A stretch of 64,000 bases of DNA from positions 1-64,000 of the forward strand of contig JAECUM010003732.1 in assembly GCA_016617855.1 (NCBI GenBank), written 5' to 3'. The DNA is from Megalonaias nervosa (taxonomy: Eukaryota; Mollusca; Bivalvia; Unionida; Unionidae). Shown here one piece after another: positions 1-64,000 of this stretch; position 1 is the stretch's first letter, and each line of letters opens with the position of its first letter. A model generated the notes under the pieces. It did not search any database. It was given only the letters and a program-made list of their open reading frames with translations, and was not told where the DNA came from. Both the position numbers and the translations under genes were made by a program.

Positions 1-568
1 TATATATAGTATGTACGCTGTATCAATGATATACCACTCGTTGTATAAATTTTTTATTAAAAAGAAACTCAGCAAGCTTACTGTACATACGTTTTATTTA
101 TATCACATACAAATACATATATCTGCCCTTTGAACGGAGTTCAGATTTACTATAGGCAGTTGTGTATTGACCGAGTGAATGAACTCCTCACATCCCCGAG
201 TGTGTCCGCTACAAAATGTAGTTCTATGCCTTTTGTGGCTATTCACAATCACCTTGCATATTGATAAGTTGATTGTTTTCTTTTTTAGTTTCTATTTTTC
301 TTCACATTGATTAAATGAATATAATACATACTTATGATATAAACATGAAAGATGGTTTTAATGATAAAAGTACAGCACTACAGAAATACATGGTTAGCTA
401 CGCCATTCACATGAACGCTGCCATTCACATACCGGCACATGAAAATTAATGTGGCATATAAACTAAGCGAAATGACCAACCAACAAGAGTTAATTAAAAT
501 ATTTTAATATATTTACAGTTGATCTAAGTCATTATTCTGCTCTAGTAACTGTACCACTAACAATAAAC

Positions 569-578
569 TCTCTCTCCC

Positions 579-614
<36 letters not shown>

Positions 615-615
615 A
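569..615. repeat. (CT)n microsatellite
   Basis: A run of CT dinucleotides with a few CCCTC interruptions. Confidence 0.9.
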
Positions 616-743
616 ATCCTTTTGTCGGTTTGACTTAACTTTTGCCATCATTCATAAGTCCAGAGATATCGTGGGATGACACAAACGAAAATCCTCAACG
701 TTCGACATTTCATAGCTATTAGCCCGTATCTTGCTACGATGGT

Positions 744-746
<3 letters not shown>

Positions 747-785
<39 letters not shown>
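747..785. repeat. (GA)n microsatellite
   Basis: A pure GA run, complementary in composition to the CT run about 150 bases upstream, so the two could pair as inverted simple repeats. Confidence 0.9.
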
Positions 786-786
<1 letters not shown>

Positions 787-1499
787 CCTTTGGACATTTA
801 TATATTTAATTAATAATAATCGATATTTAGAACATTATAGTATGTTTAAGAAACAACAAACATAACATTAAATACATCACAGTATGTGTACCACGTAAAC
901 GAAGAATTTACTGTATAATGCGACCTGGTTTGCAACTTTGTATCATTGATAAACACTGTAGATAAATCCCAAGGAAAGTGCACAGGTATCGTTACGACGA
1001 ACCATATTCTTGTAGGTTACTTGGTGTAATTTCTATTTCAAGGTTTCAATCCAGCCCAAATTTCTTTTCTCTCTAATTCCACATTTCTGCATAGTTTTTC
1101 CGTTATGCATGAGAGTGGAGGGGGGAACAGAAATCAGTAAGGATTGAGATTAAAAATTGTACCATATTAAATTCATTTAGAAAACGAGGATTATTAATAC
1201 CTTTTATCGTTAATTTCATACGTCACTAATGATTAATATGTGAAAATTCATCATTGTTCTAGAATCAACTGCAGTCGGTCGCTTGTATGTTTATATATGC
1301 GTATTATTGCGCCATTATTGCGCCATGGGCGGATCACAATTTGATATACCAACAGTATTCATATATCAAATTGCTTTATGCCAACACTTTAAATGCCATG
1401 TTATTTTTAATGTATGTGATATATATATATTCGTTTCCTTTTAGTGAAAAATTTATACATCTCGTGGTATATCATTGATGCAGTGTTATACTATACCTT

Positions 1500-1500
<1 letters not shown>

Positions 1501-1571
<71 letters not shown>
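1501..1571. repeat. (TA)n microsatellite
   Basis: An uninterrupted TA run of about 70 bases. Confidence 0.95.
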
Positions 1572-1574
<3 letters not shown>

Positions 1575-1639
1575 ACTATAATAAAAACAATTATTTAGGA
1601 AGATGTCTTATGAATAGCACAAGATATACCCTCCCAAAA

Positions 1640-1925
1640 AAAGCAAAATAGTAATTTTTTACACGTGACAATGCGTCTGCAATCAGATTATCTGTTCCCC
1701 CGACGTCAATATTGTATTTTTGCAACGTCATACTACCCAAACAATCTCTGATTTTTGTGTTTCATTTTGTTAACGAAAGTAAGTGGGTTGTGATCACTGA
1801 ATACATTAATTGGAGAAGGAGCTGAACTAATTAATATACACTTCAAAGTGTTGGAAACTCAATATCAACGTCAAACATTCCTTCTTGATCCTGGAATAAT
1901 TTGTCTGGTGTTAAATGAGCCCGTA
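1640..1925 (-). pseudogene. Ty3/gypsy-type RNase H remnant of an LTR retrotransposon
   Basis: On the minus strand a broken frame reads VFSDHNPLTFVNKMKHKNQR (about 1,740-1,805), then an LQKYNID block, and ends with DNLIADALSRV (about 1,662-1,690). The SDHNPLTF and ADALSR motifs mark the C-terminal part of the reverse transcriptase/RNase H region of Ty3/gypsy retrotransposons. It is interrupted by shifts and stops, so it is a fossil. The gag-like zinc-knuckle remnant at 3.47-3.66 kb has the same orientation and lies on the expected 5' side, so both may come from one decayed element. No LTRs were recognised. Confidence 0.5.
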
Positions 1926-3469
1926 GATTTAACATGGGAATGGCACTTGGGGGACAATGGGAGTGAAAACATGGGAATGGCACTTAGGGGACAGAATTGT
2001 TTATAGGGAAGAAACGGTTAATGGGAACAAACGATACACATAAACAACACACAGAGACAAAGCACACACATTTTTGGCAATAGTGAAAGAATAGATTTCT
2101 AGGCATGTGAGTGGCCCTAAAAAGGACCGTTGGGGCTAGTTAACATACATTACATCTCACCGATCTTCTTCTATTTCTTAAACTTCGTCTCACTATGGGG
2201 CCGTACATCAAGAGTCTCTCCAGGCAGCCTTGCCTCTCCAGATAAATCCTTCCCTTCCAGGTGTCCGTCATCTTGGTGATAACCCATGGTGATTTCACAT
2301 ACAACAGGTTGAACAGCATCCCTGATATGAATCCATAAGACGAGTCGCTGGTATATATAGTCTAAGATCAAATTGAAATGGATTCAAATGTTTCACCAGT
2401 TCAAAGTCGCGTTACAAAATTTTGGCCCAGTTGGGAATCTTTCTTCCAGTCAGAAGAAAGCGACGCGTGACGCCACATACATACATACATACATATAGGT
2501 ACGCCAGCGTTCGTGCGCATTGAATCGATGTGACATAGTTTGAATATGGCTGAAACTATGAAGACGATGTTTTGGGGGTGCGCCTGAGGTGGAGACGAGG
2601 AGTGATGGTATGGCGGTTACGAAAGCTACAGCCATGCTTCCAGAAGATGATGATTTTAATTTTAGCGGATTTTCTTTCATCTTCGTAGGAATTTTTACCA
2701 GCACCAGAACCTTCACTGCCCTCTTCCTCGTTACTTTGGGCAGAGGATTTTAGACAGAAACAGGCATAAAGAAATGAAGAATGTTTTACAACAGCAGAAA
2801 TAAGCTGAGGGAGCCTTTTTGATTTAACAACAGCAAGAAGAGGAGAGAAGAAAACTAGAAGATGAAGAGAATGGAAAGTGTGCAGGTGCAGGACAGAAGA
2901 ACGACAGTGAAAACCAAACATTGTGTACTATAATACATTTTGACAGAGACAAGGTATCTGAGAAAAATGTATCAGACATCTTTAATTCGATCCAAAAGAA
3001 AGAGACCTTCACGGGCCAAGCATTCCAAACCAACCATCACTATATCTGCGCTGACTACCCATGAGATACCATCAGCAACAGCGACCGCTACCAAAGCATC
3101 CATAGTAGCAGGAGAAGTAGGTTTTGTTCGTGATAAGGGCTTATGATAATTAAAGCTCATCATGTTAAGTCCATGAGTTTGTCAAAAGAACAAACACTCA
3201 ACGGTCCTTTTCATAGCCACTCACCTCTCTAGAAAATAGATACTACTCAAAGATTGCCAAATCAAGTAAAAAATTAAATTCCTTTTCCCATAATGTTTGA
3301 AAGGTGTGCGTATGTGAATATGTGCGTGTTTTATCCATAGTGTAAAAACTCAAAACAAAGAGCTACTTACTATTTCATTGGTTTATTCTCTTTTGAAATT
3401 ACAATGAAAATTTCACACCACATCACAAAAAGTCAATTTTCTTCTTCTTTTCATTCTCTGTCTCTCCTT

Positions 3470-3665
3470 TCAGATTTCATCACTGGCATGGGTTTTTCTT
3501 TTGCTTGTTCTCTTTTTTCTTAGGTCACTCTGAAGACCAAGATCCTTTCCCCTGACAATGATAACAGGTATCTTTACCATTGAAGCTCTTTTCTCCTCTC
3601 TTCCGTTTGCTTTGACGATGTGGGCATTCTGGTGCCCAAATGTCCTTTCTTCTGACCGATATAGC
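3470..3665 (-). pseudogene. Possible gag zinc-knuckle remnant
   Basis: One minus-strand frame contains CYHCQGKGSWSSE followed by a stop codon and then a lysine-rich tail. This looks like a CX2CX4HX4C zinc knuckle in which the histidine has become serine and the last cysteine a stop. A GH-containing block just upstream may be a second knuckle. Zinc knuckles are typical of retroelement Gag proteins. The call rests on a short, mutated motif, so confidence is limited; orientation and position fit the RNase H remnant at 1.6-1.9 kb. Confidence 0.35.
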
Positions 3666-4391
3666 AATAAAATTATTATTTGAGAGGATAAATTTATTTC
3701 AATTAGTCATTGGAATTAGAAAAATTCTCCTTTTCTATATGATAAAATCACTATTTGGGGATTATTATGACTTAATTTAAAGACATTCTGGAATATATCA
3801 TTGTAATACATCAAGACCATTAGCACCAAACCACATTCCAGGCTAGTGGTATATCTGCACATTCAAGATTGGGCTTCAGTCGGAACAACAATTTAACACA
3901 TTTGGAATACTCGATACTTTTGGACTTGTGATGCTTTGCGTATAAGATATATTTACTGGAGAATTAGAGATTCTCAGTAGTACCACCAGTCTTGGAAGAT
4001 ATTAAGTTGTGTTTAATTGAGAGGATTCATTTAACTCAGACATTCGTTGGATTTAAAATGTGCTTGAACTATTTAGATTCTGTAATTATAGCTATTACGG
4101 ATTTACTGTGAATTCATTTAAAGACATCTTTGGATCATATCAGTATGATTCATTTATCTCTGTTGGTACACAAATACATTATTGAACATCATTAGGAATA
4201 CCACTGGAATTCATTTGGATTATTCGATACTTTTGCAATTGAACTTTTTAGGACTATTAAGGATTTCATTCACCATTTTTGCTTTTTATCTTTGTATTTT
4301 AGGGAAATAAGTTACAGTTTCAAATTTAAAAAACTTGTTGGTTTTCGCTCTTTCTTGTAACTTAGTTTAAGACCATGGAGTCGTAATAGTA

Positions 4392-4436
4392 TTATGTATG
4401 TATGTATGTATGTATGTATGTATGTATGTATGTATG
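4392..4436. repeat. (ATGT)n microsatellite
   Basis: About eleven ATGT tetranucleotide units in a row. Confidence 0.9.
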
Positions 4437-4624
4437 CAATTGCTCAATACATAGGAAAACATTTTCATTCACCATAAATTTCTGAATAGAACCAGGTGGC
4501 AATTGTATTCTGTATGTGGGTTGCCACATGGGTGGATAGGTTATAAAACTAGAATCAACGTATGGAACATGTCAACAAGGATGATAATATATGGATCTAC
4601 GACTATGGCTGATCAATGAATAGA

Positions 4625-4766
4625 ATTTATGAACAAATATGAACAAGGTTTGATTCTCTCACCAAGGGTATAAAAGTATAGGATTATACACAAACATGAA
4701 CAAATAATGATTCTCTCACCAAGGGTATCAAAGGATAGGATTATATAAAAACATGAACAAATTATG
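4625..4766. repeat. Short tandem repeat, about 64-base unit
   Basis: Two to three imperfect copies of a unit containing ATGAACAAAT, GATTCTCTCACCAAGGGTAT and AGGATTATA. Confidence 0.6.
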
Positions 4767-5420
4767 ATAAAAGACCAGATGTGATCAATGTATAGAATTT
4801 GTAAAACAAAATATGAATTCTGTACGTTTCATCCACATGTCGGATGTATGTATTATTGATTTTTATTCGTATGGCTATATCCTTTTATTGATTTCACTAG
4901 TATAGTGGTACCGAATAATATTAATTCAACAATAGAACAGGTTTTCTCACAGCGTCCCGTTGATAAGATTTATTTCTGGTTCCACGCTTCTGATCAAATG
5001 GTTCAAAAGCCTCCAAGCATGGCCCGCTTCTCCCAGTCTGCTGCAGGATTCCTTGTATTCCATACAGACTGCGATTAAATTTCATATTGTCCTCCGAGCT
5101 GACCGTCAACCGAAGCACACGAGTTGCACGGAACGCCCCAAGAAAGAGCTAAATATATTATGGCCAAGTCCTATAATACATGAGACATGGTTAAGTACGG
5201 GTACAATAATACACTTAACGCATGCATGCAAATGAATTGGCATGGTTATATATTACATCGTTTTATCAGTACTACCGACTAGATTATTGTCATGATAACC
5301 ACGTTCCTACATAAATCTGTCCGACATGAAAAATCTCCATGAATTCTAAAATCTCGAACATTACTCATGCAGTTTAATGGAAAACGATTTTTTAAAAATC
5401 TTTTTTCCAGCTTTTGTTGT

Positions 5421-5456
5421 TTTGGTTTTTGTTGTTGTTGTTGTTGTTGTTGTTTG
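5421..5456. repeat. (TTG)n trinucleotide repeat
   Basis: A TTG/GTT run. It creates spurious poly-valine or poly-glutamine open frames on the two strands, not genes. Confidence 0.85.
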
Positions 5457-5819
5457 TTCATTAGCTACCCTACAAATCGAAATAGTTATTGATGAGGCAA
5501 AAAGAAAAATAACTTTTAAAGATAACATCTATAAAGGTGTAATAACTCATTACTCATTCCGTGTGTTTACAGTGCAACATCATTAACCATGTACTAGATT
5601 TACGCAATGACAATTTTACTGGGTGAATAGGAAAATGTATCCCATGTTTCAAACGTTCCCCATTGTTTTGGTTTGTCATAGTTATAGCAAAAGGAATGTT
5701 TCTAGCTATTCTGGTTTGCCGGATGCATTTTGTTTTATCTTCCCAAATCATGTCCACAAAGCATTAAATATACATCAATCTTTCTCTTTCTTCTTCAGCA
5801 AGTGTTCAATACGTCAGTG

Positions 5820-6075
5820 ATGGCTTCTAATGGAACGTGTGGGGTCCATGATGAGAGCTATCAATTTGCCCTGATAAAGACGAAATATTGGCTTGCAGTT
5901 GTCTACATCGCGCTTACGGCTCTAGCCATCTTTCTGGGAACATTTGGAAACATAATCATCCTGGTGGTGTCCATCGGAGCCAAAAGGATCAACAGAGTGG
6001 GTCGCAGCTTCATCATAAACCTCGCTGTTGCAGACATGTGCATATCAGCAATAGTCGACCCCATGTGTGTTTTTG
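5820..6075 (+). CDS. First coding exon of a family A (rhodopsin-like) GPCR
   Basis: The frame from ATG 5820 encodes an extracellular N-terminus with one N-glycosylation sequon (NGT), then membrane segment 1 with the GN signature (FLGTFGNIIILVV), a short basic loop, and membrane segment 2 with the family A signature LAVAD. The coding sequence stops at a good splice donor, G|GTGAGT at 6076, after about 85 codons, and a TTCTTCAG acceptor lies at 5791-5798, so this is a spliced host exon. The remaining five helices must lie in other exons; none were recognised downstream in this window. The motifs fit an orphan or melatonin/peptide-type receptor, but the ligand cannot be told. It is the only clear host gene here. 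Confidence 0.75.
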
Positions 6076-6652
6076 GTGAGTGGCAAGATAGTTAGAAACC
6101 CTTCATTTGGTCTGTGTTTTATTAATGATCCTGGGGCTTGGTTCCCTGATTGATCTGTGGACCTCATATGACTCGTTCACAAAAAATAAACAATGCCAAG
6201 CAGCTTTGAACTCAAACCAATATTACTAGAAAGAAGAGAAATATTTATAACAAGGCAACTTAATGTAGAACAAATACTAAATATGATATATATGATGCAA
6301 AAAAAAGCATTAACGTCGTCCGAACAAGATCAAATTTGCAAAGGAAAATTTGTCTCATAGTCTACAAAAGCTAGATGTATAACAATCTTTTAAGGCACGA
6401 TTGTACGAAGTTATGGTGGTTGCCAATTACGTTTCCTATATGACCTTCTATGTACAGTTTATTCTTTACCCGAGATAATTTCTTAGAGTCAGTAACAACT
6501 ATGTTGGACTCAGCTAAGAAGTCGGTTGGCGGAATCCATCCGTTCTGAATGAAAGGTTAAATTCAGTTAAGTTCAATCAGTGATAAATGTCATAATAATG
6601 TAGTAATTAGACGAGTTGACATTCAGATCTTATTGGTCCAAAGAGCTCAGCT

Positions 6653-6653
<1 letters not shown>

Positions 6654-6713
<60 letters not shown>
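6654..6713. repeat. (TA)n microsatellite in the presumed GPCR intron
   Basis: An uninterrupted TA run about 580 bases downstream of the GPCR splice donor. Confidence 0.95.
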
Positions 6714-6716
<3 letters not shown>

Positions 6717-7064
6717 CAACTTTCATTCTGAGATGCATAATTTATCTTCTGTCTCTTTTTGGACATTTTATGTGTAACTTTGCGTATTGAACATTATTGG
6801 CAACGATGTGGATGATATGGACCACTATGGAAACTTAACATAATGGATTGATTACTATGGGGCCCTACCGAAATGTATCATGGAGATAGATCGTATAGAC
6901 AGATTGAGAAAAGCACGGCTATTTAAAGATAATGACTCAGTATCAAGACAACACTCATTCTTGCAATCCAACTCACGACCTTTCATTCCAAAACTCATTT
7001 ATAGAGTAATTTCGTTGTCGAAATTGTTTCAATGCACTTAGTAGTTTTTATCTACATAACACCT

Positions 7065-7283
7065 TATTGATAAATTTGTTTATGTCAGTGGACAATCGAC
7101 CACTACAGTTAGTGACTTCACTGCATAATACCGTATTGATGAATTAGTCTAAGTTAGCGGACTTTCGACCAATACACTTAGTGATTTCACTGCATGATGC
7201 CGTATTGATGCACTAGTGTAAGTCAGTGGACTTTCGACCAATACAGTTAGTGATTTCACTGCATAATACAGTATTGATACATT
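7065..7283. repeat. Tandem repeat, 69-base period, about three copies
   Basis: The string TTCGACCAATAC and its variants recur at 69-base spacing (about 7096, 7165, 7234), followed each time by TTAGTGA-TTCACTGCAT and GTATTGATG. An open frame on the minus strand here is a product of the repeat. Confidence 0.8.
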
Positions 7284-8232
7284 TCTTCTTGAACAGTAAA
7301 AAGGATTCTTCATGACTTTATGCCAACACAATCACTGACTACTCTATATATTGCCGTAGTTATAAATTTTGTTTATCGAATGATAGAATGTTGGGATGAA
7401 AACTTTATTCCAATTCACTCGATGCGTTTCGTTCTTGAATATTATTCAAATTTTTAAAAACTTATTATTCTCTTATTGTCTACAATATATAAACTTAAAA
7501 AAATGAATGACAATTTCAAATAAAAGGTGAAAGATTGTCTCGCATTGTTGGATAAAAACAATTTTACGTAGGAATATGATTTTAAATTGTGATCATTTAT
7601 TACCGAAGGGAAGAAAAAGTAATCATTTGCAAATTACATGCTTGAAAAATATTAAACTGTATTCCTTCCTATTCTGCTTTTCAGCTGTGCTAAAGATGAA
7701 TGTACCAGCAATGTATTTCTACGCTCTACAAAATTATGGTCTCAATTAGTAAATTCGACGCGGTGCTTAGTGAACGTTAGCTTAAAGGAGAGTTACTCGT
7801 GTTATTTTCTTTAAAAAAAAACAAGCAAAAAGATATTGTTATTTTCAAGATTATTATAATTTAGGTGGAGAGTCTATATTTGGGAAAAAATAATAACTTT
7901 ATCAGAAGCTGGAAAGAGGAAAAGAGCAGTAGATATCGCCCACACAATCATTCATGTGTAATTATTTGTGACGAACTACATGGTTGTGGTGGGGTGCTCC
8001 CAATATTTTATTTATACTATTATAGAAGTCCCACCCAGGCTCTGTTTTGTTGGAAGCTAAATTTAGTGAAAAATAGATGTAAAGCCCCGAACTCCCAGTC
8101 AGCAATGCCGACGGTTAGATGGTTAAATATACAAAAAGGTTGAAATTCAATGAATAACAAATTAATATCAATTCAATAATCAAATGACTCAAATTTCCAA
8201 TTACACTCCTTCCGCTCGACCCTTTAATAAGC

Positions 8233-8548
8233 CTATTGCATCACTTGATTAGCAGTGTGAGATTGATTTCCATCTGTTCTTCTATTTCTACTCATCTGTT
8301 GTATTGTATCCTTTTTCTCTCCTATTTCTCCCAATTCCTTCTCATCTTCCTCCCCGACCTTTCTCCAAATTCCTTCTCCTCCTCCTCCTCCACTTTCTTT
8401 AGACTCCTTTTCCTCCTCCTCCACTTTCTCCCGCACGATTACACTCCTGTCGACTTCGACTGTCTCGGCTACAGTCTCAGTTCCGTCTCCAACTCTTGAA
8501 GACTTGGGACCCAATGGAACTGGAAGTTCTCTGTCCCCAAAAAGCTTC
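8233..8548 (-). CDS. Candidate host terminal exon, acidic protein (weak)
   Basis: A minus-strand frame of about 105 codons begins just after a TTTTCACAG acceptor-like sequence (8549-8557) and runs to a stop at 8233. It encodes a glutamate/lysine-rich, partly glycine-rich tail. The acidic part is a GAG/GAA-rich simple sequence, which could create an open frame by chance, and no domain is recognised. Treat as a candidate exon only. Confidence 0.2.
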
Positions 8549-8595
8549 CTGTGAAAACACAAGGACGGTACAATCTTTTTTCTTAGCCCTCTCAT

Positions 8596-10043
8596 CTCAC
8601 ATTACACACAGCCTATCATCAGATAACGGCTATTAAATTTCTTCGGTCATGCATTCGTTCACATCAAAATACCCATACGTTCTTGTATGGTAAAACAAAC
8701 GTCGTAATACACCACGGTATCAATTATTTCTTATACATACATCAACAAATTCCGTTACATCAGTACATATTCCTAATCCCGTTATACTAAACAATATCAC
8801 AGTAATCAGACGCATTTCTTTATCTTACAACTCATACAAAGTACGCAAATATTCAAATATCCATGCTCTGATATATGCATACGTCCATAGTAACTAATCT
8901 TACATACTTCAACCATGTTTCCAAATTCACAACTCATGCATGTGTAAATTATAACATAACGCATTAATAAATGCACTTGTTTACTAAGAAGTAACCTAAC
9001 AGCGAATTACAAAATTAATTCTGACCACAAGCTAACAGTTTACATAATTCCGCCTCGCATGTAGTAATTCTCTAAGCCCATTTCTCAAATAAGCATGTAA
9101 ATGAAACACTACAAAGGTAATTTTACATACTAAACGATCCTAGTAATTATGTTTGCGTAACTACAAATAATTACAATTACGATGCCGTAATATTCTAACT
9201 TACTGACCTTTTCGAAGCTTTGTCTTTCCTAAGTTCTGCTTCCAGATTACGAGTGACTTCTTTCTCGGAGGAAAACCTATTGATCTGCAATCCTTCCAAG
9301 GCGAATACTAAATTACCCTTACGATTTCGGATGGTATCATTCGGGTCTGAATTGTAATCACGCCGTCTATCTCAATTTTGACTGGATATCGCTGTGGACC
9401 GATCCACTCAAACTTAGAGGACAATGTCCCTCTCGCTGTCTGTCAACGTGAGGACGGATAAGAACATGCCCCGTTCACCCCGTGGACTTTCCTTTTGATC
9501 CTTGAACTAACATTTGACATATAGGTGTGATAACTGCAAGCCTTTGTTTAATTACGCGACCGGTCGCCTTTCCCGACTCAAGTTTCTGGTCTCTGGATGG
9601 TCATAATAACCTTGCGTAAGAGTTCAACACTAACCCCGCGGCAATCTTTAGAGATCAAACATAACGCTGCAGTAATATTCCCAAGACAGGTAGATTTTAG
9701 ATTATACATGACTTTATAGCTGGGGATTAGCAAACGTGACATTATTGTTTCAAGCGTTTGGAGGAAAGGTTATAAATATATTGGAGTAAATGAATGTAGA
9801 AAAGAGAGCAGATGTATGATAAATCGCATACAAACTTAAAAGCAAATACTCATCCTAAAAATACTAACGGTATGTTATGATAACAAACACTCGTACTTAA
9901 CGTCACTCGTACTTAGCGTCAACGCACACTTTGACAATATTATTTCATGTTTGTAAAGCGAGGAAAGGAAAAAGTTAAAATATAATTGCAATGGATGACA
10001 TATACTTTCTTGGTTTCAAATAAATACTTTAATGCTCCCCGCT
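8596..10043. other. Mostly featureless host DNA
   Basis: No gene is supported. On the minus strand, about 9,209-9,372, an open stretch of some 54 codons (charged, EKEVTRNLEAELRK) ends at a GTCAGTAAG donor-like site and could be an internal exon; a second overlapping open frame argues against over-reading it. Nothing else stands out. Confidence 0.3.
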
Positions 10044-10047
10044 TAAA

Positions 10048-10099
<52 letters not shown>
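10044..10099. repeat. (ATCT)n microsatellite
   Basis: About twelve ATCT tetranucleotide units, followed by degenerate AACT units. Confidence 0.9.
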
Positions 10100-10579
10100 C
10101 TAACTAACTATAACTAACTAACTCGCTGAGTAACAAACAACGAAGGCTGAGATAAAGACGGTCCCAAACCTAGTGTACAATGTTTAAGTTCAACATGGGA
10201 TGAACTGACACAGAAGATGCAATAAAGAACACAATTTAATAGAAAGCATATTTACAAGAATGACAAATTTAGTTATTTAGACTGGCTTCCAAAACAACAT
10301 CAGAGTTTTGTCTTATCACAGACTTAATCTACGATGAGGAGCTAAATGAAGGAAACAGCGATTACGATAACCAAACAATAATTCTGTTCTTGCTATTTTC
10401 TAGGAAAATTGTGTTTAAAACAAATCAATAAATATACTAGAGTGATTACATGGCTCCTTTGATGAACAAACTAAACAATATCGAACCTAATCCTTGGGGT
10501 ATTTTAAGTAATACGCATACTTACAATCCAATACCCAAACTAACAAAAAAACTAATAATAGAAGAGGAGGGGGATATGT

Positions 10580-10930
10580 AGTAGTAAACTAATAGGCAGA
10601 TCCTAAACCAAACCGAGAATTATCCTATAAAACTTTCTATTTTGTAATTTTATCAAGGAGTCATGTTCAGCTCAAAATAAGACTAAAAATATTTTATTGG
10701 AATGGCCAGAAATTTTTTTCGATCTTGGAGAGGAGTCCCCACCCCTCTACCAAAAATTGGAAAGATGATCCTAAACCAAAAACAGATTCTGGACTAGAAC
10801 TCCAATGACCTGCTGGGTTAACTTTTTTTTGGTGATAAAATATTTTTTTTTATTTTTTATTTTTTTTCAGTAATCTAATAGGCTGATCTTAAACCAAATG
10901 CGTATTCTAGATCAGAGACCCCCACCCCAA
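10580..10930 (+). repeat. Left terminal inverted repeat of element 1
   Basis: It matches the reverse complement of 28,380-28,726 with only scattered differences. Inside it the string GATCCTAAACCAAA occurs at 10,599 and 10,767 and with one change at 10,885, so the repeat contains subunits that may be protein-binding sites. Confidence 0.9.
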
Positions 10931-11084
10931 GGATTTGTCGGAGATAGTATATCCTAGTTTAGAAACCTTTTTTGATTGAACATCGCAACTGAAAATGACG
11001 GTTGGTCAGACATTTATTGATAATATAGTTGATGCACTTTTTGATAATGATATAACACTAACTTAATTCTATGGACTGTGCACA

Positions 11085-11371
11085 ATGGAAAATTACTGGC
11101 ACTGATTACTGTCCATTTTAACCTCATTTGATCTTAATGGAAAATTACTGGCACTGGTTAACTGTCCATTTTGACCTCAATGGAAAATTACTGGCACTGA
11201 TTACTGTCCATTTTAACCTCAATGGAAAATTACTGACACTGATTAACTGTCCATTTGACCTCAATGGAAAATTACTGGCACTGGTTAACTGTCCATTTTG
11301 ACCTCAGTGGAAAATTACTGGCACTGATTACTGTCCATTTTAACCTCAATGGAAAATTACTGGGCACTTTA
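11085..11371. repeat. Minisatellite with a unit of about 42 bases
   Basis: About seven copies of a unit reading AATGGAAAATTACTGGCACT, then GATTACTGTCCATTTTAACCTC or GGTTAACTGTCCATTTTGACCTC. The two unit types alternate. It lies between the left terminal repeat and the SINE of element 1. Confidence 0.85.
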
Positions 11372-11379
11372 TTTACATA

Positions 11380-11625
11380 TAAACTTATCTCTAAGGATAG
11401 TACATACATACAGACGGGCCTTCTCTCTACGTTCAACAGATTTTGTACACCACGTGGTGATATGGTGGGAGAGCGTATTTTTGTTCTGTTGAATTTTGTA
11501 CCCCCAATTATCTCAGAAAAATGGCATTGAAATCGCCTCCATTGACTATGCCAGTGATGGGAATCGAACCACAGACCTTCAGCACGAGAATTCCAACATT
11601 CCTGCACTGAGCTATGAAATCCGAT
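11380..11625 (-). mobile_element. tRNA-derived SINE inserted in element 1
   Basis: On the minus strand the head reads like a tRNA: an A-box-like TAGCTCAGTGCAGG and, about 35 bases later, a B-box GGTTCGATTCC. The body shares several blocks with a second copy at 53,930-54,275, including CCCCCAATTAT and GAAATCGCCTCCATTGAC (plus-strand reading). This is the layout of a short interspersed element transcribed by RNA polymerase III. Confidence 0.7.
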
Positions 11626-12151
11626 TACATGTATATGTTTCAGAAATTACTATATACTTACCAGTTACCTGATTGTGAATAGCATTTTATTTTTTTCTGA
11701 TTTTGAATAGCATTTCATTTTTCTGATTCTGAAAAACGTTAATATAAAATCCTACATTTGTACAGAAAAACGAAATCTAAAATATATTACCGTCTATTTA
11801 TACAGAAAAACGAAGCGGCTGTGTGGTTGTGTACATTATAGGCAGGTCTGAAAATCAATAGGTGGGTTTTAACCAAGCCTGTAAAGATTCAGTACAGCTT
11901 TAGAAACAGACAGACAGACTAATACACCTGGAAATCACTTAACAGACAAAACGAACTCACTGAAATCACCAGCAGCTCTTTAATACAGACAGTCTGAAAA
12001 TCAATACAGTGCATTCGTACCAATCTATATTCGACAATCCAGAACAAGCTGGAACAGTATTATCTCCCTTCTAAAGGAACACGGTTATATTTTCTTCGGC
12101 TAATGATATATTTTCGATCATTAATTAAATAAATAAAATTTAATATAAAAT

Positions 12152-12601
12152 ATGAGACAGAAAAAAGAAATAACAAACATTAATTGGCCGTTTCCTTTAA
12201 ACAGTTATAGAATATTTGGTTTTAACAAAGAATATCTTTCAGAAAATTATATAATAGCTCCAGGAAGATATAAACATGGAAATTCTATGTTCACAAGTAT
12301 AAAAACGATGGGATTTAATCTGAGCAAAAAACAAATAACTGAATTTGATTCGATAAAATTAGCAGCTGATATGCTTAAAGTTAATTCTGGAAAAATTGTA
12401 AAAAATCATATTTTTCAAACATCTGATGGCTCGTACTGGATTACTTTTGTCGTTAGAACTGAAAAAGACCAAGAAAAAATAAATGCTTGGCTGACTGATT
12501 CTTTTACTGATGTATTTGAACATGCAATAAAAAAAATCTGCCTAGAAAGTACAAGTAATTTTAACATTTCGTTCTATAATGCCCAAGTGCTAAAGTATTA
12601 A
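12152..12601 (+). CDS. Hypothetical 149-aa protein of element 1
   Basis: An intact frame, rich in lysine, asparagine and aromatic residues, with no recognised domain, signal peptide or membrane segment. It is the leftmost gene of element 1 and converges on the polymerase gene, with which its last 40 bases overlap. Its intact frame in an otherwise damaged element and its codon use, like the neighbours, support a real gene. Function unknown; an early accessory role is only a guess from its position. Confidence 0.55.
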   Translation: MRQKKEITNINWPFPLNSYRIFGFNKEYLSENYIIAPGRYKHGNSMFTSIKTMGFNLSKKQITEFDSIKLAADMLKVNSGKIVKNHIFQTSDGSYWITFVVRTEKDQEKINAWLTDSFTDVFEHAIKKICLESTSNFNISFYNAQVLKY

Positions 12602-15600
12602 TTCCATTTTTGCAATATCTTTTATCGTCAAAATTGCTATGTCCACGTTTAATAATCGTATCAATTTCAAACTTATGGAAATTCGTTCTAATGACATTTG
12701 TCTTAGTAAAACTGACATTATTGTTTAGAGCGGTTTTAAAATCATTAAAATTCATCATCTTTTTCACATATCCTCGAGGAATACCTTTTGCTTTTTTTTG
12801 TAAGTTTATTTTCACCTAATATGACAGCATACATCTTACTCCTTAATCCAACAAACTCTCTCACCGGCACAAACATAAATTCGTCCTTAAATTTACCAAT
12901 AACTTTTTTTATTCGTATTATCATTAAATCCACTACTAGTCGGATAATCAAATAAATCAAATAAGTCACGGCGCTTGTACATATCCTCATAGACATCTTC
13001 ATATTTTATATTATAAACTAGCGAATCTGTATCAGTAAATAGCAACTCTCAATCTGGCCACTGCTTTTTAGTAAAATTATAGTGAAAGTCGTACATTAGC
13101 CACTTTGATATATCAAGTACAGCTGCACCAACATAAATCGGTTTATTTAACTTTAAATTTGTCTTTCGTCGTTGTATTGCAACAAGATTTTCATTAAATA
13201 TTTTCATACTGACAAAACCGTCATCGTTGACTAATTTATTTCTGCGACTTATATCATTTACAATTTCGATAGAAACTCTTTTTCTAATGTTCTCCATTGT
13301 CTTTCCAAAAACTGAGTTATTCATTAACTTAAAAAAGTTTTTCTCAAAGTCGGTCTTAGCCACAGCACGACGTTTGGTATTTAAGTCAATATAATTTGAC
13401 ATCCACCTAGACTGATTAAATTTTAGTACGCGATGGTCTTTTCTCAGAATTAGTCCAGCATCTACTGCCTGTTTTAAATTTTTGTAATGTATCACGTAAT
13501 TTCTTTTATTTAGCAAATTTGGAACTAACTTATTGACAATCGAATTTTTTGCTGTTATCATGGCTCGTTGTTCAGGTGATAGTAAACTGTAATCTATCAT
13601 CATCGACTCTGCACAAAATGGGTAGTCGTTGTGTAGATCATGTAACGAATTAGGGTAATCTAGATCAACTTCAACAAAATAACTGATATTAATGATTTTT
13701 CTAGGTAAATCTTTTTCAGTTTCTTTAAAAAAATGATCTGGAGATATCCAATGAAATCCACCGCACGGCATTGGCTCTGACATTGCATACCCGTACAAAT
13801 TCACACAATCTAAATAAATAATATAACTCGACGGGAGATTTTTATCATAATTTTTTAGATATTTATTATTAGCTACTGCATATTTTTTTGTTATAACGCT
13901 AATTCCGCCGTGAATACCTTTTTCAATAAAATTAAACATATCAACGTCTGTTAAGAGATCTAATTCTATTTTGCTTGTTTTTAGTAGAGCGTCCCACGAC
14001 AGCCCAGGAGCGGAATAATACCAACAAGGATCTAGTCCATAATTGCTATAGCTTACTCGACGAAAACTTTCAAAAACATCTGCTAGTAATAAAACATCTG
14101 TTTTCAAATATATATCATGATAATCACCAAATGTTTTGCAACTAAATTTATTCCAAATATCTTGCGCATATTTGTATTCGTCGTCTGACACATCTTCATT
14201 TTTGAGCTGCGAGTAAAACTTGTCTTTGTCGGGCAGAGAAGTTTCATCAAATCTGCTCCAGTCGTTGAGATACTCATAACGAAAGATACTTTTTTTTGTC
14301 AGATCAACGTAGTTTTCACCAAAGCAACTTTGCAGATTATTAAAAGTGCTACAACCTTTTGCAAGCTCATCTAATGATGCTGCCATAAATTGCAGGCTGT
14401 CAATAAAACGTAATTTTCCGAGAGTAACTGACATATATTTTTCAAAATTATTTGGAATACATTTTATCTTATTATTTAGTTTTAGTTTAGATTTAATTTC
14501 CTCATTACCAAAAGCTTCTACAATGATATGACTGTCATAGCCGCGAAAGTTATGTAAAACGACAGGGGTAAACTTTGGTGCATGAAATTTTAAATTACAA
14601 TTATTATGAGCTGCCCCTCTGTATTGTCCAGTTAAATGACAATGATCGCACGCTTTATCTTGGACTCCGTTTGAGTCTACCAATAACTTCTCGCAAATAT
14701 GACAATTAACCGCTTCGTTAAATTCAAGTTGTTGTTTAGACGTTATTTTCATTGGAGCTGTCTTAAATACTTTGTTAGAAATTTTATTAACATCATCTAT
14801 CAGGTTTTTTAGTAACCATACCGCCGGACTTTCAGATTCACTATCTTTACATCTATATAACTTAATCGGACATGAAAACTTATCGTCGACGCAACAAACT
14901 ACTTTATAAGCTACTCCGCAAGGAACATGTTGCTGTATTTTTCTTGTACTCGATTTATTAGGATTATTTTCAGCGCCAGCCACTGGAACGAGTAAACACT
15001 CGAAATCCGCATAAATAACGAAAGGTATATTTAGTTTATGATCGTAATTTTTAAATTTTAAGACTTTTTCTTTTTCGCCGGGCATAGTTATTCTTTGAAC
15101 GTTGATACAGTATTTAATATGTTCCTGTAGTTTCTCATTCTTAGAAAAACCCTGCAAACATTTGTAACAGAAATATTTCTTTTTTTATTTTTATTATACT
15201 GTCCGCCAACTAAACCGTTAAAGTTTTTTATCCGAACGTAATGTCCTTTATAAAATAATAAATTTATTGTTTTTTGTGTAGCAGTCTCTGAAATATACTT
15301 TGGGTAAACATTTTCTCGCTCATCTAGTCCGAAAACATTTACTGAAATATTGTTTTGTTTTTCAAACTTTGGTATCTGATTTTCTGCCACTGGAAAAGTT
15401 ATTCCGTTAAAATCTAATTCGTCTTTGTATGGCAAATACTTTTCAATTCGGTCACTGTGGTCACTCTGTGGATGTCTCTCCGACAAAACTGACCAACGAA
15501 AACATCAATCGTCGTTGTTTTTGACATTTATACAGCATTTCTGTTTTTAATTTTTTTTGGAAGATCAACGTAAGAACTACTTCGAAGTACGTTATAATTT

Positions 15601-16049
15601 GCTGTATGAATTAAAACTTCCTTTATCATTTCAAATTTCCAACCTGACCCAGATGAAGTAAATTCCTCCAATTTTTTATTTATTTCTTGGTGTATTTCAG
15701 TGACGACTGTGGCAATATTTGTTCCAGTTAAAATTTTTCGTGATTTAGCTGTTAAATATGGTTCGGAAATTTTGCTGTCGAAACTTGTATTTTCAAAGAT
15801 TATATCAAATATATCTTTTTCGATTACATGTAACTTTGATAAAATCATGTGATACTGAACTATTAGCTTTATACTTTTGTGAGCTGTAAGTTCCTTAGAT
15901 ACAACAGGTTGTAAAAGATGATATAAATTTGTATAGTTAAAAGTTGCTAAAACATTTTGATCATCAAATTTGTAACTGTTGTCATATCCTGAGAATGCAC
16001 TAGCATTTTTTTCTGTTTTGATAATGCTCTTTTTAGTAATATAGTGCAA
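12561..16049 (-). pseudogene. Family B DNA polymerase of the protein-primed Polinton type
   Basis: The gene would copy the element genome in the nucleus, probably with protein priming as inferred for Polintons. Reading from 16,049 down: an N-terminal domain ending in DLPKKIKNR; a region with FEKQNNISVNVFGL; then a 702-codon stretch with Exo I (YADFEC, near 15,000), Exo II (HNFRGYDSHII), Exo III (YLKTDVLLLADVFE), motif A (LDCVNLYGYAMS, near 13,800) and motif B (KLMNNSVFGKTMEN, near 13,310). Motif C (TDTDS, near 13,030) follows an in-frame TGA. Breaks: about 15,490-15,530, the A run at about 15,180, the TGA at about 13,048, and the T run near 12,790. All catalytic motifs survive, so decay is recent or partly due to sequence errors. 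Confidence 0.9.
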
Positions 16050-16135
16050 TTTTAAATTATATATAGTATTTTTATATTTAATTGATTTTTTTTAAACTTA
16101 TTTTTCAATTAGAGATATAAAATCCCTATAGTATA

Positions 16136-16961
16136 ATGACAGAAATTTTGAGATATATCAGAATGACAGCGGATTGAGCAAGAAACTTATCATGTTCATC
16201 CAAAGTACAATTTATATGCTGCAAATGCACTTGGTTCGGTTATTTGTATAAAATCTAAAACGTCTGTAGGAAAACCAACTACGGCTGGTATGATAATTTC
16301 AGTAAAAGGAGATGATACAGATATCACCGAAATGTTCAGAAAAGATTTTATTTATAGTTTGTTTTGAGAGGACATTCCAGAAGGACAGCGAGTCTATCGA
16401 GTAAATGGCTCGATTAGCGATGATAATATTGAGAATTTAGCTTTACAAAATGAGTTTCAACCTCATCCAGTATTTGATTTATATGAAGCTAATGATCGCG
16501 GAATTATCCGGCATAGAAAAACTAAAAAAGTTGTTGGTTTTATGCAAAACACTGGATATTTAAATGTAATGGTACGTAAAACTAAGACTGACCAGGTTTG
16601 TTATAAAGCCCATCGTTTTGTGCACGAAACATTTAATGACGCTATTCCAAATAATTTAGTTATCGATCACATTAACAAAATTAAAACCGACAATCATTTA
16701 GAAAATTTAGATTTAGTTACACAAAAAGAAAATGCTAAACGTGGTATAGGTGGCGATAATAATTTTAAAAATCCTAAAAGACCAATTGTTTCAACAAATT
16801 TAGAAACTGGAGAAAAAATGAAATTTAAATCAATATCAGCTGCCTCAAAATATCATGAAATTAATTCTCGTCCAGTAAAATTTATTGCAGATAATATATA
16901 CAAAACAGCAACGTCAAAGTCAACCTTCGACAGATTTAGTTTTAAATATGACGATCAATGA
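16136..16961 (+). pseudogene. HNH endonuclease with NUMOD-type domains (element 1)
   Basis: The C-terminal 139 codons are open and hold an HNH core (YKAHRFVHETF, then VIDHINKIKTDNHLENL) followed by a NUMOD1-like DNA-binding unit (PIVSTNLETGEKMKFKSISA). The upstream part, from ATG 16136, carries a second related unit ending VNGSISDDNIENL and is broken by one frameshift near 16,180 and a TGA near 16,366. This architecture is known from phage and intron homing endonucleases that nick or cut DNA. It lies head to head with the polymerase gene and overlaps by 20 bases the end of the next minus-strand gene. Element 2a has a relative beside its own polymerase. Confidence 0.8.
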
Positions 16962-17238
16962 TGTTTCTTAGCTCCGTTTTAGTAAGACAATTATATGCAA
17001 ACATCAAAATATCATCTTTATCAAATTTTAATGTTAAAAATGAACTTTCATTAAGTTTGTTTTTTTCTGTCGTTGTTAGGAGAATTTTATCAGACTCGCC
17101 TTGCATTATATTCACATTAACCAAATATGCACTATAACCCGACAGACATTTTCGAACTGCTTCGGCTAGTTCCTTGTAATTTAATATATTAACTTTTTGA
17201 TGATATTTAACATCGGGAGATTTCGTTTCGCTGGCCAT
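16942..17238 (-). CDS. Hypothetical 98-aa protein of element 1
   Basis: An intact frame starting MASETK, with no recognised domain and no membrane segment. It sits between the HNH gene (3' ends overlap) and the divergent 17,273 gene, only 34 bases apart start to start, which suggests a shared promoter region. Function unknown. Confidence 0.5.
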   Translation of the reverse strand: MASETKSPDVKYHQKVNILNYKELAEAVRKCLSGYSAYLVNVNIMQGESDKILLTTTEKNKLNESSFLTLKFDKDDILMFAYNCLTKTELRNIIDRHI

Positions 17239-17272
17239 TGTTATTATAAATTAGATACAAGTATATTTTAAT

Positions 17273-17794
17273 ATGAACTTGATGAAAAGACTTGCTGATA
17301 TATATTCAGAAGATTATATCGCCACAAAATTACAAGTAATTTTGCCAATCACTAACGACAAATCTGCTGGTTATAGCGAAGATGATATTTTGTACGACAA
17401 CAATGACGATGATGAAGTAGTTGCTGTCGCTGACAGAAAAAATTACAGCAGACCAACAACTGGACGATATAATGTTAAATATCACATTGCTAAAAAAATA
17501 ATAAAATTTAATTTTACTGTTGCTGAATAACAAATATTTTGGCAGCTTATCAAACCTTTTTTAAATCTGAAAATAAATGGTCATCAAAGAAATATAAAAT
17601 ATGATTTTATTTTTGTTAAAATATTTAATTTAATGCCAGTTGATAACGCAAGAAATTTATATTTAATTTCGTTATATAAAACTATTAAATGTAAATCTGT
17701 ACTTGTGAAATACGAACAAATTTATAATAACATTATTGCACAAAATTGGGAAAATTCTAAGTTTGTATCGACCGAGTTGGCACCCAGCTATTAA
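17273..17794 (+). pseudogene. Hypothetical protein of element 1, one internal stop
   Basis: A frame of 173 codons is interrupted by a single in-frame TAA at 17,528. The first 85 codons include an acidic stretch (NNDDDEVV); the second part has aromatic residues and helical spacing (FWQLIKPF). No known domain is seen. Its 3' end overlaps the end of the integrase gene on the other strand by nearly 40 bases. The frame stays open on both sides of the stop, which argues for one former gene. Confidence 0.5.
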
Positions 17795-19108
17795 ATTTAT
17801 CACTATATCCTCTCCATTTAACTAAACTCTTGTTTCCGCGTTTTCGGATAACTTTTTCAATAACAAATACGTCTTGGGAAGTTTTCTGAAGTTCTTGTTC
17901 ATAAAAACTACCAGTTATACGCTCACCCAAAAAATCCTTTAGCGCATATGTTACATGTATTGTTAAAAGTACTTTATCAACAACAAATACTTCTTCGCTC
18001 CAGTTCGGAGTAAATCCTTTTTCAAATATTTTTTTTTTTTTTTGTCAGAGAAATTCTAACTCGATCACCAACTTTAAATTTATGTCTGCGGTACATGTTT
18101 TCGTTCGCCAATATCGGATTTTCAATTGCGTCGTTTGGCGACATTTTATTGGTTAGTTGTTTTGTGTTATTATATTCGTGAACAATGTTTTGTAAATTAT
18201 CAATATATTTACTCGTATTTTTAGCTGATAAATACTTATGGATTTTTTCGTTTAGTGTACGATTAAATCGCTCGACGATAACGCTTTTACCTTTGATTCC
18301 TGTAACATATTTTTTGATGTTATTTTGGAGCAAAAACTGCTCGAACTTTTAATGAAAAAATTCTGCTCCGTGATCAGTCCAGATTCTATATGGTTTTCTT
18401 TCTGTAGTTGTTATTATTTGTTTTAGCGCATCAGTTATTGACGTTCCTGTCTTGTCTGAAACTGCACACTTAAAGCATATTTACTAAAAACATCTATGAC
18501 ATTAAAAAGATATCTTCTGTTATCGTTAAATTCAGCATGATTTGACACATCTACTAAATCTATCGCCCAGATATCTTCAACGGCGTTTGCGACAACTTTA
18601 CGTTCCGGAAACTTTTTTTTTTAGGTTTGTGTAGCTCTAAGGCAAGATCATCATACAATTGTCCAAGACGAGGCTTTCCAAGCCCGAATTTATATTTTGC
18701 TCCAATTAAACCCTGCACCAACTTTCGGTCAACCCTTTCTCTTAATCCCTTTGGTTTCATATCACGAAGTTCGTCCAACATTACCTTATCACAGTCTGAT
18801 TTTGAGTTTTCGTGATCACGGTAGCAGATATCATGGCGCATTGCTATCTCATCAACTTGATTGTAAGGTTCTTGTCCTGGCAGCGGATTATCATTTTCAT
18901 CAAGTTGTTTATCAAGCGGATTATAAGGTCCAGTGTATTTATGGCCTGGCAATGTCCAACCGCCTTTTATTTTCGGCAATTTGACAATTATTTTATGTAT
19001 ATATATACCTGTTCCAATTATATCTCTGTTGTTACATTGTTGACAGTATGTGACAATTTTATTTTGCTCGAGACATAAATCTCTGTCAGAATCGCACTTG
19101 CATATCAT
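17757..19108 (-). pseudogene. Phospholipase A2 domain fused to chromodomain-type integrase
   Basis: The N-terminal part holds a short Cys-rich start, then a viral-type PLA2 domain: LPGHKYTGPYNPLD calcium-loop region and the catalytic RHDICY. The frame continues without a stop into a linker (ALELHKPKKK) that leads into a retroviral-type integrase. The T run at 18,613-18,622 breaks the frame there. Integrase remains include IWAIDLVDV (first Asp region, about 18,550-18,575), VIVERFNRTL with the third catalytic acid (about 18,260), and a C-terminal part after a second break at the T run 18,030-18,044 with GSFYEQELQ and a chromodomain-like SLVKWRGYSDKFNSWV. PLA2 domains help parvoviruses leave endosomes; the integrase would insert the element. 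Some middle parts also carry shifts. Confidence 0.8.
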
Positions 19109-19147
19109 TATATTAAAATAACTTTTACAATAATAACTTTCAATCGT

Positions 19148-19363
19148 CTACTTATTAAATATTTGTTTTCTATCGTCTACTAAAATAACGTCCCTGACAA
19201 CGTCAGTACATCCGGCTCCGGACAATTCCTTTAAAAACATACTTTTTCTTTTTTCACAAATTGCGCAAATACTTTTCAGCATCATCCTGTTGTTCTTTGT
19301 TTTTTCTGTTGTTTCATTGATATTTTCTGTTTTAGTTTTACATTTGAGACAATATGTTGACAT
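19148..19363 (-). CDS. Small zinc-ribbon protein (DUF5679-like)
   Basis: An intact 71-codon frame with CLKCKTKT near the start and a second pair CAICEKRKS, two CXXC pairs about 30 residues apart that should bind one zinc ion. This resembles the short DUF5679-type proteins of Polintons and large DNA viruses. It lies directly upstream of the PLA2-integrase gene on the same strand; element 2a has a similar gene (47,006-47,146) in the same relation to its PLA2 and integrase, so the block is conserved. The role is unknown, perhaps nucleic-acid binding. Confidence 0.7.
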   Translation of the reverse strand: MSTYCLKCKTKTENINETTEKTKNNRMMLKSICAICEKRKSMFLKELSGAGCTDVVRDVILVDDRKQIFNK

Positions 19364-19387
19364 TCTGTATTTGTAATTTAGATAAAA

Positions 19388-19840
19388 TCAATTGCAGGCT
19401 TTACAAAAATTAATTGCAATCTCATCATTGACGTAAGAAGGATACTTGTCAAATTGTAAAATAAATTTTAAAAAATCTGAGGCAGAGTTCTTCAAACTCG
19501 CGGACATCTGTTTTATAAATATCATGCAATAATATCCACAAGCTGATGTTCCAATAGGTTGAAGTTGATTGGACGAGTAATTAATTACTTTCGTTAGCGT
19601 TCTAGACATATATTTTTTTACTGCGTCGCTCGGTGGAATTCCAAACGAGTCAAAGTAATTGTTCTTATAAACTGCTACCCAATGCGTGCCAGATCCGTCA
19701 TCGAAATCTTGTATATTTATCACACACGAGCCTAGCGACGGTGTCGCGTCAAGTTCATCTTTGGAATAAACTCCGTGGAAATTTTTTACTTGTTTTAGCT
19801 TATCAAGTATATCAAAGTTACTTAATGCAGACGTTTTCAA
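19388..19840 (-). CDS. Adenain-like cysteine protease (virion maturation)
   Basis: An intact 150-codon frame. It shows the order His, acidic residue, Gln, Cys of the adenovirus protease family (C5): GTHWVAVY with the histidine, YFDSFG with the acid, then QPIGTSACGYYC with the glutamine and nucleophile cysteine. Such proteases cut capsid and core precursors inside the particle. The N-terminal block SNFDILDKLK is shared with the element 2b protease (SNFDLLDAAKK), which fixes the start. It follows a small LPG-motif gene whose stop overlaps its start codon. Confidence 0.85.
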   Translation of the reverse strand: MKTSALSNFDILDKLKQVKNFHGVYSKDELDATPSLGSCVINIQDFDDGSGTHWVAVYKNNYFDSFGIPPSDAVKKYMSRTLTKVINYSSNQLQPIGTSACGYYCMIFIKQMSASLKNSASDFLKFILQFDKYPSYVNDEIAINFCKACN

Positions 19841-20025
19841 CGTCTCGTGCCCGGTAATGTTAGTCCTCGTCCTATTCCCAGCAGATTTGGCAGTAGACTT
19901 TCCGCTAGTCCCGCTAAAAGTGGAGCCATTGGAAAAATCTTCCTTTGGTTGTTCTTCGACGTCGCGGTGTCTTTTTTTTTTTCGTTGTTGTTTTTCTTCG
20001 TCGTGGCATTATATTTATCAGTCAC
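19837..20025 (-). CDS. Small basic protein with GRGLTLPG tail
   Basis: A 62-codon frame with a lysine/asparagine-rich start, an amphipathic stretch (APLLAGLAESLLPNLLG) and the tail GIGRGLTLPG. It overlaps the protease start by four bases. The LLGIG string fits the adenovirus protease site pattern (hydrophobic-x-G-x-G), and a similar GKGLRLPG tail lies before the protease of element 2b. It is probably a small virion protein; the exact function is not known. Confidence 0.5.
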   Translation of the reverse strand: MTDKYNATTKKNNNEKKKDTATSKNNQRKIFPMAPLLAGLAESLLPNLLGIGRGLTLPGTRR

Positions 20026-20094
20026 ATAAAATTAAACTAACAAATTGGCAATTTTGTTCCCATCGACATTCATACGAAACATTAAACTAAAAAA

Positions 20095-20484
20095 TTAAAC
20101 GAAAATATTCTTTATACCACTGCCCTCAACTGCCTTTTTCGTTGCGCCAGATACTGCTCCAGACGCTGCTGCTAGTCCTAATGTACCTAACACCAGCAAA
20201 ATTTTAGGTATTAACGTTCTGGCCATTACCAATAGTGCCGGACCGAAGAAGCCGCCAATTTTTGCCATCGCAGTTATTTGTGTGGCACTTAAATTTAAAA
20301 CAAAAGGTTTGCCGCGGTTATACTTATTTACTTGTTTTTTGGTTAACATCAATTTTGTTAAAATATCCGCGACTTTATTGCTGTCGACTTTTAATGATAC
20401 CTGCCTCTGTTTTGCAACAGCAGCTGCTAATTTTTTAACTTGACCATCAGTCAAATGTATTTCTTTTACAATATATTTTGTCAT
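20095..20484 (-). CDS. pX-like small capsid/core protein with LTxxQ repeats
   Basis: An intact 129-codon frame. The N-terminal half has spaced repeats (HLTDGQVKKLAAA, MLTKKQVNKYNRG, NLSATQITAMAK); the C-terminal half is hydrophobic and Gly/Ala-rich (LLVLGTLGLAAASG) and ends GSGIKNIFV. The same layout is seen in 61,779-62,171 of element 2b. By layout and location next to the capsid gene it is a minor virion protein, perhaps membrane-active like adenovirus pVI or pX; this is inferred. Confidence 0.65.
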   Translation of the reverse strand: MTKYIVKEIHLTDGQVKKLAAAVAKQRQVSLKVDSNKVADILTKLMLTKKQVNKYNRGKPFVLNLSATQITAMAKIGGFFGPALLVMARTLIPKILLVLGTLGLAAASGAVSGATKKAVEGSGIKNIFV

Positions 20485-20503
20485 CTTATATTAAAGTTAC
20501 AGA

Positions 20504-21641
20504 TTAAACTTCTATCCTCACTTTACCTCCGACAGAGTCACTTGTAACAGATCTGTCGCTGATCACTAACGCGTACACGTACAACTGTGCTGCTGGAGCT
20601 GCTTCAAGTGTCCAAGTAATTTCAATTTCAGCTGTCGAATCAACTGCTCGCTCGCTATGTTTACTAACATCAAAATAAAATATTGGATAAAGCGTACGAA
20701 ATTCCTTTACTGATATCGGAGATTCGTCTCCAACATCCTGATATTTTTGCATCGCGTCCATAAAATGTATATAAGGTCTAGTAATATTTCTATTACGTCA
20801 TCTCCGCCAGCTCGAAATAAACAGTCGTTCTGTTCTGCTTGATCTAAAATAAGTGTATGTTTAACTCCACGAAATACTTTATTATAATCGCGACAAAAGC
20901 CAAATACTGTACTTAACGGCAGTATCATTGTAACTTGACTTGATCCTGCTGCAAGTGCCTTTCTCTTAGCATAACCTTCATTATAACCTACATTTCTTAC
21001 GCTAATTGTCCCGTTAACTAAATCTAACATTGCAACAGCGTTCGCAGCCGCACCTGGTGGTGTTATACCAAGATTATTACAAGCGACAATAAGCGAGACT
21101 CTTACAACGTCTACATTAGAGTCTGCAGCTAGTGCGGCTATACCTAGTGCGGCTGCATTAACAATAAGAAAAGTTCTTACAATTATAAGATCTGCAGCGG
21201 TATCAGCTCCGTGTAATAAAATACCTTTCGAGAAAAGTTCGGTCCAGAATCTTATTAGTTGCAGTCGATCTGGAGTAATCGTCTGAAAACGAAATAGTAT
21301 TTAACATTGTACTTGCAACTTGTAGGTGACTTGAAATATCCTCAACAGTTTGATTGGCCAGCACTTTTAAATAAACACCAGCCATCATTTATAAGAGCTA
21401 CTTCTGCGTTAGCTGCAATTGCATCAGGTGGATTAGCTACTGTCATAATCTGGCCACGAACTTCCAACATTGCCTTGTGAGGTAATAAAAACACATCTTC
21501 ATCTCGGGTATTAAATGTTCTAACATCAGTTTTATTTGGTTCATTAGAATTTTCGTCGAGATACTCAATATATTCAAATTCTGTTACGGTGTTGTCCTTG
21601 TCATAAGTTTCTGTTAAATCAAGATAATTTTTGACAGACAT
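20504..21641 (-). pseudogene. Major capsid protein (double jelly-roll), broken
   Basis: Fragments in several frames align in order with the element 2 capsid: FLLPHKAMLEVRG, ISFSDDYSRS, VFGFCRDYNKVFRGVKHTL and FRTLYPIFYF, ending VGGKVRIEV. Frameshifts lie near 21,370-21,400 and 21,050-21,240. Compared with the element 2b gene, 0.35-0.4 kb of coding sequence is missing at about 20,790, between GGDDV and the TRPYIHF block. This is the shell protein of the particle; in this copy it cannot be made. Confidence 0.8.
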
Positions 21642-21666
21642 TTTTTATTTATTAGATTACATAATT

Positions 21667-22031
21667 TTATTGCGGAGCTGTTACTTTAGATATTAACTTT
21701 TGTATAATCTGCTCGCTCTTTGGTGATAAAAGTTTTTTTGTTCTTGTTATCATAGCACGTTGAGTTTCTTTTGTTGGAGCTATTTCTGATATAACTTGTT
21801 TGATTGTCGGTACACCGCCTTGCGGTGCGCCTTTAATTTTATCAGCTCTTTTTTGTCCCACCGCAGTTCCAGCAGCAGATGCGGCTCCAGTTGCAAAAGC
21901 TTTTGATGCGTCTAGTGCAATTGGTGCAACTTTATGCCCGATTCCCGGAACATTTTCAATAATTTTAGTAAATATATTTCCCAAAAATCCACCAACTATT
22001 TTTCTTCGGTAAAATTTTATTGTTTCATTAT
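21667..22031 (-). CDS. pVI-like amphipathic minor capsid protein
   Basis: The open frame contains FYRRKIVGGFLGNIFTKI, an alanine-rich helix (DASKAFATGAASAAG), and a basic C-terminus ending VTAPQ. It matches in layout the 59,901-60,350 gene of element 2b (GDVVQGLFRRIAPKAIPIAK). The frame extends to 22,089, but the upstream part overlaps the preceding penton-like gene in another frame; no clear ATG precedes the conserved part, so the true start is uncertain. It is probably an internal or vertex-associated virion protein acting during entry, by analogy to adenovirus pVI. Confidence 0.55.
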
Positions 22032-22813
22032 ATCTGAGGTTGCATAAAACCGAAGTTGATTGTACGTAAGTGTAAATAGTAAGTAACAACCTCGCTATTC
22101 AGATCCACCTGTCGTCCAGATTGATATGTCAACTGCATATTTATACTCGTTATTTGATTTTCAACATTTAGCGGATAATAAATAACTTGCCGCGGACTAA
22201 TTTGCATGAGCGATCCCGGTGAAACATCTGGCGAAAAACTATATATCGTTTGTCCTTTACTACCCTGAGCTGAGTAAGATCCAGATGCAATGGAGCAATT
22301 TATCAGTATTGTATTTACGTCAATTATATTTACCGGAAAATCACCGTCATATGTTTCAGTTTGCCCTCCTTTAGATTTGTATATATCACGAGTAAATCCA
22401 ATCAGCGGCGCTATGCTTTTTGCTGATGAAAAATCTACTTCAAAATTATTTTTTAATGTTATTCTGGCGCGTAAAGTATTATAATTTGGTGTTAGTTCAA
22501 AATTGTCAGCGACTCCTCCTACATATGTTATTAATTCGCGTATCGTCTTATTTAAATCAGTTATGTTGTAAGCTCATTGCGGAATTTTAAATACAAATGT
22601 CCCAGTGGCTCTGTCGGAGGTAGAATAAAACGTAAATTCATCGTTTACTCCAGTTTTTACGTTAGCCATGGAATGCCAACACGTACATGAAATTAGTCCA
22701 ATTTTGTACTTTTTTTCAGTATCAAGCTGTACCGGTGGAATATAATTTACTGAAAAATTTGCGCTATCTTTCGCGTTAGCTGTACTAGAGTCTAGTAATA
22801 ATGTTGTTGACAT
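22028..22813 (-). pseudogene. Penton-like minor capsid protein, one internal TGA
   Basis: The frame starts MSTTLLLDSS, has FSVNYIPPVQLDTEKKYKIG in the N-terminal jelly-roll region, then an in-frame TGA at 22,574, and stays open to a stop at 22,028. The C-terminal part has YSFSPDVSPGSLM, matching YSFSPQVPPGSLI in the 55,000-55,431 gene of element 2a. Position between the capsid block and the 22,876 gene, and the proline-rich PPVQLD motif, fit the vertex (penton) protein of Polintons. Only one nonsense change breaks it. Confidence 0.65.
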
Positions 22814-22875
22814 TGTTATTTATTATATTTTTACAAAATTAACATTTACAAAATTGACATTTACAAAAGTAACAT

Positions 22876-24387
22876 TTACAAAATTAAATCGCCGTGTAAA
22901 GTTTCGTATTCATCAGATGTTAATAAATTTTCCGATCTTAAATGATCAAGTATATCAATAATTTCATTATCAATTTCAGCGCCAACATTTCCAGCTTCCT
23001 TTGATGATATCAGCAGCATTAATCAGCCTATCATTTCAGCAGTTGATGTATATATTTTTACACCTGTTCCAGTTTTTTTGCTTGTGCGAATATTCTCATT
23101 AAGTTCAAATTCATCATAAAATTTTGCATATTCTGATTTTCCAGATCTAAATTTCTTCGCCGCAGATATTAAATTACTAGCAATAACATCATTTCTAGCT
23201 TGTTCATAAAATGTTTTAAGATCTTCTCCTTTAGCTTCGTCAATTTTATCATAAGCTTCTATTCCATTTTTATAAATATCATCTAATTTTTTAATAAAAT
23301 CATCATATTAATTTTGTGACCATTTATTAATATTATCAACATCTTTAATATTATTTTCTTCTATAAAAGTATCGTATGCGTATTTTGTTATTTTATCTGA
23401 TGTCATTTTTTTAATGTTCTCTTTACTTTCAGTTTCCGCTGGTAATACAACTATTGGTTTTTCAGTCTCTGCTGGTATTCTAATATACTTTTTTAGTTTT
23501 TTAGCATCTTTTATGCGATTTTCATCATTTATCTTAAATTTCCTATCAAAAGTCCAACCTTTACCAAACCCTGTTGGTCTGTTCTCAACTGCTGTTCTAC
23601 TAAAAATGCTAGCAATAACACCGACTCTAATTTTATCAGAAAGTTCAGACATATGACCTTGTTCATTAGTTTTTTCTAATTCGTCATTAGACTTATGACC
23701 ATCAGTCATCATTGTATTTAAATCAGCAGTAAGTTTATCATACCTTTCTTTCGACCAAGTTTTTATATTATCAATATCATTTATATCATTTTCTGCTAAA
23801 AATTAATTATAATCATCAGCAGTTATTTTATTATATGCTTTTGCTCTATAAAATCGTCTTTTTTCGTCAACACTTAAAAACCTTACTGTTAACTCTCCAA
23901 TTTTTTCTTGTTCTTTTTTTAATATCCTCTAATTTTTCTGATAATTTCCAAGTAAACTTTTAATCTCATGGGAAGTTAATTCTGATAATCTTTTTTCAAA
24001 GTAAAAGTGGATTATTAATTAGTCTATTTAGTTCATTTCGTCTAGCAACAGGATCAACAATATTTGCTACAAGAGCCTCAGCTAATTTTCTTCTTCTTCG
24101 TCAGATCTGGCGATAATTTTTGCAGCAGCTGCTTCTTGTTGTTCCTTAATAATCCAACCCAACCTTTTTCCTGTAGTTGCTTAACTTCTTCTTCTGACAG
24201 CGGTTTAGTTTCAGATTGTTTTCCAAGTAGTGCTTCAGTAACTGGTTTGAGAACTGTTGCTGCTGTTTCTGCAGCAGTTATTTGTCCACGTCGTGCTTGC
24301 TGTACTCGCTTCTTAAATTCTGCCTGAGACTGAGCAAGTTTTTTTTAGATCTTCTATATGTTTTCTGTATTTTGCTCCTTTGTCCAT
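22876..24387 (-). pseudogene. Large helical virion protein with conserved AGN C-terminus
   Basis: A gene of about 500 codons, broken by shifts near 24,345, 24,090 and 23,910-23,930 and by stops near 23,800, 23,308 and 23,027. Its middle contains a repeated block (ENDINDIDNIKTWSKERY and ENNIKDVDNINKWSQN). The C-terminus TGTGVKIY, then AGNVGAEIDNEIIDIL, matches GSGLVTSCPNN and AGNNSPEIINEAADIC at the end of the 354-aa protein of element 2b. It begins 6 bases after the packaging ATPase. Charged coiled-coil character suggests an internal scaffold or core protein; the role is not known. Confidence 0.6.
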
Positions 24388-24392
24388 AATTA

Positions 24393-25094
24393 TTATATAA
24401 ACTTACTGCAGATAATTTTCAATACAACAACGAAACATTTAGTTGCATTATGTGTTAATTTATCAAACAAGAAAAACTTATATTTATCCGCTGTCGCCTT
24501 ATGATATAATTCAATAAATTTATCTTTTGCTACATCGCCACATTGCTGGTTTGAATATTTCTAACGTCAACATTGTCCAGTCCCGGAAATAATATAAAAC
24601 AACCAGTATTTCGCCTAATAAATCTGTCAACATTATAAAAACCTTGGGTTAAATAAACAGAATTACATTTTTTATTACGCGACAGTGAAAAATATGATTT
24701 TATTTTATTCATCTCTACATTATTTAGCGGAATATCGTCAAAAACTACTATCTTATGTTCGGACGAATCAAGTTGATTAACTGGAACAAGTTCTTCTGGT
24801 TGTCTGATAATAAAAAAAATCTTCACCAGCATCAAGATCATCACAAAGTTTGTTATTATATTCGCTTAGTAGCTCGTACTTATCTTGCTGTGGATTAATT
24901 GTATAAATATAAACTCGATCGTAATTAAAATTATCTCCGAGAAGTAAATTCATAAGTAAATTTGTTTGTCCCGACCCAGTTCGTCCAACAATAAGATAAT
25001 GACAAACTGGAAGTTCATTGTTATGTTTATGTTTCACCAGCCGCTCTGTATCAAAATTTAATATCGGTGACGACATTGTCGTTAACTTTGCCAT
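24393..25094 (-). pseudogene. Packaging ATPase (FtsK/HerA/A32 type), damaged P-loop
   Basis: Two overlapping frames: the first has the P-loop region GRTGSGQTNLL, the second the Walker B strand KIVVFDDIPL and the following NSVYLTQGFY. The frame shifts near 24,815. The invariant P-loop lysine is glutamine here (AAA to CAA by one base), so the ATPase would be inactive even without the shift. It would pump DNA into capsids. The gene lies head to head with the fibre gene, 36 bases between starts. Confidence 0.85.
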
Positions 25095-25130
25095 TGTTTG
25101 TTATACATTTTATGTTATATTAAATAAATA

Positions 25131-26537
25131 ATGAGCCATTATGCAAAATTTGGAACAACATTAGGAGATTCATCGGCCACAATAACAAACGGCAATATTG
25201 ATTTATCCGGATATTTAAAAAAAAAACTGGTGATAAAATGACAGGAAACCTGTCCATGTCAAATCAGTGAGTAATAGATTTAGAAACAGATTATCTGCCA
25301 ATAAATGTTGTTGATACACAAGCTGTTAGTTATAAACAACTAAAATCCGTCGACGGTAATAAACTAGATAAATCTGGCGGAACTTTAAGCGGCAACTTAG
25401 ATATGTCAGGGAAAAAAAATTATAAATTTAGAGACTGGATATCCACCAGCAAATTTAAATCAAACTCAAGCGGTAAGTTATTTACAGTTGAAGTATGTTG
25501 ATGATAATAAGCTTGATAAAATCGGTGGGACAATTACAGGTAATATTAACATGTCGAGTAAAATAAATATTGGGTTAGACACAGCGTATCCGCCAGCATA
25601 ATTTGATAATGCACAAGCTGTAAGTTATTTACAGTTGAACTATGTTGATGATAATAAGCTTGATAAAATCGGTAGGACAGTTACAGGTGATATTAACATG
25701 AAATATAAAAAAATTATTGGTTTAGAAACCGTATATCCACCATCAGATTTAGCACAAGCTGTAAGTTATGCACAACTAAAATCAGTTGACGATAGAAAAC
25801 TTAACAAAGCCGGTGACACAATGACAGGTAACCTTGCAATGAGTAATAACTCAAAAATAACTGGACTACGAACAACCTCACCACAAGCTGATGCTGATGA
25901 TATTAGTTATGCTCAGTTAAAAGAAGAACTTACCCCATATGTTAAGAAATCTGGTGGACCAGTGACAGGCAACATAAACATGAGAGACAAAAAAATAACT
26001 ACGACATATGTTCCAGTTAACTATAATGATCTGACAAATAAAGTTTATGTTGATAGTCTGTCTAGTGGTATAAAACGAACTAAAAATAATGTTGGATATA
26101 TTCCAACACTTTATAAAGCAACTGACAACCGAGCCGGGTTTGAGGTAAGTGCATTATCATATTATCCTGAAAATTATCCTTATTACGCTTTCTCTGATAG
26201 ACATGAGTGGACGACCAACGGAGAAGTTGAAAATTTTTGGATTAAAATTAAATGTCCTACTGCAGTTGCTATTTGGCAATTTCATTTGCGAGGTCGATTA
26301 AACTCTAGTGTTGGTCGAATTTATAATTGGCAATTGGAAGGCTCAAACGATGATATTAATTGGACAACATTGTATAGCACAACAGACACTTTCATTTCAG
26401 CAACACAATATGTTACAATCCCGACAGAAAACACTGTTAACAAGTACTTATATTTTCGAGTTAATGTTTTTGCTGCTGAACATCTATTTCCAGGACTAAC
26501 AGCATTTCAAATATATACACTCGATGATCAAATTTAA
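25131..26537 (+). pseudogene. Fibre protein with phage-tail-like repeats and discoidin-like head
   Basis: From ATG 25131 the gene encodes about six repeats of some 45 residues, each with a GxxxTGNI(N/D)M core (TGNLSMS, SGNLDMS, TGNINM, TGDINM, TGNLAMS, TGNINM) and a linker VSYxQLK. This is the pattern of phage tail-fibre shafts. The final 140 residues (IYNWQLEGSNDDINWTTLY, YLYFRVNVF) look like a discoidin/F5-8C carbohydrate-binding fold. Breaks: the A run at 25,217-25,226, a TGA near 25,270 and a stop/shift near 25,600; from 25,635 the frame is open for 300 codons. It likely served as the attachment fibre. Confidence 0.7.
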
Positions 26538-26554
26538 TCTAATGCTATAAAATA

Positions 26555-27099
26555 ATGACAACACAATGGTTTACAGACCTTGCGACAGAATTTTATGATA
26601 ATATTTTTAACCCCGCCAAAATGGTTGGAGATGATTCACTAGCGGCACGTGCGATAAATACCAGAAAAAAATTATTCAATTCCAATGATAAATTCTCCAT
26701 AGTCAGAGTAAGAAAAAAATTTGGTTCGTGTTATGTATATGCGGGGACCACAACTAAAAGAAGCAATAGAAAATTTTGAAGTGATAAGTAGATATTGTTA
26801 TCCTGATGATTGTCTAGAAGAACTTAACAAGTTGAAATTATTTTTAAAAAAATATTGCTCGAGCTTGATCCTGGAAATTTGGATTTGATAATAAAATCGA
26901 ACTTAATAAAACAACGAGCTTACGGTGAAAGAGAAGATATATAAAAATATTGTAGAAGATAGTCATGATGGTCTCAACAGATTTATGGAATCTAAAATAA
27001 TAAGAATAAAAAGAAACAAAAAGTTATACAATAGTTTCTTAAAACGAGAAATTTTTAAGTATCTCGGTATGTACTACCATGACAAAAAAAAAACCTAAT
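26555..27099 (+). pseudogene. Unrecognised element 1 gene, broken
   Basis: The first 74 codons are open (MTTQWFTDLATEFYDN), then frameshifts near 26,745 and 26,860-26,930 separate further coding-like pieces (ENFEVISRYCYPDDCLEELN and NIVEDSHDGLNRFMESK). It starts 18 bases after the fibre stop on the same strand, so it is probably co-transcribed. No domain is recognised. Confidence 0.45.
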
Positions 27100-27112
27100 T
27101 AAAATCTTTACT

Positions 27113-27856
27113 ATGACACCAGACACTGAGTTAACTATTAAAGCATACTCAAATGCAATTTTGCCAATGATACGTAAAAGACCAGAATTTGATCCGATTA
27201 TTATTGACAGATCCAAAAAGATAATCAAAAATTTTGACGATGAAATTAGTGATCTTAATGATATTGAGCGAGAAAAGTTTTTTGATAAAGTGAGCCAAAC
27301 AGATTTAGTAGCAAAGCCTGATTCTTATTTTGATATAGATGAAGAAGATGATATTTCATTTCCATCAATCCAGCGCTCTAAACAATTGTTATTACGAAAT
27401 TATTACAATGAAGTCGAGAAAATACTCACAAAACCATATGAAAAATTAATGTTAAAAGTAGCTTCTGCTATTGGTCTGATAACAATTGAACTAAAATCGC
27501 TCAAAAAATTAATGCTAGCAAATTTTGTGACTGCATATGTAATTATCAGACAACATCTTGTTTTAAAAAATTACATGTTAGATCAAGTAAGTTTGGTATT
27601 AGGGTATATTGATCAAACAGAAAGCGATTACAGTAATTTAGTGAATTAAACAGATTTGTATGAACGTAAAGTAGGAACTACTTTTGACTCATACGCTTGG
27701 TTAAAGAAAAATGAGGTACTAACAGATGAACGATATAAGGATACTTCGTCAGATGTTTATGACAAATACAGAATTTTTATAGCTGATCCTAGAAATGATA
27801 TTTTCCGTGAGTTTCTTGATTCGATTGCTGGTGCTAGAACTTTTGCCTTTGTATAA
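27113..27856 (+). pseudogene. Unrecognised helical protein, one internal stop
   Basis: A frame of 247 codons interrupted by one in-frame TAA at 27,647. It is helical and charged, with an acidic patch (DIDEEDDISF) and a hydrophobic helix around residues 120-150. Element 2 has no clear relative inside the window. It lies between the 26,555 gene and the terminal membrane gene on the same strand, probably as part of one transcription unit. Confidence 0.45.
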
Positions 27857-27867
27857 AATATTGTATA

Positions 27868-28360
27868 ATGAAAAAACATATCATCGATTTCAACCACATT
27901 TCAGAAGAAATTCCAAAACAAGATGTTGACGCACTAGTACAATATTATAAATTTTATCATAAAAACCTTTGGTGTGTAAAAGAAAGTTATAAATACTACC
28001 GTAGAATACTTCGAGTAATATCATATTTGCCATTGTTAATGACCAGCTCTGGTATAATCTCAAGTGGAGCATTATTAAATCCGTTTTGGTTAATAATATC
28101 TGGTGTCGGTGTCTCTCTTTCAACACTTGTAAAAAAAATTGAACCTAAACTTGAAACAAAAAAAACATTCTTGTAAAACAGCAAGTATCACTTACAAAAA
28201 CTTACTTGATCAAATACGATCTTATTTGCGAGGTGTAAAATATGATATGGACGATTTAATACGTGAGTTTCATATTATTGACAGTATGTTAACGGATATC
28301 CTACCAATGAGAGTCGGCAGGTATGAAAAAGATTATCATAAAATATGGTTACAACAGTAG
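27868..28360 (+). pseudogene. Terminal membrane protein, two TM segments, frameshifted
   Basis: The first 102 codons contain two adjacent hydrophobic segments (YLPLLMTSSGIISSGALL and PFWLIISGVGVSLSTLV) after a basic KYYRRILR stretch. A shift near 28,165 separates the C-terminal helical part (NLLDQIRSYLRGVKYDMDDL). It is the last gene before the right terminal repeat. The truncated gene at 63,772 of element 2b starts with the same layout (YKRRIVVIDVVV, then a glycine-rich second segment), so this is a conserved accessory membrane protein of unknown function. Confidence 0.6.
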
Positions 28361-28379
28361 TAGATCATCTTTCCAATTT

Positions 28380-28726
28380 TGGGAAGGGGTGGGGGGTAGG
28401 GTCCCTGATCTAGAATCCGCATTTGGTTTAGGATCAGCCTATTAGATTACTGAAAAAAATAAAATATTTTATCACTAAAAAAAGTTAATCCAGCAGGTCA
28501 TTGGAGTTCTAGTCCAGAATCTGTTTTTGGTTTAGGATCATCTTTCCAATTTTTGGTAGAGGGGTGGGGACTCCTCTTCAAGGTCGAAAAAAATTTCTGG
28601 CCACTCCAATAAAATATTTTTAGTCTTATTTTGAGCTGAAAATGACTCCTTAATAAAATCACAAAATAGAAAGTTCTATAGGATAATTCTCGGTTTGGTT
28701 TAGGATCTGCCTATTAGTTTACTACT
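28380..28726 (-). repeat. Right terminal inverted repeat of element 1
   Basis: It is the reverse complement of 10,580-10,930, with the same inner GGTTTAGGATC subunits, and ends at ACTACT just before the TATGT flank. Confidence 0.9.
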
Positions 28727-28731
28727 TATGT

Positions 28732-30215
28732 TAACTTATGCCCATTCCTACAAACCAACGTCCACACCTGCAATGTAATATCTATGGAGAGAAGGGGTAT
28801 CAGACAGAAGGATGAGCAACATATATTCTTGCAGAATAACTTAATACTTAGAGACTAACACATATTATTAAAATCCAACACACGTTCTTACAATCCAACG
28901 CCCACTCTTAAATATGTATATATCTAGGAGGTCATTTTATGATTGTTTTGAAATAATTTTGCAACCGAAGCATTCATTACTAAGTTTATCGAATGTACAC
29001 GTCTTGACCTGTTGTTGGTACTGAATATAAAGGGAACCGTAGAATGTATCTTGTCTGTTAACAGAGTAATGTTTAGATGGCATACTACTTTAGGAAACGA
29101 GACAGGAAACATTAGTATAAGAGTCTACATACGTACAGACGGAAACATTTTGCTAATTGCACCAAAGTTTCAGCTGTTCACAACTGATTGACGTACGTCT
29201 TTCAAAACACTTTTGCTAAGACTTTATGGTTTTAAGCTAAGTAACAGAAAGAAGAGAAATCAAGAAATTTATTAAAATGAACAAATAATTATTCTCTAAG
29301 TTATAAAGTGAAAATTTAAGAGGTTCCTACAGCATTGTGAACTAAATCGCAAATAATCCTAAATGTTCTGTCACAAGTCCAAAAGTTGAGAATTTTCAGA
29401 ATGAATTCAATTATCTTGATTGTGCTTTTGTACCAATAGTCTTGAGCAGGTTAGTGTGCCAACAATCTTGATGTATCATAGTAACATAACTAATGGTGTG
29501 CCAACAATCTTGATGTATCACAGTAACATAACTAATGGTGTGCCAACAATCTTGATGTATCACAGTAACATAACTAATGGTGTGCCAACAATCTTGATGT
29601 ATCACAGTAACATAACTAAGAATTGCTTTGAACGAATTCATAATAATTTCCAAATAATGCTTAAGTCAGACAAGTCAATGAGCACTTTGTAATTCCAATG
29701 AGTAGTTTAAATAAATTATTCATCTCAAATTATATATCAACATAACATAAGGCTGAACTTAAAAACAAGAATAGATAAATTTGTTTACCACATCTTTATA
29801 TACTAAGTTTACTAGACTTACGACACAATAGAATACCTAAGATTTAGGTCTCAAGTCCGCTTCAAAAATATTCTAAGTTTGTAAATAAGATTAGGCTTGA
29901 ACTCAAATTGAATCAAACGTCTGCATACCCACTAAGTCAGCGTCACCAAGCTGATGCTGCATACCCACCAAGTCAATCTGCCATCTACATAAGAATGTAA
30001 TGTCAAGAACCCAATTAATAACAAAGATGTACACCTGAATGATGATTTCAATTTTCTTTGTTTTATTCGGTATCTAGAATTGTACCTACTTCATATATCA
30101 TTTGAGTTTATTTATCGGTTAGTATCAGGATAGCAATCGGCTTGATTCTTCTTTGGCATACTGTGGGTAGACATGTTAAACCCGATTGGAACAAAATCCA
30201 TTCATGGTACAAAAC

Positions 30216-30220
<5 letters not shown>
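28732..30220. other. Host DNA between elements 1 and 3
   Basis: No gene is supported. A 42-base minisatellite is listed separately. Short pieces such as CTTACAATCCAA occur here and on the left side of element 1 (about 10,523), suggesting the insertion site lay in repetitive host DNA. Confidence 0.5.
29453..29620. repeat. Minisatellite, four copies of a 42-base unit
   Basis: The unit GTGCCAACAATCTTGATGTA continues with TCACAGTAACATAACTAATG and repeats four times with almost no change. Because 42 is a multiple of three, both strands show spurious repeated open frames. Confidence 0.95.

Positions 30221-30281
<61 letters not shown>
30221..30281. repeat. (TA)n microsatellite
   Basis: An uninterrupted TA run; the tyrosine/isoleucine open frames over it are artefacts. 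Confidence 0.95.
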
Positions 30282-30291
<10 letters not shown>

Positions 30292-30719
30292 GTTCGATTG
30301 CATTCTTGGATGGTTTATTAGCTTCACATATTTAATCATGGGTAGGAATAACAAAGACATCTTCGGTACTGGCATAACGTAGTAGTTCCAAATCTGGAGC
30401 AATACAAATTTCAAAAAGGCCCTAACTTTCCTCGAAAGGGTACTAATGCAAAAGTGTATGTGCCTATTTACTCAAAGTGGGCATAATACCCAATAAACGC
30501 GCGCAAGAATAAAAACGATGGTCAAATTTCAAGTGACAAGTGACTGTACATGTGTGTGTCTGTGTGTGTACATTCTGCTTTGTTAGCTGGGGTGGGTGGG
30601 TCGGAAACTCCTTCTTGATCCGGCCCTTAGAACTGTCATTATTTAGAGGTTTGTGTCTTTTACATCATCTCAGAAAACATCAGAAAAGACGTATTAGCAG
30701 TTATGTATGTTGCTTATGG

Positions 30720-32540
30720 GACAATGGGACTTACACAGTAAAAAGTGAAGTTTCTACTTGAGGGACAATGGGAATTTAACATGGTAATGGCACTTTGGGG
30801 ACAAAGGGAATTTAACATGGATGACGTCACCGTACTGGATACTAGGGAAAATAGCAAGTGTTGCAAGTGGCTGACCTCAAAAAAGTGAATATGGAATATA
30901 GGGTCACTGTGAATTTAACGTGAGAATGGCACTTGGGGTACAAATTAACATGGGTGACGTCAAGGCACTAGCCACTAGGGAATAAATGGCAACAGTGTTG
31001 CAAGTGACTTACCTCAATTGGGTGGTGATATAGTAGCAGTGTTTGAGTTGACCTCAATACGTGCAAGTCTAGGTAAGTATTGGAAATTCTATGTTAAACT
31101 GAACATAGAGTTAATATGTGGTGTTCTCTATGGCCTCAAAAAGGGTTTATAGTGACAAAGGGTTATTAAAGGGTTTTATAATGACAAGCAAAACTTAGAT
31201 ATATACAAATCAACAAAACAATACTAATGCAACACAAAGACAAAAATTGTGTGAGGGGGGTAATAGTTAAAGAGTATATATTTTCGAGACAAGCGAGAAA
31301 TGGAAAAATGCTAGCATCTATTCATAGCTACAACTTGTGGAAATTCCTATGGAACAACCTAGTACCTATTTTTAGCCATATTTTGTGGTAAAATCCCATG
31401 GAGAAACCTCGTATGTATTTATAGCTACAAGTTGTGGTAATTCCTATGGAAAAGCCTAGTATCCATTTGCAGCCATAATGTTTTAAAATCTCTTGGAAAA
31501 TCCTAACATATATTTATGACTATAACTTGTGGAAATTATATGGAAAAAAACCTAGTATCTATTTTTAGACATAGTTTGTGGTAAAGTCGTATGGAAATAA
31601 GCCTGGTATCTATTTATAGCTACAACCTGTGGAAAATCCTATGGAAAACCTGGTATGTATTTATAGCCTAAAAACGTAACTGTGTTACAAGGAGGTGACC
31701 TCAATTGGGCGGTCACTTAGTAACAGTGTTTGAGCTGACCTCAATACTTGCTAGTCTAGGAACGTATTGGAAATTCTGTTAAACGGACCATAGAGTTAAC
31801 ATGCGGTGGGCTCTATGGCCTCAAAAAGATTTATAGGGTCACATGGGAACGGTAATGGATAAGGGCTTTTAAGTTGAAGTTGCCCACTTAAACAAACAAA
31901 CAAAACATACCATCCATCATGCCTTAAAATACTATCTATCACACTACCTATACCACCCAACATCTCAGTAACATCCAACATTACTTAAACACACACTCTC
32001 CCAAAATGCCCTGTGTTAGTTTAGAATGTAAGAGGAGGAGATGAAATTTCACAAACAATCACACACAGCAATACCATCCAGTACCTCCTACACGCTCTAT
32101 CAATAATGCCATGGGGTACCTTAAAAAAGGAGATGAAATTTCACAAACCTACTATCCCTTACACCACAAAAATACTATCCATCACACCATCTATACCATT
32201 CATATCCTGGGTAGAACGGTTTATGGAGCAGAAAGGTGTATGGAGTTGAAAGGTGTGTGGGGCGAAAGCATTTATGGAGACAAACAAACAAACAGAGACC
32301 AAACAGACAATATATTTACTCACAACCCAAAACGCCTTGTATTGTCTCCACATACCAGCTATCATACCAAAAGGGGAAGATCTATTTTTTTATTTAAAAA
32401 AAACAACAGCAAACTACATTTAATCTCACAAACCTATTATCCCTTTCAACACAAAATCCATCACACCATCTATTTATCCAATACCCCACAACTACACCAT
32501 CTACTGAGACAAACGTGGAGAATTTTTACACCGAGTACAA
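30720..32540 (+). repeat. Left terminal region of element 3
   Basis: The outer part (30,720-31,140) has repeated GGGACAATGGGAATTTAAC and GACGTCA blocks. The middle (31,308-31,668) has about seven copies of a 58-60-base unit with ATCTATTTATAGCTACAACT and TGTGGAAATTCCTATGGAAA. The inner part (31,880-32,540) is an array of a unit of about 140 bases containing GATGAAATTTCACAAAC and CTATCCATCACACCATCTAT. The inner array and outer blocks recur inverted at 39,900-41,160. Confidence 0.7.
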
Positions 32541-34600
32541 AGTGAACGGATTAAAGCTGAATCATTGAACGAGTCAATATGTGAACTTTGGCGTACTGAA
32601 AGAAGCTGTGTAAGCTGGGGAGGATCGAGACTTTTGAGTGACCACCTACTAACCAAACAAAATTTTACGTTTACCCACGCACCAAATCGTCATCCGACCC
32701 TTGGAAAAACCGTATCAAATCGTGTACCAGAAGCAGGTGCGGCTTACCAACCATTTCACTTTACCTTATGGACAAGCCGGTATTGGCACGAATATAAAAG
32801 GGAAAACTTCCAAGACCGACGCTTCATTGAGACTACAAAACGCCAAGCTAAAAAGAAAAATCCATTCTCACAGACACAAACCAACGAGAAAGTGATGTTG
32901 TGCGTGTAAAACCTTACGGATGCGAAAGCGATGCTGTTTATTTCCGTCCACGTGTCAACCGATTGGATGCTACACGACCACTCAATTTTACTCGTAAAAG
33001 TGATGCTGTGCTTCTACCACCATACGGATCTCTTCCATATCTGAGCAAACTACTTCGGGTATCACTGTCATCTCATCGAAATGCCTGGATACTGCAACTT
33101 TGAAAGTCGATTCCAAACGTTCAAAGTTAAGTGACCTAAATATCTGGCAGAAGGAGGTAAAGTCAAGTACTTCAGTTGGGGCGTGTCACTTCACGATTTG
33201 GAGGAGAAAGACTCGGCTTACCTGGAACATAATTAATATCTTCATGGATACTTTACAAGAGAACATTCGTTGATTGCCTCTGGAGTTGAGAAAATACATT
33301 TACAAAGAGTTCGTCAAAATACAAGTGAAACGCAAGAAACAATTGCATCCGAAAAAACATAAACTTTTAATTTACGCGTGGTATCTGAATGCCATAAAAG
33401 ACTTGATTCATTTGAAAGTATTCAGTTTGTCGGACATTCAACAACTAACCAAAGGAGAGAAAGACTTCGACTATTCCACTTCTTACTTCAAAATCAAATA
33501 AATTGTGAAATTTCAGACGGCAAAGAGTTAGAACAGAATTTCAAAGACTGTTTAATAACATCATGGTGGTGGTGGGTTAATATCACCATGGTGGTGGTGG
33601 GGACATCCACAGGACATCACACCTTTGCGAGAAGTGGTTTGTGATCGTATCTTAGACGTATCAGGAAATTCTGTTTGTGTACGGATACACTATCATCTGA
33701 AAGTGTCTTGGAATAAAACATACTAATCTGATTAACAATTCCATCATCCAGTACACGCACGACCTTTATCAGTAGTGATACAACAGATTCCGTAGAAAAA
33801 AAATTAGTGACACTATTCAGACTTTGGAGGATTACCAAAACTTTTTACAAGAACTGTTTTCATTGAATTGGGACGTCGTCTGCTATGAGCGCTAGTGACT
33901 TCGTTTCTGACATTTCGTTTCCCAGCAAATTCATCATGGACCATTTAAATGCGCAAGAGAGATTCATTCTGTAAAAATCGTTGCGCTTTCATCTCGATAA
34001 TACTTCTCTACCTCAACAGGAAGGAAAGAGTAGTAAACTTTATGCGATTCGGTATCATTACGATGTTTGGACGCAAAAAATGGCTAACTAGAACAAAAAG
34101 TTTTGTCTTTGATTCCAGGAAAACTTAAAACGTCGATTGAAACATGTGACATTTAAACCAGTGTTAGCCACAGTGTCAGAAGAACCCTACACCGAGGAAA
34201 ACAACCACATTCAGGACAGCAGCAACAGGACCGTTGTCGACATCGACACCGACGAAAGGCCATTCTTGGAGGAAAGATGTGAAACTGTTCATAGTGTAAA
34301 GACTCCAAAAACATTACAAAGTGTCCCCAGGTCACCACAACTTCGTAACAAATGCTGCACAGTGTTTGAATGGCATTTTGATCTTTTTGTTTGTCATGTT
34401 AGACATGTACTTATACATCTGGCTCTTACGCAATTTTGTATTTCGTGTTCAATTTTAACTTTGAATAAATGTGTCATGAAAAGTACAAAAATCTCTTGTC
34501 TTGCCTATGTTATTTTCAAAATTGTGATCACCTTGGCTATGGCTACATCTTCCTCTTCTGTCTCTTCCTCATCTTCTCTACTTTCAAAGTCACTGACGAA
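32541..34600 (+). other. Decayed coding DNA of element 3, not recognised
   Basis: Several short open frames (for example LPYGQAGIGTNIKG near 32,770 and a lysine-rich 75-codon frame at 33,274) lie in a row with stops between them. Base composition is less AT-rich than the flanks, as expected of old coding sequence, and the position fits structural genes, but no family can be named. Confidence 0.35.
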
Positions 34601-34602
34601 AT

Positions 34603-35280
34603 GTTAGATCGTTCCAGTTGGGAGGCCTTGTATCTTCGCCATCCCTTTAACATGTTGATTGCTGGACTCAGCAAAACCGAATTTGTTAAACGTTTGTTCG
34701 AACACAAAAGTCATTTAATCGATCGTCCACCCCGATGCATCGTGTGATGTTACAAACAGTGCCAATCTTCCTATAGTCTCCTTCGAGAAAGTGAAGGAGA
34801 TTCCATTGTCTTTGTGGAAGGTATTCCTCGCGAAGACGACGGGATCGTATCTGACACCAGTCAAACCCATCTGGTCATCTTCGACGCATGTTAGGAGGTG
34901 ACGCAGAAGAAATTAAACTTTGGTTAAGCTCAAAGGGCATCATCGTAATGCCAGTGTCATTTACATTACCCAAATATTTCTTTCAGCAAAAGTAAAGCCC
35001 ACTGTACCATCAGTCTCAATGCTCATTACGCGGTTTTGTTTAAAAGTCCCAAAGAAAAATCTCAAGTGCAAGTGTTACCAAACAGTTAGGAACTCCAGTC
35101 CTGACTAATAAGTACGACGATGTTACGCAAATACCTCATGCCTATTTACTCGTCGATTTAAAACCCACCACACCCGATTATTTGCGATTTCGTACTCATT
35201 TGTTTCACCACTGGTGCCAAGACAGAGGGCCTGTCATTTACACGTCCCCGTCAGTGTGAAAAAAAAATACAGAATCCTCC
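34603..35280 (+). pseudogene. Packaging ATPase remnant of element 3
   Basis: Ordered fragments fit the Polinton A32-type ATPase: a start region FNMLIAGLSKTEFVKRL in place of the P-loop (the GSGKT core has degenerated to GLSKTE), PPRCIV and CYKQCQSSY, a Walker B region THLVIFDAC, then PNIFLSAKVK and KSPKE-like blocks, and YLLVDLKPTTPDYLRFRT. Stops and shifts separate them, for example the TGA after CIV at 34,746. It is a fossil, placed where a packaging ATPase is expected. Confidence 0.6.
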
Positions 35281-35289
35281 GGCACTTCT

Positions 35290-35700
35290 GGTTTGTCTCA
35301 CAAATCGTGAACATAACATCCTTCAGTCTCATCTTCCAGTCAAACTGATTCGAGCCTTGTACTACTTCAGTCACGAAAAAAAAAATCCACAACTATCCAA
35401 TCTCGTGTCTTAGAAGCCAGTCTCAAAGAAGTCTTACGGTCGTTTACGGTGACAGCACGTCAATTACTTCAAGGCATCATTCACATCCCTCATCAAACCA
35501 AACGTTCTTTTGACAAACACAAAGTGGCCTTGTCGCAACTGGCAGATCCTAGAATCGACATCAAAAAGCAAATCGTTTTGAAACCTGGAGGAAGCTGTCC
35601 CCTAGGATGTGTCATCGTTCGCTCCCTCTTAAAATGGAATCCAAACGCCCCTGCAGCCACCCCGAAGAAAACAACTCTCTCCGAAGAAAACCTTTCAAGA
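35290..35700 (+). pseudogene. Small basic Polinton protein, copy 1
   Basis: Fragments include VKLIRALYYFSHEKK and then TARQLLQGIIHIPHQTKRSF and KHKVALSQLADP, followed by KKQIVLKPGGS. The pattern (LLxGxI, an HKxxLxxLAD block, then a KxxxLxxGG end) repeats in the copy at 36,656-36,910. This small basic protein type is common in Polintons between the ATPase and integrase genes; its role is not established. Confidence 0.45.
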
Positions 35701-36650
35701 GGAAGGGCAGTGGTGACAAGACCAGTTCACATCCCCAGATAAAGAAAAGTCGCACGAAAAGACCAAGAAAACATCTTCTATCCGAAAGAGAGGCAGTGCT
35801 TTGAGGACGCAAAAATCTTACTTTCCCAAACTACGACCCTCGGTGGCCCCCTGTCTCCAGCAGCAGTATTAGCAGCTTCTTCCACTTTGCCGTTGCTGGT
35901 GATGCCAGCCAAACCCGATTTGACACGCATCTTTCCCAATTTAATGAAAAAATGGAAACCCGTTTCTAAAGGAAGTTCTCTTCCAGCTGAGACTACTATT
36001 TCCTCATCATCTGAAGCCGCTGCTAAAAACAAAAGTACCCTCCCCCACAATAAAAGTCCATGAGAGATCAGGGATGTTACAGGGTTAACTGGATTTATCC
36101 AAGTAAGAACTGTCACGATTTAGTCCGTTGCGAACTCCTCAACGTCGAGTAATACCGGTCATGAAGATGATACGACGTACCGACAATCAATGGAGACGTA
36201 TTCCAGAATAGAAAAGACCCGTGCCAGACGAATCACATCAGTGCTCTTGTGCTCCTGAAAGAAAAGAGATGTCACCCAAAAGAAGTAAACACCACCATCG
36301 TCGCTCTCTTGCCAAAAAAGGAAACAGAAAAAGACAATCTACTCTTTTAGTCAAACATCAGATAAGACGCTTAGTCAAACATCGACATGTTTGTCATCAA
36401 CAAAAAAATATACCCACCCATCAAAAAAAAAAAAGAGGTTGCTGCAAAGGAGAGGATTATTTCGAGGCCCTTCGCTAAAAAGACCCATAATATAATCAAA
36501 ATTGTTGGTCTACTAAGGCAAAAAGGACGTGTGTCGGGCGATTGACTTCAGTGTATTTTTGCTCCTGAACGGAAAAAGATGTCACCTTCAAGAAGCCATC
36601 ACTCTTCCGTCAAAAAAGAAGAAAGAAAAGGACTGCCTCCTCGTTTAGCC
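35701..36650 (+). other. Lysine/histidine-rich decayed coding DNA
   Basis: Short frames encode basic stretches (KKSRTKRPRKH; KRSKHHHRRSLAKKGNRKR; KKKRGCC). Two segments, about 36,215-36,320 and 36,530-36,640, begin alike (GACGAATCACATCAGTGCTC and its relative; then GAAAGAAAAGAGATGTCACC) and look like a local duplication. Basic core proteins are likely, but no family is assigned. Confidence 0.4.
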
Positions 36651-36655
36651 AAACA

Positions 36656-36910
36656 TTGGAACGTGTTGTTGGTCCTGTCAAAGTCCCTTTACCCATGCGA
36701 AAACAACTTATTCTAACAGCCCCTCAAGAAATCATCGATACTGTATTTGAATGTTGTTTCAATGTCTTGAAAGGAACGATACCTTTGTCTAAACACCAGA
36801 AAGAACACTTACCCAAGCATCGAAACGTTCTTCGCCAAATAGTCGAAAAGAAAATGCACATCCGTCAAAAGAAAAAGATGTTAGTGCACAGTGGAGAATT
36901 TTGGCCTATG
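36656..36910 (+). pseudogene. Small basic Polinton protein, copy 2
   Basis: The frame contains APQEIIDTVFECCFNVLKG, IPLSKHQKEHLPKHRN and KKKMLVHSGEF, the same sequence pattern as 35,290-35,700 but better kept. In-frame sequence continues past its expected end because the original stop or frame is lost. Confidence 0.55.
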
Positions 36911-36959
36911 ATGATAGGACCCTTGAACAAAAGGACTGACTGGAGCGAAACTGGGAGGA

Positions 36960-37755
36960 ATTGTGGGAGGTGTTTTACCCAAGAGTCCGAGATAAGAAAA
37001 AAAAAGATAAAAATGACCCTTTTTGCTGAAAGGCCTCATACGTGTACCTCGAAATCTCATGGAAGAACGAAAGCTGACTTTAGTGCCCTACATACGATGG
37101 ATGGAATTCCATCCTTGGCAAGAACAATGAAACCCTTATTTACCTCCCAGTCCTCATCTGACAGAGATGTGACAGTTACAGCACGAATTGCAATCGTTGA
37201 TAGATCGCACCAATTTGTCCGAAACGAAAAATTCGCAACGGTACGGCCAAGTTTTGTAACGTTTTCAACTCTTTCACCAGAAAGCTTTAGACGAAACAGC
37301 TAAACCGACTCTGAAAGATTTCAAGGCCATGATGAAAAACCAATCGCCACCACCACTGCCATCTCCAGTGACCAAGACAGACATAGACACACGGATGCGT
37401 GAGGAACAAGACGCACGAGAAGTCTTTCATTCCTGTCAACTCCCATCCCAAGTAGGATTGCAGGGTTCTTGATGACTCCTTCCCCCACATCCCAACGAGA
37501 AGAAATCAAAGCTTGGGTTAAAAAGAAAACGTCCACTCCACCCTCGACAGAAGTGAAAAAGAAAGAAGGGAAACCAGAAGCGAAAAGGAAGCAAGATAAA
37601 AAGCGATCTCTATACCACCACCACCCTCGACTTCTACTTATGTGGCACGTCGGACATGCCAAGCCGTTTCCAAACAGCCCCACCAAAGCAAGAGTAGCAT
37701 TAATGAACAGTGGGTGGGTTACTGAAGACAGTCCTGATGGAGAATCTTTAACTTA
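36960..37755 (+). pseudogene. Polinton structural-type protein remnant
   Basis: Begins near KKIKMTLFAERPHTCTS, then frames change repeatedly; the last open part (37,469-37,755) is rich in Lys and Pro (TPPSTEVKKKEGKPEAKRK). By position, between the basic module and the integrase, and by the KMxLxP-like start, it resembles a conserved Polinton protein of unknown role. Confidence 0.4.
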
Positions 37756-37759
37756 GCGT

Positions 37760-38785
37760 TTACTACGGTTCTGCCCATCCTACGGGCTACGGAGGTGTTC
37801 AAAATTTGTATTCCACTACCAAAACCCAACTGAAAAGTGTACGTTTACCTCAGGTGCAACAATGGTTACAAGAACAAGCCACGTACACGTTACACAAACC
37901 CATTCGACGAAAATTTTCTAGCAGTTGCACCGAAGTGGAGGGCATAGATCATCAATCACAAGCTGATTTAGCCGACGCCTCTCATTTGGCCACCTACCAT
38001 CACGGCTACACATATCTGTGTCATCGACGTCTTTTCCAAATTTGCCTGGGTCGCGCCTTTGACTTTCAAATCAAGCTCCGAGTTAGTGCGAGCCTTACAA
38101 CTGGTGTTGAAATAATGTGGTCGTCACCCTCTTCGATGGCAAACAGAAAATGCACCGAATTTCTGAAACAAGCTTTCAAAAAAGAATTGAAGAAAACAGA
38201 CATTCCTTTTTTCACCACCGAGAATCCCCAAACCAAAGCTAGCATCGTGGAGCGTTTTCAACGCACGTTAAAAAATGCATAGAAAATATTTTACTCATCA
38301 ACACACCCTCAGGGTCATCGACGTCTTACCGCGACTGGTCCAAGCTTACAAACCAGTCTTGCGGATATGCCCCCAAGAAGTGACTCCCGACAACAAAGTG
38401 ATCGTCTTTGAGCTCTGTTTGGTACGTCCACCTCTGTTGTCCCCAAGAAGCGTGGACTGTTGACGACGGGGGATTGGGTGTGCATTCAATAAAGGTTATT
38501 TACCCACCTGGACCACCGAATTGTTTTGTGTTACTGGACGAGTGCGTGGTCGCTATCCTCCCGTCTATAAATTGGAAGACATGAACGGCGAAATGTTGAA
38601 AGGAACTTTCTACTAGCCCGAGTTACAACGAGTGACCAAAAAAGAAGGCATGTAAGGCATCGAAAAAATTCTCGTTCGAAGAGCCCGCAAAATTGGTAAA
38701 CGACGTGAAAGAAGTGAATGTGCGTTGGAAAGGATATCCTCGAGTTTTAATTCTTGGATCGACTGTTCAGCAAAATAAAAAGAAG
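37760..38785 (+). pseudogene. Polinton integrase with C-terminal chromodomain, decayed
   Basis: The first block VQQWLQEQATYTLHKPIRRKF is the usual start of a Polinton integrase. The core keeps QADLADASHLA with the first Asp and ASIVERFQRTLK with the third catalytic acid; the middle acid is not certain. The C-terminal part shows RGRYPPVYKLEDMNGE and then a chromodomain remnant (SSFNSWIDCSAK near 38,745). Several shifts (for example 38,282 and 38,460) break it. The chromodomain may once have steered insertion to marked chromatin. Confidence 0.65.
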
Positions 38786-39545
38786 TGACCAACATGCAGT
38801 TCAACACAGCATCGGCAACAGCAGCGAACTCCTTCTCCGAGTTCTTCTCTTCAAGATCTACAAAAGCAACCCCTGTGGGTGTGTTGCGAAGAACGTCGGA
38901 GCAAAAACGTAATTGTCTTTATCTACTAAATCTTTGTGGTGTATTGTATCATTCGTGCCGCCATCGCCAATTTGAGTTTGCAACAAGGAGACAAACAATT
39001 CTGGACCATTTTACTTATCAGTTGCATCAGTTTCCTTCTACCCAATCCTTCCCTGAAATATTTTACCGGCAGTCACAACAGAAGCCTTGCGGACAACGCC
39101 AGTCCCCTTCAAAACAGGAACAACAACAACAACTCTCTTTTGGACACTCCTTTTTGACCTCAAGCGACTCCTCGGAAAGCAGAACTCTAGAATTACGAAT
39201 AACCAATTCTACTTAACTTTAACCAGTGACAGTTCCATGGATGTGTTTCCCAACAATAATTTGTGTTGTTTCACGGCCACATTACCTCAGACCATCCAAC
39301 TGGATCACGAAGCGTGTTGGGAAGTAATTTTGGTAGAAATCATTCACCCCACACAAGTCCAACAGGCTATTATTTTAACGGTCAACATCTGGTGGAAACG
39401 ATTTCCAGCGTTTTCAACAGACAGTTTAGAAAAACCCTGGACAAAACGAAGCGAAGTATCCTTATTCAGTACCACAGAATAACTCGTCGCAAGCTGATGA
39501 CATTTCCGGATAGCCCCCATCAGCAATTTCATTCATTTCTTGTTC
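38786..39545 (+). pseudogene. Capsid-associated Polinton protein remnant
   Basis: Frames at 38,785-39,216 and 39,087-39,482 together include FYLTLTSDSSMDVFPNNN (about 39,209-39,265) followed by CFTATLPQTIQLDHEACWEV. The pattern of a small number of conserved residues (DVFPNN, LPQTIQLD, WEV) marks a protein common in animal Polintons, likely a penton or minor capsid protein. It has stops and shifts. Confidence 0.55.
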
Positions 39546-39870
39546 AGCTCAGTGGATTTGTACATGAATAGCAACTTGGTCAGCTCAGCGGGGATACTTA
39601 CCATTACCGAGCGAACATAAAAGAAGCTAAGAACACGCATCTGGATGCCTGCGTAATATGTAAACCTAACAGCGGGAGAGGACAAGTTCAACTACGCAGC
39701 CGTGACAGAAGCTAACAATCTTCATAATGTGGGCTTTAACGACCGTTGAAAGAAAATCCTGCAAGGACGCAGTTCAGAACTGATGGATCGCTTGCATTTG
39801 GCCATGTGCTTGCAAGACAAGTATCTGTTGAACAGAGTGGATGTTTTCTTTCACGTACGCGCTTAAGGCA
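39546..39870 (+). pseudogene. Major-capsid-like fragment, truncated
   Basis: A fragment reads FNYAAVTEANNLHNVGF, then MDRLHLAMCLQDKYLLNRVD before the sequence runs into the right terminal array at about 39,900. The LHLAMCLQDKYLLNRVDV block resembles the core of Polinton capsid proteins. The remainder of the gene is missing, so the right side of element 3 was deleted or overwritten. Confidence 0.4.
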
Positions 39871-39899
39871 TGCAAGCGGAAAAAATTGTTAGTCTGTTC

Positions 39900-41160
<1,261 letters not shown>

Positions 41161-41188
41161 GCCCTCAAGTGCCATACATAACTACTCA

Positions 41189-41190
<2 letters not shown>

Positions 41191-41273
<83 letters not shown>
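41191..41273. repeat. (CT)n microsatellite
   Basis: An uninterrupted CT run between the right end of element 3 and the first blocks of element 4. Confidence 0.95.
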
Positions 41274-41275
<2 letters not shown>

Positions 41276-42486
41276 ACACACACACACACTTAAGTAGAAT
41301 AGTGGGATACGCTATAACAATGGGACTTCTATGTTAAACTATTGGGGTTGTACCCTAGGGACAATGGGGAATTTAACATGGGGAAGTGTAACATGGGTGG
41401 GACTATAGCCGGGCAAGGGAAAGTTGAACATAGGTTGGGACTGTCCAGGAACAATGGGAATTGAACATGGGGAATTTAAGATAGCGAATGTATAGTGACT
41501 TTTTAGGGACAATGGGAATTTAACATGGAGAATTTAACATAGGGAATTTATAGGGACAATGGACTGGGACTGTCTAGGGACAAAGGATTTGAACAGGGGT
41601 GACGTCACAGTACTGGACACTGGGTAATCAATGACAACAATGTTTCAAGGGACTTACCTCAATCAGGCGGAGCACTTAGGACAGTGTTGCAAGTGGCTGA
41701 CCTGAATACGCGCTACTCTAGGTAGGGTCAAATGCAACATAGAGATACACATACATAGACATAGAAATGGATGCTTGTAATTGGGGGACAAAGAGGATAT
41801 TTACATGGGTAGGACTGTCTAGGGACAATGAGAATTTAACATGTGACTATCTAGGGACAAGGAGACCTTGAACATGGATGGGCCTGTCTAGGGACAATGG
41901 GGAAATTGTATAGGGCCTGTCTAGTGACAAGAGTGGTAGAGGGCCAAACACAGCAGAGACAGAGACAGACATATACAAATACAAACCCGAGATTTATATA
42001 TTAATCATCACCTAGACCTGAAATTATGTTGGCGGTGTTCATAAATTTGCATAATGTAATGATGCTATAAATAGCTATAATCAAGGAAAAGACCAACGCC
42101 AAAATGTATGTGACTAAAAGTAACGCTAAAATTACGAAATTGTCCCTAGCATCTATTTATAGCTACAACCTGTGGAAATTCCTATGAAAAACCCACTATC
42201 TATTTATAGTCACAACTTGTGGAAATTCCTTTTGTAAAAAGCTAGTATCTATTTATAGCTACAGCTTGTGGAAAAACCCAAATTTATATTTATAGCCTCA
42301 AAATTTCTAGCTTCAATGCCGTTACGGTACTGGACACTGGCAACAATGTTGCAAGTGGCTGATCTCAATCGGGCGGAACAGTGTGGCTAGGGGTTGATCT
42401 GAATACGTACTACTCTAGGACAGATAGAGACAGAGACATAGAGATGTGGTTAGAGACAGGGTTAGAGACAGGGTTAGAAATATAGA

Positions 42487-43165
42487 CAGAGACATAGACA
42501 TATAAAGCAAACACATACACACACACGTACGCACACGCACATAAACACAAACAAAAATACACACACTTTCACAAATATTTTTTAGTCAGGGACAAGGGTT
42601 TTTTGTTAAGGAAAAACAAACACATACACACACACAAACGTACCCACGCACACATACACACACAAAAACAAACACACACACACACACAAACACTCCGAGC
42701 TTCAGCTGAACCGAACAGGAGATCTCGTAATTCATCATACATAAGTTATTTACAGATTTGAGTAGTCAGCTGAGCTAGTCTATGTGATCCGTTATGCTTT
42801 AGAATATTTGTGTATTTATGGACATATGATTAGGTACTCTATAGCTATGCAGATTAAAATGTTTACGCAGTTTTATTGCCCCTACAATGTCCCTAAATGT
42901 GTCTCTATAATGTCCCTTTTCTACGTCCCTATTTATTGTTTGTATAGTTTCGCTAAGGTATCGGTAAGTAAGACGAAGAGATCTCCGAGATTTAGCTGAA
43001 CCGAGCATCAGATCTCGTAGAGGGAAGGAAAATTGTGCAGGGACAAGTGTTTTTGTTAAGGGAAAAAACAAACACACATACATGCAAACACACATACACA
43101 CAAACGTACGTGCGCACACATACACACACAAGCAAACGTACGCGTGCACACAAACACACACACTT
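42487..43165. repeat. AC-rich DNA with a duplicated block
   Basis: Two AC-rich stretches (42,487-42,690 and 43,060-43,165) each follow the words GGACAAG and TTTTTGTTAAGG. A 40-base block CTCCGAGCTTCAGCTGAACC to GATCTCGTA recurs at 42,692 and about 42,980. The reading frames across these repeats are artefacts. Confidence 0.6.
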
Positions 43166-43266
43166 GTATAGTTTAAATAATTCATGTTCTCCCCTTTCCA
43201 TTATTTATACTACACTAAGATGGCTTCTTTTATAATGGAACTTTGAATTTACCTAACTCAAGTGCC

Positions 43267-43269
<3 letters not shown>

Positions 43270-43318
<49 letters not shown>
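43270..43318. repeat. (TG)n microsatellite
   Basis: A TATATATG start then about 20 GT units. Confidence 0.9.
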
Positions 43319-43756
43319 CCTGATAATGATTTCTTTCTTCAAACAAACATTTTCTCGGTTCTGTTCTAGCAGCGAGAATATACAAATTATGAAGAACCCA
43401 TAGTGACGGCCTAATTCCCTCTTTTGTGGCTGGTGGCAAAGTTTGCTTTTTGATATGTCGTCTGGCTGGGTTATAACAGAGTGCTAGCGAAGATTGTGTA
43501 CACAACAAAAGGCTACGAGACTGTTTTGATTCTCTACGCGTGAAGGTCCACCAACCATTTAAAGTTTTTTTCTGGTAATAGTCATGGCAACAAAACCTTG
43601 GCAACAATGGATCATCTTTTGGACCAAATATTGGCCATCTAACCTGGCTAACTTGGTTACATTGCAAGATGGCGACTTAACTGTGTATCTCCGTGTGTTT
43701 GTGATTAGGCCATTGAACAGGAAATTGAACAATAACTGAGACTTGCAGCCAAAATA

Positions 43757-44029
43757 TTGCCGAGACGGAAAAGAATTATCCTACGGGGTCAAAAGTGTAG
43801 AAGGCGCTGGGTTCGTAAAATTCCTCCAGCGGGCAAGTACTCTGAAAGACGTAGTGGGCGAATAAATCTAAAGGAACATAAGTGTCAGGGGCACAAAACA
43901 TATGTAAAAGATAGAGTTAATTGCTCACAATTGCCTGGCCTGCCGCAAGGACCTGTAATTTCCAACCTCGTGGCAGAGAGTGATATTTTTAGGAATCCAT
44001 ACAAGAAGCTACCCAAAATGGGCCATTAG
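43757..44029 (+). CDS. Basic 90-aa open frame, unrecognised
   Basis: The frame encodes an arginine/lysine-rich protein (RRKRIILRGQKCRRRWVRK) without recognised domains. DNA to about 44,650 has a coding-like composition but only broken frames. It may be a remnant of a mobile element carried by element 4. Whether it was ever a gene is uncertain. Confidence 0.25.
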   Translation: MPRRKRIILRGQKCRRRWVRKIPPAGKYSERRSGRINLKEHKCQGHKTYVKDRVNCSQLPGLPQGPVISNLVAESDIFRNPYKKLPKMGH

Positions 44030-46075
44030 TTTTCTGGTTGTTAATAAGCCAAGACAACATATTACTGTTGAATAGTTTGAGCTGCATGATGGTTGCACGT
44101 ATCGCAGAAAGGAGAATCATGACAAGATAACAAAAGCATGTTCTTCACTGACCTTTGAAGACCCCAGTACCTTACGGAAGAAAGATTTTGGTGCTGACCA
44201 AATAACGTAACAGTTGGAAGCCCACGTGGGCCGACATGTGTTCGACATTAAAGAAGAATGCGATGTACGCAGTCATGGTTTCCTGTGGAGCACAATAGAA
44301 GAACCTGAATGCGACATTGTCATCATCAACATAAGGGCCTTCTACCCTGCATCTTTTCAGAATTACGATGAGGGTGTACCATAGATTGAATATTTCAGAG
44401 TTCACCTTAAAAGCCAGATTATTCGGATAGTCATAAATCGTCCCCTATATGAAGAAGATCTTACAGGTCTTACCCTAGTAGGCGACTGGGAGTTTGCAAA
44501 AACATGCAACACTGTAATAATGCTTGTTCTGGCAAGCGATTTCAGGAACGGTGCTGGATCCCGGTTGTGATATTCACGCAAAGACAGAGGCTAATCTGAT
44601 GCCAAAATTTTTAATGCACCATTATCTACCATGGGTTGTACATTTTGATTTTATACAGAATGGGGAGTAAACAATTTTCACCTATATTTTTGTCGCATTC
44701 TGAAGCAAATTATAGGAAATGAGGAAATATTTAGTCATAAATTGTTACATTTGTTCTCACCAATATGCTTAAGCATTCTGAACGAGATTTTCCGCAGGTC
44801 AAGTCAATAGTTGCAAAACAGTTTATTCATGTTTAAAAAACAAATCAAGAAACTTACTTTGTGGGTGTATTTTGGCTTTTACTAATTTTACAATGAATAT
44901 TACCATTCAGTGATGGAGAAAAGTGATTTCTGACAATGTGCATGTTTTGTTGGATAGTGTGTTTGTGAGATTTCATCTCCTTTTAAACTCTACGCTAAAA
45001 CAATGCTTTTGGATAGTGTGTAGCGGGTGTTGGATCGTAGAGGTGATCTGATGGTTAGTATATTTGTACCATTTCATCTCCTTCTTTAAACCCTACCCTT
45101 TTCTTCTGATAGTTGTTGTGGGGACATTAACAAAACGTTTTGAGTAGTGTGTATGGGGTATTGGATGGTAGGTATATTCGGACAGTATATTTGTATGGTT
45201 TCATCTTCTTTTACACAATATCCTTATCTTCTGATAGAATGTGTGGGATTTTAGGCACAACACAAGGCATTTGGATAGTGTGTAATGGTTATTGGATGGT
45301 ATAGTTGATGTGGTGGATAGTATACTTGTGAGATTTCATCTTCTTCATTTACATCTCATTTGTTGGTGTGGGATTTTAGAACCCCCACAAGGCATGTTAG
45401 TGTGTATATGGTGTTTGAAGACATAGGTGGTGTGGTATTTAGTATATTTGTGCGATTTTATCTCCCTTCTATAAACCCTACCTCTTTTTCTGATAGTAAG
45501 TGTGGAGACACTAAACAAGACGTTTTGGATTGTGTAGGGGATATTGGATGGTATATGTGATGTAATGGATAGTATAGTTGTGAGCTTTAGTCCCTTGATT
45601 TATACTCTACTCCTTTCTTCAGATAGTGTATATTTTTAGACAATAGACAAGGAGCTTTGGATAGTGTGTATGGGTTGATAGATAGTAGATAGCTATTCCA
45701 TGTTAATTTCTCGTAGGCTTTAATAAATTGTCGACGTTTTGAAGATAAACATTTTCGACTCTTTACTCCCGTTGAATTAAGTAAACAAATATCTTGTGTT
45801 AAATTCCAGTAGACCCCTATACATTTGGATAGTAATCAAAATATAGTTGCTAGATTGTGTAGTGGTGTGCTGGATAGTACTCAAGAATGTATTTGTTTGT
45901 CTATGTTATTGACAACATTAAAAAATCTTCAAAACCCTTTACCTTTTCACCAATTTAACATTACCATTCCCGTTGGAGTCTATAAAACCATCTGAGGCCA
46001 TAAATTCTTAGATTCCATAGGAAATGGCATTATGGCTTCAAATCTATTCTGTAATGTTCCTTTCCTATTTTGAGG

Positions 46076-46320
46076 AGCAGCAGAGGAGGTGAACAGACCA
46101 CTTGTCTGAATTGTCATTTGTCTAAAAAATAAAGGTTCCTACGAAGGCCGAAAATAAGGTCGATAACGCTAAACCAAAACCTCTAATTGACCATGAGATT
46201 TCTCTAATTGGGTTAGCTTATCTCGTTACTTTATCTCCGACTCTTTGTTTTTTTTTTTATGGCGTGTTTCGTTTACTCGCCGGGTCATTCAATTTTGGTC
46301 GTTCACCTCCTCTGCTGCTG
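46076..46320 (+). repeat. Terminal unit of element 2a with inverted arms
   Basis: A unit of 245 bases that starts AGCAGCAGAGGAGGTGAAC and ends with its exact 19-base reverse complement. The inside contains GTTCCTACG and GGTCGATAACGCTAAACC. It matches 58,496-58,772 in the same orientation, which is what left terminal repeats of two oppositely ordered elements should do. It ends 4 bases before the ATPase stop codon. Confidence 0.8.
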
Positions 46321-46324
46321 TAAA

Positions 46325-46993
46325 TTAACCAAAGATTTTATCCAGACCTATACGATACCTAGATCTTGGGTCATGTACATTTATTGTTATAAATCCGAAC
46401 GGAACAGCTTGTGCTTTTGAAAAGAAGTTTTTAAACTTAATTATGTCCATATCCCCTGAACACCAGGTATAATAAATATTTTGTAAGGTATAATTATCTA
46501 CTCCATTAAACACAACTAAAATATTGCAGTTGTCTCTGATCACTTTAGGTATTTGTGTATATCGCTGAGTAACATAAATCACGTCAGTATTTTTATGTCT
46601 GCCTCTGGAAAATATCCGAGCTGGATTTGATTGTTTGTCCAGCATCACAACATTATATACTACGAGGTTATTAATAAATCCATCTAGGTCATCTACAGAT
46701 GGAGTTTCGTCAATATCGGTGATAAAATCAATAATATCGTTTCCGTCTTCGTCCAATAATTTTGCATTTTTATTAAAATTTTTAAGTACTTCATAACATC
46801 GTTGATCATCTACAGATGGTGCTACTAAATATAATTTATTCCACTTGGGCCATCGCATTATCAGATTAAGTAATAATTGTGTCTTACCAGATCCAGATGG
46901 AACTATTATAATCATTCTAATAGAATTTGGTAGTGCTGGATGGTGCCTTACTGGTTCTTGTTTTCGTGTCGCTGAGAAGTCAATTATATCCAT
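46325..46993 (-). pseudogene. Packaging ATPase of element 2a, Walker B acids lost
   Basis: An uninterrupted frame of 222 codons. P-loop IIIVPSGSGKTQLLL at residues about 27-41; further RGRHKNTDVIYVTQRY, a typical motif of this ATPase after Walker B. The Walker B strand reads VVYNVVML, with N and V where two acidic residues are expected, so ATP hydrolysis should be lost although the frame is open. The gene lies at the extreme left of the element. It would load the genome into capsids. Confidence 0.8.
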
Positions 46994-47005
46994 ATAATAA
47001 ATAAT

Positions 47006-47146
47006 ATGAGTTTATATTGTGTTAGATGCAGAGCTCCCACCCATACCAGTGGATTGACAACGATAATAACAAAAAATAAAAGACGTGCAATTACAGGCAA
47101 ATTTGTAAAATGTGGCACAAAAAAAATATATATTTATTCCTCTTGA
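47006..47146 (+). CDS. Small zinc-ribbon protein of element 2a (DUF5679-like)
   Basis: A 46-codon frame, MSLYCVRCRAPTHTS, then KRRAITGKFVKCGTKK. It has the first CXXC pair intact; the second is reduced to one Cys (KCGTKK), and the tail reads through an A run at 47,118-47,126 that may shift the frame. It matches the element 1 protein at 19,148-19,363 in layout and lies just before the PLA2 domain as there. Confidence 0.55.
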   Translation: MSLYCVRCRAPTHTSGLTTIITKNKRRAITGKFVKCGTKKIYIYSS

Positions 47147-47520
47147 CTTGTCAGTCAAAGGTGGAGATATCGCTGCTTCATTAGGGAAATTACCAGGAGC
47201 TCCATGGGCTAAATATCCTGGTGAGAAACATCTTCCTGGATACAATTATTGTGGTCCTGGAACTCGACTTGATATTCGACTTGACGAACGAGATCAACCA
47301 AGACCAGGAGGGCATCCAATAAATAAGATTGATCAAGCGTGTCATGTTCATGATGTTGCGTACAAAAATAAAGATTTACAACAACGGCATCTCGCAGATG
47401 TAAAATTGATTCATGCGTTAAATTCTGTACCCGATAAATCTCTCAGAGAAAACCTCGCTAGTTTTCTAATAAAAACTGCTATGAAAGGTAAAAATAATGC
47501 TAGGAGCTGGGTAATTAATT
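47112..47520 (+). pseudogene. Phospholipase A2-like protein of element 2a
   Basis: A frame with LGKLPGAPWAKYPGEKHLPG, then the calcium-loop region YNYCGPGTRLD and HVHDVAY with the catalytic HD pair, and a tail of helical charged sequence. The frame has no ATG at its start (it begins at GTG 47112 after an A run), so the true start is lost to a shift. Near its end one base shift would bring the stop at 47,512 into frame; without it the frame reads on into the integrase. The PLA2 type matches the parvoviral capsid domain that helps particles leave endosomes. Confidence 0.7.
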
Positions 47521-47534
47521 ATATGGTTATTATA

Positions 47535-48511
47535 ATGGAGTCCATTTATTATAGTCCAATAGGATATTGGAGAGGCAGAGCAGCGATTAGTAAACTTGCT
47601 GAAGTAGCAAAAGTCTCACGTGCTGTTGCTGCAGCGTGGTTAGCACGACAGGCAATATGGCAAATTTATCTACCACCACCTAAAACAATTCAGTATGCAC
47701 ATTTTGATGTCAGTACCCCTAATGAAGTTCATCAAGCAGATATTTTGTTTTTACCACATGATACTATTAAAACCGGTAGACGTCAATCACGCACATACAA
47801 ATACGCGTTAACCGTCGTTGACGTTGCAAGTAGATATAAGGAAGCAGAACCACTGTCAACAAAGACAGCAAATGAAGTTGCATCTGCATTTGAATGAATT
47901 TATCAACGAGGACCCTTGCGATGGCCACAACTATTACAGGTTGATCCTGGCAAAGAATTTCTTGGTGCAGTATTATCGTTGATGAACAAACATAACGTTA
48001 AAATCAGAGGAGGACACACTGAAATTCATCGTGATCAGGCAATCGTTGAACGATTTAATCGAACACTTGCTAAGCGGTTATTTGGATATCAATATGCAAA
48101 GGAAATATCCACTGACTTTAAGCCCCGGGGGGGAGATCTCGTGAATGGGTTGCAAGGTTGCCAAGTGTGATAGCTGCGTTGAATAACGAAATTACTCGTG
48201 CATCTTCTATGAAGCCTGCTAATGCAATTACAAAGAAATATATACCAATACAACGACGTGAATCTTCTTCTGAACCAGTACTAGGTAATGTGACTGTAAG
48301 ATATTTACATGAACCTGGTGAACTTGAAGGTGGTAAAAAAAGAGCAACTGATCCTATCTGGAGTGTGACTACACATAAAATTTCCAGCGAGGTTAGATCC
48401 ACAGGTAGACCTGCAATTTCGACGGCTCCTCAACGTGGATTTGTAAGCGAACAATTACAAGTAATTCCTGAGGACAACACAATTACCACCGCGTTCACTT
48501 TTGTAAACTAG
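47535..48511 (+). pseudogene. Retroviral-type integrase of element 2a (no chromodomain)
   Basis: From ATG 47535 the N-terminal domain (YSPIGYWRGRAAISKLA, then WLARQAIWQIYLP) resembles a small helix-turn-helix. The DDE core has QADILFLPHD, YALTVVDVASRYKEAE, LLQVDPGKEFLG (second Asp) and QAIVERFNRTL (third acid). The C-terminus has VRYLHEPGELEGG and RATDPIWS and lacks a chromodomain, unlike elements 1 and 3. Breaks: a TGA at 47,895 and a shift near 48,125-48,170 at a G run. It converges on the polymerase gene, overlapping by 17 bases. Confidence 0.8.
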
Positions 48512-51500
48512 CACCCCTACGTCGATTACATTCAAAACATGTCAGCATCACATTATTACGTGTATGACCAAGAGCACTATTAATTCTGTCTACGGTGAAC
48601 TGTCTTGGATTATTACTCGAATATTTCCATAGCGTATTACAGTTACAACTTGCACAATAATTGTTCTGTTGTTGTTTCAGTGTCATAATTAATTCAGTAT
48701 CAATATCAAAATCGCGATTATTTTTTTTTTATCACATTGCTTATAACCAAATAGTTTTTTTCTTATTACGTCATTGCTAGCAGTTTGATCATTATTTTCT
48801 GTAAAATTCATAATAACCCTGTGCAGTTGAGATATTCTTCTGACTCGAGATACTGCGAGATAAACTAAATTTGACCATTCGATCCGATCATCGACAATCC
48901 AGATATTTGTATTAGATATAGTTAATCCCTGTGACGAATGAATTGTTATAGCATATCCTAATTTCCATGGAGTTTTATCCATGATCAACGCGCTCTCAAC
49001 AACATCAACATTAACTAAAACAATATCATTCAATACAAGATTTTGTTTTTCATTTGTTCCTGGAATTTCAACTTCAATATTCTGTCGTCGAGTATCCGCT
49101 GGGTGATAAAACAATGGTACAGGTAGATTTGAAATTTTTTTTATGTAACAGAAATAATTTCTCCTACAGTTCATCACGAACAATTTTTCTACTCGCAACT
49201 ATTAAATCATTTGGTCTCTATAAATTCCAAAAATCATTCACAGGAGTTTCAGGAATTACTTTACGTATTATCTCACATTGTATTCTATCTGGCTGTAGTC
49301 TGATTAATCTTTTAAATTCTTTCAGAGGTTCATCAATAGCTCTGTGATCGTCATTTATTTCTTCATAATAATCTACAGATGATTTTGACCATTCATGCGG
49401 AGATTGACCGACGAAGTGTGGTGGTTGACCATGATCGCCACACATTATTACAGCAGTATTTTTAGTCAATAACCATTCAAGGAATATTTTTAATATTTCT
49501 AACGGTACCGTGTCCATCTCGTCCCAGATAATATACTTAGGTATATATTTCTCACCCATTCGCTCAGGAGTCCATGTGTCTACGCACCATCTGAAGAAAC
49601 TATGATATGTACATGATTTTGCTCCTCGTTCTTTTATTTCTCTGGCGAGTTTATGTGTCGGTGTCAAAACAATTATATCTGAATGGTTGTTCAGGAATAA
49701 TTTAATCGCACGAGTTGTTTTACCTGAACCACCACATCCATTAAGATAAACAGTCTTATGTCTAGCCACAGGATCGTATACAGATGGTGCAGATGACAAT
49801 TCTGATATCTGATTATTTTTGTAATATATTTCCTTTATTTCAATGTCGGCAGATTCAGAATAACTAAGTATATTTTCTTGTTTTATTCTCCATGATCCCC
49901 ATTCACCATTACCGAGTAGCGGTTTTAACAAATCCGCATATTTTTTATTTATATAAAATGAATCCGTAGCAATTCTGACAGCGTAACGAGGAAATCTATT
50001 CATCATCGACAGTAGATTTATCGAAACGTACGCTAGCATCGAAGATCTTAAATGAGTAAATTGCGGTGAGTCGCCATCAATATAGCTCAGAATTGTACCT
50101 AGCTTGGTTCCGTCTGATAAATAAGCATTACTTCGACTTATAAATGTTTTTTTTTTTCCGTTGTATCAGCGATTATAAAATCGAGTTCAGCATCGTCCAT
50201 AATTAATCTTGTACAGTGTCGTTTATGATCATCTGATCCTCCTTGTGTAAATTTACCGATTATCTTTCTACCAAGATCTTTTGCAAATTTCTCATCGCTT
50301 TCTTTCCTGCATTTAGATATATTATCAGCAATTTTAACAATATCATCTTCGTTAAGATCAGGAAATTCTTTCCTGACATCATCAATATTAAATCTATCCG
50401 GTTCTTGTAACCAAACTTGTTTCTGTGGACGATACGATATAATCGCTTCATTTACTTTCGATGATATCAATATTTTATTATCGAGCATATATCGTAATAG
50501 TACTATTGGAACCCAACATTTTTCTGAAAAAATGTTTTCCAAACCAAGTATAAGTAATCGGATGGAGATTTTCCGTAAACTCGAATGATTCTATATAGAC
50601 GAATCCGGTTAAGTCAAAATCTGGCAAGGGTCCGTTTATCGCAACTCTGGTCATCTCGTGTGATGGATGTCCAAATTTCTTAAAGTATTCAGAACACTCT
50701 CCATATCCAAGAAAACTTCCAGGATAACACGCTACCATATCAACTGAGATAACGTCGTTATAATCGTATTTAGTATTCCATAATCCACCGTGCCCATATT
50801 CAATACAACTTTTCTGGACATCTTCAAGAAATTCCAATCGTGTCGGTTTCCATGAATTTTTCTCCTGAGCAAAGTGAGCAGCAACTGATGGAACGGTAAA
50901 ACAATTATTCAGTAATTGTCCAACCTTAACATCGTCAGAAGTATATTTTAATGCAAGATCTTTCATTTCTCCATGAAGAGATTCTGTACGATAAATATCC
51001 CCACCAGGCCGTACAAACTGATCATAATAATCATATTCTGAACTTTGAAACAACCAAACGGATACAGGGTCACTTTTACTGATATATTCGATAAAATTAA
51101 ATATAGGACCATTATAAAATTTAACTGTTCTGTCTCGTGGAAATATTGTTACTGCCACAGTCCATGCGTGTGCGTTATGATCAATAATATCTATCGAAGC
51201 TCCTCTTGATTCATATTTCGATTTATACAAAATCTCTCCGGTTAACGTCTTCACTGTTATTGGAAATTTTAATTTCCTTCCCAGCTCAGCATCATCTTTA
51301 ATAGACGCTCCGGTATCTTTAACTGCTTCTGCCCACGTATTTATTTTTTTACGTGGTGAATTCGTTAAACCATTACCACGTATCGCGTTTGTGAAGTGTT
51401 CTGAAACTCGTTCAGCTACACAATTTATTCTTAACTCTGACAGTCTCATCGGCTTGAGATCATTGACGTCAGGTTTATTATTCAGCGGATATATTGCATA

Positions 51501-51962
51501 GACAACCGCAGTAACTGGATATGCTCGTTCATAATACGGTTTGTCAATACCAGTCAGTATTCCCGGTTTGGATTTTTTATTCAAGAGAACAATATTATTT
51601 CCTGACTGCATGCGTACAGGATCACGTTTGTCACGGATAATCCAAGTGTCGTCATCTGTCCTTACAATAAATTTTATTAAAATGAAATATTTTTGAACAT
51701 CAAGGTGGTTGATAATCCCTCTTCCTCGTTTATCATTCATTATAATATCGACAACATTTCCGATTCTGAATGTTGACCGCACATGAGCCGCACCATCGTC
51801 ACGAAATTCCTTCTTGGCTTCACGGATACGTTTGGTTATATCCTCATTTGTTAAAGCCAGGTCTTGCATCGAAAAACTAAATTTATATTTCGGTAGTCTG
51901 TCAAGATCAAATCTAGCTCCCGCTAAGACGGCGGAAGGTTCAATTGCGGATAATTCCTCCAT
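48495..51962 (-). pseudogene. Family B polymerase fused to SF1 helicase and endonuclease VII-like finger
   Basis: One long minus-strand gene of about 1,150 codons, start ATG 51962 (MEELSAIEPS). The first 480 codons are novel up to polymerase motif A (VISVDMVACYPGSF, near 50,740). A motif-B-like block (RKIIGKFTQGG, near 50,250) and a motif-C-like block (YAVRIATDSFYI, near 49,965) follow, with one of the usual two Asp replaced by Ala. Then come helicase motifs: GCGGSGKTT, TPTHKLARE, IIWDEMD, CGDHGQPPHF, IHSSQGLT and LAVSRVRR. The end is a CXXC/HNH finger (YCASCNCN, DRINSALGHTRNN, CFECNRRR). No exonuclease motifs are evident. Breaks: near 50,540, the T run at 50,147-50,157, about 49,205, and the T run at 48,721-48,730. 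It replaces the ordinary Polinton polymerase. Confidence 0.75.
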
Positions 51963-52013
51963 TATTATAATTAAGACAAATATATATTTAAATTGAATTT
52001 TAGTATATATACA

Positions 52014-52205
52014 ATGATTCAAACAAAGAATCGATGTAATTGGCTTATGATCGGATATACTTCTCCTTGTAACAAAGCATGTGTAAATGAATTCTGCTGC
52101 TACCATATGCAAAGCGTTAGACATGGAAGTCTACGACCAAAACCGTGTGTGCAGTGTGGTGTTGGAGTCAGAGGAAAAACTCAGTTGTGTGTAAAAGAGA
52201 ACTAA
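52014..52205 (+). CDS. Small Cys-rich (zinc-binding) protein
   Basis: A 63-codon intact frame from ATG 52014 with eight or more cysteines, in pairs such as CNKAC, CCYH and CVQCGVG, consistent with zinc binding. It is divergently transcribed from the polymerase-helicase gene with about 50 bases between starts, so the two likely share a regulatory region. Family not recognised; a nucleic-acid-binding accessory role would fit. Confidence 0.55.
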   Translation: MIQTKNRCNWLMIGYTSPCNKACVNEFCCYHMQSVRHGSLRPKPCVQCGVGVRGKTQLCVKEN

Positions 52206-52311
52206 AACGATATTACGATTAAAAATATGTCGAATGTCCTATAAAAACCGCAGATGATTATCTCGCTAGATTTTCAAAATAATGATTTAGACAAATAATA
52301 TTATTATAGAA

Positions 52312-52810
52312 ATGGAGCAAAATGAGTATGTAGCGCATCCAATTATTAAAAATTATGAAGCATCTCGTTATGGTGTGAAACTGCCGATTAAAAAAACCAG
52401 CCGGTGGTGTTGATAAATTTGGTTATTTTGTATTTAATACCAGTGGAAATAAAAATTATTTCTCACATAGATTCATCTATGAATGTTTCCATGGAGTCAT
52501 TAAAGATGGACTTGTAATTGATCATATTGATGGAAATCCAAAAAATAATCATTTATGTAACCTGTAAGCTATTACACAGAGTCAGAATTCTGCACGTGGA
52601 AATACAGGAAAGTGTAAAATATTTGGAAAGAGAGTTATTAAAGCCGTAAATACAGAAACAGGCCAATAAATAACTTTTCCTTCAATAAATGCAGCTGCCA
52701 AATATTTTTGCATACATCCACAATTGGTACAACTTGTCGCAAATAAAACATACAAATCTGCATTTTCAATAAAATATGATCAGCGGATAATATTTGAATA
52801 TGTCAGATAA
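52312..52810 (+). pseudogene. HNH endonuclease with NUMOD1 unit (element 2a)
   Basis: The broken frame has a start MEQNEYVAHP, then FSHRFIYECFHGVI, HNH core VIDHIDGNPKNNHLCNL, TQSQNSARGN, and a NUMOD1-like end (KAVNTETGQ, then FPSINAAAKYF). One shift near 52,400 and stops TAA near 52,566 and 52,667 interrupt it. It is a relative of the HNH gene in element 1 (16,136-16,961), in the same place relative to the polymerase gene: upstream and divergent. Confidence 0.75.
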
Positions 52811-52854
52811 TAAAACGAGATAACTCTGTCCTCTTGTAGGTGGGTCAATGATAC

Positions 52855-53118
52855 TTAAAATAAAAAAAATAAAGAACAGAATAAATAAATATTTTTTTTT
52901 ACTGTATAGTTCGACTCTGTCAATTTTTGCCAAGGGTTTTGTTTAGCAATCACCACAGTCAAAGGTCCATCTTCACTGTCGCTGCTCTCAGTGTCACTTT
53001 TGACAGAATCAAATGACATAATCTTTCTCAACTGCATTACACGGTTATTCACAATCTTTCTTCTTTCGTACTCGTGAGACAATTCGGATCTTTTCGATTG
53101 AACGTGCAAGAGGTGCAA
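52855..53118 (-). CDS. Hypothetical acidic 87-aa open frame
   Basis: The frame has basic helical sequence (YERRKIVNNRVMQLRK) and a serine/acid stretch (SDTESSDSEDGP). The last codons run through an A-rich tail. No domain is seen. It might be the end of a longer gene; confidence is low. Confidence 0.3.
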   Translation of the reverse strand: MHLLHVQSKRSELSHEYERRKIVNNRVMQLRKIMSFDSVKSDTESSDSEDGPLTVVIAKQNPWQKLTESNYTVKKNIYLFCSLFFLF

Positions 53119-53174
53119 ATAGCTTTACCTGTGTGTCATTTCCATTGACAAGGATTCTAACATAGATTGATACA

Positions 53175-53382
53175 TTAATTCATGAATCTATAATCGGATG
53201 GTAATGTATATTTATTTTCGAATTTTCGTTGTTGTAATGATTCAAAATCACATATAATTTTCTGAGGATCAAGATTATTAGATATCTTTATTCCGTCAAG
53301 TTGTATTTTTTTAATGGCAGAAATAATATCGTTAATATTTTCGTAGTTAATTATATTAATAAATATTTGTTTACATTAAAAC
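53175..53382 (-). pseudogene. Short coding-like fragment of element 2a
   Basis: About 65 open codons without a suitable start: ENINDIISAIKKIQLDGIK, then DPQKIICDFESLQQRKFEN, and a stop at 53,175. Composition and orientation match element genes. It may be the 3' part of an accessory gene lost upstream. Confidence 0.3.
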
Positions 53383-53496
53383 TAATAATCATAATATTAC
53401 TAAATCAGATTATAAAATGTTCCTGAATTATAATAATAATGTTTCTGAAATCTGAAGAAAAAAAATAATTACAAAACATATAATCAGAACACAACC

Positions 53497-53760
53497 CCAT
53501 ATGAGCTACTAGATTGCCAAACAACATTCTAGCAAGCTCAGGGGCATTCGAAATATCCCCATGTGAACTCCTAGGCTGCCAAACAACATCCTAGAAAGCT
53601 CAGAGGATATTCGAAATTAGACGAAACACTACCCCATGTAAACCCCTAGATTGCCTAACGAATTTTAGAAAGCTCAGAGGGTAATTTATACAGACTCAAC
53701 CCCCATGTGAACCCCTAGATTGCCAAACGACATTCTAGAAGTTCAGAGGGTGATCCGTAA
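53497..53760. repeat. Degenerate tandem repeat, about 60-70-base unit
   Basis: Four imperfect copies of CCCCATGTGAACCCCTAGAT, then TGCCAAACGACATTCTAGAA, then AGCTCAGAGGGT. It lies next to the SINE inside element 2a. Confidence 0.75.
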
Positions 53761-53929
53761 TTTTTATTAACGACACAAACACAACACATAAACTTATCTC
53801 TAAGACGGCACAAATACATTGTATGATTATGATTATAGCATTATATGATTATATGATTATGACGGCACAAACACATAATATATTTTTTGTAGACGGCTCA
53901 AACACATAGTATATTTTTTGTAGACGGCA

Positions 53930-54275
53930 CAACATAAACTTAACTATGGTACTTATCTCTAAGGGACGGCACAAACATAAACTTAATTAAGGACATTACA
54001 TACACAAACGGGGCCTTATCTACGTCTAATAGATTTTGTACACTCTTCCCCCCCATAATCAACCCCACGAAGTGCAAACGTACACCCACCACGTGTTGAC
54101 ATGGTGAGAGAGTGTATTTTGTCTGTTGTGGATTTCGAGGATTTCTCCGGACCCCCAATTATGTTAGAAAATGGCATCAAAATCGCCTCCATTGACATAT
54201 GTCGATCATGGGAATCGAACCACGGACCTTGAGTACGAGAATCCAACGTTATAACACTGCACCACTTTCCGATTC
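53930..54275 (-). mobile_element. tRNA-derived SINE inside element 2a
   Basis: The minus strand begins with a tRNA-like head (GTGGTGCAGTGTTATAACG, then B-box GGTTCGATTCC) and continues with body blocks shared with the copy at 11,380-11,625. The plus-strand left flank has repeated ACTTATCTCTAAG and GACGGCACAAACA words that probably represent its 3' tail plus a further partial copy near 53,785. Confidence 0.7.
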
Positions 54276-54999
54276 ATACAAATATACGTTTTAAAATTAT
54301 TACATAGTTAACCCAACACTGAATAAGCAGGCAAAATTACGTACGACCAATATATTGAATAAAAATCACAATTATTGTAAAACTGTAGCGTAGATTTAAT
54401 TCATCTCCAGACATGCTTCATAAAATATTACATTTCTGTATAAGTTCTCGTTTGTTAGGTTATAATACATGTGTACAACTAGCTAAAAATAACCTGAATT
54501 TGTAATTACGCATATGTATAAACCGACGTCATTTAAAGTCAAAAGGTGCATAAATATCCTTTTCTGTGCTCCAGTGACAGCTAATTGCTTACAAAGAACA
54601 AATAAATCGCTAAATAATTAACCGTTTTGATGAAAGAAAACAAACTATCTCCGTGGTCTTGTGAATTGACGCAGCGACGGGGGAGATAATTACTTAATTT
54701 ACTCTACAGAGAGGACAGAAGTTATCTTGCTTTATATGCAATTGCTTCAGTCGTCATATTATTGTAAAAATTGATTATTTATTCAGATTTTAATGATTTT
54801 GAATACTGTTCAATACATCAAATTGAAGAAATTTAGCAAAATTTAACAATTTGATGGGGTATTTGCCCGATTAAATGAAAAATCTAGCAAAATTTAATAA
54901 TTTGATGGAGTATTTGCACGATTAAATGAAAAATCAACTAAAAAAATTAATATATTATCTTTTCAGAATCTGATTATTTTAATAATTTACTCAGACGTT
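54276..54999. other. AT-rich spacer, no gene seen
   Basis: No coding frame. Near 54,830-54,940 a 50-base sequence (AAATCTAGCAAAATTTAAT, then AATTTGATGGAGTATTTGC) is duplicated. Confidence 0.5.
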
Positions 55000-55880
55000 C
55001 TACGATGTTACATACAGATTAATAATTAATTCTTCATTTCTTAAATCCAGAATGTGTCCAGTCTGGTCAGTAAGTTTGAAATGTATCCTTGATAATAGCG
55101 GATTATGTACACGTAGATAAACGGAGTTAATTGGCTCAGATACAATTAACGACCCAGGAGGAACTTGAGGACTGAATGAATATAATATATATCCATGCTG
55201 GTCCTGGCTAGACTTTGAAAGATCTACTTGATAACTGCCATCAATGTCGTCACATACTAGATTAACCGCAATTGTACTTGAGATATTAACGATACCTGGA
55301 GAAATATGACGGCCTTCACCATACGGATTATTATTATATTTAAGAATACTTGGTGTTGGAATTAATTTTCTCCATGAATTATGTATCCTTCTAAAATGAT
55401 CATCAATAAGATTATCAACTGATTTCTTCATTTCCTCAGAATTAAATCCTGGAATTGTAAATGTTGGTAATTATTCTTCTGTTATTTTATAAAATTTAAG
55501 AAATACTGTTTTAAATAAATGTTTATCATGTATAGTCTGAGCTGGATCGTCTTCATTAACTACATAAGTTGTTAAAGCATTATCTATATTAGATTTATTC
55601 GGTAATCTTTTCTCTCTATCAACAAAAACCTTATTTACATATTCTATGTCTGATACAACTTGATTTAAATATTGTATTGTTTCAATTATCTGATTTTTTA
55701 TATCATCGTCGTAATAATTGTTGATATTGGAAAATAAATTTTGTAGATCATTAAGTACACGTTCATACTCAGATTTGATTGGATTAAAAACATTATTAAT
55801 TTGTTCAACAATAATTGTCGTTACATATACCCTTTTATCTGTGGCACGTTTGGTGCTCTTAGACGTCTTTCGTGTTGTTT
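55000..55880 (-). pseudogene. Penton-like minor capsid protein of element 2a
   Basis: The last 143 codons are open and contain GRHISPGIVNISS, YSFSPQVPPGSLI and HILDLRNEELI, matching the end of the element 1 gene at 22,028-22,813. Upstream an open minus-strand frame with helical sequence (SEYERVLNDLQNLFSNINN) continues through one in-frame TAA near 55,470, reaching the A run at 55,889. That helical part has no match in element 1's penton gene and may be the remnant of another gene joined here by deletion. Confidence 0.55.
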
Positions 55881-55904
55881 TGCCCGTGATCTTTTTTTTT
55901 TTAA

Positions 55905-56292
55905 GTTTTCTGCTTGTATAATTCCTTGACCCGTTGCTTTCTTTAACGCCATTCCAGCAGCGGTTCCAACAGCGCCTGATGCAGCTGCTTTTGCAACAGC
56001 TGGGGCTGCAGGGGCTCTTAATGCTGGTATAGCTGCAAGAAGTGGAAAAATTCAGCCAGATTTAACAATATCTTTGATAGCGCCCGCAGAAAGATTAAGT
56101 TTTATACCTTTATTTGATTTTTTGGCTTCATTGAAGTTTCTGAACTGACGCTCGGTCAACGATAATTTATTTGCACCGCTCATTTGTTCTTTTTTTTAGC
56201 GATATTTTTATTCCACAGTTATTTTTTGATGCTGATTGTAGCCTTTTAATCTGACCAGGAGTCAGACTGACATTAACGTGATTATATGACAT
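55905..56292 (-). pseudogene. pX-like small virion protein of element 2a
   Basis: The inverted partner of the intact gene at 61,779-62,171: it starts MSYNHVNVSLTPGQIKR. A shift at the T run 56,190-56,197 and a TGA near 56,055 (a GGA in the other copy) break it. The Ala-rich hydrophobic part (AVAKAAASG) is retained. Confidence 0.7.
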
Positions 56293-56313
56293 TAAATATT
56301 ATGAGTGATCTAA

Positions 56314-57663
56314 TTACATGTTTTCTACTGGAGCATCAACGACTCTCATTCGTCCACCAACACCTTCAAGTAACATTGATTTATAGCTGAGAATAATGGC
56401 AATTGCTCTGTAATTAGGAATTGCTATAATATTTCTGTTAACACGAGCTCGAAAATGTATATCTACAACAGATTGTCTAGTTAAATCTAAATGTTCCAGC
56501 GAAAAGTAATAAATTGGATATAAAGTTGTAAAATCTAACTGTGATATTTGTAAACCAGAATCAATATTCTGATCACGCCCCATGAATGTCATTAATCGAT
56601 GATATACACGTGCTACATGATTTAGCTCGAAATTCAACAAAATATCTTCGGATGGTTCTTGATGTCCATTTATTCTTAGTGAAACCTTAGAAACACCAAG
56701 TTTGTCAAATATCATCGAACTTTGTGTTTGATTATTTAATCGTACATTATTTTGAAGCGCAATGAATATATGCAGAGGCAGAGATGCCTTGCTGAGAAGC
56801 TATTTGCCATATGAATAAACCATTAATTGCACTTTGAACACTATCTGTGGTCATTGTTAACCATGATAACATTGATTTACCACCTTGACCCATAAAAGAG
56901 AGTAAATGTTCATCCACAATGAAAGTTTTGTTAGCACTACTTTACCATGAAGTGCTCTAGTTGCAGCATCATCAGCTCCTTCAACGTGCCATATTGCATC
57001 ATCGTCCGTGGCTTTTCTTACAAGTACAACTGTGTGCTTGGCTCCGAAAATAACTTTTCTAACATTTCTGCAGAATCCAAAAATATGTGATAATGGAATT
57101 GTACATGAAAACATTCTATCTTTCAACATTGCTTTACGTGATGCAAATCCTAAATTAAAATTTACATTCATTGATATTACTGCGGGAGTATCTGCGGTTC
57201 CTGCAGCGTTTCTTACATTACCTATAGTTACAGTTTTGTGATTTGGATGATCAGAAGTGTCCTTGGTAAACATCATTGATAGACCAACTGATCTGGAATA
57301 ATCGTCGCTGTATCTTGAAAGACCAAGTATCGTCGTTGCAACGTCAACATCTTTTTGAATTGATTCAATATTTTTTCCGTCAATCATGTACGTAGCGCTG
57401 TCGAACAAAGCCATGATTCCATTATTAACAAAACCAAAACCATCATCGTTTCCGTATTCAGTATTATCTGCTTTAAAAATTTTACCTTCAACTTCGATGA
57501 ATGCTTCAGCGGGTAAGAAATACCTACCTGTATCTTGAACTTGAAGTTCACGCTGATCTGGAATTCGAGCGTCATAAGAATAATATTGATAATCACGCAC
57601 AGACTCATCTTTAAGAACCGGTGCGTCCATGTCAAATGAGGGATCAGATATACGTTTGAACAT
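56314..57663 (-). pseudogene. Major capsid protein of element 2a
   Basis: The inverted partner of 60,365-61,755. The first 250 codons are open (MFKRISDPSF, VEGKIFKAD, FGFCRNVRKVIFGAKHTVV) and the last 133 are open (MIFDKLGVSK to VDAPVENM). Frameshifts between about 56,770 and 56,960 separate them. Unlike copy 2b, the frame here is continuous across the FIALQNN-MIFDKL joint, showing that the two parts belong to one gene. Nine bases after IPDQR are missing relative to copy 2b. Confidence 0.85.
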
Positions 57664-57677
57664 CTTTATTATATTTA

Positions 57678-58124
57678 TTATCGTCTAACACGAAGACCAC
57701 TCCCAGCTATTAGACTAGCGGTTATATTTTTTTCTTTTTCTGATAGTGGTACATCAGCCAATTCTGCTAGTTTTTGTTTCTCAGCTTGATTTATTATTTT
57801 ACTAAAATTTGCGAGCATCACTTCAGTACTGGGTAATTTTACTGGCTGAGGTTTTCGTCGTATTAATCGTGCTAGTCTATCCTTAATTGCTGAGAATGCT
57901 TTACAAGCAAGATTACCAACAGCACCAATACCTTTTTCACGAACAACATCAATAGCTTTCATTCCCAGTTGCTTTGCAAGCGGTATTGCTTTTGGGGCTA
58001 TCCTTCTAAATAGACCTTGAACAACATCACCTAATCCATCTCAGTGGGTTGTTTTGTATACTGGTAATCGTGAATTTATTACCCTGGCCATGGTCGGTCC
58101 ATGTTGAATATTATGTATGATCAT
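57678..58124 (-). pseudogene. pVI-like protein of element 2a, one TGA
   Basis: The inverted partner of 59,901-60,350. Starts MIIHNIQHGP; an in-frame TGA near 58,043 stands where copy 2b has GGA. The rest is open to the end IAGSGLRVRR, a possible protease-site motif (I-A-G-S-G). Confidence 0.7.
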
Positions 58125-58155
58125 TTTATTATAGTCACTGTATTTAATTACGTAC

Positions 58156-58500
58156 TCAATCACTGTGGTAGTCCTCGGCGATTTCATTAATGAGAGACCG
58201 ATACACATTAATATCCATGATACCGCCTATAAATAATCGTTTACAAATATCAGCTGCTTCATTAATGATTTCTGGGGAATTATTACCAGCTCGTTTTCCT
58301 CCAATTAGAATCTCCAGTCGATTAACATCGGAGAGAACGCTGTTTGGACAAGTAATAAAACCACTTCCCTGATTAGTAAAACCGCTTCCAGTGGGAGGTT
58401 TTAACAGTCCTAATTCTTCTAAATCTTTTCGTGATTTTTCTTCTCTTCTTTTCCTTTCTTCTTCCTCTCTTTCATATTTTCGGTTCATAAGTTCTAGCAG
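58156..58500 (-). pseudogene. GSG virion protein of element 2a, N-terminus cut off
   Basis: The C-terminal part of the 354-aa protein of copy 2b: GSGFTNQGSGFITCPN, LEILIGGKRAGNNSPE, INEIAEDYHSD. Upstream it has a charged coil (EREEEERKRREEKSRK) that differs from copy 2b, and then the sequence runs straight into the terminal unit at 58,496. The first two thirds of the gene are missing, so the boundary marks a truncation of element 2a. Confidence 0.7.
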
Positions 58501-58772
58501 CAGGCAGGGCGAACAGACATCTGTCTGAATCGTCATTTGTCTAAAACATAAGGTTCCTACAGGGGCTGAAAAAATAAGGTCAATAACGCTAAACCGAACC
58601 TCCTAACTTTTATTATTACCATATAGTTTGAAAAACGAATAATAAATCGTTTGGGTTAGCTCATTTTTGTTATTTTATTTTTGACTTTTTTGTTTTTTAT
58701 GTTATAATGCGTTTAGTTTACTCGCGGGTCACTCAGTTTTTGTCCTTCACCCTGCCTGCTGCTCTGCTGCTG
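58496..58772 (+). repeat. Terminal unit of element 2b with inverted arms
   Basis: Same layout and orientation as 46,076-46,320. Outer arm AGCAGCAGGCAGGGCGAA and inner arm TTCACCCTGCCTGCTGCT (58,746-58,763) pair with one mismatch. The arm core (GCAGGG) differs from that in element 2a (GAGGAGG), yet the two arms match each other within each unit. An extra CTGCTGCTG follows. Confidence 0.8.
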
Positions 58773-58804
58773 TAAATTAAACAGCTAGTATAAATATTAT
58801 TAAT

Positions 58805-59869
58805 ATGGTTGTCATCGGAGAACCTCATTCAGCTAGATTAGCACGAGAGCGACTAGAAGCAATTAGAAAATATTTACCTGTTCGTGATGCTGTTCGACAA
58901 CAATTACAAGAACAACAGGAATCTCATGTTGAATTTGAAAAGGATACAAAACAATTATTTAAACCTATTACAGAGACAACTAAACCTCTTCTTCCTGTTT
59001 TAGTGAAAACCGCTGAGGCAACTGAAAAAATAGCGGAGAGAACAAAACAGACAAAAAGACTTTTACGTGGACTTCCAGCTGATATAGCTGCTGCTCAGCC
59101 ACAACCACAACCACAACCACGACAACCAAAAACCAGAATTAAGATAATAGATAAATTTACACCTGAAGGTATTGCTGCTATCAGGGACAAAGACCAATTA
59201 CTTGATATTGCCGCATTTGGATATTATGAAAGACAAAAATATGTAAAACCAGAACATGTTAAATCTCTGAACTCTGCCAATTGGATTAAGGATGTATATC
59301 GCATATATACTGATATTCCAGAAATTAGATCTAATAAAGATATTAAAGATTTTAATGAATTTGATGAGGCTGTACATAACTATATGAAAGAAAAAATTAA
59401 ACAATTGCCACAATCTCCAAAACCACGAAAACAACCACGATTTAAATCACCACTATCACCAGTGCTACCACCACTACCACAACAAGAATCACCACCACAA
59501 CAACAATTGCCACAAATATTATCACCACTACCACAGCAATTGATACAATCTTCAAAACAACAGAAATCAAGCAAAAAGGAAGAGGAGGAAGAAGAATATT
59601 GGCCGTCAGACACCTCTTCTGGCAACGTAAGTGGAAGTGGATTTACTACTCATGGAAGTGGTCTCGTTACTTCGTGTCCTAATAACGTCCTTGCCGATGT
59701 TGAACGACTAGAAATCCTCATCGGAGGAAAACGAGCTGGTAATAATTCTCCAGAAATAATTAATGAAGCAGCTGATATTTGCAGACGATTATTTACCGGT
59801 GGTATCATGGACGTTGATGTTTATCAGTCTCTTATTAATGAAATTGCCGATGATTACTACAGCGACTAA
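58805..59869 (+). CDS. 354-aa virion protein with coil, P/Q-rich region and GSG/AGN end
   Basis: Intact. Residues 1-95 are helical and charged (ERLEAIRKYLPVRD, TEKIAERTKQTKRLL). Residues 98-110 are PQ repeats; 115-200 form a mixed region; 200-265 are rich in Pro, Gln and Ser, then an acidic EEEEEEYWPSD block. Residues 275-354 form the conserved end: GSGFTTHGSGLV, CPNNVLADVERLEIL, AGNNSPEIINEAADIC. Related genes: 58,156 (element 2a) and 22,876 (element 1). It is the first gene after the terminal unit. It is likely an internal scaffold or core protein, possibly cut at GSG by the protease; the role is inferred. Confidence 0.65.
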   Translation: MVVIGEPHSARLARERLEAIRKYLPVRDAVRQQLQEQQESHVEFEKDTKQLFKPITETTKPLLPVLVKTAEATEKIAERTKQTKRLLRGLPADIAAAQPQPQPQPRQPKTRIKIIDKFTPEGIAAIRDKDQLLDIAAFGYYERQKYVKPEHVKSLNSANWIKDVYRIYTDIPEIRSNKDIKDFNEFDEAVHNYMKEKIKQLPQSPKPRKQPRFKSPLSPVLPPLPQQESPPQQQLPQILSPLPQQLIQSSKQQKSSKKEEEEEEYWPSDTSSGNVSGSGFTTHGSGLVTSCPNNVLADVERLEILIGGKRAGNNSPEIINEAADICRRLFTGGIMDVDVYQSLINEIADDYYSD

Positions 59870-59900
59870 GTACGTAATTAAATGCAATTACTATAATAAA

Positions 59901-60350
59901 ATGATCGTACATAGTACTCAGCGTGGACCAACCATGGTCAGAGTAATAAATTCACGATTACCAGTATACAAAGCAACCTACGGAGATGGACTAGGTGATG
60001 TTGTTCAGGGTCTATTTAGAAGGATAGCCCCAAAAGCAATACCGATCGCAAAGCAACTGGGAATGAAAGCTATTGATGTTGTTCGTGAAAAAGGTATTGG
60101 TGCTATGGGTAATCTCGCTGGTAAAACATTTTCAGCGATCAAAGATAGACTAGCACGATTAATACGACGAAAACCTCAACCACCGGTAAAATTACCTAGT
60201 ACTGAAGTAATGCCTGCAAATGTCAGTAAAATAATAAATCAAGTTGCTAATCAAAAACTAGCAGAGTTGGCTGATGTACCAATGTCAGAAAAAGAAAAAA
60301 ATATAACCGCTAGTCTGATAGCTGGAAGTGGTCTTCGTTTTAGACGATAA
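59901..60350 (+). CDS. pVI-like amphipathic minor capsid protein of element 2b
   Basis: Start ATG 59901 chosen because the inverted partner at 58,124 starts alike; the open frame reaches further upstream. It has the helix GDGLGDVVQGLFRRIAPKA (residues about 29-47), a basic tract (RLARLIRRKPQPP), and ends IAGSGLRFRR. A terminal hydrophobic-x-G-x-G motif matches the pattern cut by adenovirus-type proteases. The layout of amphipathic start, basic centre and cleavable end resembles adenovirus pVI, which disrupts endosome membranes, but similarity is by layout only. Confidence 0.6.
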   Translation: MIVHSTQRGPTMVRVINSRLPVYKATYGDGLGDVVQGLFRRIAPKAIPIAKQLGMKAIDVVREKGIGAMGNLAGKTFSAIKDRLARLIRRKPQPPVKLPSTEVMPANVSKIINQVANQKLAELADVPMSEKEKNITASLIAGSGLRFRR

Positions 60351-60364
60351 TAAATATAATAAAT

Positions 60365-61755
60365 ATGTTTAAGCGAATATCTGATCCAGGATTTGACATG
60401 GACGCACCGGTACTCAAAGATGAGTCTGTGCGTGATTATCAATATTATTCTTATGACGCTCGAATTCCAGATCAGCGTGGACGAATTGAACTGCAAGTTC
60501 AGGATACAAGTAGATATTTCCTACCCGCTGAGGCGTTTATTGAAGTAGAAGGTAAAATTTTTAAAGCGGATAATACTGAATACGATAATAATGTTGCTTT
60601 TGGTTTTGTTAATAATGGCATTATGGCGTTATTTGACAGCGCCACTTATATGATTGATGGTAAAAATATTGAATCAATTCAGAAGGACGTTGATGTTGCT
60701 ACAACGATATTAGGTCTAGCACGATATAGCGACGATTATTCAAGATCAGCTGGTCCATCAATGATGTTTGTAAAGGACACTTCTGATCACCCGGATCACA
60801 AAAATGTAACTACAGGTAATGTAAGAAATGCTGCAGGAACCGCAGAAACTCCCGCAGTATTATCAATGAACGCAAATTTCAACTTAGGATTTGCATCACG
60901 TAAAACAATGTTGAAAGATAGAATGTTTTCATGTGCAATTCCACTTTCACACATATTTGGATTTTGCAGAAATGTCAGAAAAGTTATTTTTGGAGCCAAA
61001 CATACGGTTGTACTTGTACGAAAGGCTACAGACGATGATGCAATATGGCACGTTAGAGGAGCTGATGATCCTGCAACTGTGGTACTTCATGGTAAAGTAG
61101 TATTAACCAAACTTTCATTATGGATGCCGGTGATGACTCCAACAGTACCTGAAGAAGAACGTCTACTCTCTTTTATGAATCAAGGTGGTAAATCAGCGTT
61201 GTCATGGTTAACAATGACCACAGATGCTGTTCAGAGTGCAATTAATGGTTTATTTACATGGCAAATAGCTTCTCAGCAAGGTGTTTCTGCACCACGACAT
61301 ATATTCATTGCGCTTCAGGATAATACACGTGTAGGTAATCAGATAAAAGTTTAATGATATTTGACAAACTTGGTGTTTCTGAAGTTTCTTTAAGGATAAA
61401 TGGACATCAAGAACCATCCGAGGATATATTACTGAATTTCGATCAAAATCATGTAGCACGTGCATATCATCGTCTAATGACGTTCATGGGTCGTGATCAA
61501 AATATTGATACTGGTTTACAAATATCACAGTTAGATTTTACAACCTTATATCCAATTTATTACTTTTCGCTCGAACATTTAGATTTAACCAGACAGTCAG
61601 TAGTCGATATACATTTTCGAGCTCGTGTTAATAGAAATATTATAGAAATTCCTAATTACAGAGCAATTGCTGTTGTACTCAGCGATAAATCGATGTTACT
61701 TGAAGGTGTTAGTGGACGAATGCGAGTAGTTGATGCTCCAGTAGAAAACATGTAA
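60365..61755 (+). pseudogene. Major capsid protein of element 2b, one frameshift
   Basis: Two long frames: 60,365-61,354 (MFKRISDPGF, FLPAEAFIEVEGKIF, YSDDYSRSAG, FGFCRNVRKVIFGAKHT) and 61,354-61,755 (MIFDKLGVSEV, FTTLYPIYYFSLEH, SGRMRVVDAPVENM). The joint at TAATG looks like a translational overlap, but copy 2a is continuous across the same place, so a short deletion near 61,340 shifted the frame. Total about 463 codons. The double jelly-roll shell protein of the particle; its N-terminal FKRISDP start is fixed by the intact partner. Confidence 0.85.
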
Positions 61756-61778
61756 TTAGATCGTTTATGAATATTGTA

Positions 61779-62171
61779 ATGTCGTATAATCACGTTAGTG
61801 TTAGTCTGACTCCTGGTCAGATTAAAAGGATACAATCAGCATCAAAAAATAACTGTGGATTAAAAATATCGCTAAAGAAAGAGCAGATGAGTGGCTCAAA
61901 TAAATTATCTCTTACAGAACGTCAGCTCAAGCATTTCAATGAAGCCAAAAAATCAAATAAAGGTACAAAACTTATTCTTTCTGCGGATGCCATTAAAGAT
62001 ATCATTAAGACGGGTGGTATATCTCCACTTCTTGCTGCTATACCAGCATTAATAGCTGCTGCAGCCCCAGCTGTTGCAAAAGCAGCTGCATTAGGCGCCG
62101 TTGGAACCGCTGCTGGAATGGTATTAAAGAAAGCAACAGGAAAGGGAATCAAAAAAAGGGAAGGGGTCTAA
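61779..62171 (+). CDS. pX-like small virion protein of element 2b
   Basis: Start ATG 61779 (MSYNHVSVSL) chosen by match to the inverted copy. Repeats SLTPGQIKRIQSA and SLTERQLKHFNEA, then SADAIKDIIKTGG, lead to a hydrophobic Ala-rich domain (LLAAIPALIAAAAPAVAKAA) and a GTAAGMVLKKATGKG end. A short alternate-frame tail beyond (GKGLRLPG twice, 62,160-62,232) suggests that the original protein ended in LPG motifs, as the element 1 LPG gene does. Likely a minor virion protein with membrane-active or DNA-binding role. Confidence 0.65.
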   Translation: MSYNHVSVSLTPGQIKRIQSASKNNCGLKISLKKEQMSGSNKLSLTERQLKHFNEAKKSNKGTKLILSADAIKDIIKTGGISPLLAAIPALIAAAAPAVAKAAALGAVGTAAGMVLKKATGKGIKKREGV

Positions 62172-62244
62172 GATTACCAGGGTCTCCACATTCATGGTAC
62201 GGAAAAGGCCTGAGATTACCAGGGACAGTTTACTAATATCTCCT

Positions 62245-62658
62245 ATGTCCAATTTTGATTTACTAGATGCTGCTAAAAAATTAAAAATAAAAAATTTTAG
62301 AGGAGTTTTTATGCGTGATCAATTACCAAAACAACCAAACAATATTGAAACCGGTATTATTAATCTCGATGAAAACTCTGGACCTGGCACGCATTGGGTC
62401 GGATATGCAATTGATCCACGTGGAATTATTTATTTTGATTCATACGGACTAGCTCCACCAAAAGAATTCTTAAAGTATATTAGCGGCTATCAAAGTCCTC
62501 CAATATGGTATTCAACGTTACCTACACAAACATTAACTGATCCACCAATATGTGGTCGAGAAGTACTTAATGTACTTGATGCTGTATCAAAATCAACAAA
62601 ACCACCTCACAAAGTTGTATATGAATATACTACGTTGTCACATTTAAACAGACATTAG
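62245..62658 (+). CDS. Adenain-like cysteine protease of element 2b
   Basis: Intact from ATG 62245 (MSNFDLLDAAKK), chosen since the block aligns with the element 1 protease start; the frame is open to 62,194. GTHWVGYA holds the histidine, YFDSYG the acid, and a glutamine in LPTQTLTDPP precedes the nucleophile in ICGREVL. It would cut virion precursors. The missing copy in element 2a is one sign that 2a is deleted between pX-like and penton-like genes. Confidence 0.8.
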   Translation: MSNFDLLDAAKKLKIKNFRGVFMRDQLPKQPNNIETGIINLDENSGPGTHWVGYAIDPRGIIYFDSYGLAPPKEFLKYISGYQSPPIWYSTLPTQTLTDPPICGREVLNVLDAVSKSTKPPHKVVYEYTTLSHLNRH

Positions 62659-62666
62659 TAAATATA

Positions 62667-63761
62667 ATGGTGGATATTTATGGAAGATCTTCTCGTGGTA
62701 AAGGTCATCAGCAAGCTGATTTATCTAAATACGCAACTCTCGATCAGCTCAGAAATGAGATTGACGATTTATTAAACATAACCAGTGTGGATCAAAATGA
62801 AGTAGTCGTTTTTCAGGATAAGGAAGGACGATTAAAAACTAGTAATATACAACTACCAGATGTACTTATACGAGTTCCTAATGCGGTTGTTAATAATATA
62901 GTTACTTTTACTGATCAGGGTAAAATACAAGATTCCGGTACGTCAGTCAGCGATTATATTAAGAAAGCTGGTGATTCATTTACAGGTAGCATTATTATGA
63001 ATCAAAATAAAATTATAGACCTTGGAAACCCAACCGCAGATACAGACGCCGCAACAAAGAAATACGTCGACGATCAAGAATCTAAATACGTATTGGCCAA
63101 CGCCGGTATAATGCGTGCATTTCTTAATATGAATAATAATGGTATTAATAATCTTAGAACACCAGAATGTGATTTTGATGCTGCGACGAAGAAATACGTC
63201 GATGATATGGAAATTCCTCTAAAAACAATCGGTGACGAAATTACTACACTTAGTGCTACTTTTTCTAGACTTGTAGAAATGTTCTTAAATTTTCTTAGAA
63301 ATGTAAACAAAACCATTAAAGATTTTTTTGGGGAACAACCAATCGTTGACATAAAACTCTCCGACGTTAACATGAAACTCAATGATATTGTCAGTGGAAT
63401 ACCTAGTATTGTTCAAAAAACTAATCTGATTAAAATTCCACACAGACAAATTAAAAATATCGTGTACACAGTAGCATCGGGACTAACAACATGGTCACAG
63501 CAAAATAACACTATCAAATATACCGCGGAGGTTACTGGTATTTATAGACTATCTATCTTTAGCTCTGCAAAGTTTAAAATTTATACTACAACATTTCCGT
63601 GGCGTCATTCAACCGATGCTTTCTCTGGAGTTGTATCTATAGTGTTAAATAAGGATGCTGAAGAAATATTTTTACTGGAAGCAGATGATCAAACAATAAC
63701 CGCAACGTCTTTCTGGTGGTGTTTGGAATTTGTAGCTGAAACACCGCAATTAGTCACTTAA
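62667..63761 (+). CDS. Fibre protein of element 2b
   Basis: An intact 364-aa frame. N-terminus with basic SSRGKGHQQADLSKYAT (virion anchor), then a shaft with tail-fibre-like repeats: DSFTGSIIMNQNKIIDLGNP and AATKKYVDDQE, then MNNNGINNLRTPE and AATKKYVDDME. A coiled region (about residues 185-225) follows, and a beta-rich end from about residue 265 (TAEVTGIYRLSIFSS, EEIFLLEADDQTI) that resembles a C1q/TNF-like head rather than the discoidin-like head of element 1. It starts 8 bases after the protease stop. Confidence 0.7.
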   Translation: MVDIYGRSSRGKGHQQADLSKYATLDQLRNEIDDLLNITSVDQNEVVVFQDKEGRLKTSNIQLPDVLIRVPNAVVNNIVTFTDQGKIQDSGTSVSDYIKKAGDSFTGSIIMNQNKIIDLGNPTADTDAATKKYVDDQESKYVLANAGIMRAFLNMNNNGINNLRTPECDFDAATKKYVDDMEIPLKTIGDEITTLSATFSRLVEMFLNFLRNVNKTIKDFFGEQPIVDIKLSDVNMKLNDIVSGIPSIVQKTNLIKIPHRQIKNIVYTVASGLTTWSQQNNTIKYTAEVTGIYRLSIFSSAKFKIYTTTFPWRHSTDAFSGVVSIVLNKDAEEIFLLEADDQTITATSFWWCLEFVAETPQLVT

Positions 63762-63771
63762 TATAACAATA

Positions 63772-64000
63772 ATGGATCAACCTCAGTCTCGCATCGACGT
63801 TCAACGTTACAGATGCAATCAAGTATTTGAGCGTCTGACTAAACTAAATAATTTTATCGACTATTATAACACGAAAATTAAAAAATACAAAAGACGTATT
63901 GTTGTTATTGATGTAGTTGTTTGCTCGGTTTCTGCTGTTATTGTTGGAACAGGATTATTATTATCAACATTGACGATGACAGCACCTACTGTTATAACCA
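63772..64000 (+). CDS. Terminal membrane protein of element 2b, cut by window end
   Basis: The frame from ATG 63772 (MDQPQSRIDVQRY) is open to the window end: a helix FERLTKLNNFIDYYN, a basic KKYKRR stretch, then a hydrophobic segment IVVIDVVVCSVSAVIVG, followed by GLLLSTLTMTAP. Its layout matches the last gene of element 1 (27,868-28,360), although there the gene sits beside the terminal repeat. Confidence 0.6.
   Translation, partial: MDQPQSRIDVQRYRCNQVFERLTKLNNFIDYYNTKIKKYKRRIVVIDVVVCSVSAVIVGTGLLLSTLTMTAPTVIT

Follow-up and report, generated by a model that had tools for sequence, protein, structure and literature searches.

Layout of the locus

The window, a stretch of 64,000 nucleotides of DNA from the bivalve Megalonaias nervosa, carries on its minus strand, from 51962 to 48495, a gene in which the motifs of a family B polymerase palm are followed by a superfamily 1 (SF1) helicase and a terminal HNH finger. 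An earlier note on this DNA had described these three parts, and every palm, helicase and CXXC/HNH motif that it cited was located within 48495-51962, on that strand. The copy in the window is a broken pseudogene of at least five frame pieces (52130-50478, 50590-50138, 50165-49218, 49198-48689 and 48728-48495), with stops and frame changes. Its features, all on the minus strand, are:

50478..51962, minus, N-terminal region, vOTU-like Cys/His and palm motif A in a single frame piece
51408-51428, minus, vOTU-like Cys
51162-51179, minus, vOTU-like His
50712-50741, minus, palm motif A, DMVACYPGSF
50138..50590, minus, palm motif B piece
50237-50260, minus, motif B, IGKFTQGG (GKFTQGG)
49218..50165, minus, palm motif C and N-terminal half of the SF1 (Pif1/Dda/RecD2-like) helicase
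49950-49976, minus, motif C, RIATDSFYI (ATDS)
49713-49742, minus, helicase Walker A
49515-49532, minus, helicase WDE
49425-49445, minus, helicase GDHGQ
48689..49198, minus, C-terminal helicase half, motifs V and VI
48920-48949, minus, helicase HSSQG
48836-48856, minus, helicase RVRR
48495..48728, minus, HNH/endonuclease VII type zinc finger, end of the gene
48645-48656, minus, CASC of the finger
48564-48593, minus, HNH core
48525-48539, minus, CFEC of the finger

The surroundings comprise:

44206..44572, plus, broken relic of another, divergent palm of the fused type, covering the motif A region (32% identity, tblastn E 2.65e-10)
46126..46320, unstranded, what is left of the terminal repeat of element 2 on the ATPase side (two short matches, at 76% and 83%, with the terminal inverted repeat, TIR, of a related copy)
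46325..46993, minus, A32-type packaging ATPase (Pfam Pox_A32, 9.9e-09)
47112..48170, plus, PLA2-like domain and RVE integrase, broken, adjoining the fused gene (Pfam Phospholip_A2_4, 1.3e-12; rve, 9e-4, under its cut-off)
56314-56715, minus, mCP of the same element
56857-57663, minus, MCP of the same element (double jelly roll, DJR, truncated; DJR-like Pfam, 4.6e-07)

The Polinton features found were the RVE integrase, packaging ATPase, DJR MCP, protease and TIRs, the protease and integrase profiles being weak. The MCP of the window and the MCP of element 3 shared 87% identity. Among 10 other copies checked, the PLA2/integrase adjoined the fused gene in all 10, the ATPase was present in all 10 and the mCP lay upstream in 9, so that the fused gene sits between the integrase/PLA2/ATPase and the capsid genes. 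No canonical polymerase was seen in the 20 flank stretches of these 10 copies; the fused gene takes its place. One copy of 15.8 kb had TIRs of 271 nt with zero mismatches. Polintons (Mavericks) have a 6-bp target duplication; at the single copy checked the flanks differed and no matching 6-bp duplication was found. A second copy of the family of the relic palm was observed elsewhere in the genome (72% over 46 aa). Rfam and tRNA scans of the window gave no match.

Intact copies and selection on the palm

The helicase piece had at least 141 scored matches in the 2.19 Gb host genome, which is let-7 positive, as fits an animal. Two of the 27 other copies examined retain one natural frame that runs without a break from the N-terminus across the HNH finger: L038 is a single natural frame of 1,151 aa, with motif C at 662 and Walker A at 739, and in L037 residues 1-1147 were matched in one frame, its tail being different. 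These copies show that the pieces in the window once formed one gene, as the earlier note had held, although the window copy is broken; a check for intact relatives with helicase and polymerase as separate genes returned these two, both in one frame. The fused protein is therefore one reading unit, polymerase first and SF1 helicase next, the palm being assigned by its motifs.

Conservation was counted over 25 natural frames and dN/dS medians were taken over 24. Frames were chosen with no requirement for Walker A, since such a requirement, under which L040 and L031 drop out, would make the conservation of Walker A circular. At the first position of motif C, 24 natural frames showed A in 21, T in 2 and S in 1, and never Asp, in agreement with the substitution by Ala noticed earlier. 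The second motif C Asp was kept in 24/24, as were the motif B Lys and the G, K and Q of GKFTQ, and the motif A Asp in 22/23. The vOTU-like Cys was found in 12/13 copies and the His in 18/19; here and in motif A the single miss was the chimeric frame L043. All 13 copies extending to the finger had the Asp, Asn and His of the HNH core. Median dN/dS was 0.216 for the palm (273 pairs), 0.200 for the helicase (252 pairs), 0.241 for the N-terminal third (170 pairs) and 0.263 for the HNH part (65 pairs); when Walker A was required these medians became 0.207, 0.198, 0.240 and 0.306, respectively. The fused gene is under purifying selection, and its palm is about as constrained as its helicase.

These data bear on whether the palm survives as a dead remnant with a structural role, the protein acting as a helicase-nuclease only and another polymerase copying the element. 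The lack of the first metal Asp of motif C from all 24 frames speaks for such a loss, and a 2016 paper reportedly took the view of an "inactivated DNA polymerase". The authors of a 2024 preprint formerly regarded this Asp change as inactivating, but according to the same text active polymerases without that Asp are known (PMC11071308). Given also that the remaining motif A, B and C residues are retained and that dN/dS of the palm is about as low as that of the helicase, we consider a dead palm distinctly unlikely.

Identity of the parts

Profile searches recovered two of the three parts. Pfam AAA_19 matched the helicase piece of the window (E=2.9e-11 to 3.9e-11); on 49218..50165, PHROG 325 (Dda-like) scored 5.3e-09 and the RecD2 model 1.4e-07, the latter far under its equivalog cut-off. 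The C-terminal helicase piece, 48689..49198, was matched by PHROG 325 (2.4e-07), by PIF1 structures (E 0.002) and by Pfam UvrD_C_2 (0.0065, under its cut-off). For the finger, PHROG 1035 endonuclease VII matched 48495-48692 (E=1.5e-10) and Pfam HNH weakly (0.087), and HNH/endonuclease VII profiles matched both the window finger and that of an intact copy. The palm, in turn, was detected by no library profile: the N-terminal 700 aa gave no significant match in Pfam, NCBIfam, PHROG or PDB, and the vOTU-like stretch found no support from OTU profiles. The canonical polymerase of element 1 likewise had no polymerase match in Pfam or NCBIfam. A single-sequence AF2 model of the first window piece alone reached a pLDDT of 29, too low to show any palm fold.

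Element 1 (canonical pPolB, 15486-13049) shows Exo I as DFE, no visible helicase and, placed between Exo I and palm, a finger of endonuclease VII type; DTD stands at motif C in its relatives L060 and L066, unlike in the fused type, which lacks the first Asp. Element 1 thus has the exonuclease-bearing polymerase ascribed to it earlier. Spacings were compared with those of L066, a single canonical frame from this genome, the Cys and His being chosen by eye. The Cys-His distance was 84 aa in the fused type vs 87 in the canonical one, that from the motif A Asp to the motif B GK 161 vs 172, and that from this GK to motif C 95 vs 91. From the vOTU-like His to motif A, however, the fused type spans about 142 aa and the canonical one 472, so that it is some 330 aa shorter where the canonical exonuclease lies; the exonuclease region is absent, as had been suspected. 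Aligned against the canonical polymerase and shuffled controls, neither the palm nor the vOTU stretch was significant (z 0.40 and 0.58), and hhalign of the two palms gave a probability of 0.1, on a chance stretch, with nearly flat profiles (Neff 1.3).

With neither profile, PDB nor pairwise matches for the palm, the first 700 residues could be no polymerase at all, their motifs being matched by chance. We judge this highly improbable, as three motifs and a Cys/His pair follow one another as in the canonical enzyme and at similar distances, are conserved under selection, and belong to a gene in the replicase position of the element.

Proposed origin and copying mechanism

The gene is probably a broken replicase copy from a lineage of animal Polintons in which a Tlr1-like (pPolB-S1H type) protein stands in for the usual polymerase. 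It would belong to the Tlr1-like helicase family by its architecture rather than by sequence comparison with Tlr1. Proofreading seems to have been lost from this copying enzyme, and a nuclease and a motor for unwinding DNA to have been added. The linear element would copy itself by protein priming: the N-terminal part, as terminal protein, would carry the first nucleotide, the vOTU part would cut the terminal protein free, and the palm would extend with its remaining acids while the duplex in front of it is unwound by the helicase fused to it. The HNH finger may be a homing-type or nicking nuclease retained C-terminally. The earlier note had taken the fusion to imply a different copying mechanism. 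A wholly different one does not follow; the published prediction for such proteins is protein priming with help from the helicase (PMC11071308).

Relation to known systems

The available text of Krupovic et al. 2024 names this architecture Tlr1-like helicase, or pPolB-S1H, predicts DNA polymerase activity for it, and draws its members from PLVs, Tlr1 elements and transpovirons (PMC11071308). With the anatomy published, the earlier statement that no description of its function was known fails. The proteins described there share with the fused gene the N-terminal extension, the palm without exonuclease, the SF1 helicase and the replaced first motif C Asp; they have a vOTU with Cys and His before the palm, where ours has a vOTU-like pair, and a C-terminal HNH or GIY-YIG nuclease, where ours is HNH (PMC11071308). 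A protein-primed palm with TPR1/TPR2 is a further mark of the Tlr1-like helicases.

An independent fusion within animal Polintons, exchanging exonuclease for helicase, would give a protein that acts as a Tlr1-like helicase does but lies outside that family. In its favour, the capsid module and its counterpart in the neighbouring canonical Polinton are related (36% over the common MCP stretch), and scans of viral_contigs with window pieces, the MCP, alignments and an intact copy yielded no relative, these being seeded by short exact words and hence weak evidence; a motif B pattern hit 28 stretches there, with a palm seen in none. No relative of the fused protein appeared in genome_contigs or the phage collection, and the plasmid collection gave just one distant MobF helicase. 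Against it, domain order, exonuclease loss, changed Asp, vOTU-like pair and C-terminal HNH all recur in the published family (PMC11071308), and we regard such an independent origin as unlikely. Equally doubtful is the fuller proposal that animal Polintons independently reached the build of protist Tlr1-like proteins and that this lineage, its ATD palm being catalytically functional, multiplied in the germ line of an animal.

The Helicase SF1-pPolB of OmPLV, from Oxyrrhis marina, also joins an SF1 helicase to a family B polymerase in a polinton-like virus, and its copies are mostly fragmented, as here; in contrast, its helicase is N-terminal and its exonuclease is kept, the reverse of our gene on both counts (PMC12721341). 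HelPol, in spite of its name, is not described as a helicase fusion in the available part of its source (PMC11071296).

Most published enzymes of this build come from elements of single-celled organisms and giant-virus plasmids. What seems new is the presence of this enzyme in a lineage of animal Polintons with many copies alongside canonical ones, an earlier animal case being possible in further literature, and the evidence of selection on the palm. The latter bears on a debate in print, in which the ATD palm was earlier held to be dead and is predicted to be active in the 2024 text (PMC11071308). As one host harbours related elements with two replication strategies, exonuclease and helicase can be compared directly. 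While the hosts named for Tlr1-like helicases in the available passages of that text are protists, algae and giant-virus plasmids (PMC11071308), the fused gene belongs to a multi-copy animal Polinton with PLA2, placing a replicase type described there from protist viruses and giant-virus plasmids in an animal at high copy number.

The fused gene and its copies

The fused gene, the replicase gene of element 2 at 48495-51962 on the minus strand, was described in the earlier note as a single gene in which motifs of a family B polymerase are joined to an SF1 helicase and an HNH finger. The motifs quoted were all present in the order claimed. The window copy is not open: stops and changes of frame break it into at least five pieces. 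In the genome (2.19 Gb, 54,709 contigs), one let-7 match above the family cut-off (E 4.0e-10) marks the host as an animal, let-7 being a bilaterian marker. A search of this genome with the helicase piece returned at least 141 scored matches, the window copy itself and 140 others at 88-95% identity; among the matches listed, the aligned part was free of stops in 104 of 141 by hand count. We examined 27 loci (eight from the helicase search and 20 fetched copies, minus the window copy), the fetched copies being chosen for long open frames and hence not a random sample. All except L032 and L033 carried a stop-free, family-matching frame of at least 400 aa (25/27).

In locus L038 one uninterrupted frame of 1,151 aa starts at the N-terminus and takes in the complete HNH finger, and in L037 residues 1-1147 were matched in one frame, followed by a different, longer tail. 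Therefore the parts of the fused gene belong to one protein, and the possibility that intact relatives carry helicase and polymerase as separate genes did not hold. L038 and L050 are identical over the helicase; instead of recent insertions they may be two alleles on separate contigs, in which case the copy counts would include haplotype duplicates. Of 13 copies extending to the finger end, seven had an altered or extended tail after it; six of these (L037, L046, L047, L048, L051 and L056) have one altered, longer tail type in common, possibly a sublineage marker, and that of L049 is of another kind.

Profile matches of the window copy clearly assign the helicase to SF1 (Pfam AAA_19, 2.9e-11; PIF1 structures, 0.002); the RecD2 model gave 1.4e-07, yet far under its cut-off. 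The finger resembles HNH families of the endonuclease VII type (PHROG 1035, 1.5e-10), with Pfam HNH reaching only 0.087. The N-terminal piece of 548 aa had no match in Pfam or NCBIfam, and its best PHROGs (0.16) and PDB (0.098) hits were at chance level. The Pfam silence is weak evidence, because the polymerase of element 1, the canonical Polinton of the window, was likewise undetected by Pfam.

Comparison with the canonical polymerase

The element 1 polymerase is broken in the window and has at least 64 matches in the same genome. In L066, a natural canonical frame, a Cys/His pair (chosen by eye) is followed by Exo I (DFE), an endonuclease VII finger and then motifs A, B (NNSVFGK) and C (DTDS), whereas the fused protein lacks the exonuclease region, as the earlier note had claimed, and has the first Asp of motif C changed. 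Spacing in L038 and L066, respectively, was 84 and 87 from the vOTU-like Cys to the His, 161 and 172 from the motif A Asp to the motif B GK, and 95 and 91 from there to motif C, but 142 vs 472 aa from the His to motif A. On these distances, the fused protein looks like the canonical layout minus an exonuclease region of ~330 aa, with the helicase and HNH parts added behind motif C. The palms and the vOTU-like stretches of the two proteins showed no significant similarity (z 0.40 and 0.58, respectively), and hhalign of the palms gave a probability of 0.1 with nearly flat profiles.

Conservation and selection

Among natural frames, the motif A Asp was kept in 22/23 and the motif B Gly, Lys and Gln in 24/24. 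The first position of motif C was A in 21, T in two and S in one (n=24), and its second Asp was invariant (24/24). The helicase kept the Walker A Gly, Lys and Thr (24/24), the Walker B Asp and Glu (23/23) and the motif VI Arg (20/21); the vOTU-like Cys (12/13) and His (18/19), zinc Cys 1 (13/14) and the HNH Asp, Asn and His (13/13) were also retained. L043 accounts for the one miss each at the vOTU-like Cys, the His and the motif A Asp. It is a chimeric frame with its front from another gene: it begins in the fibre-like gene, passes into the fused polymerase and appears to be a copy with an internal deletion.

A changed motif C might mean a dead palm. Median dN/dS (Nei-Gojobori; 24 frames, L043 excluded; pairs with dS >0.02 and at least 60 codons) was 0.216 for the palm (273 pairs), 0.200 for the helicase (252 pairs), 0.241 for the N-terminal third (170 pairs) and 0.263 for HNH (65 pairs). 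The palm is thus constrained about as strongly as the helicase, which argues against its being dead, in a sample that the choice of long frames biases toward intact copies.

Element context

The window contains these further features:
10580-28726, element 1, a near-complete canonical Polinton of 18.1 kb
10580-10928 and 28392-28726, inverted repeats of element 1, ~350 nt, 89-93% complementary
12152-12601 and 16542-16961, strand opposite the element 1 polymerase, NUMOD1 and HNH_3 homing-endonuclease-like ORFs in element 1
47112-47897 and 18560-19108, parvovirus-type phospholipase A2-like (PLA2) domain by the integrase, in both Polinton kinds
37806-39571, a group of short ORFs, of which one has a tail that looks integrase-like by eye
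44206-44572, a divergent second fused-type palm relic, ~32% identical to the main family
46126-46320, remnant of the element 2 ATPase-side repeat, with short matches to the repeat
55914-58358 and 59667-62156, fused-type family copies, head to head, arms 83-94% complementary

The short ORFs at 37806-39571 may be a further Polinton remnant; a Pfam search gave them no support. The family of the divergent palm relic has one further copy elsewhere in the genome.

We checked the flanks of 10 other fused copies (nine of the 20 fetched plus C323), as two separate stretches per copy. Downstream, integrase/PLA2 and ATPase were found in 10/10; upstream, mCP and the fibre-like gene in 9/10 and the protease in 8/10. 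MCP was reached in 6/10 stretches, several of which end within it. The capsid-side exception, C18537, is the chimeric copy, and there the contig end also truncates the stretch. In none of the 20 flank stretches was the canonical polymerase found. The MCP of element 3, also of the fused-type family, had 122 scored matches in the genome. One fused-type copy measures 15.8 kb end to end between terminal inverted repeats of 271 nt with zero mismatches, and no matching 6-bp flank was found there. The capsid-side end of element 2 appears to have been lost where the oppositely oriented element 3 begins at its terminal repeat.

Relation to known systems

The fused gene is real and was correctly dissected, but its kind is already known, contrary to the suggestion that it was undescribed. 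In their preprint (PMC11071308), Krupovic, Kuhn, Fischer and Koonin (2024) describe Tlr1-like helicases from polinton-like viruses and transpovirons, with variable N-terminal domains, a vOTU with Cys and His, a protein-primed palm lacking the exonuclease and with the first Asp of DTD changed, an SF1 helicase, and a C-terminal GIY-YIG or HNH. They rename these proteins pPolB-S1H and predict polymerase activity, having previously regarded the polymerase as inactivated.

The observations made here are the layout of the gene, a protein encoded in one frame, conservation of its active-site residues, purifying selection, the surrounding element and its terminal repeats. By analogy with the published family, replication would start at the element ends by protein priming from an N-terminal terminal-protein part, the putative vOTU would act in release, the palm would synthesize DNA and the fused helicase would unwind the duplex. 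The HNH part would fit a homing-type origin, as suggested in the same text, and a nicking role is possible.

What seems new is the animal setting, the copy number and the selection on the palm; our literature search, in the passages it covered, found no report of the fusion in an animal genome. Of the other fusions, PMC12220804 describes, for elements of protists, SF1-GIY-YIG fusions as well as N-terminal HNH-helicase fusions. The protein in PMC12721341 has the helicase first and keeps the exonuclease, the reverse of the order in the fused gene of M. nervosa.
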